Shown here piece after piece: positions 1 to 64,000 of a stretch of 64,000 bases of DNA. The notes under the pieces were generated by a model. That model was given only the letters and a program-made list of their open reading frames with translations. It did no database searches and was not told where the DNA came from. Positions within the stretch are counted from its first letter, which is position 1, and every line of letters begins with the position of its first letter. A program made the position numbers and the translations under genes. Source of the stretch: Tetracentron sinense (taxonomy: Eukaryota; Streptophyta; Magnoliopsida; Trochodendrales; Trochodendraceae); contig CM026557.1 of NCBI GenBank assembly GCA_015143295.1, positions 34,171,965 to 34,235,964 of the forward strand. Reading direction: 5' to 3'.

Positions 1-282
1 TTTCAAACCCCACAAGACAATGTGTTAGAGTGCTGTTGCAATTTCTCAAAGTGACTTATGACTTCAAAGATTTTCAACATATATATTTCAGTCAATGGTA
101 GGAATTGTATCTATTTGGGATCATGTGTTCTTGAACTAAGCCCAGTAATAATTAGCAGATTATCACATGTGCATCACAATTTGAATTAGATTCACAATAG
201 ATCAATTATTTTCGGAGTTTGATTTATTTGCATGTTCTACCCTTTTTGTATGGTTGCATAGTCACATATAATGAAATTATAA

Positions 283-298
283 CCCCCCCCCCCCCCCC
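283..298. repeat. C16 homopolymer at the PPT-like tract of element B
   Basis: Sixteen consecutive C residues (G on the element's strand). They occupy the place of AAGTTTGGGGTTGGG in element A (12141-12156), just after the shared ACATTGAGGACAATGTA motif. This looks like expansion of a purine tract. Confidence 0.8.
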
Positions 299-874
299 AA
301 CTTAAACACTACATTGTCCTCAATGTAAGAGAATCATAAAACAGAGGGGGAGATGAAACGATGTTACCTGGGATGATAACCAACCAGACTGAAAAGAAGA
401 GGAAAGGGGGGGAACATCTGTCACAAAAGAAATTATTACCCCTAACATCTTGCAAAACAAATCGCATGGTTAGGAGAGTAGAGATACATAATAGGAGCTA
501 CACAAAATCAAGATATATCATAAAAGTCAAAACAATCCATGTACATCCATAACCGAGATAATCAAATAAACAACTAGCCAGAAGCTAGCACAAAATATAA
601 CCAATGAAGTCACAATCAAGAAACAGTCAGGGAGAAACTCGCCCATACATCAAAAACAGTCATACAAAAAGGATCTAGGAGCTAGAAGTCCTGGAGGAGC
701 AGCTTATTGGGGAGGGGGCAATGGAAATTGGGCGTCGCACATAGCCCGCATCATCTCACTCAAGCCAAAGGTGCGCTGGGATTGCTACGCATAGAAGGCA
801 TCTGCCTGCGACCATCTCTGACATGCATGCTCGCGAAACACAACGAACTCAGCGTGGTGCTGTTGTAGGGACTG

Positions 875-1633
875 TCAGTTCTCATCCATATGTATCACAT
901 TGGAACTGTTATTGAGAGGCCCAACGGCATTATCCCCGCCGGGCATCTCATCATCAGAATGATTAGTTGTAGGGATCCTCATGTCAGTACTCCTGACTAG
1001 GGCGTTGTAACTCTTATCCCACTGAATTTTTCCAAATTTGGCCGCCTTCACCCCAAGTTCACTGCCCGCAATAACATGCCCCTGGTGCTCTAGGATCTGG
1101 GTGATCAAGTTTCCAAAAAGGAGGGACCATGAGGTGTCCTGACTCTTCTTCACAAAAATCTCCTTGTAGATCTTGGCCATAGATAGCCAGACATACTCAG
1201 GGGTGTCCATCCAATATCCTACCCACATCTCGTGAAGAGCGGCCATGATAGGCAATCTTCGCTCGGTTTTGTGCCCTATTATAGGGCATAGGTTAGCCTT
1301 GAAAATGGAGTTGGCTAGCCAAACGGTGGGGAGGAGATATGCATGTCGTGTGCAATTTTTATTGGAAACATGGTACTTCTCTTGACACATCTTGGCAATG
1401 ATCTGGTGGATGGTAAGTTTCTGGGCTGGGTGAGGAATGAAAGTGATCTCTGGAGGCGGGAGAATGGGGCAGCCTAGAGCTAGGGCGATGGTCTCGACGG
1501 TCACATCATAAGAAGACCCATCGAGCCAGACACGCAAAATTGGGATACCATCACGAGACCATTTTCTCATATTTTGGCAAAATAGACAGGTGAGCCTAGG
1601 GTACACTAGGGCAGGGACCTTCAAAAGTCCCAT
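875..1633 (-). CDS. Athila-type ORF downstream of pol, open over 252 codons
   Basis: Single ORF after pol in the position of the so-called env-like ORF of Athila elements. It starts MGLLKVPALVYPRL and contains WSRDGIPILRVWLDGSSYDV, ALALGCPILPPP and an acidic C-terminal tail rich in D, E and N. The N-terminal half resembles the 'putative plant transposon protein' domain that accompanies Athila pol genes. I see no signal peptide or clear membrane segment, so 'env' describes position only. Element A has no counterpart. Confidence 0.6.
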   Translation of the reverse strand: MGLLKVPALVYPRLTCLFCQNMRKWSRDGIPILRVWLDGSSYDVTVETIALALGCPILPPPEITFIPHPAQKLTIHQIIAKMCQEKYHVSNKNCTRHAYLLPTVWLANSIFKANLCPIIGHKTERRLPIMAALHEMWVGYWMDTPEYVWLSMAKIYKEIFVKKSQDTSWSLLFGNLITQILEHQGHVIAGSELGVKAAKFGKIQWDKSYNALVRSTDMRIPTTNHSDDEMPGGDNAVGPLNNSSNVIHMDEN

Positions 1634-2245
1634 AAAGCCTCGTCGCTCAAATTTGGCTATAATGGGTGCGGTTTCAGCAAGTTTTGGAAAAAGGGGACAT
1701 CAAAACGGGTTTGGGGGTAGATTGCCCACTCCACAAAGTCCCCCTTGGGTCGCTCAATTGGCGGTGGGGATGGCTTGGCAACGGCTTTCTTGTTGTTGGG
1801 GGCCTTAGGATTGGCCTTTTGCTTTTTGGGGGGCCATGAAAACATGGGGAGGGTTCACTTGGGACTTTTATCAAACGCGTGGTGGGCACCCACGTTGGTC
1901 CACAATCACACAAACCAAATCTCACGCCCTCAACCACTCTCATTCCCTCAATCAATCTCAAGCACAATGGCCAACCCTGTCTTCACCCTGTGATACCCCA
2001 CCCTCCACAATCGCACCAAACAAAAAGAAGAAAATGGAAATGAGATGAAGAGAGAGGGTTACCTTCAAAATCCCCGATGAAGCAAACCTCGAGAAGCTAT
2101 ATTGGTCCGATACCGTCACCAATCACGCACACAAGAGCGGGGGAGAAGATAAAGGGAAGGGCGGCCGTAGGTAGAGAGAGACAGATGCAGAGAGTAAGGT
2201 ACGGATCTGCAATATGGGGAGATTTATAAAAAAAATCCGCGAAGA

Positions 2246-2546
2246 CAATCGATCGCAAAGTGTGAATGATCGATCATCAAGAGAAGATTTTAAATTCTGT
2301 TGAATGCGCATAGTGGCCACGTGGTAGAAATAGGGGCGATCGATCGTCCAGAAACAGAATAGTAGCAAGAAATAACTAATCGTAGTGAAGAGGCGATCAA
2401 TCATCCTCAAAACAAAATACAACTAAAAATTTTGGGCTATTGACGATCGATCGTAATGAAGGGGTGATCGATTTTCCTGCAAACCAAAAGTCCCCATGAT
2501 TCTGGAAATTGGGCAATCGATCGTCGGGAAGAGACGATCAATCATC
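2246..2546 (-). promoter_or_regulatory. Internal CGATCGATCG array of element B
   Basis: Eight near-palindromic motifs of the type (G)ACGATCGATCGTC lie at about 2246, 2267, 2336, 2392, 2440, 2464, 2514 and 2532. On the minus strand they are followed at about 2223-2230 by a TTTATAAAT box and then a CT-rich tract, all upstream of the ORF at 875-1633. The same motif array precedes the TATA box in the LTRs. Promoter function is inferred. Confidence 0.5.
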
Positions 2547-2767
2547 AAGGGGACATAATGGAGGTGGTGTGCAAACCACCCCAAACTTGGATTCGACAAA
2601 AGATAGGAAAAATTTCACACAAGATGATGGATTGCATCCCAACAAGCGCTAAGTTTTTCATCTTCAGTCTGACATCCTCATGATTAGATATCGAGATACA
2701 CGGGATCCATAAAGTTGATGGTCTCAATCAGCTCACCAGTCACGATGCCCTCAATGTAGGGCTTCAA

Positions 2768-3782
2768 TCATTGATTGTTAACCTTTAACAGATGCCCATC
2801 CTTGGGGTTTTGAAGCTCAACAGCTCCATAAGGGGCAACTGAGGTGACAATGTATGAGTCGTCCCATCTGGAGCGAAGTTTGCCAGGAAAGAGACACAAT
2901 TTTGAGTTGAATAACCAAACCTTTTGATTCGGGATGAAGGATTTTTGGAGGATATACTTATCGTGAAAGATTTTGGTTTTGGATTTATAGATCTTTGCGC
3001 TCTCATACGCATCATTGCGCATCTCTTCTAGCTCGAAAAGGTGGAGCTTCCTATTGGAGCCGACTACGGCCATATCGAAGTTGAACTTCTTAATTGCCCA
3101 CAGGGCTTTATGTTTCAGTTCAACCAGAAGGTGGCAGACCTTTCCAAAGGTAAGGCGATAGGGAGACATACCAATAGGGGTCTTATAAGTTGTACGATAA
3201 GCCCATAGGACATCATTGAGCCTTACAGACCAATCCTTTCGATCTGTCCTCACAGTTTTTTCAGGATATTCTTTATCTCCCTATTTGAGACTTTGACCTG
3301 GCCACTCGTTTGTGGGTGGTATGGCGTGGATACCTTGTGAGTGATGAAGTATTTGAGAGCTAGAGCCTCGAAGTATCGATTGAGGAAGTGTTTCCTCCAT
3401 CACTAATGATAGCACGCGGGGCGTCAAACCGACAAAAGATATGTTCTTGTAAGAACTTAACCACAACTTTGTGGTCATTGGTCTTGGTGGCAACCGCTTC
3501 CAACCATTTAGAGACATAGTCCACCGCCACCAAGATATATTCAAAACCAAACGATGGCGGGAAGGGGCCCATAAAGTCAATACCCCAAACATCAAATATT
3601 TCAACAATGAGTATTGTGATAAGGGGCTTTATGTCTCTTCGGAACATTACTCCCAATTGTTGGCACCTTAGGCAGACCCTGACAAAAGTCATGAGCATAC
3701 TTGAAGAGTAAGGGCCAATAAAAACCACTTTATAAGACCTTAGCAGCAGTCTTCTTCCCTCCAAAGTAACATTCGCATGCAA
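2768..3782 (-). pseudogene. Element B integrase region
   Basis: Zinc-binding ([11 protein letters not shown]...CLRCQQLG) and catalytic-core stretches ([45 protein letters not shown]) are visible, followed by the Athila C-terminal part ([28 protein letters not shown]-type end). Several overlapping reading frames are used, so it is broken. No chromodomain is visible, as usual for Athila. Confidence 0.88.
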
Positions 3783-3897
3783 GAGAGTGACAGAAGTTTA
3801 GGATACTATGAAATTCACTCTCAGGCACACATCGTCGAATCATTTGGTCCGGACAGTATTTAAATAATTTCGGATCTTCCCAGAAAAATAATTTGAT

Positions 3898-4458
3898 TTA
3901 GGCAAAGAACCGAAAATTGTCTTGTTTGGACCAATGAGGGGGAATTTGCCCAATTGCGAGGTAATTAACGATGTTTGCGAACTGTGGAGGTTGCACTTGA
4001 TTTACCTCGAGCAATTGTTCGTCCGGGAAAGAGTCTTGGATGGGGCAAGGATAATGGGAAGAGTTGACCAAGAGTTTGGATAGGTGGTCAGCAACCACAT
4101 TATCGGACCATTTCTTGTCTCGAATCTCAAGGTCGAACTCTTGAAGGAGGAGAATCCACATAATCAGCCTAGGCATGGTGTCTTTCTTAGAAAGGAGGTA
4201 CCGCAAAGCAGCATGATCAGTGTACACCAAGATTTTGCATTTGAGGAGGTAAGAATGGAATTTGTCCAGTGCATAGATTACAACTAATAATTCTTTTTCG
4301 GTGGTAGTGTAATTCAATTGAGCATCCGAGAGAGTCTTACTAGGGTAATAGATAGCATGAGGGGTCTTATTTACCCTTTGCCCTAAGACCGCCCCAACTA
4401 CATAGTATGTGGCATCACACATCAACTCAAAGGGAAGATACCAATCAGGGGGCTGCAT
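3898..4458 (-). pseudogene. Element B RNase H region
   Basis: RNase H of the Ty3/gypsy pol. Motifs in order are [52 protein letters not shown] and a C-terminal [11 protein letters not shown]. It is open across about 186 codons but belongs to a broken polyprotein. Confidence 0.88.
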
Positions 4459-5500
4459 ACTTGGGGCAGTAGAGAGTAGATGGTGGATTTTGTTAAAAGC
4501 TTCGAGGCATTCTTTATCAAAGGAAAAAATGAATATCCTTGGAAAGTAAATTGCTCAAAAGTCTAGAAATTTTCCTGAAATCCTTGATAAAACGACGATA
4601 AAACCCCGTATGGCTAAGGAAAGAACGAATCTATCGCACCATGGTCGATGGAGGGAGACACAAAATCAAGTTGATCTTGGCTTTATCCACCTCTATACCC
4701 CTTCTAGACACAATGTGTCCCAAGAAAATGACATCTTAAACCATGAAATGACTTTTTTCCCAACTCAGAATAAGATTTGTCTCCTCACATCTTCTTAAGA
4801 CCAATGATAAATTGTGGAGACAATCTTCGAAAGAGGTTCTAAATACGGAAAATTCATCCATAAAGACCTCGAGAAATTTTTCCACCATATCGGAGAAAAT
4901 AGACATCATAAACCTTTGAAAAGTCGCATGTGCATTGCATAGACTGAATGACTTGCGCCTATAGACAAAAGTGTCAAAAGGACATGTGAAGGTGTTTTCT
5001 CTTGATCCTCAGGATAGACAAACACTTGATTTTATCCAGAATAACCATCTAGAAAATAATAGTAACTCTTGCCTACTAACCGCTCTAGGATTTGATCAAT
5101 AAATGAGAGTGAAAAGTGATCTTTCCTAATCATGGAGTTGAGTTTCCAATAGTCAATGCAAACACGCCACCCAGTAGTGACACGAGTAGTAATCAACTCT
5201 CCTTTTGTATTGGACACAACGGTGATACCGGAATTCTTTGGTTCCACTTGAGTAGGACCCACTCACTTGCTATCTGAGATGGGGTATATGATACCCACAT
5301 CAAATAATTTTACAACTTCTTTTATAACTACCTCTTTCATGTTAGGGTTCAACCTCCGTTGTGCTTCTCTAGAAGGTTTGGCATCCTCTTCGAGATGGAT
5401 GCGATGCATGCACACGGAAATGGTCAATTCTTTTCAAATCAGCAATGGTCCACCCTATAGCCCCTTTATGCTTTTGAAGCATAGTCATCAATTTACTCTC
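4459..5500 (-). pseudogene. Element B reverse transcriptase region
   Basis: Recognisable fingers/palm stretches include WRVCIDYWKLNSMIRKDHF and FIDQILERLVGKSYYYFLDGYSG (about 5032-5200), followed by fragments typical of Ty3/gypsy RT down to the RNase H start. Element A lacks this whole region. Broken fossil. Confidence 0.82.
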
Positions 5501-6423
5501 CTATTCAACCGAAAAATTAGATGCAATAATGACCAGGAGAGTATCTTGAACTTCTAAGAAGGCATATTTGAGTGAATCCAGGATTGGGTTCAACTCAAGA
5601 GCGGGAGGTGCCTCAAGGGATGAGGTGGCTAGAATACTAGTGGTGGTAGGGAGAGGTTCTGCCCGGGCTTTCCAAGGAGGAGAAACCATAAAGGGAGTCG
5701 AATTTAAGAGGTGGTTGACTTCCATAATGGACTCCTCAACATCATAGTCATCAACATTAAAATGTATCAAACATGTCTCGAATGGGTCATTAGATAAGAT
5801 GTAAGGAATGGTGTCCTCAATCATCTCTTCAATAGAATCGATCAAGAAGCATTCTTTATTATTCGAATGTTGTTGAGAGGTAGTAAAGATATTTACCTGG
5901 CCCTTCATATTCCCGAAAGAGATATCCATCACCACGGTGCAACAATTGAGGCAAGCATTGGCGGTAGCCAAACAGGGTCGACCGAGGATCACTGGAATTT
6001 GCTTGTTAGGATTTGGTACCGGTTTCATGTCGAGAACTAAGAAGTCGACCGAGAAATTAAATTTTTTGACTTTGATCAAGACATCTTTAATCATCCCTCT
6101 CAACATTTTAATAGATGACTGAGCTCACCTAACCAAAGTTTTTCATACACTGAGTAGGGAAGAAAGTTGACACTCACTCCTAAATCTAAGAGTGTCCTAT
6201 CAATGGAGTGGTCTCCAATGGTACATGAGATAGTGGGGGCACCTGGATCCTTGAATCTTAGAGGGGCACAGTATTGGAGAATGGAGCTCACTTGCTCAAT
6301 GAGAATGAATTTCTTAAACACATGGGTCCTTAATTTACTCTTTTGAGTGCACAAGTCTTTGAGGAATTTGGCATAAGCCGGCACTTGCTTGATAGCATCA
6401 AGTAAAGGCAAGTTGATATTCAC
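5501..6423 (-). pseudogene. Element B protease region
   Basis: Retropepsin-like aspartic protease region. RTLLDLGVSVNFLPYSVYEKL is the active-site neighbourhood, followed by VDFLVLDMKP and IPVILGRPCLATANA, the typical Athila protease tail. Closely similar to 10700-11250 of element A. Fossil with breaks. Confidence 0.86.
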
Positions 6424-7102
6424 TTATTTGAAGACTTCAATCATATCATCTATCTTGGCTCTCTTTTTAGCAAAGGGGGATAAGTCTTTCAAACATGATG
6501 GGAAATGGGCTTTAGGCATGTTAAGTGTCTCGAAGATGGGGGTCGGTGACGACGAAGGACTTTGGTCCTTTTTATTGGTATCCCCTTCTTCGTCCTTAGA
6601 CTTTGATTGATCAACTATGGTCTCTCTTGTCGTGCCTTGATTTTCCTTAACCAAATTATCCACTATCTTGTCATTCCTTAGGGTGATGATGACCTGAACA
6701 TGTTCTCGATTTGGCTCATCTACTTGGTTCACACCCTCGGATTGCTGACGGGTTGGCTCGGAAGTATTCCTTCCACTCTTCTATTTATGGCATTAGCTAA
6801 CTGTCCATTTGGGATTCGAGCTTTTGAATCGAATGCGAATGCGAGTGAGAAAAGAGCAATTTAGTGTTGCTTTCCTCAAGAGCATTTAACACTTTATCCT
6901 CGAATGATGGGTTCCTTTGATTAGGAGGATTAGATTGTTGGAATTGTGGTTGGGCTTGATATTTGGATTGATTTTAAAAAGACCAATTGTTTGGCCTAGG
7001 AGGTTGGGAAAACTGATTGCCTTGAGCTTGAGGAAAGTTGTTCCTTTGAGCTTGAGGCTGCCACGAGAAATTAGGATGGTTTCTCCATCCTAGGTTATAT
7101 GT
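6424..7102 (-). pseudogene. Element B gag, downstream part
   Basis: Continuation of B's gag beyond the element A insertion, opening with NLGWRNHPNFSWQPQAQ and a Q/P/N-rich tract. Then comes a conserved linker ending in KAHFPSCLKDLSPFAKK, which matches 10560-10620 of element A. Broken fossil. Confidence 0.83.
7098..7102. repeat. Target-site duplication TATGT, left copy
   Basis: The five bases before the 5' LTR are identical to 14899-14903 after the 3' LTR. Confidence 0.95.
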
Positions 7103-8539
7103 TGATTGGTGCTAATTGTTACACATTTACGCACCTTAAACTGCATTTGTTAATCCATTTGAGCTCATTTATCTATTACGATACTTTACTTGAGTGTATT
7201 TATTATTTTCAGGTTCATGCGAGGAAAAGAAAACAAAAATGATAGTATACAAGCTTTAAAGTCTCTTGGGAATCGCTACCGAGCAAAGATCCAAGCTAAA
7301 GAGAAGTTGGAAATGCAAAATGACCCTTGTTCGGTGTTCGGAGCATAACTCCTTAACCGTAACTCCGATTTACGCCCATAATATATCAAAACGACCGACT
7401 CAAAAAGTTCTACAACTTTTATCAAGGAAGTTTTACAAAATCATTAACCACCGATCGATCGGAGCTACTTTAGCCGATTGATCGGGGGACGCCGTTTTGG
7501 GAGCTCTGTAACCACCAATCGATCGGTGCCTCTTGGCCGATCGATCAGCGAACACCGTTTTGATGATGTTAGAAAGTGCGAAAAAGGAATTTTTGAGCTT
7601 GTTTTGGATGTTTCTAAAGCTACAATTCATGGGGACTCTCTCTATAAAAAGGAAAGTCTCCTTCCCTGCAAAAGGGTCTGAATTTTGAGATTTGAAATGG
7701 AGAAGGCTCTGGAGATCTGTGGAGGTTGGAGGATGGATTGCTCGCGTTCTTCGTATTCTTCATCGAAAGTAGTGTTCCTTACTCTCGCTATGAACTAATT
7801 CCTTTTTTTAGGGTTTAGATGAAACTCTAGCCAAGTAACTATGTCTCTTTGTGTTGTTTTAGTTTATTCAATTGTAAACAATGATTACATAATAAGAGGG
7901 TTATTCATAACCAGAGTTTATTGATCATATTCGATTTCAGTATGATTATATCCTTGTCTTAAGTTTTATTATATAGGAATTGAAATCATCCATCTTGATG
8001 TGGATTTTATGCGATTATTGATGTAGATTTCATGCAATGGTTTTTACTGTCGAGGAATTAAATCATATGATATTTTATGCTAAGGGAAGACGAGTGATTT
8101 CACAACCCTAGTTTAGTATGTATCACTCGTGCTAACCGAAGATAGGATATACCTGGAGTCTAATCCCTTGAATCATTCTAGATGGATGAGTTAGTCTTGT
8201 AGTTACTTTCATCCTTATTATTTACATTATGATGGACTTGAATAAATGCATTAGAGACCGGTTATGAAGCTAGAGGTGGATTCGAATGCCCTAGATCTTC
8301 TCTCACTGATATATCATCAAAAACTCTTAGTTTAATTAGTTAAAATAGAATTTACTAGCTTAATTTCCACTCTTAGGTTAAAAATCAATCTAACCAAATC
8401 AACTTGTTACCCCTTGACTCACAATCAATCTTGAGATAAAAGCAATCAAACCAGCGCAGTCATCTGTGGTTCGACACCCCATACTAGTCACTATTCTACG
8501 GAATTGTAGCTACTACGAGGTTTATTTTATTGACGATCA
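7103..8539 (+). repeat. 5' LTR of element A
   Basis: Begins TGATTGGTGCTAATTG and ends TGACGATCA. It contains four CGATCGATCG-type motifs (7451, 7474, 7515, 7537) arranged as two similar 60-bp units, then TATAAAA at 7643-7649, then a GAAGA-rich leader. The matching 3' copy is 13465-14898. Confidence 0.95.
7451..7548 (+). promoter_or_regulatory. CGATCGATCG array upstream of the LTR A TATA box
   Basis: Four near-palindromic 12-mers (CCGATCGATCGG type) in two 60-bp sub-repeats, ending about 95 bp before TATAAAA (7643). Repeated in the 3' LTR at about 13813-13915. Arrays in the same relative place occur in LTR B and the solo LTR. Confidence 0.6.
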
Positions 8540-8544
8540 ATTTT

Positions 8545-8562
8545 TGGCGCCATTGCCGAGGA
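8545..8562 (+). other. Primer-binding site of element A
   Basis: TGGCGCCATTGCCGAGGA, five bases after the LTR end. It matches the aspartate-tRNA-like PBS expected for Athila/Tat elements. Confidence 0.9.
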
Positions 8563-8852
8563 TTGCTGGAAAGGTTTAGTTGCTTAAATCAAAATATTAA
8601 AACTGAGTCATTTTATTCAAATAAAAAAAAAATAACAAAAAAAAAAAAAAAATCTTTTACTGATCTCTAAAATTTTGTGTTGTAGGTACCAATCGCTTGG
8701 ATTGAAAACAATGCTTAGCTAAAATTTTAACAGAAAAACTGTTGTTCTATAAAACCAAAAGCTATCCAACTATTCAATTACCAGAAGCACCGTGAGTATC
8801 CTCTCATCTGAAGTGAATTATTTTGTAAATTGGTGTCTGTCAAACATAGAGT

Positions 8853-10690
8853 TTGCGTCTAGGGTGTATGCACGGTGGAAGGTCTTATACACCAGAGTTA
8901 ATCCCTTTCAATTCAGAGTTAGAGCGTACCGCTAGGCTTCTCAAGGCTTCAACCCGTTTTCACTCAAACCTAGAGGCTACTCCTTTCTCTGAAATGACTG
9001 AAAATCAAGACCCAACTAAGTCTTTAAATGAATACTTTGTTCCATCATCATACTCTTCTCCTTCATGCATCCGGTTGCCGGACATTACGGCAACCCACTA
9101 TGATATTAAGTCCAGCACAATTCAGATGCTCTCATCCTATCACGGACTTAGTAATGAAGACCCCTATAAGCATCTGGATGATTTTAATGAAATCTGCACT
9201 ACTTTTAAGCTGCAGAATTTTACAGATGATGCTCTCGGATTGCGCCTCTTCCCATTCTCCCTGAAAGACAAAGCCAAACATTGGCTTAACTCTCTTGAGG
9301 CCGACACTATCCACACATGGACACTGCTCCATCAGGAATTCTTAAAGAAATTTTTTCCTATTGGCAAAACCAATCAAATAAGTTGAACCATCATGTGTTT
9401 TTCTCAAATTGTTGGTGAACTTTTTCTTGAGTCATGAGAAAGATTCAAGGATCTCCTCAGAAAATGTCCCCACCATCAGATTCCTAAATGGTAACTTGTC
9501 CAGTTATTCTATGATGGTCTATCTCAATTCAACTGCCAGATGGTTGATTTCTCATATGGGAGGACATTTATGACAAAAAGCGAGGTACATACATGGGAAT
9601 TGTTTGAAAATTTGAGTGAAAACACCTTACACCATGCCTCCTCCAATCGTCTGAGAGACAAAATTCCACTCCAAATCAAAAGCGAGGCATCTATGAAGTT
9701 GACACTTTAATGATGTCTCTTCTAAAGTGGATGAGTTGTCTCAAAAATTAGACCAACTAATGGTTATAGGGCAATCTTCCTACACACCCTCTCAATCAAC
9801 TCCCAATCAGAGAGATGCGTGCCCTATCTGTTCTAGCCCTGCACATTATGTGCATGAGTGTCCTGCTACAAAGCAATTTCCAGAATTTGTTCCAGAGCAT
9901 GTTAATGCTGCCTACACTCACCCAGGCAATGATCCCTACTCTAATACATACAACCCAGGGTGGAGAAATCATCCCAATTTCTCATGGCAGCCTCAAGCTC
10001 AAGGGAACACTTCTCCCCAAGCTCAAGGAAATTTTTTCTCCCAACCTCAAGGGCCAAATGTTCGACCCTTTCAAAATCAGCCTAACTACCATCCTCCCCA
10101 ACAACAACAATTTCAACACTCTACTCCTCCCCCTCAAAGGAACTCATCTTTCGAGGAGAAAGTGTTGAATGCTCTAAAAGGGTTGGAGGCCAACACCCAA
10201 TTATTGCACTCTCGTTCTCAATCTATCCAGAGGCTTGAGTTTCAAGTGGGACAATTAGCTAATGCCATATACAAGAGAGAGGAATGGAAGCTTTCAAGCC
10301 AACCAGTGAGCAACCCTATGGGTGTAAACATGGTTGATGATGCTCAACACAATGAAACTCATCATGAGCATGTTCTTGTCATTACCACCCTAAGGAGTGG
10401 GAAGGTAGTTGATAACCAGGTTAGGGAGAAGAATGGTGAAGAAGAAAAGGTCCTGGTGGAGCCACCAAAATCCAAAGGAGAGGGGGTGAGTGTCTTTGAG
10501 AAGGACCAAGGTCTTTCCCAATCTTTATCTATTCCTACTCCCCCGGCATCTTATATGCCTAAAGCTCCTTACCCTCAGTGCTTAAAAGATCCATCCCCTT
10601 TTGGAAAAAAAGGAGTCAAAGTTGATGATATGATGGAAGTTTTTAAACAAGTCAAAGTCAACCTCCCACTCATAAAGGCTATCTAGCAAA
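8853..10690 (+). pseudogene. Element A gag region
   Basis: Gag with MTENQDPTKSLNEYFVPSSY, the matrix/capsid stretch LRLFPFSLKDKAKHWLNSLE, the zinc knuckle CPICSSPAHYVHEC and NTYNPGWRNHPNFSWQPQAQ. A glutamine/proline-rich tract and the linker YPQCLKDPSPFGKKG follow. The reading frame is broken in the middle. Homologous to B's gag. Confidence 0.88.
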
Positions 10691-11250
10691 TTCCGGCTTA
10701 TGCCAAGTTCCTTAAGGACCTATGCACTCAAAAGCATAAATCTCGCACTCATGTATCCAAGAAGGTCCTTCTCACCGAGCAAACAAGCTCCATTATCCAA
10801 CACAACACTCCTCCAAAATTCAAGGATCCTGGTGCTCCTACCATTTCATGTATTATTGGAGATCACTTCATTAATCGAGCACTCCTGGATTTAGGAGTAA
10901 GTGTTAATCTGTTACCCTTCTCGGTGTATAAGCAACTAGGCTTAGGAGAGCCTCAACCTACATCCGTCATGTTGCAATTGGTGGATAGATCTATTAAAAA
11001 GCCTTGCGGGGTGATTGAAAATGTTCTTATCAAAATTGACAAATTTTACTGTCCAGTCGACTTTCTTGTCCTTGACATGGAACCCGTGCATAATTCAAAA
11101 AGTCAAATTCCAGTCATCCTTGGTCGTCCTTTCTTGGCCACGGCCAATGCTTGTATAAATTGTAGGACTGGGGTAATGGATGTGTCATTTGGTAACATGA
11201 AAGTTCGGTTGAACATTTACACCACACCCGAACAACAACAGAAGGGATAG
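10691..11250 (+). pseudogene. Element A protease region
   Basis: Retropepsin-like region: ALLDLGVSVNLLPFSVYKQL, VDFLVLDMEPV, then QIPVILGRPFLATANACIN and MDVSFGNMKVRLNIY. It ends with a short stop-terminated tail. RT does not follow. Confidence 0.85.
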
Positions 11251-11600
11251 GAGTGTTTTATGGTGAATGTGAGTAATGAAATAATTGAGGAGACCTCTCC
11301 TTATACCTTAACTGAGAATGCCTTAGAGGCATCACTCACTCATCTCAAGCCTCCGAACCCCAATGAAGAAAAGCCCAAAGAGGATAGCAATTATTTATTA
11401 CATTTCATCAATCTCAAGGGCTTTCAGTTTGAGAAGCATAAAGTGAGAATTGCATGCCCATGCTTGTTCAACCATTTTTCCTCTAAGCGCAGGTTATGCA
11501 AGTTATATTATACACCTGCAACCTTTCAAAGGTCTATGGTCTCCAAATTTTTTGACATGGATAGGCGTGTACTCAAAGCCAAAGCCCAACTTCACTAGCC
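11251..11600 (+). pseudogene. Remnant pol-end sequence after the internal deletion of element A
   Basis: A short acidic linker (NPNEEKPKEDSN) passes directly to sequence typical of the end of Athila pol (MDRRVLKAKAQLH) and then to the non-coding CGCTTGTTGGGAGGCAACCC motif. The RT-RNase H-integrase block is missing. Confidence 0.7.
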
Positions 11601-13451
11601 CTATGTTGAGGGCATTAAGAATGGGATGATGTTCGAATTCATTGACTGGTTAGACCCATCTAGGTAGATGGTTGATAGTTGTACTGTGTTTGGCTGAAGA
11701 CAATAAACTTAGCGCTTGTTGGGAGGCAACCCAATGTTTTTGTAGACTTACTTGAGTCTAAGTTTGGGGTGGTTCTCCACCCCCGACAGTTTTTCGGTTT
11801 CAAAAAAAAAAAAACAAAAAAAATGGTTCGATGTGCTTTATCCCAGGTTGAGTTATGTGTTGCTCTATCTTAGGCTCTTTGGATTCTTGATGTTTCTATA
11901 TGTATTTGCTTCATGATATTTATCTCTTGACGTTTGTAGTTTCTCTCTGTGTGTACTTTCTTTCTCACTAACCCTGCAAGATTCAGTTTTCATGAAGTTT
12001 GGGGTGATCTCTGCTTGATAAATCTTTTTTTCTTCCTCCTCATTTTTCATCTTTGATGCATGGATTGCCCTCACCTGTCAGGTATTATTGTTCCCTTTTA
12101 CTTGTGCTTTAATTCTTTTTACATTGAGGACAATGTAATCTTTAAGTTTGGGGTTGGGAAATAACTGTCATTATTTGATGACTAGGCATCAATACAAGAG
12201 GGTAGGACATGCAAACAAATAAAATTAAAAAAGTGATCTATTTTCGAATCTGAATTGTGATACATATGTTATAATCCACTCTTTATTGATTGGCTTAGTT
12301 TGAGAACACATGATCCCAAATAGATACAACTCTTACTATTGACTGAACTTTGCATGCTGAAAATTTATGAAGTTAGGAGTCACCTTGAGAAATTGCACGA
12401 GCACTCTACCATATTGTCTTGTGGGGTTTGAAACTGAATTAATCAATTGATGTTTTTGAAACCCCTGAAGAAGTTAGGTGACCTATAAATTGAAAACCAC
12501 CCTTGGCTAAATTAAAAAAAAATTAATGACAAATGATTACCTGACTAGGTTTGCACTTAGTAATCGGGCCTCCTGCCTAGTTAAGCAGAGAGTGTTCGCG
12601 TCAAACCACGTGAACTCTGGAAAGGATAAAGAATCAGAGAAATGTTATACCTCCACTAATATTATTCAATCTTTGAACCGAACTCTTACCTAGTAATCGG
12701 GCCTCCTGCCTCACTAAGCAGAGAGTGTTCGCGTCAAACAGTGGAGGTTTGGAACAAACATTTATCAAGAGTGACTAGTCTAAGTTCGGAGCTTATTTGA
12801 CTTAAGTTAATAAGCCCTAGAGGTGTCTTAACACCTGGTGCCCTAAGACCGTGTGGTTTGGGAGTCACTGGCCTAACACTTGCTACACGGGTTGTCTAGA
12901 AAGCTTAATGAACTTAGACTCTGCATGGTCCACTCAATCAATAAAAAGAAAAAAAAAGTGTCAAGAAAAAGCCTTGGGTCGGTAATTAAATTGATGGGAA
13001 TTCTGATAACAGAAGGGGTGATAGAACATCTGTTGAAAGAAAATGTTGAGATCACATATTCAATTGATAGTCACACTAAACATCAAATGAGATAAATGAC
13101 CAATTTTTAAATAAGCATAAATGTTCAGACTTGTGTAAGGTTTTGTGAAATTGAGAATGTGGAGAGTCAAGAATAAAGCCGGTTAATAATGAGATAATTA
13201 TGCTGTGTGTATCATGATATTTTTACTAGTGCATGTCATACTTGAGCATAGGTGCAGAGTTGCAGGGGAATATTGATGTTTGTGGGTATCGTCACTGGTA
13301 AACCTTTATGAGACTTCACTCGTCCACTAGGGCCACCTAAGGGTTTAAAAGGCTTGTTGCATATGCCAAATGCAACCGAGGATCTTACGAAAGGGGATGT
13401 AGTTTAGCTTAGCTTAGTTTTATTTTTATTGCTTGAGGACTAACAATATGT
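11601..13451 (+). other. Long 3' non-coding region of element A
   Basis: About 1.85 kb without a credible gene. Landmarks are the conserved GCGCTTGTTGGGAGGCAACC motif (about 11711), the palindrome ACATTGAGGACAATGT (12121) followed by a PPT-like AAGTTTGGGGTTGGG (12142), a direct repeat pair at 12556/12690, and the final PPT at 13452. The part up to 12432 aligns with the left edge of the window in element B. Confidence 0.75.
12556..12741 (+). repeat. Direct repeat pair in the element A 3' region
   Basis: About 52 bases (TAGTAATCGGGCCTCCTGCC...AAGCAGAGAGTGTTCGCGTC) occur at 12558-12607 and again at 12691-12739, 133 bp apart, with only a few differences. Each copy contains GGGCCTCCTGCC and a GTTCGCGTCAAAC end. 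Confidence 0.85.
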
Positions 13452-13464
13452 AGGTTTGGGGTTG
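13452..13464 (+). other. Polypurine tract of element A
   Basis: AGGTTTGGGGTTG directly abuts the TG of the 3' LTR. This is the usual place for plus-strand priming. Confidence 0.75.
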
Positions 13465-14898
13465 TGATTGCTGCTAATTGTTACACATTTACGTACCTTA
13501 AACTGCATTTGTTAATCTATTTGAGCTCATTTATCCATTACGATACTTCACTTAGGTGTATTTATTATTTTCAGGTTCATGCAAGGAAAAGAAGACAAAA
13601 ATAATAGTTTACAAGCTTTAAAGTCTATTGGGAATCGCTACCGAACAAAGATCCAAGCTAAAGAGAAGTTGGAAATGCAAAATGACCTTTGTTCGATGTT
13701 TAGGGCATAACTCCTTAACCGTAACTCCGATTTAGGCCCATAACATATCAAAACGACCGGCTCAAAAAGCTCTACAACTTTCATCAAGGAAGTTTGTACA
13801 AATTCTATAACCACCGATTGATCGGAGCCACTTTGGCTGATCTATCGGCGGATGCCGTTTTAGGAGCTCTGTAACCACCAATCAATCGGCGCCTCTTGGC
13901 CGATCGATCGGCGGACGCTGTTTTGGTGATGTTATAAAATGTAAAAAGTGGATTTTTGAGCTTGTTTTGGATGTTTCTAAAGCTACAATTCATGGGGACT
14001 CTCTCTCTATAAAAAGGAAAACCTCATTCCCTGCAAAAGGTTTTGAATTTTGAGATTTGAAAGGGAGAAGGCTCTGGAGATCTGTGGAGGTTGGAGGATG
14101 GATTGCTCACATTCTTCGTATTCTTCATCGAAAGTGGTGTTCCTTACTCTCGCTATGAACTAATTCCTTTTTCTAGGGTTTAGATGAAACCCTAGCCAAG
14201 TAACTGTATCTCTTTGTATTGTTTTAGTTTATTCAATTGTAAACAATAATTGCATAATAAGAGAGTTATTCATAACCAGAGTTTATTGATCATATTCGAT
14301 TTCAGTGTGATTCTATCATTGTCTTAGGTTTTATTATATTGAAATTAAAATCATTTATCTTGATTTTCTGTGATTATTGATGTGGATTTCATGCAATGGT
14401 TTTTACTGTCGAGGAATTAAATCATAAGATATTTTATGCTAAGGGAAGACAAGTGATTTCACAACTCTAGTTTAATGTGTATCACTCGTGCTAACCGAAG
14501 ATAGGATATACCTAGGGTCTAATCCCTTGAATCATTCTAGATGGATGAGTGAAGTCTTGTAGTCACTCTCATCCCTATTGTTTACATTATGATGGACTTG
14601 AATAAATGCATTAGAGACCGGTTATGAAGCTAGGGGTGGATTCGAATGCCCTAGATCTTCTCTCACTGATATATCATCAAAAACTCTTAGTTTAATTAGT
14701 TAAAATAGAATCTCTTAGCTTAATTTCCACTCTTAGGTTAAAAATAAATCCAACCAAATCAACTTGTTACCCCTTGACTCATAATCAATCTTGAGATAAA
14801 AGCAATCAAACCAGCGCAGTCCTCTATGGTTCGGCACCTCATACTAGTCACTATATACGGAATTGTAGCTACTACAAGCTTTATTTAATTGACGATCA
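13465..14898 (+). repeat. 3' LTR of element A
   Basis: 1,434 bp, TGATTGCTGCTAATTG...GACGATCA. Colinear with 7103-8539, including the CGATCG array and TATA box. Confidence 0.95.
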
Positions 14899-14903
14899 TA
14901 TGT
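14899..14903. repeat. Target-site duplication TATGT, right copy
   Basis: Exact match to 7098-7102. The B gag codons before and after join across it (NTY then NxGWRNHPN). Confidence 0.95.
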
Positions 14904-15856
14904 ATTTGAGAATGGATCATTACCCGGACGAGTGTAGGCAGCATTAACATGCTCTTGGACAAATTCTGGAAATTGAGCAACCGAATGACAAACATGGATA
15001 TAATGTGTAGGGCTGGAACATAAGGCACAGTCCTCATTCGGATTGGGAGTGATCTGAGGAGGTCTATAAGAAGCTGGCCCTACAGCCATGAGTTGTTCTA
15101 ACTTGCGAGACAACTCATCCACTTTGGATGAGACATCAATAGAAGTTCCCACTTCATAGATGCATCTATTAGGATTGGAGGTGGATGATTGTTTCTCAGA
15201 ACGACTGTTAGAAGCATGGTGTTGAGAATTTTCACTCAGATTTTCGAATAATTTTCATGCTTGAATTTCACTCTTAGTCATAAATGTCCTCCCATAAGAG
15301 ACATCAACCATCTGTCGGTTTTATTGTGACAATTTATCATAAAATGATTGAACAAGTTGTCATTTAGGGATTTGGTGGTGGGAGCATTTACGAAGAAGCT
15401 CTTTGAATGTTTTCCATGTCTCATGGAATAGCTCTCCATCGATTTGAGTGAAACTCATAATGGCTCGTCTCATTTGATTTGTCTTGCTTATGAGAAATAA
15501 TTTTTTAAAGAATTCCTGTTGTAATTGGGCCCAGGAATGGATGGTGTCGGCCTTTAAGCAATTAAGTCAATGCTTGACTTTGTCTTTAAAGGAATATGAG
15601 AAGAGATGCAACCGAATGGCGTCATTTGAAAAATTCTGCAATCTAAAGGTAGTGCAATCTCATTGAATTCATCCAGATGCTTATATGAGTCCTCATTGCT
15701 AAGCCTATGGTAAGATGACAAAATCTGGATTGTGTTGAGTTTGATCTCATAGTGGACTGCTGTGGTGTCTGACAATCTGATGCAGGAGGGTGATGAGTTG
15801 GTGGAAGGAATAAAGTATTCATTTAAAGATTTGTTCGGGTCTTGTTCTTCTGCCAT
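14904..15856 (-). pseudogene. Element B gag, upstream part
   Basis: Broken retrotransposon gag. The start (MAEEQDPNKSLNEYF) matches the gag start of element A near 8994. Near 15000 there is a zinc-knuckle-like C..C....H....C pattern followed by NDPFSNTY. Homology stops exactly at the TATGT duplication and resumes at 7102. Fossil; several breaks. Confidence 0.85.
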
Positions 15857-16274
15857 TGCTGAGAAATGAATAGTCTCTAGGTTAGAGTAAAATTGGGCCG
15901 AAGCCTTAAGAAGCCTAGCGGTATGCTCTAACTCTGAATTGATAGGGATTAACTCTGGTTTACAAGACTATCTACCGTGCATACACCCTAGAGGTAAACT
16001 AAATGTTCAACAAACACCAATTTGCAAAATAATTCACTTCAGATAAGAGAATACTTACAGTGTTTTCAGAAGTTGAGAATTATGGTAGCTTTTGTTTTTA
16101 CAGAACAACAACTTTCCTTTTAAACTTTTTAAGCAGAGCACTATTTCCAATCTAAACAATTTGGTTCCTACAACACAGAGTTTTTAGAGATCAGCTAAAA
16201 TATTTTTGTGATTTTTCGAATAAGATTAACACATACCTAATCTTTTGAATTAAGCAACTAAACCGTTCCAGCAG

Positions 16275-16292
16275 TCCCGGGCAATGGTGCCA
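16275..16292 (-). other. Primer-binding site of element B
   Basis: The minus strand reads TGGCACCATTGCCCGGGA, five bases inside the 5' LTR. It is close to the 3' end of plant aspartate tRNA, the usual primer of Athila/Tat-type elements. It differs slightly from the PBS of element A. Confidence 0.85.
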
Positions 16293-16297
16293 AAAAT

Positions 16298-17653
16298 TGA
16301 TCATTAATTTATTAAACATCGTAATAGCTACAATTCCATAAAATAACGACTAGTATGCGGTGTCAAACCACAGAAAATTGCACTAGTTTCGTTGCCTTTT
16401 TCTCCAGATTAATTCTAAGTCAATGAGTAACAAGTTGATTGATTAGATTTGATTGATTTTAACCTCATTAAACTATCATATTTTATTTAACCTAATTAAA
16501 CTAAGAGTTTTTGGTTATATATCGGTGAGAGAAGATATAGGACGTTTGAATCCACCACTAGCTTCATAATTACATCTACAAGTATTTATTCTGGCTACTC
16601 CAAGTATAAACAATAGAGATGAGATTGACTGCAAGTTTCAACTCATCAAAATTAGAATGATTCGAGGGATCAAACCCTAGGTATATCCTATCTTTTGTCA
16701 GCACTAGTGATACACACTAAACTAGGGTTGTGACATCACTCGTCTTCCCTAGGTATAGAATATCCTATAATTTGATTTATCGATAATAAGAACCATTGCA
16801 TAAAATTCATATAAACAATCACATAAAGAAGATATGAATGAATTCGATCTCAACACAATAAAACTTAAGACAATGATAAGATCACATTGAAATTAAGTAT
16901 AAACTCGAATAAACTCGGTTGTAGAACAACCCTCTCATTATGCAATCATTGTTTATATAATAAATAAAATACAAGAGATTTAAGTACTTGGTTAGGATTT
17001 CATCTAAACCCTAGAAAAAGAAATTAGTTTATGCTGAGGGCAAAGGACACCGCTTTCGAAGAAGAACACGAAGAACATGAAGAACCCATCTCCCAACCTT
17101 CACAGCCTCCAGAGCCTCCTTCCTTCAATACTCCAAAATTCAGAACCCTTCTCAGTGCAGATAATTTTTCCTTTTATAGAGACCCAATCTCTGTTGCTAA
17201 TTCCAGCTTTTAGAAACTCTCAAAAGGGGCAACACTTCAGCTTTGTGCACAGAGTACGAGGCCAAAAGGCCAATGACGATCGATCGCCAACATGGGACGA
17301 TTGATAATCATTTTCTGGAAATCTCTCTTTGGCTACGGGTTTGTGGACGATTGATCGCCAAATGTCTATGATCGATCATTGCTATTCTGAATGACGATCG
17401 ATTGTGCTTAAGCAACGATCGATCGTCTGTGGCTTTTCTTCTTTTCTTTTCTTCCTTCTTGTTGACCTTTTTCCTGATGAAGTTCTTCTTCAACTTTGTG
17501 ATCTCATAATTTCTCAATTTTGTCTTCTTTTTCTCGCATGACCTTAAATTACATAAGAGTAACCAAGTATCGTAATATTATCCAAAAGAGAACCATAAGG
17601 TACTAACAAATGTAGTTCGAGGTACATAAATATGTAACACTTAGCACTGATCA
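16298..17653 (-). repeat. 5' LTR of element B
   Basis: This 1,356-bp LTR is the reverse complement of a TGATNAGTGCTAA...TTAATGATCA-type LTR and aligns along its length with the solo LTR at 35510-36841. A TATA box (minus strand, near 17176) lies downstream of a CGATCGATCG array at 17274-17428. The outer end near 17653 is more diverged than the inner end, and the matching target duplication is off the window. Confidence 0.88.
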
Positions 17654-18414
17654 TAATCCAAATATTAAATCTACGGTCACACTTTTCTGTTGGGACCACT
17701 ACTCTGGATAAAACCCTTACTATGAATCGTTGAAAATATATAGAGTAGAGGATAATTAATCGATTAATTCTGTGTGCATAGGACAATTAATTAATTAATT
17801 CTATGTGTGCATGGTTGAGGAGACAAAAGTCATGTTTCTTTGTTGTCCTCTGGCAGTATTATCAGATCTAATAAGAGCTATTCTAAATAGACCTAAAAAT
17901 TTAGACATCAGTTCGAAATAGACCCTGTTTGGAATCGTCACTATTTTGCTAAGAAAAAAATTGATATATACAAGTCTATTTGGTAAACTATACAAATCAG
18001 AGCTTAATAGAAGGGCATTTACTATCAATTCTTAAAATATCATTTAAAATAATTTGATTACATTGTGAACAAAATCATTCTCATTCGTGTGAGATCATAC
18101 TTAAAAGAGACTCTGGAAATGCATAAAGAAAACATCTGGATGAGCAAAAGAACCTTATAGTTCTAAATGTTCATACTGGTACAAAGGCTCTTGATTTTCT
18201 ATGCAAGTGACATGGTTATTGTAATGGAATGACTCCCAATTAGCTACAGGTGCTCAATTTCCTTCATTGTAGCACACCTAACAAAGAAATGACTCCAAAT
18301 TGTGGCAAATGAATAAATAAAAAGAAAGGAGAACAGGTCCAGGAAAGTCAAAAGAGACTCTTAGAAATATAGGAGATTATTTGAATCACTATAATAATCT
18401 ACAGTATCTACTCT
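17654..18414. other. Intergenic, nothing recognised
   Basis: AT-rich sequence between the end of LTR B and the isomerase pseudogene. I see no coding pattern, repeat pair or RNA gene here. Confidence 0.5.
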
Positions 18415-19136
18415 TAAGTGCTTCCTAACAGTGGTAGCCATGTCGAGAAACATCCCATGTTCGACAACACCAACCAGTCGCATAATCGAATCGCTAGCAA
18501 CAGGGGCGGAGCCACATGGGGCCCAAGGGGGCTGAAGTCCCCCCTGAAAATTTGAAAAACAAAATACCCTATAGTAATAATATGGGTGTAATCTGGGAGA
18601 GGGGTGGAGCTGGGGCGATAGAGGACTCTATCCCCCCTAAACTTCTAAGAAAAAATATATTCTTTACAAACTGATACAAACAAATGTGATGGCTCATGAA
18701 CTTGGCCCTCAAAACAACAATTTGAGGGCTACGCCTCCAAACCCCCATTGTTAGCCCCCGGACGAGATTTCTGGCTCTGCCCCTGGCTAGCAGCTTTTAA
18801 ATCCCCAATGTCCTTAACATACAAATCTAAAACGTAATTTGAATTATCTGTCAAAATCGGATCGCCATTTTCACAAGTTCTAAGCTTGACCCACACAACT
18901 AGATGGACTCAAACAATCTCTAAAGCTGATTAGCTGTGAATTGCCAACATAAGCAAACAATCTCAACTGGAATGGCTAGCCCACTTCCTGCTAAAGGCTT
19001 GTCAAACTTCGTTTCATTAACAATTACAATGAACTTATGGTAGGCACCTTCAACCATCTACTCCCTGAGTAGAGACCCACCTCGACCTTTGACGTGATTG
19101 GAATAGGGATCAACTTCATCAGCACGGTCTATAACA
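18415..19136 (-). pseudogene. Ribose-5-phosphate isomerase pseudogene (C-terminal part), split by a MITE
   Basis: The minus strand encodes IDRADEVDPYSNHVKGR, then GSLLRE, a stop, MVEGAYHKFIVIVNETKFD, then KPLAGSGLAIPVEIVCLCW. After a frameshift and further stops come CENGDPILTDNSNYVLDLYV, KDIGDLKAAS and finally DSIMRLVGVVEHGMFLDMAT. These match plant ribose-5-phosphate isomerase A (ADEVDP, KGRGG, the TDNSNY region and GVVEHGLF), the pentose-phosphate enzyme that interconverts ribose-5-P and ribulose-5-P. The N-terminal half is missing, there are at least two stops and one frameshift, and a 285-bp hAT MITE sits between KAAS and DSIM. No introns are visible, which fits either a single-exon parent or a retrocopy. 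Confidence 0.85.
18501..18785. mobile_element. hAT-like MITE inside the isomerase pseudogene
   Basis: 285 bp with terminal inverted repeats CAGGGGCGGAGCCA / TGGCTCTGCCCCTG. The 8-bp flanks are GCTAGCAA (18493) and GCTAGCAG (18786). The interrupted isomerase reading continues on both sides, confirming the insertion. Confidence 0.9.
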
Positions 19137-19193
19137 ACATTTGTATATAAAAAAAGGTTGGGTTCCATACCTAATCAATTTATTCATAAATAA

Positions 19194-19544
19194 CTAGTGG
19201 ACGGCACGTGCAATGCACGTGAAAGAGAGAGTGTCTGAAAGAGGAACCTAATGATACTCACATGATACACGTGTGAAATGGAGAGACATGAAGAATTGGG
19301 GGAAGGAGAGAGGTGTAAAGCGAGGATATTTTTCATTTAAAAGACAAAATTACTCATAAATTTATAATATAAATATTTTTAAATTAAAGAATAATTTTGT
19401 CACTAAAATATCCAATCTATATTTTTAACATAAGATTCTTCATTACAATAGTCATTTTCATTATATTAGTAAAAATATAAGTATAAAGACAATTTTTTTC
19501 AATCAACATTTATAGGAGCTATGTTGTACTTATAATAGTAGAGA
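19194..19544 (-). mobile_element. Small non-autonomous Helitron
   Basis: Read on the minus strand it starts TCTCTACTATTATAAG after an A. It ends with the hairpin CACGTGCATTGCACGTG, then CTAG before a T, which are the classical plant Helitron termini. 351 bp, no coding capacity, no target duplication. Confidence 0.82.
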
Positions 19545-20054
19545 TAGAAAATATATAAGTGTAAGATTAATTTTGTTGCCTTCGATCGAAAAAAAGGAAG
19601 AGTAATTTTGCTATTTTTATTATAATAATTTAATTAAGAATAAAATTTATTAATACTGATTATAATAATAGAAAATTTGGAGATAGATAAAATATATGTA
19701 GACGTACAATTTAATCTTTTCTGAATTGTACTCTTACCTAAGAAAAAAAAAAGACTTTGTTATTGAGACCGCAAAACCGTGCATATGTGCATAGGATTTT
19801 AGGTGGGGTCCACCATGTGGGATGCACGGACTGGTTTCATACCTTTTGGGGGGTCTAAAAAGCATTTCCCCCAAGATTAAAAAAAAAAGTATAGAATTGT
19901 AATTTTGTTAATAGAAACAAAATTCAATTAACATTTTTATAGGCCACGAGGAGAGGGATAATTTAGGGTTTAGGGTTTAAGACCTGTTCTTGATTAGGTC
20001 TTAAACCAGTGAACACAATACGTACGGCACGAGTATGTTTAACATTCTTAAAAA
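19545..20054. other. Intergenic, AT-rich
   Basis: No gene seen. A degenerate telomere-like stretch (GGGTTTAGGGTTTAAG at about 19964) is the only landmark. Confidence 0.4.
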
Positions 20055-20459
20055 TCTATTATTATAATGAGAGAGGCTGGCGTTGATGATTTTTCAAAAT
20101 TCCCATACTACCCTTATATAAAAAACAAAATTTTGATTTAATGTTTTGCTTTAAAACCCAAATTATCCCTTGCCTTTGATTTAATTTCCAAACTACCCCT
20201 TGCTCATCTATATATTTAGAATCACAGTCAATCGTGACTGAACTCAGGGAGAGTTCAATCGCACTCGTGGGTTAACACATATCCCTTTTAACTCCTATTA
20301 ACTATGGTTAACTCCTTCCCCTCGCTCTCACGTGCATCGCACGTGCCACTAGTGAGTTCAATCACACCTGCGGGTTAACACGTGTCCCTTTTAACTCCTA
20401 TTAACCGTGGTTAACTCCTTCCTCTCGCTCTCACGTGCATTGCACGTGCCACCCGCTAG
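20055..20459 (+). mobile_element. Small Helitron with duplicated 3' terminus, just upstream of the NAT10-like gene
   Basis: 5' end A/TCTATTATTATAATGAG. Two tandem 3' ends follow, each with a CACGTGCAT(C/T)GCACGTG hairpin and CTAG/T: one closes at 20352 and the other at 20459. The repeated unit (about 20250-20352 and 20353-20459) includes GTTAACTCCT and TTAACnnTGGTTAACTCC. It ends 153 bp before the gene's start codon. Confidence 0.85.
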
Positions 20460-20612
20460 TTTCATATCATGGATGATATTATTGAGAGTCTCTTTGCCCT
20501 AGAAAGTAGAATCGCAACTACACGAGAACTAACTGACTTTGGCGAGCCAGAGGAAGCTCAAAGCAGTGAAGCTTCCCTATCGTGATTCGTGACCTAGAGA
20601 AAGAGAGAGAGA
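20460..20612 (+). promoter_or_regulatory. Proximal promoter/5' leader of the NAT10-like gene
   Basis: 153 bp between the Helitron and the start codon. The last 20 bases are GA-rich (GAAAGAGAGAGAGA), a common plant leader feature. I see no clear TATA box. An upstream ORF (20469-20585) fills most of it. Confidence 0.4.
20469..20585 (+). CDS. Candidate upstream ORF, 38 codons, in the leader of the NAT10-like gene
   Basis: Begins MDDIIESLFALES and ends EEAQSSEASLS. It is acidic and serine-rich. It stops 27 bases before the main start codon and is in the same frame. It could be a uORF lowering translation, a remnant of something older or chance; I do not recognise it. It begins nine bases after the Helitron end. 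Confidence 0.3.
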   Translation: MDDIIESLFALESRIATTRELTDFGEPEEAQSSEASLS

Positions 20613-20717
20613 ATGAGGAAGAAGGTCGACGACAGGATTAGAACTTTGATCGAGAATGGCGTCAAAACCAGGCATCGTTCCATGTTCTTCATTATCGGCG
20701 ACAAGTCTCGCGACCAG
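20613..20717 (+). CDS. NAT10-like exon 1
   Basis: Encodes 35 residues, MRKKVDDRIRTLIENGV...DKSRDQ, matching the family N-terminus. Donor GT follows CAG. Intron 1 is 85 bp. Confidence 0.95.
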
Positions 20718-23700
20718 GTTCCTTTCATCCTCTTCTTTTTCTTCATTTTTTTTTGTTGTTATTTGGTTTTGATATCTAACCAAGCCTCTTTGTGTTTTGC
20801 AGATAGTTAATCTTCACTACATGCTCAGCAAGGCCGTCGTCAAATCTCGCCCAACTGTTTTATGGTGCTACAAGGACAAACTAGAGCTTAGCAGGTTTCA
20901 ATGGATCTGATTTTCCATTTTCTGTTTGAGCAATTTATGAATTTTATTGAAATATCCTCAGTATAGAAAATTTGAAAATTATTTCTCTCACTACTGATAC
21001 AATGATAATAAACTCAAAGGGAATGCTCAAATGGGTTCGGCATCACTTGATTTTTTTACCTTTTTTTTTCATATTTATTTTCGATCAGCAGCGGAAGCAA
21101 CATACTTCAGTTAAAGATACTACAAAGTGGGTATTTTTGTAATATGGAGCTGGATAAGCTTGAGTTTTTTTTCAAGGGCACTTTTAATTAGCTTATATTT
21201 GTTCAATATTATTTTCCAACTAACTGTTCGAGTTGTAAAAAATGAGACTATGGCTCTTTGATTTCTAGTCCGCCTTGCTACCTTGAAAAACAACTTCCAT
21301 GGTAACTGATTGAGAGTTTCAGTTGACCCACTGGAGTAAAAACTACAAAAGTTACCTTTCAATAATTGTTTAGTTTTTTGCTTTGTTGCAATTGTACCGA
21401 GTATGAGAATAGTGAGAGACTGATAGTGGTTATTCACAAGGTCTCGAATGTATAAATGTGTGATCTGAATTGGGGTGTAGATTTCACAAAAATGATCAAA
21501 AAGCATTGGTTTCTCATAAAAAAAGGTGTGTGATTTTTTATTATTAAAAGCATCGTATGATAAAAAAATGGGTTGAAAATGTTGTATTGAAAGGGTATCA
21601 AGCCATTTCTGACCAATACGCTTGATATCCTTTCTATCTGGAATATATGTATGTATTTGGCCAATACGAAAGATTACGGGATCCGGGGATCAAGTAAAGA
21701 CAAAAATCTTTCTTTAATAGATCAAATCTATCTTGCCACGATTAATAAATCAAGAACTATACTCACATAGCTTCCCAGGTGGGAAGAATAGTTACCAAAC
21801 ACCCATATTATACCTGTCTAAAACTTTTAGGGGGGGGGGGTCATCGTTTAAAATTGCGTATTTTTGCCGTATTACGTATTATATCACCGTTGTATAATAT
21901 CCGTTTAATAAGCAATTTACATATTAAACGTGTACATGCGTATTTTTGCCGTACTTTTATTGTGTTAAACACATACTCCGTACTAAATGATTGTTAGTAG
22001 TTAATATCAAAGATCAAAAAATCGACAATATCGCCGATATATGTCGGTATCGTTACCTACTGACACATCTATACTGATATTGATTTATATTATGTTAAAA
22101 ACTAATATTGATTTATATTATACACCCAATTCAAAAAAAAATATGAAAATTTTAATATAAGACTTTTTTTAAAGGATTATACTTGAAATTCATGGATATT
22201 ATATTTAGTTATGAATTTTAATAATGTTATGTTATTATTATTAATAGCTAATAATTCTTCAAAATATACATAGTAACATCAACCAAATAATATACCTTAT
22301 CTCATTAAAAATGATATATACAATTTCTAAATATTACTTCAATATATTATTTAATAACATTAAAAGTAAAACAAATTATTAATCTGTGAAAAAAGTAAAA
22401 CAAATATAAACGGTTCTCTTTACATCCCTCTTGCTCCCATGGTCACGAGTCATGCATATAAACAAAATTCTCTATTATTTGTCAAAGAACTAAAATTAAT
22501 CAATCATAAATATAAATCAATCATACATTATTGTCACTCGTTAGCGCACATCTTTACTCTCTTCTCATTGCATTTCTTATGTGTATTGTTGTTTTTTCAA
22601 ATGTTTTTATTCTCAAATGTGTATTAACATCTATTTTAACATTTCCTGAAGTTTCAATGCAAAATTCCATGTTTTGCCCAATTTTTTTGCCATTTTTCCA
22701 AAAATCACTCATAAACGATATATCTTTTTTTCTGCGGCTCGACATGTCGAGCGATATCGACAGTCGGAATCTTGGTTAATATCATGATTATTTATTTATT
22801 TATAATTATTAATTATTTATTAATTTTCCGTTCTTTTGTTGTGTTTTTTTCCATATAACACCGGTACTTCTCGAACGGATCATTGCCATCAGCCTCCTAT
22901 CGATGACACACAAGATCTCCTTTCGATTCCATGGGCTTCCAAAGAATGAAGGAGATGAACCTTTTGTATTCTTTAAACTTTCTTTGATCAATCTTGATAT
23001 CTAAGAATTGATCTTGATTTTCAAAGAATGGATCTTGATTTGAGGGAATGCACGATCTTCAAATAAGATCCAAGTCTTCAAATAATCAACAATCTCCAAA
23101 TGATCTTTAAAAGATCAAAGCCAACACCTAAAAGAAAACCAACACCTAAAAATCCTAGGGGGGCGTGAGAGAGATCTCCCATCTTTTATAACTTGTTCTC
23201 CAAGTCCTAATCTAATTAGAATTAGGAGATTCTTTTCTTGATATTTAATTAATGACTAGATTACTTTTCTTGTTGATGCAAGTCTAATCCATTTAACTAA
23301 TTGAATTAAATTTGAAGTCCAAGATTAGGATCATCCTTATCCTAACTAACTCATTTATTCAAGTAGAGATCTTGAAAGTCAAACTAAAGAAAGTCAAAAT
23401 TTCTTAATCTATCTCTTTATCTAATGTACACACCCACCATGGAATGGAACCTGAATTTAAATTTAATTAGTATTATCTATTAATAATAAATATGAACAAT
23501 GAATCTTTTGTATGTGAGATCTTTAGGGATCTCCTTCAAGTGTGAGACTCACTAGATTGATTTTAGAATCCTAGTACAACTAGGAAACTTTTCCTATAAT
23601 TGTATTAGGGTTATTGAATTTCATTAATACCCTGGACTTTTACAAATCGTAAATTAGACATCGCCATATTAAGATTCAACCCTCAAATGGAGAATTACAT

Positions 23701-26700
23701 GTTACATCACTATTAGTCCTTCCATCATACTATATTACATGTAAGCCTCAGGGAATGAAGTCATGAACTTAGAATAACTATCAAGTCCTTGATTTATATT
23801 ATTGATTTATCCATGATATTCTTATTCATTCCAGACTCCCAAACTCTTAGGAAAAAACTCTTCGTAAAGAAACAAATAATAATTAATATATTTTGATAAT
23901 CAAAATGTAACTTTTGATAAAACTCTTTTTACCAAAACACAACGTGGATTTCTTTGAGTCCGAATCAATAGATGATCATCTTTAATGCATTTAATGGTGT
24001 GTATTCAATAAGTTGTAAGTTTGTTGTACAATAAGAAAATGTTGGTGTGCTCGTAGCAACACCCTTTTTTTAACTGAAAAGCTTTGTCAGAAGTTGAATC
24101 AAAGAACAAATGCAAATCATACCTATATACACATAATTGTGATTTATATGACCTGTCCTAATGTTTAATACATGATGACTTGTAATTTACTGCTACATGA
24201 GAAGTTGCCAGGCTTGGCCCATATGCTTTCCATTGTACAAGAAAAGCTTTAAATCAAACTCAAGGGCATCTTCTTCTACAACCAAAATAATTATGATATG
24301 AAATTAATATGCCTTCAACATAAGATTCAAAAGACTAAAATGGGAGTATGAAGGCTAAAAATTTAGCCAAAAATCAAACATTAATTAATGGCTCAATAAT
24401 GAAGTTAATAACGTGTTCTTTTTCACGAGTGAGGAGATTGATGGAGTCCAAGCCACATGATCCACACGAGAAGGTGCATCGATCTATGAAGATATGAGAA
24501 GCTTTTAATGAGTATTACGTGGATGATGGTTACTTGATCTTAGATTAAGTGGAAGTCCATGGGAATTCATGGTGAGGGTTTCCCATGTTTAGTTGCATGG
24601 GAGGTCATGATGGTTGGTTTACAAACTTGGTAGTGGGTTTCCAATGTCTTAACAACCGAAGATGGATTATTTGATCTCCAGCTAATAAATTTCTAAATTT
24701 TACAGCCTCCTCAAAAGATATCTATTATTTTGAAAATATCTTATAGCCAATGCTTTGTAAGAGTTGAGTGACTCTTATTTTGAGGGTTGAGAGATTCTTA
24801 TTTGTTTGAGCATTGAGGGATTGCTCTCAAGTAGTAAGTGTCTTCCCCAACCTTTTATATTGTTATTTGTTGTGATTAGGCCCTTTGGAGCCTAGTTAGT
24901 AAATAGTAAATACGCTTAAGGTACGTCTGTCTTTTTTTCTTTTGAAATGAAAAAGTGCACTTATTTTGGATGTTTCTGAATGATATGGAATAATACGTGT
25001 TTTCCCTCTTGAATTGAAGAATACAAATATTCGGGTATATAAAAAATACATAGGAAAAAGAATTCTCCTATTCTTTTGCGAATCCCTTCATCTCCTTCCT
25101 TCACCTCCCAAGTGCTGGTGGATGATGAGTGACCATAGCAACCCCTTCTACAGCATCTGGCAAAAAGCTTTACCGTCGGGCAATAAGATGAGTATTTCTT
25201 AAACTCCTCCTCTCTTATTCTCTGGTGAAGTTAGGTTTTTTCTTCTTCTCTATTTAGGTTAGGTTTCTTTTTCTCTTTACCTTTACGGCTTTACCTTCTC
25301 GCAAGCTTTACTGTTTAGCAAAGATATGTGATTCGATCCAAGCACTTGTCAATGTCTACTTAAGTTAAGCTCTTAAATATTGTGACGCTCATCCAAGCAC
25401 CTAGTATGTATCTGAAATCACTGTTTAATAGTTATGAATAAAATCAAATCATATCAGTTCATGCTGTATTTCTTTCTTCCTTTTTGATTGGTATAACTGA
25501 TGCTGTTTTGGTTACCATTATTTACAGATTATCTTAACCACTGTTGATTTTGTAAAATATATAAACTGAAAGATGCTTAACAATAGATATTGATTACTAA
25601 GCAAGATTTGGTACTTAATATTCTAATAATTAAAAACAATATTACAGATTATTGTAATCACTATTGTTCTAATAAGATTTAATAATAATGCCAACTTTTA
25701 GAAGGACACTTATAGCAGAAAAAGACTAATTTAAAACAAGGAAGATTCGATGTTTAGAGACCATGTAAGATATGGAATGATCATGATCTAAGTCAAGCTG
25801 AATAGGTCCTAACAAAGGATATAGAATATTATTTATCCTGACGGATGATTTCTAAACCTATGAAGATGTATTTTACCTGTATACTTAAGCATACATTATA
25901 TCAGGGGGCTATAATGCCCTGCATAATCCTATAAACCGGAAAACACTTTATATCCTATAAGATATTAAGATATAGTTACACTTCCGAGTGTGTAATCCTG
26001 TTTATTATATAAATTATACTCTGTCATCATAGGGAAAAGTTATGTTAGTAGAAAATAATAAATCAATTTGTGTTTCTGACAAAAAAATATATCTATATGA
26101 TAAAACAGCACAACCTCCAATAACTACTAAAGCTTTGTAGTATGATTTCTTCTATATACATATATCAGTATGTGCTTGACTCACAGGCAGCCTATGTGTC
26201 AGGCGATTGATTGTCACGATGGTTTTTTGACCAGCAGAAAAAAATCGGGATTTTGATCCTTGCATGCCACCCGACAAAAATCAACCCGATTAAATGATTG
26301 GGCCTTCCCGTCGGATTTTAGCCTTAACCATGTCACCAGACCGAATATCTAAAATCTGTTTGATTGGATGGCCGGACTGTGTCCGATCAGGCTATTTCTT
26401 TGAAGTGGCATGCAAGGGGGATCTACATGTCGATTTTTTGTTGGCCAAAGCACCTTCCATATGGCACTCAATCGCATGATGGTAGGCAATACTGTCTAAG
26501 CGTCAAGCACATATTACCCCCCCCCCCTCTCATTTATAATATATATACATTGAATTTTTTTTTGTCCCACACATATACCTTTAATAATTCATAATTAGAA
26601 TTTAATAAAAGAAAAATAGAGCATGGTAATTGTATCAAAACTTGGAAACACCAATAATTATAGTTCTTCATGCACACCCACACAGAATTTTTGGTCCCAT

Positions 26701-29700
26701 ATCCCTACTAACTATGATTTAGACTTTAGAGCACCTTTTCCATTGAAAAAGTTATATCTTCTGGTTCCTTTTCTAAATTCTCTTCCCCTTCCAAACGGGC
26801 TGCATCAATGATTAAGACACCTATTTGACCTCACTTGTAGAGACTGCAGAGTCTTGGCCTAAATTTTATGGGACATTGTGCTTTATCTGTTTGGGCAATG
26901 AATGTGCTGAGGCTTGACAAGAGTTCAAATCATAAATCAGTGTTCCACCATATTTTGCTTTGCACATCACATTGTACAGAATTTTTCATTCTTATTTTAT
27001 CTTTCAATTTCCTTTTTGGCTTCATTACTTCAAAGGTACAATTGTTTACGCTATAGTGATCGAATGGTCATGTTGTTGCAGTCACAAGAAAAAGCGTGCA
27101 AAGCAGATAAAAAAGTTAATGCAGAGGGGATTGTTGGATCCTGAAAAGGTTGATCCGTTTTCACTTTTTGTTGAAAGCGGAGGATTAACATATTGCTTGT
27201 ACAAAGATTCAGAAAGGATTCTTGGGAATACCTTTGGCATGTGCATACTACAGGTAGAATGTCATGCATGATCTGTCATATTTTGCTCTCATCCCATATC
27301 ACAGTAACTCTGTTGATGCTATACTAGTTGTCTTGACTCTTGCCTCATTATTTTTATTTTCTTTATTTTCTGGCTTTATCATATTCACTCTACTTTCTAG
27401 GATTTTGAGGCTCTGACACCAAATCTCCTTGCAAGAACGATAGAAACAGTGGAGGGTGGAGGATTGGTTGTGTTGCTGCTTCGATCACTCTCCTCCCTCA
27501 CCAGTCTCTACACCATGGTTATGGTTTGTATCACATATCCCTCATTGCTATCATAGCTTTTTGTGGCGTTTATTCCATTGAGTTCAAAGGATGTGGAGCT
27601 TATTTACTTTTCCACTCTGATATGATTTATAGTTTTATACTACAATGCTCCCATGCATTTGAAGTTTGAAAGGAAATTTCTTTTCCCTTTATGTTTTAAT
27701 GGTTATTATCTCCAAAAGAACACTGGAAAAAGAGACTTGGGATATTTAGGGCAGAACCTGCATGTGCTTTTATCGTTACAGGCTTGATTTCTTACTTCAT
27801 TCTGTTTTTGATGAATATTGTTGAGGTTGTAATTGTAGTCCTTTTATGAAGTAGGTTTCACCTACTTTGAAGTTCAATAGTTTGTTCCCTCAGATTATTA
27901 GTGCGCTTACAAATGTTAAATCTATTTTCAGGAGTATGTTGAGTTTAAAGAGACATCAATTCCTAGTAGTTAGTCACTCTTTGATGAGTATATTTTCTAG
28001 TATTCTGAATTGCACAGGACTGGAATGTTTTTCGAGTTCTATTGCTTTCCACATCTTTTCAAACTGGATGGAACTTATATCATTTTCAAATAGTCTTTTG
28101 TTAGTTGTCGTCATACTTTGTTCATGCTCCATATTTAAATATTCTCAATTACTCTATATTTACATTTTTAATAAGGCTATATATTTACACTTGTCGGGAG
28201 CATTCATTTGATGCATATTTTTGTTTATCTAAGTTTTAACTCCATTCCCAATGATTGCAATTTCCTAAATGCATTGCTTTTGTTATTTCTTTTTCTTTGC
28301 TTAAATATTTTGGGCTCTCACAAAATGTATCGAAGCTGGGGGCTGGAGACAACTTTCAAAAATTTTCGGTTGGTAGTTGTACTACAAAATACAATTAATT
28401 CAACCTTTTTGTTTTGTTTTCTTTTTCTTCTTTTCATTTTTCCTTGTTCATGTAGTACTTTGTTCTTGGCATATTGTGTCTGGCTATGGAAAATTACGAG
28501 CTTGGAGATCGCCAATGTCTTTTCTCAAACCTAGCACAAGCTGCTTTTTGAACAAGTTGCATCCAATGAATTTTACGATAAAATGTTGTATTCTTTGTTA
28601 TTAAATGTATATAATTATATGTGAGTGGTATAAAAGTTGCCGCTCACTACAACTTGTAGTGAGTGGCCCCATAAATAAATAGACATGTGGCATGCTTTTT
28701 GGTAAGTGTTAACCGACCGTTAGATGTCATGGTGGGTCCCTTGGGAAACATGTGACAAAAATCAGTTCGATTGGACGTTTTTAGATAGTCCGACTAGATC
28801 TTAGTTGGTCAAGATTAACCCCCTAGGGTTCAGTAGACCCAAACTAGGCTATAGAAATGACTGATTTTCCCACATTTGATCCGACCGTATAGAAACATCC
28901 GATTAGGCTGATTTTTTGCCACGCGTGAATCTTAGGAGACCCACCTTGACATCCAACGGTTGAAATCTCGAACAACCTGCCATGTGTCCATTTTTCAAGG
29001 GGGGCGCTCAGGCGCTCACTACAAATTGTAGTGAGCAGCGCTCTTTGTAATGCCACTATATATGTTACATGGATTCTATTAAGGATGAAAGGATGGGAAT
29101 GAGATGATTCCCCATAAAAATACTTTCCAAAAGACTCTGGAGTCATCAGAAATTATTTGACTCCACAAGTATTGACATCCCCAAACTCCCTAAGAGCCAA
29201 GGCTGTCAATGGATATGTATATTTTTTGTAACTGCTTTGTATCTGGATCCGTTTATTTGGATAAGTATCCTAATAAATACTTGGCAGAGCGAATTCGAAT
29301 AGAATTTTTATTATCTGTATAGAATCAGATCAGATTCAAATATTGGTATATTCGATTCGATATATATATATTTGGGCACTGTATTGGTTAGTCTGGGGTT
29401 AGTATTTGTTCTAGGTGAGGAAACACCACGCTCACCTTTCTCCACAGATTTGATCCCGGGCCTTCCTCCTAGTGGGGGAATACACTACCGTTGGGCTAGT
29501 CCCACGGTGTGTGGTTCAATAAATATTTGACCGATTATATATATGTATATAACCTTTTATAAAAGAGGATAGTTTCACATCGGACAAAAATTTGGTTCAA
29601 CCAAGATTTTATTCCCATTCTACCCTTTATTATTTAGTTTATTTCCCATAACACCCTTGTTCCTACCGACTTCCTGTAATCCCTTTGTTTATCAATTGTT

Positions 29701-32700
29701 TTACAATTATACCTTTGCTCCACGGAACTCAAACTTACTTATAATAATTAGAGATCGGATCACTATCAATTGCCATTGAACTCACCACATGTCAACACAT
29801 ATCCCTTTTAACCTTTATTAACCATGGTTAAAAATCACCAAAACACATATGATTAAAATTAACTAACGCTTGGGGTTCAACAATAAATCTTAACCACTGG
29901 TCAACACATGTCCATTTGAACTCAGGAAGTTCAATTGCAATTTGTATTTAACTTTGTGGTTAAGAATTTTTAACTCTTAGGGTTAATATTTTTTAATTAT
30001 TTAAAAAACCAAGGTTATAAATTTTTTAAAAACCAAGTTATATTGCTGAACCCCAAGCGTTAGTAAATCTTAACCACAGGTCAACACGTGTTCCTTTGAA
30101 CTCAGGAAGTTCAATTGCAATTCGTTAACTCTTAAGGTTAATATTTGTTAATTTTTTTAAAAACCAAGGTTATACTGTTGAACCCCAAGGGTTAGTGAGT
30201 CTTAACCACAATTAATAGAGGTTAGAAGGGACGCGAGTTGACTTGTGGATGCGATTGAATTCCCTGAATTCAATCGCAATTGGTGTGATCCCATCTCTAA
30301 TAGTTAATACATTCTCTCTTATTCATACCTCAACGAACAACCTTTTCAAACCCATATCAGGACAATTTTTCACTCAAGAATTTATACTAAAGATATCCTT
30401 CAAACTCTTTTTTGTTCCCAACTCGACCTCAAATTTTATTATACCTAAAATGTCCTTATATATTTTTGTTCCTAACATTTCCCTCAAGTGATAAATATCC
30501 CTATATTATGTTTTATCTTAAAAAATCTCTTAATTTTTATAAATGCCCTCATTTGTTTAAAAGCACGCCCATCTAATTTTATACCCAAAATGCCTTTATA
30601 TTTTTTTCTGTTTGGTTCCTAACATATTCTCATATTCTTAGGTTCTATTTCTCTAAAACCGCCATCAAATTTTTATGTTACAAATTTTTATTATTATATC
30701 TAAGAGCGTGCCTTGCACGTGCACGCCAACTAGTATATATATATATATATATATATGTATATGTATATGTATTGTAAGTTCTTAAGACTAAAATCCCTTG
30801 TTGATATGTATTTTTTACATGACCCAAGACATTAAAATTATTATTTTAATATAAATAAGGATAAAATAGTAATTTGCCATTTTTCAGTTGGATTTGTACT
30901 TTTTTGTCAGTTTTTAAAGTAATTGGATAATTCTGATAAATCCAAATTCGAATATTTTAATCTAAGTCCAATATGAATGTTTTATTTTACTATCCATCGG
31001 ATATCAAATCAAATTTGGATTAGTCTGATAGTGTAATCGAATCGAATTCGAACTATCCGCTTCATTTACAACTCTACTAACTCCGTTGTCAGTTCAATTT
31101 AGGCTTAGGCTTATGCCAATGTGTGATTAGGTAAGCGCACTTATGAGAGGGGAGGGATTACCTTTCTTTAAGAAAAGATAGAAATGAGAGATTTACTTTG
31201 CCTGTGGGATAGGGCTGGTCTTAGCCTCAAGGTATGGGCTTTTCAAAGAAACTTGATTTTTTGTAATTTAATTATTTAATATGTCCATACTAAATATTAA
31301 CTTTTAGCATGGTTTAAAATAGTGATACATATCGACCGATACGAGCCGATACGTATCCTATTTGGAGCTACCTGATATACTGAAAAAAAAAACTCCCTTG
31401 TATCAGGTCGATACAGGCCGATACGCTCGATACAAGGATTTTTCAGTTAATTTTTTTCTCATTCCATTTACATTAGGATCCACAATAAAGACCTGACACA
31501 CAATTTATTTCCATAAAATATTATTTAAGTAATTGATTTTAACTTGATTTTACTTTTATTTACTTTATATATTAATATGTAAATAAGATTATCCCCTTAT
31601 TTGAATTTAATAAAATTATCTTGGATACAAATTCCTGAAGAATAAAAAGTCAACTTTCTAGTTCAAGAACAAAACCATCTTTTTGGCGCCTTTTAGGGGT
31701 TTGGTCAGAATTTAAACTTTCAAATGATAGAGTATTTATCAAATATTAAAATTTTATAAATTCTATTATATAAAAAATTACCAAAACCCTAAAGTCTGGC
31801 AAAAGAAGTCTCATAGTTTAGTCTTAAAAATATTTTCATTTATAGGGTCAAAAGTCAACTAACAGTGTAACTATTCAGCATAAAAAGACTTATATTAAGC
31901 TTAAAATTTAGAGTTGTAATTCAATACATTCTTATTTTAAGGTTTTAAAATCAATTTTTTTTTTCTTATACTTAACTAAGTGACTATGTTTTGTATTTTC
32001 ATGTCTTGCATGCACGCCTTTTTTAACTTATAAAATTGTTTACTCTTATAGGCATGGTTATAAACATAATTGGAGGCTTCATTTAGTTTGTTTTTAACTT
32101 CTATTTGAATTAAAAGAAGTTTTATGCAAGGTATCCAAGTTTTTCCTTATGTATCCAAGCATTTCTTAGCATATCCTAATATTTTCCGCCGTATCCATCT
32201 GATAAGGTCCGATGCGTATCTTGTTTTGGATTTACCGATACCGATATTTTGAACCATTACTTTAAGATTATAATACTAATATAAAGTAATTCTACATTTT
32301 TTAAAATTTAAATTAAGACTAAACTAATTAGAAAGTGTCTAAAATTTCCAAAAAAAATAAAAAGACCTCTCCTTTCAATAGATCAGGTAGACATACATGA
32401 CATACTCAAATTACACCTAATATTGATTGCTAACATTATATAATAAAGAGATTTTCTTGGGTGAGACCAGTCCTATTCCACTAGCTCCAGTGATTCTTGT
32501 TTAAAAATGTTTTGTTAGTTTTCTTTCTAATTTGTATCTCTTTGTTTTGACTTTACTGCTCATTAAAATCCTTTTATTGGTGTACTCTTGTATCCATACT
32601 TTCCTTTCATATATACAATGTGCTTGTTATCGATAAAAAAACATTTTTAAAATAAAAATAGGGCATACATCCGAGGTTTTCGATTCAAATTAGGATTCAA

Positions 32701-35700
32701 ATCATAAATCGTAAGATTCAATTCATTTTAAAAAAAATTGTTCAAAAAATGCAAAAACGTACTTAATAAAATAGAAAAAGGGTATAATTCATTACCCAAA
32801 AGATTTCTTTCATATTTATTGATAAAATAAAGTAATGAGTATTTCATTGCATATACTATACAAAACGCAAATGAACTCCATAAAACGAAACATAACCCCC
32901 AATAACATCAAAGATAAATCAACAAAAGTAAACTCATATGATCATGTTGTATGAGATCAAGTATCAAAAGACTTGTACAACTAAAAAGACTAATAAATAA
33001 ACTATCAAGTTCTCTCAGAACTCCATCCTCTTCCTTCTTCCTCCTTTCTTCTCTTTTTTTCCCATTTCATACCAATAGAGAGAAATCCAAATAGGAGTTT
33101 TGTCATGTCCGTAACAAGGATTTCTCGTTTCTTCTATCTTCTTAGAAGACATGAAATACCTTTATAAAATTGAAAGAAAAAAAAATATTCAAAAAAATAT
33201 TTTCTAAGTTTCGGTCCTAACAGGGGTTTCGAGCTCGATTCATGTATCACAAATCACATTGTGAATCGCAAATCAAAAGAGATTTACCCAATTAAGATTT
33301 TCATCTGCGATTTGAATCGTTTTGCCCGAGATTCGATTCAAATCTTACGATTTAAATTGCAAATCACAAGGATTTAACAACCATGCATACATCTAGTGTA
33401 AAATTCTTTTTCCGATCAATAAATAGAAATAAAAATGAGATTCTAATCAATATTTTTAATTATTTTATATAAAAGTAAAAATAGATGTAGGTCGGCCGGA
33501 AACATTGAACATATTATGAAGTCACATGAAATGAACTTTAACCAAACCTAAAAATTCAAAAAATTATGAAAAAGTTATCTTTTTTTTGGTGTTAAAGTTA
33601 TCTTATAACACTCTAAACACACTGCCAGAACCATGGTAACCACTATGGTGCCATAAGGGTAATTACACACACTCACTCCAAAAGGGCCTAACTAATGGAG
33701 GACTGGAGGCCCCTTATACATCCCTGTGAAGCCTAGTACCCAACTGATGCTGGCTAAAGTGGGACAGTATCACCCAACCGCAGAGGTATTTCCTGGAAAA
33801 AAATCTTCTTGACGTAGTCTCGACATCGATCTTCACCTCAGCTGGGTTGATTTTCATAACAGAGACTCAAATCTAGTTAAGAAATTAAAAAAAAAAACCC
33901 AAGAGAAACCCAAAAAAGCTGAAGCCTTATGGTGAACTGTCGAAGTTTCTACACTTTGTCGAATTTTTGTTATATTTATAACTAAGTTCAAGTTAATTTC
34001 TGGCGATATTTTGTGAATTATATGATACTTCGAAATATTGGCGAATTATTTTAAAAATAATTGATACCTCAGGCAATACGTCGTTGACCTACGAATTAGC
34101 AATAATTCTGCTGAATTTCAATATTTCGCACAAATTTTCAAACACTACATTTCATTCAGTTTAACTGAGAGGTTTAGAGTTATATCAGCTCTTACATAAC
34201 TGTTTGTCTTATTTTTTATTCGGTGCATGCTTTTGAGGTAACTGATTTTCTTATTTCTGTTTCGAGCTTCAACCGCTGTTATTAATAGAAGCCTTGCCGA
34301 TTTCGATTTCAGGATGTTCATGAGAGGTTCCGTACAGAATCCCATTCTGAGGCCACCGGACGCTTTAATGAACGCTTCTTATTATCTCTAGCGTCATGCA
34401 AAGCATGTGTTGTTATGGATGACGAGCTGAATATTTTGCCCATTTCGTCACATATAAGATCAATTACCACAGTGCCAGTTTTGGAGGTAACTGTCAATGC
34501 TTTAGATTTCAATGGTGAAGGGGAATTTTTAATGTAGACTTTTGTTCTGAAGTTCTGTGTGCTGAGGGTAAGGGAAAACTTGCTTGCAGTTTTGGCCTAA
34601 ATTTTTGTCAGCAAAAAATAAACAGAAGAGTTGTTTATTTATTACTCAGTTCACAAGAGAGTAAACAATTAGTTCTCAGTATATGATACAGCTGTTGGTG
34701 GTATGATGTTATGGTTGTTCTGATTATTCTTATTCTTCTCTTTTCTTCTGGTTGGTGTTTGAAGGACTCAGAGGGGCTTTCAGAAACAGAACGTGACCTA
34801 AAGAATCTAAAGGACCAACTCAATGATGATTTTCCTGTTGGTCCTTTGATTAGGAAGTGTTGTACACTGGACCAGGTATAAATTGCAGTTGTCTGACGTT
34901 TATGAAGTCCTTATACTCTTGTCATGTGGGCTTACACTTGGAGAGACGTTTCGATTTGGCTTTTAATTATCATATTTTGAATAGGGTAAAGCTGTCATTA
35001 CATTTCTTGATGCAATTCTGGATAAGACCCTTCGTAGCACAGTCGCTTTGCTTGCTGCTCGTGGCCGTGGGAAATCTGCTGCACTTGGTCTAGCAATTAC
35101 AGGAGCTATTGCTGCAGGGTTATACGCTTGAACTATAAAATGTTCTATGCAGTTCTTACTTTCTCCAAAATGTGTTCAATTAATTTCTAATGAGACGGGC
35201 AACTTTTTCAGGTATTCCAATATTTTTGTAACTGCACCCAGCCCCGAGAACTTGAAGACATTGTTTGAGTTTGTCTGCAAGGGATTTGATGCTCTTGAAT
35301 ATAAGGTATGTGTGTTCTTCATCCTAGGCTGGGAATGAAGTCATCAACCCTTAACATATTCCAATTTATTGATTTTGCTACTAATAACATCACATGATAA
35401 CAAGGTTTGAATTTAAATAGGCTTTGTACATAGCAAATGCCAGTCTTTAATTTTTAACCGATAAAAAAAATTAAGTTACGCGAATTTTGAAGTTATTTTT
35501 GAACATGTATGATCGTCAATTTATTAAACCTCGTAGTAGCTACAATTCCGTAGAATAGTGACTAGTATGGGATGTCGAACAACAGAGGACTGCGCTAGTT
35601 TCGTTGTCTTTTTCTCTAGATTAATTCTAAGTCAATGAGTAACAATATTGATTGATTTGATTTGATTGATTTTAACCTAATTAAACTATCATATTTTATT

Positions 35701-38700
35701 AATCCTAATTAAACTAAGAGCTTTTGGTTATATATCGGTGAGAGAAGATTTAGGGCGTTTGAATCCACCACTAGCCTCATAATTAAATTCACATGTATTT
35801 CTTCAGGTTTCTCAAAATAAACAATAGGGTTGAGATTGACTACAATCTCAACTCATCAAAATAATAATGATTCGAGGGATCAAACTCTAGGCATATCCTA
35901 TCTTTGGTTAGCACGAGTGATACACACTAAACTAGGATTGTGACATCACTTGTCTTCCCTAGGCATAGAATATCCTATAATCTGATTTCTCGACAATAAA
36001 GACCATTGCATAAAATTCATTCCAACAATCAAAGAAAGAAAATATGAATGAATTCAATCTCAACAAGATAAAACCTAAGACAAGAATAAGATCATGTTGA
36101 AACTGAGTTTAAACTCAAATAATTGGTTGAAGAACAACTCTCTCATTATGCAATCATTGTTTATACAAGAAATAAAACCTAAATAAAATACAAGGGACAA
36201 AATTACTCAGCTAGGGTTTCATCTAAACCCTAGAAAAAGAAATTAGTTCGTAGCGAGAGCAAGGGACACCGCTTTCGACGAAGAACATGAAGAACGCGAA
36301 TAACCCATCCTCCAACCTTCATAGATCTTCAGAGTCTTCTTTCTTCAATTCCAAAATTTAGAACCCTTTTCAGTGCAGGTAGGTTTTTCTTTTATAGAAA
36401 ACCCTTTTTGCTAAAATCCGGTTTTAGAAACCTTCAAGAGGCAGCTTCTAACTTTTTCACATGGGTTCTGTGGCCAGAAAATGCCAATGATGATTGATCG
36501 TCAAGTAGGACGATCGATCGTCTATTCCTGAAATTTCTTCTTTGGCTACGGGTTTGTGGACGATCGATCGCCAAGTATATATGATCGATTGTCACTGTTC
36601 TGACTGGCGATCAATCGTTCCTTACTTTTCTTCTTTTCTTTCTTTCTCGTTAGCCTTTTTCCTGATGAGGTTCATTTTCAACTTTGTGATCTCATAATTC
36701 CTCAATTTTGTCTTCTTTTTCTTGCATGAACCTGAAAATAATAAACACACCCAAATGAAGTATCGTAGTGGATAAATGGGCTCAAATGGATTAACAAATG
36801 CAGTTTAAGGTGCATAAATGTGTAACAATTAGCATCAATCAATGTATTTTTCGTAATATCTTTTGCCAGTGACTTCATATATCATTACCTTGCAAATTTC
36901 TTACTCAGTTTTCATTGATGTTCATTGCTAACATATCTCTTGATTCCTTGAGTAATTGTCCTATACACATTGTGAGCAACCAATTGTACTTTAGAAGATA
37001 TGTTTTTCTTTTAATCTTGTACATGAAGTTCAAATGCATTTTATCATCTTCATGATATAGTTTGGCACTGAACATAGGTGCTCCTCAATCTTCAAAAGAC
37101 ATGATAGGAAGATGTTGTATTTTCCTGCATGAGATTACTTATGTATAGGTTCATTGTCATAAGGAGTTCTAAATTTTGCCTTTTCCCCCATATCTCCCAT
37201 AAGACTGTCACTCTTTTTTTTAGTTCAATGGCTTTATGTTGGTTCACCATCTACTTTGCTTCTCATTGTTCTAAACATCTCATTCTTCTAATAACTCAAC
37301 TGATGCAAATTTTGTTATTTGCAGGAGCATCTAGATTATGATGTGGTGAAAAGTGCCAATCCCGAGTTCAAGAAAGCAATTGTGCGGATAAACATCTTTA
37401 AGCAACACAGACAAACAATCCAGGTTTGAAGAGAGGGTTCAAATTTTCATTGCACTTATCATTTTGTTTATTTTACACCATGATAATCATGTTGGTGTGC
37501 CTGTTGTTTTACAAAATATGAAGGTTGTTATTATGCCATGTATGGTACTTGGGAGTGTCCCTATGGTTAGAACTGAGGAACTTATCACTTAAATTTCAAT
37601 TGTTTGCATAAGCAGTTTTCTTTGATACATTTCGGTCATTTAAATAAGCATTCGTTTTTTAAATTACATATCGGAATGAATTACAACTGATGGAATGCGT
37701 TCAAAGTCTTGGGAACACTTTCTGATTGGGATTGACTAACCATGAGTTGAGAGTGATCCCTGGATGGAAGAATGTACTTCTAAATAACCATTGAAGGACT
37801 TGGATATCATTATTTTGGCATTGAAAGACCTAGAGGATTGGGGATCAACATGTTCTCTCTCTCTCTCTCCTTCCACCATGAACAAGTGAAGTAATGTAGA
37901 TTTAAGACCAGCAATGATGGCTTATCGATCAAAAAAAAAAAGACCAGCAATGATGGCTTCTTGAAACTTATAAGTATATGGACATGGTGCGCAAATTTGA
38001 GTCTTAAAGGGAATTTGAGAATATATATAACATTGCCATGGAGAGGAATTTTATGGTGAGTTCATTCTTTGATTTAGTAGCTGGTAAATTGATGTGGAAC
38101 CCTGGACTGCGAAGGGTGTTAAATGATTGGGAGATGATTGATTGATTTAGTGTAGTCAAAGTGTCTAGATGATGCCTAGGCGATAAGGGTTCTCTAGGCA
38201 AGGTGATGCCTAGGTGTTGCTTAGGCGACAAAAATTACTTTTATCTGTTTACATTATATAATATTAAATAAGATTTAGTGAGTGCCTGCCTAGATCCTTA
38301 TCTAGGCGATAGTGGTCCTGGTTAGGTGAGGCGGTGGCCTAGGCAACATTTTGACTACACTGGGTTGATTTCCTTCACCTATTGACCCATCTTAATCTCA
38401 TTCAGCCTAAGATTCATTCAGTCATTCTAGAGATAGCCATGGATCAAAATATCGACAGTATTGATACGTATCGTACAATGTCTATATATAAAAAAAAACT
38501 TATTGATAGACAATAAGAAACATCCATGTAATAAAAACAATTACAGAGTTTTGGTGCATATCGACAATCGAAAAGTTTTGGTCGTACCGGTACGGATACA
38601 TATTGGTACGTATCTAAACTGACTATAAAAGCTGCATTTCAAGATGTTTTAAACACCATTTCTCTCCTCCTTAGCTCCTCTCCTCCAAATCCTTTGTTCT

Positions 38701-41700
38701 AAAGTTGAAAACTACCTACCCATCAAGATTAAACCAAAGAAAAACTCGTTTGGTTTCTATGGAGATTAATAAAAGGGATTTTCAACTATTCATCCAGGTA
38801 TGTCACATACTGTTTATTTTCAAAATTTCAAGTGTTAAGTCCTTTGTAATGGTTGAAAAAATGCTTGTAGATCTTACATCTATGTTTTATGACTGAATCC
38901 ATAAAACCATGATCCTTAAAGAGATTTGATCTCAGTTTTTTTTGGTTTTTGTTTTTTTTAATCTGAAAATACAGAGTTATTCATTTTAGGCCATTTATAC
39001 TACTATTTTAGGAAATACAAAATTATTTATTTTAGGCATTTTATACTACTATTTTAGGTGTGATATAAATATATGCAATTGTGCTAAGGGTGATCTGTCA
39101 GATTCTCATACTAACCCTAGTTTTAAGAAAAAAAATTATATTCTTATTTAGTTTAATAAAAATTAATATTCTAAAATAGAAATTGTGATTTGAATCTACA
39201 TGCTAGGTATTATCATTTGAATAACTACATGAGATGAGATTAGTTTATGGGTGATCTATTAGACCCATAGACTAATCTTTTTTTATTGTTAATTAGAAAT
39301 ATTTTTAACTATTTTATATTAGTAATATTTAAAAAATTTCAAAAATAGTAAGTTGTAATATTATTTTCATTGTTAGTTGTTGTTTGCAGTAAATCATTAT
39401 GCTTAGAAGATTGTTCAATATTGGATAGGAAAATGGAGAGGGGAAAGGGGGTAGACACAAGGTTTTGTGCAAATACTGTCATATTGTGATTGCCGGGAGG
39501 GGTGGGGTTATGGAATTTCAGGATGACCTGGCTAACAAGTCAGTGGAGGTTAAGGAGGGATGTTTACACGTCCATAGAGAGGTCAAGGTGTGGATGATGA
39601 CCCATCTACTAAAGAAGAAGGCACGAAAGAAGGTGTATGACCTTGAGTATATTGCACTGCAGTTGGAGAGCATCTCCTCTTATGCGAAATATCTTGATTT
39701 ACAGATGGTTGATGTGACTACCTTTTTTGGTAGCACTAAGACAGAGCATGGAGATTTTTCAAGAGGAAAAAGGCCGACGTATCTCAGCTTCTACTAGGTC
39801 TAGGATAGCGTTGGTGGAGTGCATTTCCTCATGTGAAGACAATCCCAATTTGCAGGAGGTTGATTTCGTGATGCTACAAGACAGCATGAAGACTTTTTAG
39901 TATGAGGAAGAAGCCCAACGTTTGTAATCTTTTACGGGGAAATCGTTTGAGTCAGGAGGTTCATCACAACCATCTTCTTGACCTTGCAGGAGATAGTGAT
40001 ATTGGCATATTTTTCCAACATTTTATTACATGGTGTACTGATAAGTGAATGATTGTGTTAAATTGTGCAGTAATCCTAAATGTTTGTGTACTGCCTACAA
40101 ATAAAAGTTTGATTAATGAATTATGCTTTTATTTGTCTCAAATTTTTTTTTTTTTTATAGATTTAGACATATACTCACAACGTATACATGGTTGTAAGAA
40201 GTAATACATTGTGGAAACTCATATAGATATTTCAAATGGTAGCTATAGGACTTTAACTATCACAATTTGATGTTATCTTTGCATTAAATTAAGTTTGGAT
40301 TTAAGTTTACATGAGTTTCTAAGTTCTAACGTATTACGTTTCTTAGATACATATTTGAGGTACTTATCGTTACGTATCTCAATACCGATATTTTGAACCG
40401 TGGAGACAATAGACTATGGTCCAAGGATAGCAAAGAACATTTACAGTGAAATCATTCTTCTGGTCATTCCCAGTGAGTCTTATCCGCCCTTTTCCTCATC
40501 ATTTTGTGTGAAATCCTTGTATTCCATCTAAGATAGTGTTCTTTTTTTGTATGGCAACCACAAACAAGATTCTCACAATAAACTAGAAAAATAGAGGGTG
40601 GGGAATGACTTATTGATTTTTTTAGGAAACTAGTTAATGGACCTGGGGTTTCCATTATGAAATGAAATGGTCGGTCCACATTGGTCCACGCCCCACTTTT
40701 AAACAAACATAAACTGTGGTTAAGATTCACTCACCCCTAGGGTTAAGCAATCCAACCTTGGTTTTTAGAAAAAAAAAAAAAAAACCAAAATCTTAATTTT
40801 AATTTCCTTAAGCTTAACGAGTGTTAAAGGGTTCTTAAAAGAGACACGAGGACAAGGGGGTAAGATTAGTAGCGGACCCATGGGTCTGCCAATCACTACT
40901 CTTTTTTTTTTATGTCAGTCTGAGGCAGTGCAGTCAAAGAATCCAGGTGACACCTAGGCGATAAGAGGCTCCCTAGGTGAGGCGATGCCTAGGCGATTTA
41001 ACAAGATGTGCACAAGGTTATATATACTTGTTCCCTCCAAGGAGGGTTTGGTTTACAACCTCTTTGATTGGAGACAGGGAGGTTGTTTGGAGCCCCATCT
41101 TTCACAGGAACCTTAGAGATAGTGAGATCAAGGAATGCATGCTCTTATCGGTAGGTTGAATGAGGTGAAGATCAATTGAATATGGATGCTTTTCAATCTG
41201 AACTAGAAGTTTTAAGTGTTTGTTCACAACTAAAGACTTCTATTATTACCTCTTAGAGGAGGATAAGGATCTAGCTAAAAGGCCTCAATTTGAATTTTTT
41301 TTGATAAACTCTGGTCCCTCCTAAGAAGCAAGCATTCATTGGGATGTCAATTTTGGATAAGATCCTTGCTATCGACCATTTGGGAAACCAGTGGTTTTTC
41401 ATGTCAAACAAATGCTATATGTACAAAATGGCAAAGGATGTGAGCCACCTTTTTGTTTCATTACTTGTTTACATGTGGTATGCATGGTTCAAAATATTAG
41501 TATCAGTATGAGGATCAGTAATGCGATTTTAGGATACATATCGATCCGATCTTTTGAAAAAAATTAAGATTCACTTCGATACGTAAGGAAAAACTTGTAT
41601 ACCTTGCATGAAACTTTTTTTTTGTACAAATATAAGCTAAAGACAAACTAAATGAAGTCCCTCAACTACATTTATAACCATACATATGAGAGGTAAGAAT

Positions 41701-43851
41701 TTTATAAGTTAAAAAAAGCAGTGTAGTCAAATCGTCCAAGCGATGCCTGGGCGATAGGGGATTCCCTAGGCAAGGCGATGCCTAGGCGACCAAAATTTAT
41801 TTATTTTGTGTACATTATATAATATTATATAGGAATTAATGAGAGCCCATCTAGACCATGAACTAGGCGATAGGGGTCCTGGCTAGGCAAGGTGGTGGCC
41901 TAGGCATTGCCCAGGTGACATTTTGATTACACTGAAAAAAAGTGAGCATGCTGATAAACAAGGATGAAAATAGAAATCATAGTCACATAGCCAAGTATAG
42001 GCATACAATCTAAATAAATATGAAAACCTTATATTCAATGAATACATAAGATAAGTATTGACTTCACTTTACAATAATAAAGTAAATGACATGCATTATA
42101 CAAGCTCAATACTACAATGAACTACATGCCGACTTGAATTCTAGATTGAAAGTATTTTTTTAAATATTGAAGATTTTAGAATTTTCAAAAATTTCAAAGA
42201 AAGTGATGAAAAATCATTGATTTCTCATAAGGAATGATTTTTGATAAATGGATTTCACGTGAAATCAATAGATCTATTAATTTTAGGTTGATTACAACCT
42301 ATTATCATTAATTTAAATCACTAAAATTTAGTAAAAGAAAAGAAATTTTGCATACCTTAAAAAATTTGGGGAAACCCTTTTAATCCGAAATTAAATGCTT
42401 AAATCTTTGTTCTTGAACATAAAATAGATGATGGAGTTGTTGTTTTAGGCTTAGAAATTGATTAGAGAATAAAGTTTGTGGAAATACTGGGTTCTAGGGA
42501 TGTTTACAAACACCCAAATGGTAAAATAACTTGTTCATGAGTATCGGTCCGATACGCACCGATACTTTTCCTAGGAGTTTTATGTATTCCCCATACCAAA
42601 GTATCGGATAGCGCAAATTCCAGAACATATCGGACCACGCCCAAGTACGTATCGATATTTAAAACCATGGTGGTATCGATATTTAAAACCATGGTGGTAT
42701 GTAGAGTTGCTTTGTGTGTTTTCTAAGAAGGCCAGTGAGATCATCCTATACTTGCCCGACGGTGTTTATGATAAGAAGGGGATATTTTTTAGAAGATACT
42801 GCCTAATCCGGTCTTTAGGGCATTTGGAGAGAAATTGTAGGATTTCTTGAATTCTATATCGTCTTTCCCAAAGTTATATTCTTCCATCAGTTGGAGTCTT
42901 AAGTGGTTTGTCAGCATCCGTACAAGAGTTTTTAGATGTATATGCCTCTCTTTTATTCAGTCTCTTGTGATTATCGTCTTTGCCAAAGTTATATCCTTCC
43001 ATCATGGAGTCACTATTATATTTTATTTTGTGACTAAAGAGATTCTTTTAGCTGTTTTTTTTGGGGGGAATATCCTCATTTCACCATTTCTTGTAAATAT
43101 CTTCCATCTTAATACAACTCTCATTATCCATCAAAAAGATAGATGATCAATTGCATTAATTAATCTTGCTCATATCTCTATGATCTCCCACTTGCCTTGT
43201 GGAATTTAAGAAGTTTCCTTCAATAATATTTGATCAATTAATTTTGGCCTTTAATGATCTGAATTCCATCTGATGTTTAAAATCTTTACATATTCCCCGT
43301 TGAAGCTGAAACTATGATTGAACATCTTTGTTATAGATAATAATTTTAAATTTTATGTAATGTAGTCAAGGCGTCTAGGCAATGCCTAGCCAGTGGTCTC
43401 TGATTAGGCGAGGTGGCGATTAGGCGACAAAAAAATACATTTATTGACTGCATATAACTTTAGCATTCCTCTATATAAAACACTGATATCCTCAAATGAA
43501 ATAGGCAAATATACATTCACAAACATGTGCAATTACATTAGGAGTTACATGTATATACAAAATAGGAGGGATAAGAAAAAAAACATTCGAATGCCGTGAT
43601 GTGTATATATATATTTATATATAGAGAGTGAACTCGTTTCAAAAAAAGAACAAAGGAGATGAGAGGAGGAGAGAAACTTTAGTCCGTTGATAAATAGGTG
43701 AGAGAGGGGTTTTTGGTCTCTTGAATAGAAAAAGGGAGAGAGAGAGAGCGAGAGAGAGAGAGAGATTGTGGGTCCCTGAAACAAAAAAGAAGATACTTAC
43801 AGGTACATACAAAATAGGAGGGATAAGTAAAAAAACATTAGAATGATGTGA

Positions 43852-43882
<31 letters not shown>

Positions 43883-44840
43883 TTGTATATAGAGAGAACT
43901 TGTTTCAAAAAAAGAAGAACAAAGGAGATGAGGGGGAGAGAAAACTTTAGTCCATTGATAAATAGGTGAGAGAGGGGTTTTTGGTCTCTTGAATAGAAAA
44001 AGGAGAGAGAGAGATTGTGGGTCCCTGAAACAAAAAACAAGAGACTGAATGAAAGAGAGGCTTACAGAATGGAGAGAGAGAGAGAGAGCGGACTGTTGGG
44101 TCCCTGAATCAGAAACAACAGGCGAGAGACAGGTTTATAGAGATAGAGGGAGACGAAGACAGAGAGGAACCAACATATAGAAAGAAAAGAAGGGAGAGAG
44201 AATATTTTACTTTTTCCTTTCCTCTTCTTCTTCTTGACTCTCCTTTAAAGAAAGAGAGGCATATAGAATGGACTATGGAGAGACAAAGAGGGGACTGTTG
44301 GTCCCTGAAACGGAAACAAGTCAACAACTGCTGAGATGGCTTGAAAGATAGAGAGGGACCAACATATAGAAAGAAAAGGAGGGGGAGGGGGGAGGATATT
44401 CTACTTTGTCCTCTCCTCCTCTTCTTCTTCTTGACCCTTAAGGGTATTACACGGCAAACAAAGTATATTCTATTTGTACCATACTATGTTGAGCGGATTC
44501 TTTAAGACAACAGGCGTGTCCCATGTCGATGCTTGTGGACATGGATTCTGCACGGAAACACCTTGGATATGCATGTTGTGACTCATATCAACAAGAATTC
44601 ATGATTTTTGGACTCAAATGGACACGGATTCTCCCGATACCCATAAGCTTTTGGTATTTATTATATGAAAGAGGCATACAACTGCATATAATTAGCAAAA
44701 ATTTCAGAAAATTCTTTTGAATTCTCACCATAAGAATAGAGAAGCTGATAGGGACAGATGAGAAGAACCACGATACATTTATTTTGAACAGGAAAAAAAC
44801 AGAGAAACAATTGGAGGAATTACTGATCCCTGTGATAGAA

Positions 44841-44878
<38 letters not shown>

Positions 44879-47800
44879 GATAAGCTTCGGACATTATTCT
44901 CACACTTTAGGAATCAAATTCTAATCATCAACGTTTGTAGATTAGTTTTGTTAGTTGTTTACTTGTTTTAGTTATTTTAGTTGTTCATTTTAGAATTAAT
45001 GTTTGTCAATTACTTCATTAGTTTACCATGTTTGAAGCCCTGTATTTCAAGTCCGACACCTGTGTCCGTGTCTGTGCAACATAGGTTCCATAGCATTAAA
45101 ATAAGTAAATATCTACAAGAAGTCAAAATCTATCTACCTTAAATAAAATACTATAATTTATATACAGTAAATGATAAATTGTCTAAACCCATCTACTTTG
45201 AATGAAATAGTACAATTTTTTATGCACGAAATGACAAAAAGTCAGGATCCATTTAATATACATATAATATTATAGCTTTTATGGTTTTAGGTGACTGCCT
45301 TAGTGCCTCGGTGTTGCTCGGGCAACCGCCTAGAACCCAACACCCGCATAGACCTCGAGTCGGGCAATAGGGATGTTTTTAGGCGGGGCGGTTGCCCAGG
45401 CACACCTTGACTACACAGCTTTTATGTTAAAACATGAAGTTGATAATGATAAATTCTATATATAATTAACTTCAATGTCTTATTAGAGATTTTCATACAA
45501 TGAAAGTATGTGTAAAGACACGTTTATTATTGACCCATACTAGAGAAAACCGTCGGTGGTAAACTTGGACAGAAATTTGGGATGTGGTTTTTTACATGTG
45601 AACTCTCATGCAACCCCTCTTCTTAAAGACATGTATCTCTCCTACTAGATAAATCAAGAGCAATGGCTGGGTATTATAAAAAGTGTAGTGACCTTTCTTT
45701 GTGGAGTGGGATTTGGAATGCAAGGCGTGGGTTATCTTTGGGGTTGCTTCCAAGAAGTCTCTTTCACTTGGCTTCTTTTGATGATAGAGAGGGTTTAATC
45801 TAAAATCCAATTTCCTAACCTCCACAGCAACGGTATTGATCCCCTCAATCTCTCTCTTTTGATTGCCAGGATAAGTCCTCACATTGTCAAAGCAAGTGCG
45901 TGTTTGATATTTGTACTTTCAAGGAGACAAAAGCAAGCATGGACAATTGATTCACTCATTATAAGCATGGTTTAAAATATCGATACGTATCGACTAATAT
46001 GGGCCGATATGTATCCTATTTAGAGCTACCCGATACACTTGGAAAAAAAAACACCCCCATATCAGACCGATACATGCCCGATACGAGGAATTTTCAATTA
46101 ATTTTTTTCTCTCCTTCCATTTACACTAGGATCCACAACATAGACTTGATACGTACAACTTATTTATATAAAATATTAGTTAAGTAAATGATTTTAAATT
46201 AATATTACTTTCATTTATTTAAGATATTAATGTACAAATAAAGTTATCCCCCCATTTGAATTCAATAAAAATTATCTTGATCCAAATTCCTCTTTTGAGC
46301 ACATTTTAGGGACGAGGTCAAAATTTTAACTTTCAAATGATAAGGTATTTCTCAAATATTAAAATTTTTTAAATTTTATTATATCAAAAATTACCAAAAC
46401 CCAAAAGTTTGGCAAAAAAAGTCTCATACTTTAGTCTTACAAAATATTTTCATTTACAGGGTCAAAAAATCAATTAATAGTGTAACAATTTAGAATAACA
46501 ATTTAGAATAAACCAACTTACATTAACCTTAAAATTTATGGTTATAATTCAATACATTCTTATTTAACTCATTGAATGTAAGATTTTAATATCTTAATTG
46601 TTTTTCTTATACTTAGCTAAGTGACTATGGTTTGTATTTTCATACCTTCTTATCAGTACAACATGCACGTCTTTTTTAATTTATTTAATTCCCAACTCTC
46701 ATATGTATGGTTATAAACATAATTGGAGACCTTCATTTCGTTTGTTTTATATTTACATTAAAAGAAATTTTATGCAAGGTATCCAAGTTTTTCATTGCGT
46801 ATCCAAACATTTCTTAGCATATCCTGATTTTTTCCTCTGTACCCATCCGATACGTCGATGCGTATCCTATTTTGGACTTACCGATATGGCAACCGATACC
46901 GATATTTTAAACTATGATTATAAGCAATGTGTGAGAAATCAGTTGCTTTTATTAGATCTCTCCAATATAATGTGGCTCTTTGGGGGCAATATTTTGGACC
47001 AAACAGAAGGGTGGAAAATGGTGGCTTTTGATTGGAGACTGAAGCTTCCCCCCCCCCCCCCCCCCCCCTTTTTTTTTGGGAGCATTTGGAAGGTATGGAA
47101 TGTTCACATCTTTCATGACAAGAGTGGCCCCCAATTGAGTTACTCGAAGGTAATAATTTAACTGTGTATTCATTGATCCTAAAAGCCTTTAGAGGTATTC
47201 ACTTTTATTAATTCCTCTTGCAGTTGAGATTTGGTTTTTCATGGTGGAAAGTGTTGCTAAACTGAGGAAGAATTTTTTTTTTATTTTGATGGATGTTCGT
47301 TAGTTAAAGCCTGCCCTATTGGATAGGTTTTTATTTTATTTACTTTTATTTTGTTTTAATGGAGAGGAGATCTTCAAGTTTATTTTTGGTGCTGCTAGAG
47401 AATGATCTCAATGAGAGGGATTTCCTTTCCAATTTGATGAAGCTAGAAAATTTTGGAACATGCTGTAGTATCCACTATCCACTAGAGGTGGGAGGAGACT
47501 CTTCTTTACTGTTTCCTGGCAGATTAGTTGATCATTGGATGCCCTTAACCAACTTTTGCATCTTTCATGAATTGAACATATTGCATATTCATAATTTCTG
47601 TGGCATCCAGTTATCAAGCCGATCATTGGTGTACATATCAATATCAAAGAGAGTGGGAATGAGTGAGGGAGAAAATCATCTTCGATTAACTTATGGTAGT
47701 AATTTGCATTCTAATAAAGAAAATGTTTACATCTAAATTACCTTTGGAGTATCTATATCTAAATAAAATGTTTGGTCTATTCCTTAGTTCTGCGTTGTGT

Positions 47801-49739
47801 ATGACATTTATCTTTTGAGCTTCATTTTACTGATATTTCTTTTGCTGATTAAGAGTACTTGGTATCATAATTACTTTAGATTTAAGATTCACTACATGTT
47901 TTGGCTGGGAATGGAATAGTTCGAGTTCAATTATTAGCTCTCTGTCTTGGCTTCAATCGTGCTTTGTTGCTCTTCTCATTGTGTTGTCTACTTTATTTAC
48001 TGAGGTTAATGAAGCCGAATGATATCATTGATGTTCTTGCCATGCCTTAGTTAATTGAAGTCCCTTTTTTCATAGAGAAAAGAGGGTTTATCTATGATTA
48101 TTTCTCATCAATTGTTTGTCTCTAACCCACTTCTTAAACATATTAGTCTTTTAAATCATCTCAAAAACTGTAGAGATTTTAAAGCTTCTTCCTAGGGCCA
48201 TATCATGGTCAATATGGCAAGAAAGGAATAGGAGAGTCTTTGACAACTCCTCATCTTCTTTTTCCCTTATCCAAGCTCGAATCCGTTTTATGATCTATGA
48301 ATGGGTTGCAGTTTGGAATGGGGGGGTGGATCTGAGATCTGTGTTGGGATGAGGCATGCCATAGTGAGGACCCGCCAATCATACTAGCGGCGGACCTTTT
48401 ATTACATTCTGCTCTTAGTTTATGCTATTGTAAACTTGCACTGTATTATAGTTTGCCTTCTTGTACCTCTTTTTGATTAATATATACTACTGATTACCGA
48501 TTCAAAAATACAGTAAAATGCACACATCATTATACTATTTGAAAATTTTGCTTCTAATACATTAGCAGGCTCAGAAAGAAGTGAACTGCGTAGGATTTGA
48601 TATCTTTGAGGCATTTCGGTTCAATTACGTTACTATTCACACTTTACTGCTAAAACTGTCTATTTAGCTTCTGAATGTTTTTCCCTTTGTTTATTATTTG
48701 ATATTTATATATTTGTTTTCTCTGTTTTCTTAACAGTATATACAACCGCATGAACATGAAAAGCTTTCCCAAGTTGAACTGTTGGTTGTTGATGAAGCAG
48801 CAGCTATACCATTACCGGTTGTAAAGTCCTTGCTTGGCCCCTATCTGGTCTTCCTTTCATCTACTGTGAATGGGTATGCTTTGCATATGGTTCTTTGTTT
48901 TAATAATTCATGTATCAATAGATGTAGATGGAAAAACATCCCTTAACCAAGGGAACTTTTGCATCTCCTTTTGTAATTATGTTAAGCATGTTGCCACTTT
49001 TTCTCCCAACATGTTTAATGAAGTCTGTCAATTTGGTAGATTGATCTTCATTTGTTAACCATTGAATGTATTTCGTACTCAAAGTTATGAAGGTACTGGT
49101 CGATCCTTATCCTTAAAGCTTCTGCAGCAATTGGAAGTGCAGAGTCGAATGTCTACTAATTCTGTAGATGGTTCCATTTCGGGTATAAAATTATTTTTGA
49201 ACTTCAGTTAATTCTCTTAGTTCTTTTGGTCAAAACTGTATATCCAAAGCTTGTTTGCAGGGAAAAGCACTAGTGCCATTTTGGGTAGTCCTGAATGTAA
49301 AATTGTGATGTATTCTTGAAATATTTCATTGCACCTGTGACCTGTCCACATATCTAGTATAATTGTCCAACAAACGGTTGTCATATTCTGGCGAGACCAG
49401 CCAAAAAATTTAACCCAACATTTTGGTACATAGTACATATCAGTGTTGTAAAAAGTGTGTGAGGCTTACGCCTCGAGGCTCGCCTCGGGGCGAGGCTTAA
49501 GGAAAACGCCTTGAGGTTTAACCATGAGGCTTAAAACTTCATGAGGTTCACATGAGGCACACGCCTCATGTCTTGAAGCTTGCTTTATGTCTATGTACGT
49601 CTTATACATTAACTAAAATTAGGAATTGAGACTTAAATGTCGTTTTTTTTCTAAAATTTGTTATTTGTTTCAACTAATTTATATAGTATTTCTTATGTGT
49701 ACGTGTGCGCCCACATGAACACATACAATGAATACAAAT

Positions 49740-49770
<31 letters not shown>

Positions 49771-52700
49771 GGGAAATGATACAAGTCACGTAGTGCGTGA
49801 ACTCTAAATGAGTTCACGCAAGCTAAAATCAAGGACATCTTTGGGAATTGATATAAGGAGCAAGGGTATACTAGGAAATATTGTCTATAATTGATTTTAT
49901 GAAAATGGCATTCATGTTTTAATTAATTACATAACTGCCATTTATACCTTTGATGTTTTTGCTTGCGTGAGTATTGAGGAGTTCACGCATTGCGTGAACT
50001 CTAGCACAACCCATATATATATATATGTCTCTCTCTTTCTCTCTCTATATGTATATATACTATAATTTTTCATCAACTTCTTGAATCTTTTTGCCATTAT
50101 ATTATATTTATTTGTTAATATTAGAGAGCATGAAGCTTTCTTGTGAGGCTTACGCTTCACGCCTCGAGGCTTACGCCTCACGCATCTTGAGGTCCTAACG
50201 CCTCGCCTCACGCCTTAACGTTTTAAAACATTGGTACATATGTTAATTTGTACATGTACATTGGATAGCACTATAGTCTATAGATATACACTGAAGGCAT
50301 TACTGAGGCGTTTTTAGATTTGGATCCCTATGGTCCAACCTTGAGTTCATTTGTTTCGAGATTTCTCAGGTCTTCTATGTTGGACACTGCTCCTGCCTTA
50401 AACTTTCATAGCCCCAAATACGCTATAAATCCTGGAATGACTTGAATTTCTATTATTTTTGCTGCTCCTACTTCCACTCTGACCTAACATTCTGCTGCTT
50501 CCAGCAAGTAGGAACTAACTTACCCATTGTCAGGTTATCTATTCCTGTTCTGATAAGCTCCATCTTCCAACATTCAAGAAATATTGTGAAGAAGTGTGTT
50601 TAATGCATTTCATATTTGTGAATTAATCTATGATTTGGGCTGCCACCACACACTGTTTTATTATTAAACGATAGTAGCAAAGTAAGGCGTAGTTTCTTTC
50701 TTCCTTTTCTTTAATTTTTATTTATTTATTTTGCATTGCCACTGGTATCACATCAGGCTCTTTATCAACCACCATTTGGTCATGTATTGGTTCACAAATC
50801 TGGGATCTTTGGATCATGCTGGTTAACAAAGTAAATGTTTCTGAAGTCTTTTTTTTTTTTTTTGTAAACATACTCAGCTTTCTCATTTGTTTGAATGTAG
50901 GTAGGGTCTTCAAGAAGGTAGAATTAAGTGAATCTATCCGATATGCTTCTGGTGATCCAATTGAGTCATGGCTTCATGGTTTACTTTGCTTGGATGTTAC
51001 AAGCTCCATCCCCAGCATCAGTAGGTTAGTCTTGAAGTGTTGAGGCCCTGTAGAAGATATCGCCATCTCAACAACTTAATTGATGCCCTCTTTTGTGCTC
51101 CTAGGTTACCTCCTCCAAGTGATTGTGATCTTTACTATGTTAATCGGGATACACTCTTCTCTTATCACAAAGACAGTGAGTTATTTTTGCAGGTAACTGT
51201 GTAGTCCTTTGTTGTTGATTTTTAATTTTCTAAAACTTTCTTTTATTAAGACATACTTGGTGCTTGTGTATGTTAATCCTTACAGCGAATGATGGCCCTT
51301 TATGTTGCTTCTCACTACAAAAATTCTCCAAATGATTTACAATTAATGGCTGATGCTCCAGCACACCACTTGTTTGTGTTACTTGGTATGTTTGCTCTAC
51401 AGTGAACTGGTTCCATTTATCTTATTTCCCACAAATTGGACATCTACTTACTACCACGTGTGCAGGTCCTGTTGATGAGTCGAAAAATCACCTTCCTGAT
51501 ATTTTGTGTGTCATCCAGGTTTGTTCTATCTTTTCTATGTCTTTGCAAACACACACACTCCAAAATCTATCTACCTACATTATTCTATTAGATAATTAGG
51601 TGTATATTAACTTTTTATGACTTGAAGCTCTTCTCTTTTATGCCTTTTTGATTATCATATAGTCATTGTCAACAATGCCTCATCCCAAAATATTTGGGTT
51701 GGCCACGCAAAAACTGTTCCACCATTCCGCTTTATTTAAGGCCATAACGTCAGTTGAATCTTGTGTTATCAAATATTTCTTCACAATCTCCATTCACACC
51801 ATTTTTGGCTCTCATCACCCTTTTGGATTCACTCCTCACTGACACTGTGAGTGGTCTTCTTTGAACGTGTCGAAATTATCTTAGTCGACTCTCCTTTATT
51901 TTATTGCCTTTTGGAGACACTTCTGGATTATCTTGAATGCGCTCATTTTTTATCCTATATTTTCTTGTCTTTTTCACTCATCCATCTTAATATCCTCTTC
52001 TCGATTACACTAATTCCATTAATATGTTGCTTCTTAGCCCAACATTGTGCTACATAACACATAGTTGATCTTATCAATGCAATATAAAATGTTAGTTTGA
52101 TCATAATGCGTCGCTCACATAGCACTTTGGTAAAAAGCTCCACTTTAGCCACTTAACTTTAATTCTAGGGACGAAGACATTTTCAGTCTCTCTATCCTTA
52201 TGAATACTTAAGCCAAGATATCGGAATTGGTCGCTTTGAGATATCTAATGGTTATTTATCTTAACTACTGCTCCCCATGCTATTCTTGTTCTTTTTAAAG
52301 TTGCATTCCATGTATTCTGTCTTGGTTTGACTTATTTTAAATCCTTAGATTCCAAAGTATCCCTCTACAATAATAGTTTTGTATTTACCTCATCTTTAGT
52401 TTCATCAATTAATACCATGCTATCTGAAAATAACATACAACAAGGGACCTCTTAAATATGAGCCGTCAATTCATCCATAACCAGTGCACAAAGATATGAA
52501 CTCATAGTTGACCCCTGATGTAACCCTATTGTCACATGAAACTTGATTATCTCTCTGCTAGTTGTTCACGAGATAGTTATCGCTTCATCATACGTATCCT
52601 GAGTGGTATTAATATATTTTATCGATACTCCTTTCACCCCCCAACTATATTAATTCTCTAAGGACTATCATATGTTTTCTCAAAGTAAAAAAATACCATA

Positions 52701-55700
52701 TAAAGATCTTTCTTCTTCGCCTTAAACTTCTCCATCAATTGTCTAAGTAAGAAGACAACCTCAGTTGTAGACCTCCCCAATATGAATTCAAATTAGTTTT
52801 TTGAACTCTCTCTCATAACTTCATAGTATGACTCATAATTTTGATCTTGTGATAATTGATATAATTTTGGATATATCCTTTATTCTTGTAGATAGGTACC
52901 CCAATTGATAGTATTTCCCCTTGCTTCTGGCATTTTCTTAGTGGTCAAGATATTATTAAATAACCTCATAAGTTAGGATAAGTGTTTTAAAAAGTGTGAG
53001 AGGCTTACGTCTCGATGCGAGGCTCAAGGAAAACGCCTTGACCCCTAACCTTGAGGCTTAAATCGCTTGAGGCTAACGCCTCAAACAGTGAGGCTCACTT
53101 AATGTCTTAGGCATGTGTCTAATACATTAATCAAAAATAGGATTTTAGCCACATAACTGAGATTTAAACATTAAATTTTTTTTAAGGAGTGCCTAGGGCT
53201 GTCAATGGAGCGGATTCGAAGCGGATAGTGCTATGTCCGTATCCGATTCGTTTAATGTTAACTCTTATCTGAATTTGCTCCGATAACTGGTGGATACCGA
53301 ACTGAAGAATTCGAATTCGATTAAATATTTAAATTCGGATATTATCCGAATCCGACCGATTGATATCCAACTGAAATTTGTTGAGAAATGGGGTGATGAT
53401 GAGGTCAAGGGTTTGAGATGGGCTGGTGGTGGATGAGTTTGAAGGAGGTTTCGACGTACTATCTATGTTGATGCTTGTTGCGTTGATATGAGCACAGCGG
53501 ATGCTGGCCGAACTCTTGCTGCGTTAATCTGAGCATGGTGGATGCCGGCCGAACTCTAGCTACGTTGATCTGAGCATGGTGACGTTGGCCGAATGCTTTC
53601 TGCTCTTGAAGACAAAAGGGTTGTGGTTCACCCCCCAACGAAATAGTGACACTGGTCGAATGCGTTGTGGCTCTTCCAAGTTATTTTATCAGAGGAGAGG
53701 AGAGGAGAGGAGAGGAGAGGAGAGGAAAAGGGATGAGAGGAGATGGCGGCCAAACATTTGCAGATGAAAGGGCTTCGGGTTTTGTTTGTTGAGGAATATA
53801 TATAATCTAAATTTACCTTCTTAACCTCATGTGCTTATAAAAATTACGAAATTACCATTGTAACTTTTAAGATTAACAAGGTTATTGTTGACATATACAA
53901 ATTGTATACATTGTAACAAACGGTCGGATATTTATCGGATCGGATAGGGTACTATCCGTATCCGCTCCGTTTATGAACAGATAGACAATAGGATATCCTA
54001 ATTTGATCCGCCGGATAACTATTTAGATAATTGTCCGCTTAAACGGATATGGATTCAGATAATTAGCGGATAGTTGACATCCCTATATGTGCCTTACACA
54101 TTAATCAAAAATAGGGTTCTAGCTTCCAGCCACATAACTTTTTTTATTGATAAACAAATATTAATTATTTTCTTTTTTCATTTTGTTATTAGTCTAAATT
54201 ATCACTTAATTTATTATGTCTAACCTATTTAGGCTTTTTAAAACCTTGTTGAGTATATTTCACCATAGTTGCAGGGAAGCTATGTACAGAGTGGGAAGCT
54301 CGCTTCCCCGGAAGCTCGTTTCTCAGACTCGCTTCCTCAGACAGAATCGCTTCCTAGGAAACTCGCTTCCTCAGACGGACTCGCTTCTTAAGAAGCTCGT
54401 TTCCATCACATCTCATTTAAGATCAAAGGTAGTTGTATGTGTGAAGTAATGGGATAGACTATAGTCTATAGCCTAGGGGTGTAGAAGCTAAGCAAGTGTC
54501 GTCAGTTTGGAACCTAAGGCATCTACTTTTTTCACAAAAATCTCATATAAGATAAAATCAAATATATAACTACTCATAATAACATAATGGGAATGAGGAG
54601 AATATATCTCATTTCTTGCTTCCCGTTTCCTAAGGTTTTTTTGAGTCTCACTTCCCGCTTCTCGCTTTCGCTTTGCTTCTCGTTTTCGCTTTTCGCTCTG
54701 GTAACTATGTATTTCACTCTAATTTTAATGGTTGACATTGCAAAGATTTTGAGCCATTGTCTAACATATGCAGTTGTTGACTACTTTGTAATTGTTTGTT
54801 GGCAACCAACCACATGATTGAACATTATCCATCGTTCAATATGTATATGAATAAAAAAGTGAATCTAAATTTTAGATTTTCTTGCCTCTTAATTTTTTTT
54901 TGTAGTTGAATAATTTATATAATATTACATATGCGTGTGCGTACATATGTACATTTGTGTATTACCTTTAATTAATTTTTTTGAATCTTTTTACAAGATT
55001 CTTATTTATTTATTTGTTAAAATGAGGTAGCATACGCCATACAGTTTTCTTGTAAGGCTTAAGCCTCACACCTCGTGGCTTATGCCTCACACATCTTGCG
55101 GTCCCAATGCCACACCCCACGCCTTCGCAATCAAGATATGTCAATTTCTCCTATACATTTCGACACTTCAATTTGAATATTATTTGGTCGCAGAACCTTT
55201 CCTATCTTCATCCTAGTAAGAGCTTTCACTTTTGTTACCCTTATTCTACGAAAATAAGGTTGGTAGAGCTTCTTTGATGAAAGCCGGAAGAGAGAGAGTT
55301 CTCTCTTAAGAATCCCCAAAATAGTTGCAAAAATCCTCCAGAATTCCTTTAGGTGTGTAAAATTGATTTTAGGTATTACTAGATCAAAAATTGGAAAAAA
55401 TCTGATTTTATAAATTGGTAGTATCGTTAAGTACATTACTGACACACTGCAGTATAGCAAAAATGTGAGTGTTGGTATTCTGAGATCTCAGTTTCAGTTT
55501 AAACATGAGTTGGCGGTGATTATCCTACCACCGATTTTGAATTCTATTTTTGAATCCGATTTGGCAGGTTTCCTCTTTGGCTTTAGCAACTTCTTTTGAT
55601 GGATTTTGCACATTTACAAAAACCAAGCGGCTGTACTTGAATTACAGCCACTTTGAATTTTTGACTAGAAACCCTATTATTCAAAAAACGAACCCTAGGA

Positions 55701-58700
55701 TGACACATCACCCCATGGTTGGTCAAAAACCAGTTTTGCCTTTTGAAAGCTATTTTAACTCTGAAAAGGCTTAATTTCACCCAAATAAGTACTTTTAATA
55801 AATATGAGATAGAAGAAACCTCTTTGAAAATAACAGCGGTATTTTTGGTAATTTTTCAACTCAGTGACATTTTGGTAATTTTTGAAAAATGAGTATTTTG
55901 ATAACTTTTGAGGGATTCTTGGGAACTCTTTGATAGGTCATAGGAAGTCGTGTAGGCCCTATAGGGATGCAAAATTGGGTACTTACTATTGGATTTGAAA
56001 GCAATCTTTACTATGAATTGCTTCCTTAATCATTTCTTCCAACCTAGTGTATCATAGAGGATGCTTTGAGTTGTACTGTGATTTTGTCACAATGAAACTG
56101 ACTGAAAGATAAATCTGCACTCTTTGTTAGCTTCCTCATAGACATTTCTACTGAGGCAATTTGGCATAGGCATGTTATGATGGGACCTCAAGGTGGAAGC
56201 GTTCTCAGGTGGATTTTTTTTCCAGATTTTATGTTGGAGCAGATAGGCCCTTGAGGGAATTTTAGCAACAGCTAGAAAGGACTCCTCAATTGCATGCCAC
56301 TACCGGTTGCAGCTGCAAGATCAACTTTGGCTGTTTTAACAGGATAACTTGCGACCACGTGAAGTAGCATGACAGCATGACACGGCCTTGTTTCCCAGGG
56401 GAATCCAATAGCACTATGACACTTGTGTGCGGTGCCAGTAGCATGTACAGATGGCTACTCTGGTGGGTTCTGCACTCAATGTGGCTGCGGACCTATTGTA
56501 GCTTGAGGTTGACATCCAATGCTTAAAGATTTGTTAAAAAGGACTCATGGTGCATTGTGTTCCATGCTCTTTGAGACTGGAGTATGAAAATATACTTTTT
56601 CTAGGGCTCTTAAAGTCTGATGAACCAACACCATAAAGATATTTTCTCACAAATTTTCTCGTATCAATTAACCAACATTAAGAAAATTACTTTTCCAAAC
56701 GTGAGGAAATAAAGTGAACAACTAACATGTTTCACATTGATATTTAATTCACAAGCAATTCAAATGTATACAATACATGTCAAAATGAAAGAGGTGACGT
56801 ATGGATAGGGCATTTTTCAATTCTATTAAGAATCCCCCCTGCCCTGCCCCGCTTTTCTTCTCTTCTACACATACACTGTGAAACCCCGAACCAGCGCCTA
56901 GGGAATCAAGTTCCGAGACGCGTGTCCGTTCGTCAAATCATGCAAGCGGAAGACTTTACCCGCAAAAATGCGGGAAATTTAAACATTTATCAAATGCTTC
57001 CAAAAAGCAAATAACACCTGTCATCACAATAATCATCATACAAACCATATACCTGTATTATTTACATCAAGTTTGTTTTACAAAAGTAGGCGTCTCTATC
57101 ACGCCAGGTACAACTTGTACAAGCTTCCAAAATATCCAGATAGACTTTTCACTTACTGGTCAGCAGCTCTAAGATCTGCTGACACAAAAAGTCAGTGAGC
57201 TATGAAGCCCAATAAAACCACAATCCTTCTAAACTATTTTCCACATAATAACACACATCAATAATGATATAATAAGCAGTTCAATTTGCATGTTACAGTA
57301 AAATAGAACAGTATATAATAAATTGTGACCCTAGGGTCACTTAGGGTTACGTCACCCTAACAGAGGTTCCCGACCTCACATTACTTTCCAATTATGAGGT
57401 TCAGTTATGAATGTATTATATTACCAAATTATCGTTTCGATCATCAATCATGTTTTATTTCGAGTCCTAAGACTCTATTAATTGGCCACAGCCCACAAAT
57501 GTTTAGCTTAAAGTCTCTAAATCATAACCATAATACATTGAGTCATTTAGACTCACACACGCTGTTCCGGCTTTCACCCGAACATGACAAAGCCTTGGGT
57601 ATACCAACCCAACTCACCTGGAATCCGACGATTCCATACCGACTATGAGTCCACCAACTCAAACAAATACACCAACTCTGACCACTTCGTATCCGAAGCT
57701 TACACACACAACATGGGCATTCACCCAATAAGAACATTTTTCCATTCAATTGACTGGCCACATCTACCGTGTATTCGCAGCCATCGCCCTGGGTATAAGT
57801 TATGAAGGAACCCCGACCAACCTGCCTACCGTCATCTTCTGGCTAGTCTACGGAGGAACCCCGACATCTATACCAATGCCGACATCTCCTGACGTTCCAC
57901 CAAGAAGGGACCCCGATAGACACGGTGCCGACATCTTCTAACCCACCCAGAGAGGAACCCCGGACTATACACTATCTGATGTTTAGCCACTTTAAACTCC
58001 CTAGGACTCCGACATCTCTTGACTACCAGTCACGGAGGAACCACGGGCCATGCAGGACACCGCCACTCCTGACCTAGTCCAAGAGGCACCACAGACGACC
58101 TAGACAAACAGACCGACATCTCCCGACTATCAGTCACGGAGGAACCCCGGGCCTTACTGGACACCGTCTCTCCTGACCTAGTCAAAGAGGAACCACGAAC
58201 TATACTGAACCCTGGTTAGATTTTCTAACCACAGGTTAACCCCAGTTAACCCAAGCCTCGCTTGATTAACTGAAATACTTGGGCCTCGCGCCCGTGAACC
58301 AACTCCGGTAACACACCGTCCCGTTAGGGAACGTTTTCAAGCTAATAGATGTCTCCATAGCCTTACAAGACATGCAAAACAACTTTTCGTCACCCTAGAG
58401 TGGCGATACAATTTACCCGGGACCCGATCTGGGCTCCCTGAGGGACCACATAAAATCACAACATCACATAGGGGTCTCCGCCCATTTTTCATTCATGTTA
58501 AAAGACATGCATATACATCACATGAAATAATATAGCAAAATAAGCGGAAAAAGTGAAGAAAAGAGAGGGGTTTTACTGTTTCACGCGTTTCGAGGCCTTG
58601 TAGGCAAAAACGGATGTCACCAACGCGTTCCCAACGACGATCAACCCCAGGGTAGAGCGCATGCAACTTTCTCTCTCCACCTTTTTCTCTCTCTACACGC

Positions 58701-61700
58701 AAAACGAGACGCCGGAGAGAAAATCGGCCGCCGCCAACGTGTCGGGGACGTCGAAAAACCTCAAGGACCCACTTCTCTCCTCTTTCTCTCTCTTCCTTTC
58801 TCTCTCCTCACTCTCTCTCTAAAATCTGCTGTGGCAGAATCTCCCCCTCTGTTTACAGAACGTAAATAATGGGAAAGGCTGGCCTCCTTTATATATAGAT
58901 AAGGTCATGTGCTATGCACATGACCATATTTAATGGTCCCGTTGACTAAGTCAACGGTTGACCCATTTGACTATTTTTTTTTTCTCTTATCTATACGACC
59001 TCCGTGTATCAACTTTCTCTTATGTATATAAAAAAAGGGAATAATAGTCAAATGGTCAACCCGTTGACTTGGTCAACGGGGACCATTAATGGTGGTCATG
59101 TGCATGGCACATGACCCTTGCATTATAAATAGAGGGCAGTCCCTTTTAATCTCACGATTTTGCAACAGTGGGAGATTTCTGCCACAACAGATTTTAGAGA
59201 GAGAAAGTGAGGAGAGAGAAAGGAAGAGAGAGAAAGAAGAGAGAAGTGGGTTGACCATTTGCAGAAATCTCCCACTGTTGCAAAACCGTGAGATTAAAAG
59301 GGGCTGCCCCCTATTTATAATGCAAGGGTCATGTGCCATGCACATGACCACCATTAATGGTCCCCGTTGACCAAGTCAACGGGTTGACCATTTGACTATT
59401 ATTCCGTTTTTTTATATACATAAGAGAAAGTTGATACACGGAGGCCGTATAGATAAGAGAAAAAAAAATAGTCAAATGGGTCAACCGTTGACTTGGTCAA
59501 CGGGACCATTAAATATGGTCATATGCATAGCACATGACCTTATCTATATATAAAGGAGGCCAGCCTTTCCCATTATTTACGTTCTGTAAACAGCGGGGGA
59601 GATTCTGCCACAGCAGATTTTAGAGAGAGAGTGAGGAGAGAGAAAGGAAGAGAGAGAAGTGGGTCCTTGAGGTTTTTCGACGTCCCCGACGCATTGGCGG
59701 CGTCCGATTTTCTCTCTAGCGTCTCGTTTTGTGTGTAGAGAGAGAGAAAAAGGTGGAGAGAGAAAGTTGCATGCGCTCTACCCAGGGGTTGATCGTCGTT
59801 GGGAACGCGTTGGTGACATCCGTTTTTGCCTACAAGGCCTCGAAACGCGTGAAACAGTAAAACCCCTCTTTTCTTCACTTTTTCCACTTATTTTGCTATA
59901 TTATTTCATGTGATGTACATGCATGTCTTTTAACATGAATGAAAAAGGGGCGGAGACCCCTATGTGATGTTGTGATTTTATGTGGTCCCTCAGGGAGCCC
60001 AGATCGGGTCCCGGGTAAATTGTATCGCCACTCTAGGGTGACGAAAAGTTGTTTTGCATGTCTTGTAAGGTTATGAAGACATCCATTAGCTTGAAAACGT
60101 TCCCTAACGGGACGGTGTGTTACCGGAGTTGGTTCACGGGCGCGAGGCCCAAGTATTTCAGTTAATCAAGCGAGGCTTGGGTTAACTGGGGTTAACCTGT
60201 GGTTAGAAAATCTAACCAGGGTTCAGTATAGTTCGTGGTTCCTCTTTGACTAGGTCAGGAGAGACGGTGTCCAGTAAGGCCCGGGGTTCCTCCGTGACTG
60301 ATAGTCGGGAGATGTCGGTCTGTTTTTCTAGGTCGTCTGTGGTGCCTCTTGGACTAGGTCAGGAGTGGCGGTGTCCTGCATGGCCCGTGGTTCCTCCGTG
60401 ACTGGTAGTCAGGAGATGTCGGAGTCCTAGGGAGTTTAAAGTGGCTAAACATCAGATAGTGTATAGTCCGGGGTTCCTCTCTGGGTGGGTTAGAAGATGT
60501 CAGCACCATGTCTATCGGGGTCCCTTCTTGGTGGAACGTCAGGAGATGTCGGCATTGGTATAGATGTCGGGGTTCCTCCGTAGACTAGCCAGAAGATGAC
60601 GGTAGGCAGGTTGGTCGGGGTTCCTTCATAACTTATACCCAGGGCGATGGCGGCGAATACACGGTAGATGTGGCCAGTCAATTGAATGGAAAAATGTTCT
60701 TATTGGGTGAATGCCCATGTTGTGTGTGTAAGCTTCGGATACGAAGTGGTCAGAGTTGGTGTATTTGTTTGAGTTGGTGGACTCATAGTCGGTATGGAAT
60801 CGTCGGATTCCAGGTGAGTTGGGTTGGTATACCCAAGGTTTTGTCATGTTCGGGTGAAAGCCGGAACAGCGTGTGTGAGTCTAAATGACTCAATGTATTA
60901 TGGTTATGATTTAGAGACTTTAAGCTAAACATTTGTGGGCTGTGGCCAATTAATAGAGTCTTAGGACTCGAAATAAAACATGATTGATGATCGAAACGAT
61001 AATTTGGTAATATAATACATTCATAACTGAACCTCATAATTGGAAAGTAATGTGAGGTCGGGAACCTCTGTTAGGGTGACGTAACCCTAAGTGACCCTAG
61101 GGTCACAATTTATTATATACTGTTCTATTTTACTGTAACATGCAAATTGAACTGCTTATTATATCATTATTGATGTGTGTTATTATGTGGAAAATAGTTT
61201 AGAAGGATTGTGGTTTTATTGGGCTTCATAGCTCACTGACTTTTTGTGTCAGCAGATCTTGGAGCTGTTGACCAGTAAGTGAAAAGTCTATCTGGATATT
61301 TTGGAAGCTTGTACAAGTTGTACCTGGCGTGATAGAGACGCCTACTTTTGTAAAACAAACTTTATGTAAATAATACAGGTATATGGTTTGTATGATGATT
61401 ATTGTGATGACAGGTGTTATTTGCTTTTTGGAAGCATTTGATAAATATTTAAATTTCTCGCATTTTCGCGGGTAAAGTCTTCCGCTTGCATGATTTGACG
61501 AACGGACACGCGTCTCGGAACTTGATTCCCTAGGCGCGGGTTCGGGGCGTCACATACCCTCCTGAGGTTTTCTAACAATTCTAGACCCTGTCAATATGAG
61601 CGGGGAGGAAATGCAAGATGGTACTGTGTAACTGTTCCAGATTGCAGTTAGTTGTTGGGTTGGCTTGGGGAGGTTGAGCATTAATGCGGTGATCGAAATC

Positions 61701-63005
61701 CAACTCATTAATAAATGTGTTGAGAAAAGCAAACTCGAAACCAACCAATAAGGAACTTCTTAATCATAATCTACTCACTTAAAATTAATAGTTAATATAT
61801 ATTGCTAACGTTCACCATGAAAGCCGTTTGTCTCCCCTATATATATATGGACAATTTTGACTTTTCTTACATTTTTTTGTCTCCCTTATTTAATAAATTG
61901 TCTCCTATGAAAATACCGAAATACCCTAACCTTTAATAGAATGGTATTGAATATATAGGGGTAAAAAAAGTCTGGTGAAGGTTAACAAGTTCACACGCCG
62001 AGTGAAGGATAGCATCCACTGTTTGGTTGAAATTTTTTGTCAAATTTGCTCTTTGTTTTTCTTTCCCCGTTTTAATTTCTCAGGAATCAAACAAAGGAAA
62101 ATATCATTTTCTTTCTATTTACTTTTCTTCCACCTATTTTATCGGCAACCATATAGAGGGTTACTGAATATTAAACTCTTTTTCTTTATCAGTGCTTTCT
62201 ACCAATTGTTTGGGGTAGTCAAAACGAATGTTGTTTTGCTAGTATAGTCTATCAAAAGGCCATATAAATTAAAGAATTATGATCAACTTAGAGTTAGACC
62301 AGCTCACTTATTTTCATTGGTGCCGTCATTGGTATCTTATTGACTTTGACTTAGAAGTTAAATCGAAGTGAGACATATGGGGAAAAAATGAGATATTGAG
62401 AATGATCCCTCTTATCTTTTGAAATGATTCTTGTCATCTGATCATTAGCTATCAGAGCTAATTGTCCCGTTGAAACGAGGCTTCTATAACTCTGCTTAAC
62501 GTTTTCTGATTTTGTAATACATGCTGGTTATCCTCTCCTCTCTTTTCTAGATAGGGGTTTTTGTTGTGCTAATTTGTGCTCTTGATATTGATGCTTCTGC
62601 TACCTTTGAAACACATACACACATATTCATTGTTAATTAAGGTGATTCACATTTTATTTTGGTGATGCTCAGAATCGTTAACAATACCATCTTATTTACA
62701 GGTCTGCCTTGAAGGGCAGATTTCTCGTAAATCGGCAATTAAAAGTTTAAGTGATGGTCATCAACCCTTTGGAGATCAAATACCATGGAAATTTTGTGAG
62801 CAATTTCAGGACACAGTTTTTCCAAGTCTTTCAGGTGCTCGCATTGTACGCATTGCTGTCCATCCAAGTGCTATGAGGGTAATTCTCTGTTATAAGCATG
62901 CCAAATTGTTTTTGTTCACCAAATACTTTGTCGAAGCTAATAAACAAATTCGTTTCGTTTGTTGTAGCTTGGATATGGTTCTGTTGCAGTGGATCTTTTA
63001 ACAAG
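20613..63005 (+). CDS. NAT10-like: RNA cytidine acetyltransferase, NAT10/Kre33 family (5' and central part; continues past the window)
   Basis: Nucleolar ATP-dependent enzyme making N4-acetylcytidine in 18S rRNA and tRNA; needed for small-subunit biogenesis. Spliced coding exons: 20613-20717, 20803-20894, 27082-27253, 27401-27523, 34313-34486, 34765-34875, 34985-35118, 35212-35305, 37325-37423, 48737-48873, 49085-49182, 50901-51024, 51105-51192, 51286-51385, 51466-51518, 62702-62878, 62968-63005. All junctions are GT-AG and phases agree, giving about 639 uninterrupted codons of the roughly 1,030 usual for the family. Domains: TmcA N-terminal domain (exons 1-6), RecD-like helicase with Walker A ARGRGKSAALG (exon 7) and Walker B VVDEAAAIPLP (exon 10), then a GNAT domain with acetyl-CoA loop VHPSAMRLGYGS (exons 16-17). 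The C-terminal RNA-binding part is outside. The start matches the family N-terminus (MxRKKVDxRIRxLIENGV). No break is visible in the exons, so the gene looks intact despite introns of up to 11.3 kb. Confidence 0.96.
20803..20894 (+). CDS. NAT10-like exon 2
   Basis: IVNLHYMLSKAVVKSRPTVL and WCYKDKLELS, ending in phase 2. It is followed by the 6.2-kb intron 2. Confidence 0.93.
20895..22007 (+). other. Intron 2, first part
   Basis: AT-rich intron sequence with a G10 run at about 21831. No element ends recognised. Confidence 0.4.
22008..22774. mobile_element. hAT-like non-autonomous element in intron 2
   Basis: 767 bp. Inverted ends CAAAGATC...GAATCTTG extend into matching sub-terminal repeats (ATCGACAATATCG near the left, CGATATCGACAG near the right). 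Exact 8-bp flanks GTTAATAT at 22000 and 22775. No coding sequence. Confidence 0.7.
22837..24061 (-). repeat. Candidate degenerate solo LTR in intron 2
   Basis: 1,225-bp block whose minus strand starts TGTTGCTACGAGC and ends AAACACAACA, with a TATAAAAG-like box at about 23188. The 5-bp flanks (TCTTT, CCCTT) agree at only three positions, so the boundaries are tentative. Family unknown. Confidence 0.35.
24062..26170 (+). other. Intron 2, unassigned
   Basis: AT-rich, without an ORF or paired repeat that I can support. Confidence 0.35.
26171..26511. mobile_element. Probable MITE in intron 2
   Basis: 341 bp with inverted ends TGTGCTTGACTCACAGGCAG and its near-complement CTGTCTAAGCGTCAAGCACA. The matching sub-terminal CGATTGA motif is also inverted. 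TSD unclear (perhaps TA), so the superfamily is not assigned. Confidence 0.6.
27082..27253 (+). CDS. NAT10-like exon 3
   Basis: Completes Ser from exon 2, then HKKKRAKQIKKLMQRGLLDP and ILGNTFGMCILQ, all strongly conserved in NAT10. Confidence 0.95.
27401..27523 (+). CDS. NAT10-like exon 4
   Basis: 41 codons, DFEALTPNLLARTIETVEGG...LYTMVM, in frame at both ends. Intron 4 (6.8 kb) follows. Confidence 0.95.
27524..28614 (+). other. Intron 4, first part
   Basis: Ordinary T-rich plant intron sequence. No element ends identified. Confidence 0.4.
28624..29057. mobile_element. Foldback MITE, probably Mutator-like
   Basis: 434 bp with long inverted repeats of about 180 bp. The ends are AGTGGTATAAAAG and the complement of AGTGGCATTACAAAG. 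Each arm carries the palindrome CTCACTACAANTTGTAGTGAG. The 9-bp flanks TTATATGTG and ATATATGTT agree at 7 of 9. Confidence 0.75.
29395..29520 (-). mobile_element. tRNA-derived SINE-like fragment
   Basis: The minus strand has a box A-like TAGCCCAACGG and, about 35 bases on, a box B-like GGGATCAAATC, the internal Pol III promoter layout of plant SINEs. The 3' tail is not clear. Confidence 0.4.
29755..30293. repeat. Tandem repeat block with TTAACCACAG / AACCAAGGTTAT motifs
   Basis: At least two copies of a unit of about 180 bp. GAACTCAGGAAGTTCAATTG recurs at 29918 and 30098, each followed by TTAACTCT(T)AGGGTTAATAT and AAAAACCAAGGTTATA. The sequence style resembles the Helitron at 20055-20459 and fragment 40690-40870. 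A minus-strand Helitron-like 5' end sits at 29754. Confidence 0.6.
30294..30733 (+). mobile_element. Small Helitron
   Basis: 440 bp. 5' end A/TCTCTAATAGTTAATACATTC; 3' hairpin GCGTGCCTTGCACGTGCACGC, then CTAG/T. No coding sequence and no target duplication, as expected. Confidence 0.82.
31308..32258. mobile_element. hAT family R, copy R1 (951 bp)
   Basis: Ends CATGGTTTAAAATAG...CGATATTTTGAACCATT with ACCGATACG-rich sub-terminal repeats. The 8-bp flanks ACTTTTAG and ACTTTAAG differ at one base. Same length as R4. Confidence 0.82.
32672..33384. mobile_element. Non-autonomous element with exact 9-bp duplication
   Basis: 713 bp flanked by GCATACATC at 32663 and 33385. The arms are inverted (AAATCGTAAGATTCAATTC near the left against GATTCAAATCTTACGATTTA near the right). 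The 9-bp duplication suggests the Mutator superfamily. Confidence 0.72.
33394..34312 (+). other. End of intron 4
   Basis: No element recognised. A GC-richer patch at about 33630-33790 interrupts AT-rich sequence but has no ends I can pair. Confidence 0.35.
34313..34486 (+). CDS. NAT10-like exon 5
   Basis: 58 codons: DVHERFRTES, GRFNERFLLSLASCKACVV and LNILPISSHI. Confidence 0.95.
34765..34875 (+). CDS. NAT10-like exon 6
   Basis: 37 codons, DSEGLSETERDLKNLKDQL...KCCTLDQ; linker before the helicase domain. Confidence 0.92.
34985..35118 (+). CDS. NAT10-like exon 7 (Walker A)
   Basis: GKAVITFLDAILDKTLRSTV then LLAARGRGKSAALGLAITGA. GRGKSA is the nucleotide-binding P-loop of the helicase module. 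Ends in phase 2. Confidence 0.96.
35212..35305 (+). CDS. NAT10-like exon 8
   Basis: YSNIFVTAPSPENLKTLFEF and CKGFDALEYK. Intron 8 (2 kb) consists mostly of a solo Athila LTR. Confidence 0.95.
35510..36841 (-). mobile_element. Solo LTR of an Athila-type element in intron 8
   Basis: 1,332 bp homologous to the LTRs of A and especially B (16298-17653). On the plus strand it starts TGATCGTCAATTTATTAAAC and ends TTAGCATCAATCA. Flanked by an exact 5-bp duplication ATGTA (35505-35509, 36842-36846). It has a CGATCG array at 36487-36612 and a TATA box at about 36390 (minus). No internal region, so it is the product of LTR-LTR recombination. Confidence 0.95.
37325..37423 (+). CDS. NAT10-like exon 9
   Basis: 33 codons, EHLDYDVVKSANPEFKKAIV...RQTIQ. 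Intron 9 (11.3 kb) follows. Confidence 0.95.
37424..38139 (+). other. Intron 9, first part
   Basis: T-rich intron with a (CT)9-type microsatellite at about 37855. No element recognised. Confidence 0.4.
38148..38362. mobile_element. MITE family M, copy M1
   Basis: 215 bp, ends TAGTGTAGTCAAA...TTTGACTACACTG, interior of repeated CCTAGGCGA motifs. The 8-bp flanks GATTGATT and GGTTGATT differ at one base. hAT-like. Confidence 0.8.
38439..40402 (+). mobile_element. hAT family R, copy R2, with a BED zinc-finger remnant
   Basis: 1,964 bp with family ends CATGGATCAAAATATCG and CGATATTTTGAACCGTG. The flanks GAGATAGC and GAGACAAT differ only by transitions. At about 39450-39650 the plus strand encodes VLCKYCHIVIAGRGG and a KKKARKK tail about 50 residues on, as in the BED finger of plant hAT transposases (CxxC....H then an M...LxKKKAKK helix). 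The second half of the finger has changed and the rest of the transposase is gone. This marks family R as hAT. Confidence 0.8.
39465..39797 (+). pseudogene. BED zinc-finger fragment of a hAT transposase
   Basis: 110-codon open stretch beginning MCKYCHIVIAGRGG. CxxC is present, but the LKQHLA helix has become FQDDLAN, so the H/C zinc ligands are not all in place. The downstream part has no dimerisation domain. Not a functional gene. Confidence 0.65.
40690..40870. repeat. Fragment related to the AACC repeat block
   Basis: Contains GTGGTTAAGATTCACTCACC, CCTAGGGTTAAG and AACCTTGGTTTTTAGAAA, like 29755-30293 in inverse order. Ends not determined. Confidence 0.4.
40926..40998. mobile_element. MITE family M, partial copy M3
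   Basis: Starts GCAGTGCAGTCAAAG and carries CACCTAGGCGATAAG and GCGATGCCTAGGCGA. The right half is missing. Confidence 0.55.
41483..42692. mobile_element. hAT family R, copy R3, containing MITE M2
   Basis: 1,210 bp from CATGGTTCAAAATATTAG to GATATTTAAAACCATG with exact 8-bp flanks GTGGTATG (41475, 42693). The terminal 24 bases, ATCGATATTTAAAACCATGG plus TGGT, occur twice in tandem. Confidence 0.88.
41719..41934. mobile_element. MITE family M, copy M2, nested in R3
   Basis: 216 bp, ends CAGTGTAGTCAA...TTGATTACACTG with exact 8-bp flanks AAAAAAAG (41711, 41935). Nearly the same length as M1. Confidence 0.88.
43360..43435. mobile_element. MITE family M, partial copy M4
   Basis: ATGTAGTCAAGGCGTCTAGG, then TGCCTAGCCAG and TTAGGCGACAAAAA. 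One end only. Confidence 0.5.
43545..44040. repeat. Tandem duplication, period about 252 bp, GA-rich
   Basis: Two copies (about 43545-43796, 43797-44040), each with TACAAAATAGGAGGGATAAG, a (TA)n run, GTTGATAAATAGGTGAGAGA, a (GA)n run and GATTGTGGGTCCCTGAAACA. The (TA)n and (GA)n lengths differ between copies. Confidence 0.9.
44045..44440. repeat. Second GA/CT-rich tandem duplication, period about 200 bp
   Basis: Two copies each contain GAAAGAGAGGC, GGACTGTTGGGTCCCTGAA, GACCAACATATAGAAAGAAA and a CCTCTTCTTCTTCTTGAC end. The GGTCCCTGAA motif links it to the preceding block. Confidence 0.8.
44441..45290 (+). other. Intron 9, middle
   Basis: No gene recognised. A (GA)17-type microsatellite lies at 44844-44876. 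Confidence 0.4.
45291..45417. mobile_element. MITE family M, diverged copy M5
   Basis: Right end CACCTTGACTACACAG is typical. The inside has GCGGTTGCCCAGGC-type repeats. The left end GTGACTGCCTTAGTGCC is eroded. Confidence 0.5.
45966..46916. mobile_element. hAT family R, copy R4 (951 bp)
   Basis: CATGGTTTAAAATATCG...CGATATTTTAAACTATG with exact 8-bp flanks ATTATAAG (45958, 46917). Colinear with R1, and the same length by my count. Confidence 0.9.
46925..48124 (+). other. Intron 9, late part with a C21 run
   Basis: No gene recognised. About 21 C residues (47048-47068) are followed directly by about 10 T residues. Confidence 0.4.
48125..48510 (+). pseudogene. 3' end of an L1-type LINE
   Basis: The plus strand encodes PRAISWSIWQERNRRVFDNS followed by SFSLIQARIRFMIYEW and a stop, as at the end of plant L1 ORF2. 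It continues with a TTGTACCTCTTTTTGATTAA tail and a short A-rich end at about 48505. 5' truncated. Confidence 0.72.
48737..48873 (+). CDS. NAT10-like exon 10 (Walker B)
   Basis: YIQPHEHEKLSQVELLVVDE then AAAIPLPVVKSLLGPYLVFL. DEAA is the Walker B motif. Phase 2 end. Confidence 0.95.
49085..49182 (+). CDS. NAT10-like exon 11
   Basis: YEGTGRSLSLKLLQQLEVQS...NSVDGSIS. The acceptor is an unusual AAAG/T. Ends in phase 1. Confidence 0.88.
49441..50233. mobile_element. hAT-like family N, copy N1, with a nested MITE
   Basis: 793 bp, ends CAGTGTTGTAAAAAG...CGTTTTAAAACATTG, with GAGGCTTACGCCTCGAGGC-type repeats in both arms. Exact 8-bp flanks GTACATAT (49433, 50234). Confidence 0.9.
49771..50012. mobile_element. 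Mutator-like MITE inside N1
   Basis: 242 bp. The arms GGGAAATGATACAAGTCACG...TGCGTGAACTC and GAGTTCACGCATTGCGTGAA...GCACAACCC are inverted over about 35 bases. Inserted in a (TA)n run, so the 9-bp ATATATATA flanks are not diagnostic. Confidence 0.7.
50242..50900 (+). other. Rest of intron 11
   Basis: Ordinary T-rich intron ending in a T17 tract and the acceptor. No element recognised. Confidence 0.4.
50901..51024 (+). CDS. NAT10-like exon 12
   Basis: RVFKKVELSESIRYASGDPI then ESWLHGLLCLDVTSSIPSIS. Two AG acceptors lie 4 bp apart (TAGGTAG); only the first keeps the frame. Confidence 0.92.
51105..51192 (+). CDS. NAT10-like exon 13
   Basis: LPPPSDCDLYYVNRDTLFSY and HKDSELFLQ. Confidence 0.94.
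51286..51385 (+). CDS. NAT10-like exon 14
   Basis: RMMALYVASHYKNSPNDLQL and APAHHLFVLL; the most conserved stretch before the acetyltransferase core. Confidence 0.95.
51466..51518 (+). CDS. NAT10-like exon 15
   Basis: Only 53 nt: GPVDESKNHLPDILCVIQ. Intron 15 (11.2 kb, with the giant palindrome) follows. Confidence 0.93.
53194..54085. mobile_element. hAT-like element (TAGGGCTGTCAA ends) inside N2
   Basis: 892 bp, TAGGGCTGTCAATGGAGCGG...TAGTTGACATCCCTA, with GGATAC/TATCCG-rich arms. The 8-bp flanks GGAGTGCC and TATGTGCC share 5 of 8. The middle carries three GCCGAACTCT-type repeats and a (GGAGA)n run. Confidence 0.68.
53690..53727. repeat. (GGAGA)n microsatellite
   Basis: About seven units of GGAGA/GAGAG in a row. 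Confidence 0.9.
54264..54709. mobile_element. hAT-like MITE inside N2
   Basis: 446 bp, CATAGTTGCAGGG...CTGGTAACTATG, exact 8-bp flanks TATTTCAC (54256, 54710). Interior of repeated CTCGCTTCC and TCGCTT units. Confidence 0.88.
55461..56876 (+). other. Intron 15 between the LINE and the palindrome
   Basis: No gene or paired ends recognised. Short TTTTGGTAATTTTT repeats occur at about 55846-55880. Confidence 0.4.
57806..58205. repeat. Degenerate minisatellite in the left arm of the palindrome
   Basis: About eight units of 40-60 bp built on GGAACCCCG and CCGACATCTCCTGAC-type cores. Mirrored at about 60226-60625. Confidence 0.75.
58887..59557. promoter_or_regulatory. Core of the palindrome: four TATA modules and TTGAC (W-box) clusters
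   Basis: TATA boxes at 58887-58898 (minus, outward), 59124-59131 (plus, inward), 59312-59319 (minus, inward) and 59546-59557 (plus, outward). Between them, 58938-59090 and 59347-59500 each hold about eight TTGAC/GTCAA cores, e.g. CCGTTGACTTGGTCAACGG. Each TATA follows a GGTCATNTGCATNNCACATG palindrome at about 20 bp. Function is inferred. Confidence 0.5.
60226..60625. repeat. Mirror copy of the minisatellite in the right arm
   Basis: Reverse-complement units (CGGGGTTCCTC and GTCAGGAGATGTCGG), in the same order as the left arm when read outward. Confidence 0.75.
61555..62701 (+). other. End of intron 15
   Basis: Ordinary AT-rich intron sequence. No gene recognised. Confidence 0.4.
62702..62878 (+). 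CDS. NAT10-like exon 16 (GNAT core)
   Basis: VCLEGQISRKSAIKSLSDGH, IPWKFCEQFQDTVFPSLSGA and RIVRIAVHPSAMR; start of the acetyl-CoA binding motif. Confidence 0.95.
62968..63005 (+). CDS. NAT10-like exon 17 (last in window)
   Basis: LGYGSVAVDLLT, completing the R-x-x-G-x-G acetyl-CoA loop begun in exon 16. Phase 2 end. Remaining exons lie beyond 64000. Confidence 0.93.
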
Positions 63006-64000
63006 GTACACATCTTTAACTTCCAGCTCATTTTATCATTCTGGCAAAAACTCATGGACCATTTTTAGTAGATATATATTTTAAAAAAATAGTAACTTGT
63101 TTTGAATAGTTGTAAATAACATGATGTATGATTTCTCCTTATAACTGAAATATGCAAAGCTTGACAGGCATCACCATTAGAAGTTGGATGATGTGTGGTA
63201 ATGTTATTTCTTCACCGAAATATTTGTGCATTTTTATAGCACTCTGTAAAATCATGGATGAGATGGTGTCATCATTCTGGTACATTCTGGTACATTTTTT
63301 TTTGTGATCAGTTCCCCATTATGTGTTCTCAGTAGGTTTGCCGGTACTTCCTTGCACTCTTTGATCCATTCAGAATTTGTCTTGGTTCATCGCTTGAACT
63401 CGGTTGTCTTAAGTCTTAACGCATAGACAGATCTAGGGATTTTAGATCTTGACTACAAAGTGTTGTTGGAAAAAATGCTGAAAGAGCATACTAAAGCTCT
63501 CCAAGGGGATTTCCAGAGGTGATAGTAATGGTGAACATTGCATATGGATGTTTTAATCATGGTTTTAAAACTCGCCGAGTAGGAGCAAAACTCGGCCGAG
63601 TCGACTCGAATTGGCATAACTACTCGGTATTTGTTGTTTTGGGCAAGTAACTTGGCCAAGTTGACCAAGTCAACACCGACTTGAACGAGTTGGGTAACTC
63701 GTCCGAGTTAGTAACATATATATATATTTTCATATGTTTGAAAGAGGGGGGGTTCGGGGGGGGTTCATTCGAACCTAAGGCTTCTGGAGAATAGAACTGT
63801 GCTCCGGCGCTCCCCTCTAGCAATCCCCTCCGGCACTCCCCTCTAGCAATCCCCTTCGGCGCATCCCTCCGACGCTCCTCTTCGGTGTTCTCCTCTCTCT
63901 CTCTCTCTCTTTTCTTCTGTGATCCTTGTATGGTTCATGATCATCCATATGTGATTTGAACCTTGGATCTGCAAAAACGCTCCCCTCGTAAGGCGTTTAC
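63006..64000 (+). other. Intron 17, incomplete
   Basis: Runs off the window. 63557-63710 is a CGAGT-rich repeat fragment (AACTCGGCCGAGTCGACTCG, CAAGTTGACCAAGTCAAC) with one end, CATGGTTTTAAAACTCG. After 63770 come CTCCGGCGCTCCCCTCTAGC-type repeats and a (CT)n run. Confidence 0.5.
63555..63715. repeat. CGAGTCGACTCG-rich repeat fragment
   Basis: Probable one-ended copy of a foldback element. Its end CATGGTTTTAAAACTCG resembles family R ends in the first eight bases only. Confidence 0.45.

Follow-up and report, generated by a model that had tools for sequence, protein, structure and literature searches.

The palindrome at the centre of this study raises the question of how an LTR retrotransposon, which carries its long terminal repeats (LTRs) as direct repeats, could leave a long inverted repeat in the intron of a host gene. 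The locus lies in the window, i.e., the whole 64,000-nucleotide stretch analysed here, which is C7:34171965-34235964 of the 1.16-Gb genome of Tetracentron sinense. On balance, the insert is probably the integrated by-product of a failed round of reverse transcription of a Ty3-type LTR retrotransposon. The anatomy of the arms, the identity of their ends, and the structure of the central turn bear on this reading, as well as on the rival accounts that have to be weighed against it.

Anatomy of the palindrome and its host intron

The host gene, on the + strand, is NAT10-like and encodes an RNA cytidine acetyltransferase. Two of the four open frames tested against Pfam gave matches to PF05127 and PF13718, the NAT10 helicase match being near 48734 and the GNAT match starting from about 62690, while the other two gave no match. 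These domains support the location in a NAT10 intron that had been given in the initial annotation. Both arms of the palindrome lie inside one intron, the boundaries of which were read by eye at GT/AG sites. The features of the locus are as follows.

51519..62701, + strand: intron of the NAT10-like gene holding the palindrome (11.2 kb; CAG/GTTTG and TTTACAG/GTCTG sites)
56872..56876, no strand: left flank TACAC, putative target-site duplication with one mismatch
56877-61554: palindrome, with arms at 56877-59182 (2306 nt) and 59261-61554 (2294 nt)
56877..59006, − strand: outer part of the left arm, the 3' 2130 nt of an A-type LTR (short U3 piece, R, and U5); 96.4% identical to L010 and 95.6% to L011
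58883..58897, − strand: TATA-like box of the A-type promoter in the left arm, pointing outward (motif only)
59007..59030, no strand: 24-nt filler joining the A and B pieces in the left arm
59031..59251, + strand: B-type LTR piece, inverted relative to the A piece (U3 end, TATA-like box, and start of R)
59183..59260, no strand: unmirrored spacer of 78 nt, the hairpin loop
59248..59261, + strand: 14-nt turn, reverse complement of 59049-59062
59261..59412, − strand: B-type piece of the right arm, 99.3% identical to L017 over 152 nt
59413..59436, no strand: right-arm filler, mirror of the left filler
59437..61554, + strand: outer part of the right arm, 3' portion of an A-type LTR; 96.0% identical to L010
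59545..59559, + strand: TATA-like box of the A-type promoter in the right arm, pointing outward (motif only)
61555..61559, no strand: right flank TACCC, putative target-site duplication

An inverted repeat of 2.3 kb is far beyond chance. When one arm is aligned with the reverse complement of the other by BLAST, they are 97.7% identical over 2308 columns, and the initial description of two arms of about 2.3 kb, reverse complements over their whole length, is borne out. The spacer is short and unmirrored, as had been noted, with a length of 78 nt rather than about 76; the arms do differ in length, by 12 nt rather than 14. Between them there are 37 substitutions in 2292 aligned columns and four gap events, giving a K2P distance of 0.0164 (1.6%). 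At the substitution rate of 1.3e-8 per site and year of grasses, this distance corresponds to an age of about 0.6 million years, although a slower rate would make it older, and conversion between the arms would make this figure too low. The differences are unevenly spread (chi-square p 0.023; longest gap 422 nt, p 0.020), which is only suggestive of gene conversion between the arms.

The outer ends read TGTGA.../...TCACA, and the palindrome stops exactly at TG/CA. Its 5-bp flanks, TACAC and TACCC, are alike at four of five positions; both the ends and the flank match agree with what had first been reported. Within the window, a match of at least 4/5 at this spacing occurs in 2.0% of 59,300 position pairs. 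No mirror match between the flanks was found in the 300 nt on either side of the palindrome. In a search of the genome for an empty site, the right flank gave a single full-length match, the remaining matches being to a short repeat (40 scored of 887 candidates).

The arms represent the last ~2.13 kb of an LTR of 2.7-2.8 kb and are without its 5' ~0.6 kb. The A-type match ends at 2130 nt, where ordinary copies carry on into the rest of U3. LTR sense runs outward in both arms, with the U5 end of the left arm at 56877 and that of the right arm at 61554. The insert has no internal region, no direct LTR pair, and no U3 terminus. Two whole LTRs joined head to head, as the initial annotation had suggested, were rejected on these grounds: the arms are partial, each ends outward in U5, and inverted pieces from a second subfamily occupy the centre. 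The B-type piece at 59031-59251 is 95-96% identical to L017, L019, L020, L023, and L024, and has its TATA-like box at 59122 (motif only). Inspected by eye, the filler contains a near-repeat of the adjacent A-type stretch CTCTTATGTATA just before it; a filler 25-mer gave no BLAST match to the fetched LTRs, a comparison of low power for a query so short.

The parent retrotransposon family

The parent family of the arms is an abundant Ty3-type LTR retrotransposon. A genome search with 56877-59177 as the query gave 4287 first-look candidates, 40 of them scored, and a full-length copy was found at C14:11284775-11295280. This copy has two direct LTRs of ~2.78 kb each, which are 99.7% alike, and a perfect 5-bp duplication, CTTAT. 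Directly 3' of its 5' LTR lies ATTGGTATCAGAGCC, which we take to be the primer site for initiator methionine tRNA. The coding region is not a single open frame; two open frames contain Pfam matches to gag, protease, reverse transcriptase, RNase H, and integrase (rve) in Ty3 order. Direct LTRs, TG/CA ends, a 5-bp duplication, and this domain order are all present in the family, as expected of the Ty3 type.

LTR ends were surveyed in the neighbourhoods of 16 of the 20 fetched stretches (17 ends, with two errors allowed in the terminal motif), the window itself (L009), L027, and L028 being left out. Solo LTRs with perfect 5-bp duplications account for 12 of the 17 ends; two others belong to the C14 element, and the remaining three (L015, L021, and L023) adjoin an internal region. 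In the 16 of 17 cases in which the far end could be located, the LTR measures 2733-2779 nt. In L021, L023, and L025, the arm-type terminus is followed immediately by the reverse complement of ATTGGTATCAGAGCC. Because the primer-site motif adjoins this same terminus, the palindrome is bounded on either side by a U5 end. In the C14 element, an AT separates the LTR from the primer site; this AT is missing at both sides of the palindrome, where AC and TA are found.

The C14 copy is the same as the arms in the 3' 2.13 kb of the LTR and in the U5 terminus. However, it has an internal region and direct LTRs, whereas the insert has two outward-facing U5 ends. A solo LTR is, like the insert, derived from an LTR, devoid of coding region, and bounded by TG/CA, but it consists of one complete LTR, whereas the insert is an inverted, doubled partial LTR containing pieces of two subfamilies. 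Long inverted repeats are also carried by DIRS-type and Penelope-like elements; those of the insert are parts of LTRs, and the C14 copy, with its retroviral-type integrase (rve) and direct LTRs, differs from the DIRS type, which is characterised by a tyrosine recombinase together with inverted repeats.

Origin of the arms and of the insert

The junction formed by the A piece, the filler, and the B piece has two matches in the genome, also when up to three mismatches are allowed, and these are the two arms (in a DNA search that skips very common words). Moreover, the arms share 13 substitutions in the A piece that are absent from seven A-type copies, compared with at most five private shared substitutions (mean 0.8) in the 21 control pairs among those copies. 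Therefore, one arm was copied from the other. Neighbours of the same family in opposite orientation do occur elsewhere, e.g., on C24, but with a junction that is found nowhere else and an excess of private substitutions over all control pairs, two independent insertions in opposite orientation are scarcely credible as the source of the palindrome. The same evidence contradicts the idea that each arm is a separate solo LTR. The initially proposed LTR origin and insertion as one unit are supported. A mobile family of such palindromes is not supported, since the junction was found only in these two arms in that DNA search.

The pair on C24 (C24:647125-657038), the one near pair among the 40 scored copies and apparently a second case of outward-facing U5 ends at a distance of 5.6 kb, consists of two separate insertions: L024, a solo LTR, has a duplication of its own (GGAGG), and a primer site lies next to L023. 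No other U5-outward pair within 6 kb was seen by eye among 100 of 501 and 100 of 262 exact U5 ends, and no second insert of this kind was seen in these small, overlapping sets, which cover C1 to C4 and C1 to C8 only; the search needs exact ends and would miss this palindrome, of which only the right arm is listed, its left end being changed, and further cases may exist. A genome-wide search for the same centre, which had been recommended at the outset, was made with 59150-59295 and gave no second full-length match among the 40 scored of 458 candidates, the others matching in separate parts.

The 14-nt turn at the centre is self-complementary to the strand that precedes it. Four of its nucleotides (GGGT, 59248-59251) also belong to the B piece, and a single G is shared with the second fold-back, which starts at 59261 and continues as the reverse complement of the sequence upstream of 59182. 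The turn can be explained without any outside template if one growing strand folded back twice in succession. The opposite order, from right to left, would need an outside template; it is possible and less economical. As single-stranded DNA, the U3/R piece forms strong local hairpins, far better than those of shuffled sequences (z -6.1).

Minus-strand cDNA naturally starts at the U5 end, as established in retroviral biology. In the origin that we favour, such a cDNA would have had its start at the U5 end, next to the primer site, and have been extended on an A-type genome through U5 and R and for a short way into U3. It would then have switched, with the 24-nt filler, to a complementary-strand template of subfamily B and run for about 220 nt before folding back, a first priming adding 10 new nt and a second taking hold at 59182. 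By copying its own whole length, the folded strand would have given a double-stranded product with a U5 end at both termini, and integrase would have joined these termini to the target. The cDNA stage and the action of reverse transcriptase, presumably in a particle with two subfamilies, are read from the arrangement of the pieces, and the passage from a hairpin to a linear duplex with two ends, followed by integrase insertion, is likewise assumed.

Insertion by integrase is suggested by the exact TG/CA ends, the missing AT, and the near-duplication at the flanks. Integrase is described as processing 3' ends (excerpt of PMC12789967), and the missing AT fits integrase insertion because such processing is expected to remove it. 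On the other hand, the imperfect duplication (4/5) counts against integrase insertion because the 12 solo LTRs have perfect ones. It also speaks against the fold-back origin that the cDNA would be a hairpin with one open end, for which the model gives no route to a two-ended duplex, nor does it give a source for the filler; the insert is also the single case seen in the sets of U5 ends surveyed.

The condition of the flanks could instead mean that host end joining, rather than integrase, trapped the fold-back cDNA at a chromosome break. Besides the 4/5 flank match, error-prone repair might account for a cluster of three left-derived substitutions in the 17 nt next to the left junction (p 0.0001 at that end and 0.039 over any span of 17 nt). 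It is speculation that such repair acted locally to produce the cluster and might have changed the duplication as well. However, end joining usually trims or adds bases, whereas both ends here are exactly TG/CA without the adjoining AT, and we consider such a capture unlikely. As for an assembly or library artefact, long palindromes are known to trouble assembly, but the 37 substitutions and four gap events along the arms, the unmirrored flanks, and the presence of other-subfamily sequence at the centre make this highly improbable, in agreement with the view taken initially.

A further account places the doubling in the chromosome itself, where a normal or truncated LTR insertion would have been made palindromic by break-induced fold-back or by template switching during replication. 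At yeast breaks, short inversions that arise by fold-back at a microhomology, with a loop of 41 nt, have been documented (excerpt of PMC11724301), and microhomology was used at the turn here too. However, a chromosomal fold-back would be expected to leave a mirrored flank or an arbitrary stop, whereas here the U5 end marks the exact limit of each arm and the flank is unmirrored. We therefore give this account only a minor chance, on a par with end joining.

Related structures and possible consequences

The product of self-primed minus-strand DNA synthesis in HIV-1 is a close parallel to the cDNA origin that we favour. There, the strand from the U5 end reportedly folds back and copies itself, and the palindrome would likewise have arisen from a minus strand that started at the U5 end, folded back, and copied itself. 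Unlike the HIV-1 product, the strand in the present case would have entered U3 and switched to another subfamily, and the insert is found in a chromosome. A two-U5 palindrome in a chromosome would show that a self-primed product can be inserted and inherited. No description of such structures was recognised from titles and the starts of abstracts in a literature search that lay mostly outside subscription journals, which is a weak sign of novelty.

More generally, we tentatively suggest, while regarding it as rather doubtful, that LTR retrotransposons can make two-U5 palindromic cDNA by minus-strand fold-back and that integrase can insert it. Such an event would create an inverted-repeat locus in one step and, in a transcribed intron, a ready hairpin source of siRNA against its own family. 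If transcription of the NAT10-like gene reads through the palindrome, an RNA hairpin of about 2.3 kb would result. Circularisation of exons is not to be expected, because both arms lie in one intron.

Mu killer of maize is proposed to act via a hairpin that arises from read-through transcription (excerpt of PMC3440606). Like the insert, Mu killer, as described there, is an inverted duplication beside a gene, has two outer ends that derive from one and the same end of the element, and could form a hairpin RNA. However, Mu killer comes from the DNA transposon MuDR and was tested for silencing, whereas the insert comes from an LTR. The analogy cuts both ways because the individuals with read-through sense transcripts failed to silence (excerpt of PMC3440606). 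By analogy with what is proposed for Mu killer, an siRNA role for the palindrome is possible. If the suggested route is real, it would offer plants a way to hairpin loci that act on a retrotransposon family in the manner proposed for Mu killer and MuDR.

Repeats in and beside the palindrome

Within the LTR part of each palindrome arm, which derives from an abundant Ty3-type family, sequence comparison revealed two 84-nt copies that lie 104 nt apart and are 87-88% alike:

58009-58196, 84-nt repeat pair, one arm
60235-60422, 84-nt repeat pair, other arm

Corresponding pairs are present in further members of the family. In the right flank of the palindrome lies a repeat of about 160 nt (61856-62015), for which a genome search, with 40 of 887 candidates scored, gave 39 other places at 81-87% identity. 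At some of these scored places an inverted second match adjoins the repeat, a MITE-like arrangement.

Opposed LTRs elsewhere in the genome

On contig C24 (647125-657038), two LTRs of the Ty3-type family, L023 and L024, are oppositely oriented and separated by 5.6 kb; one of them is a solo LTR that has a duplication of its own, and the other adjoins a primer site.

Other repeats in the window

Comparison within the window's first 37 kb revealed further long repeats, both direct and inverted:

7103-8539 and 13465-14898, direct, 92% alike
16298-17646 and 35510-36834, direct, 81% alike

Inverted matches among them are 76-78% alike. Two direct repeats also lie side by side, at 43545-44046 (unit about 250 nt, 80% alike) and 44048-44438 (unit about 190 nt, 75% alike).
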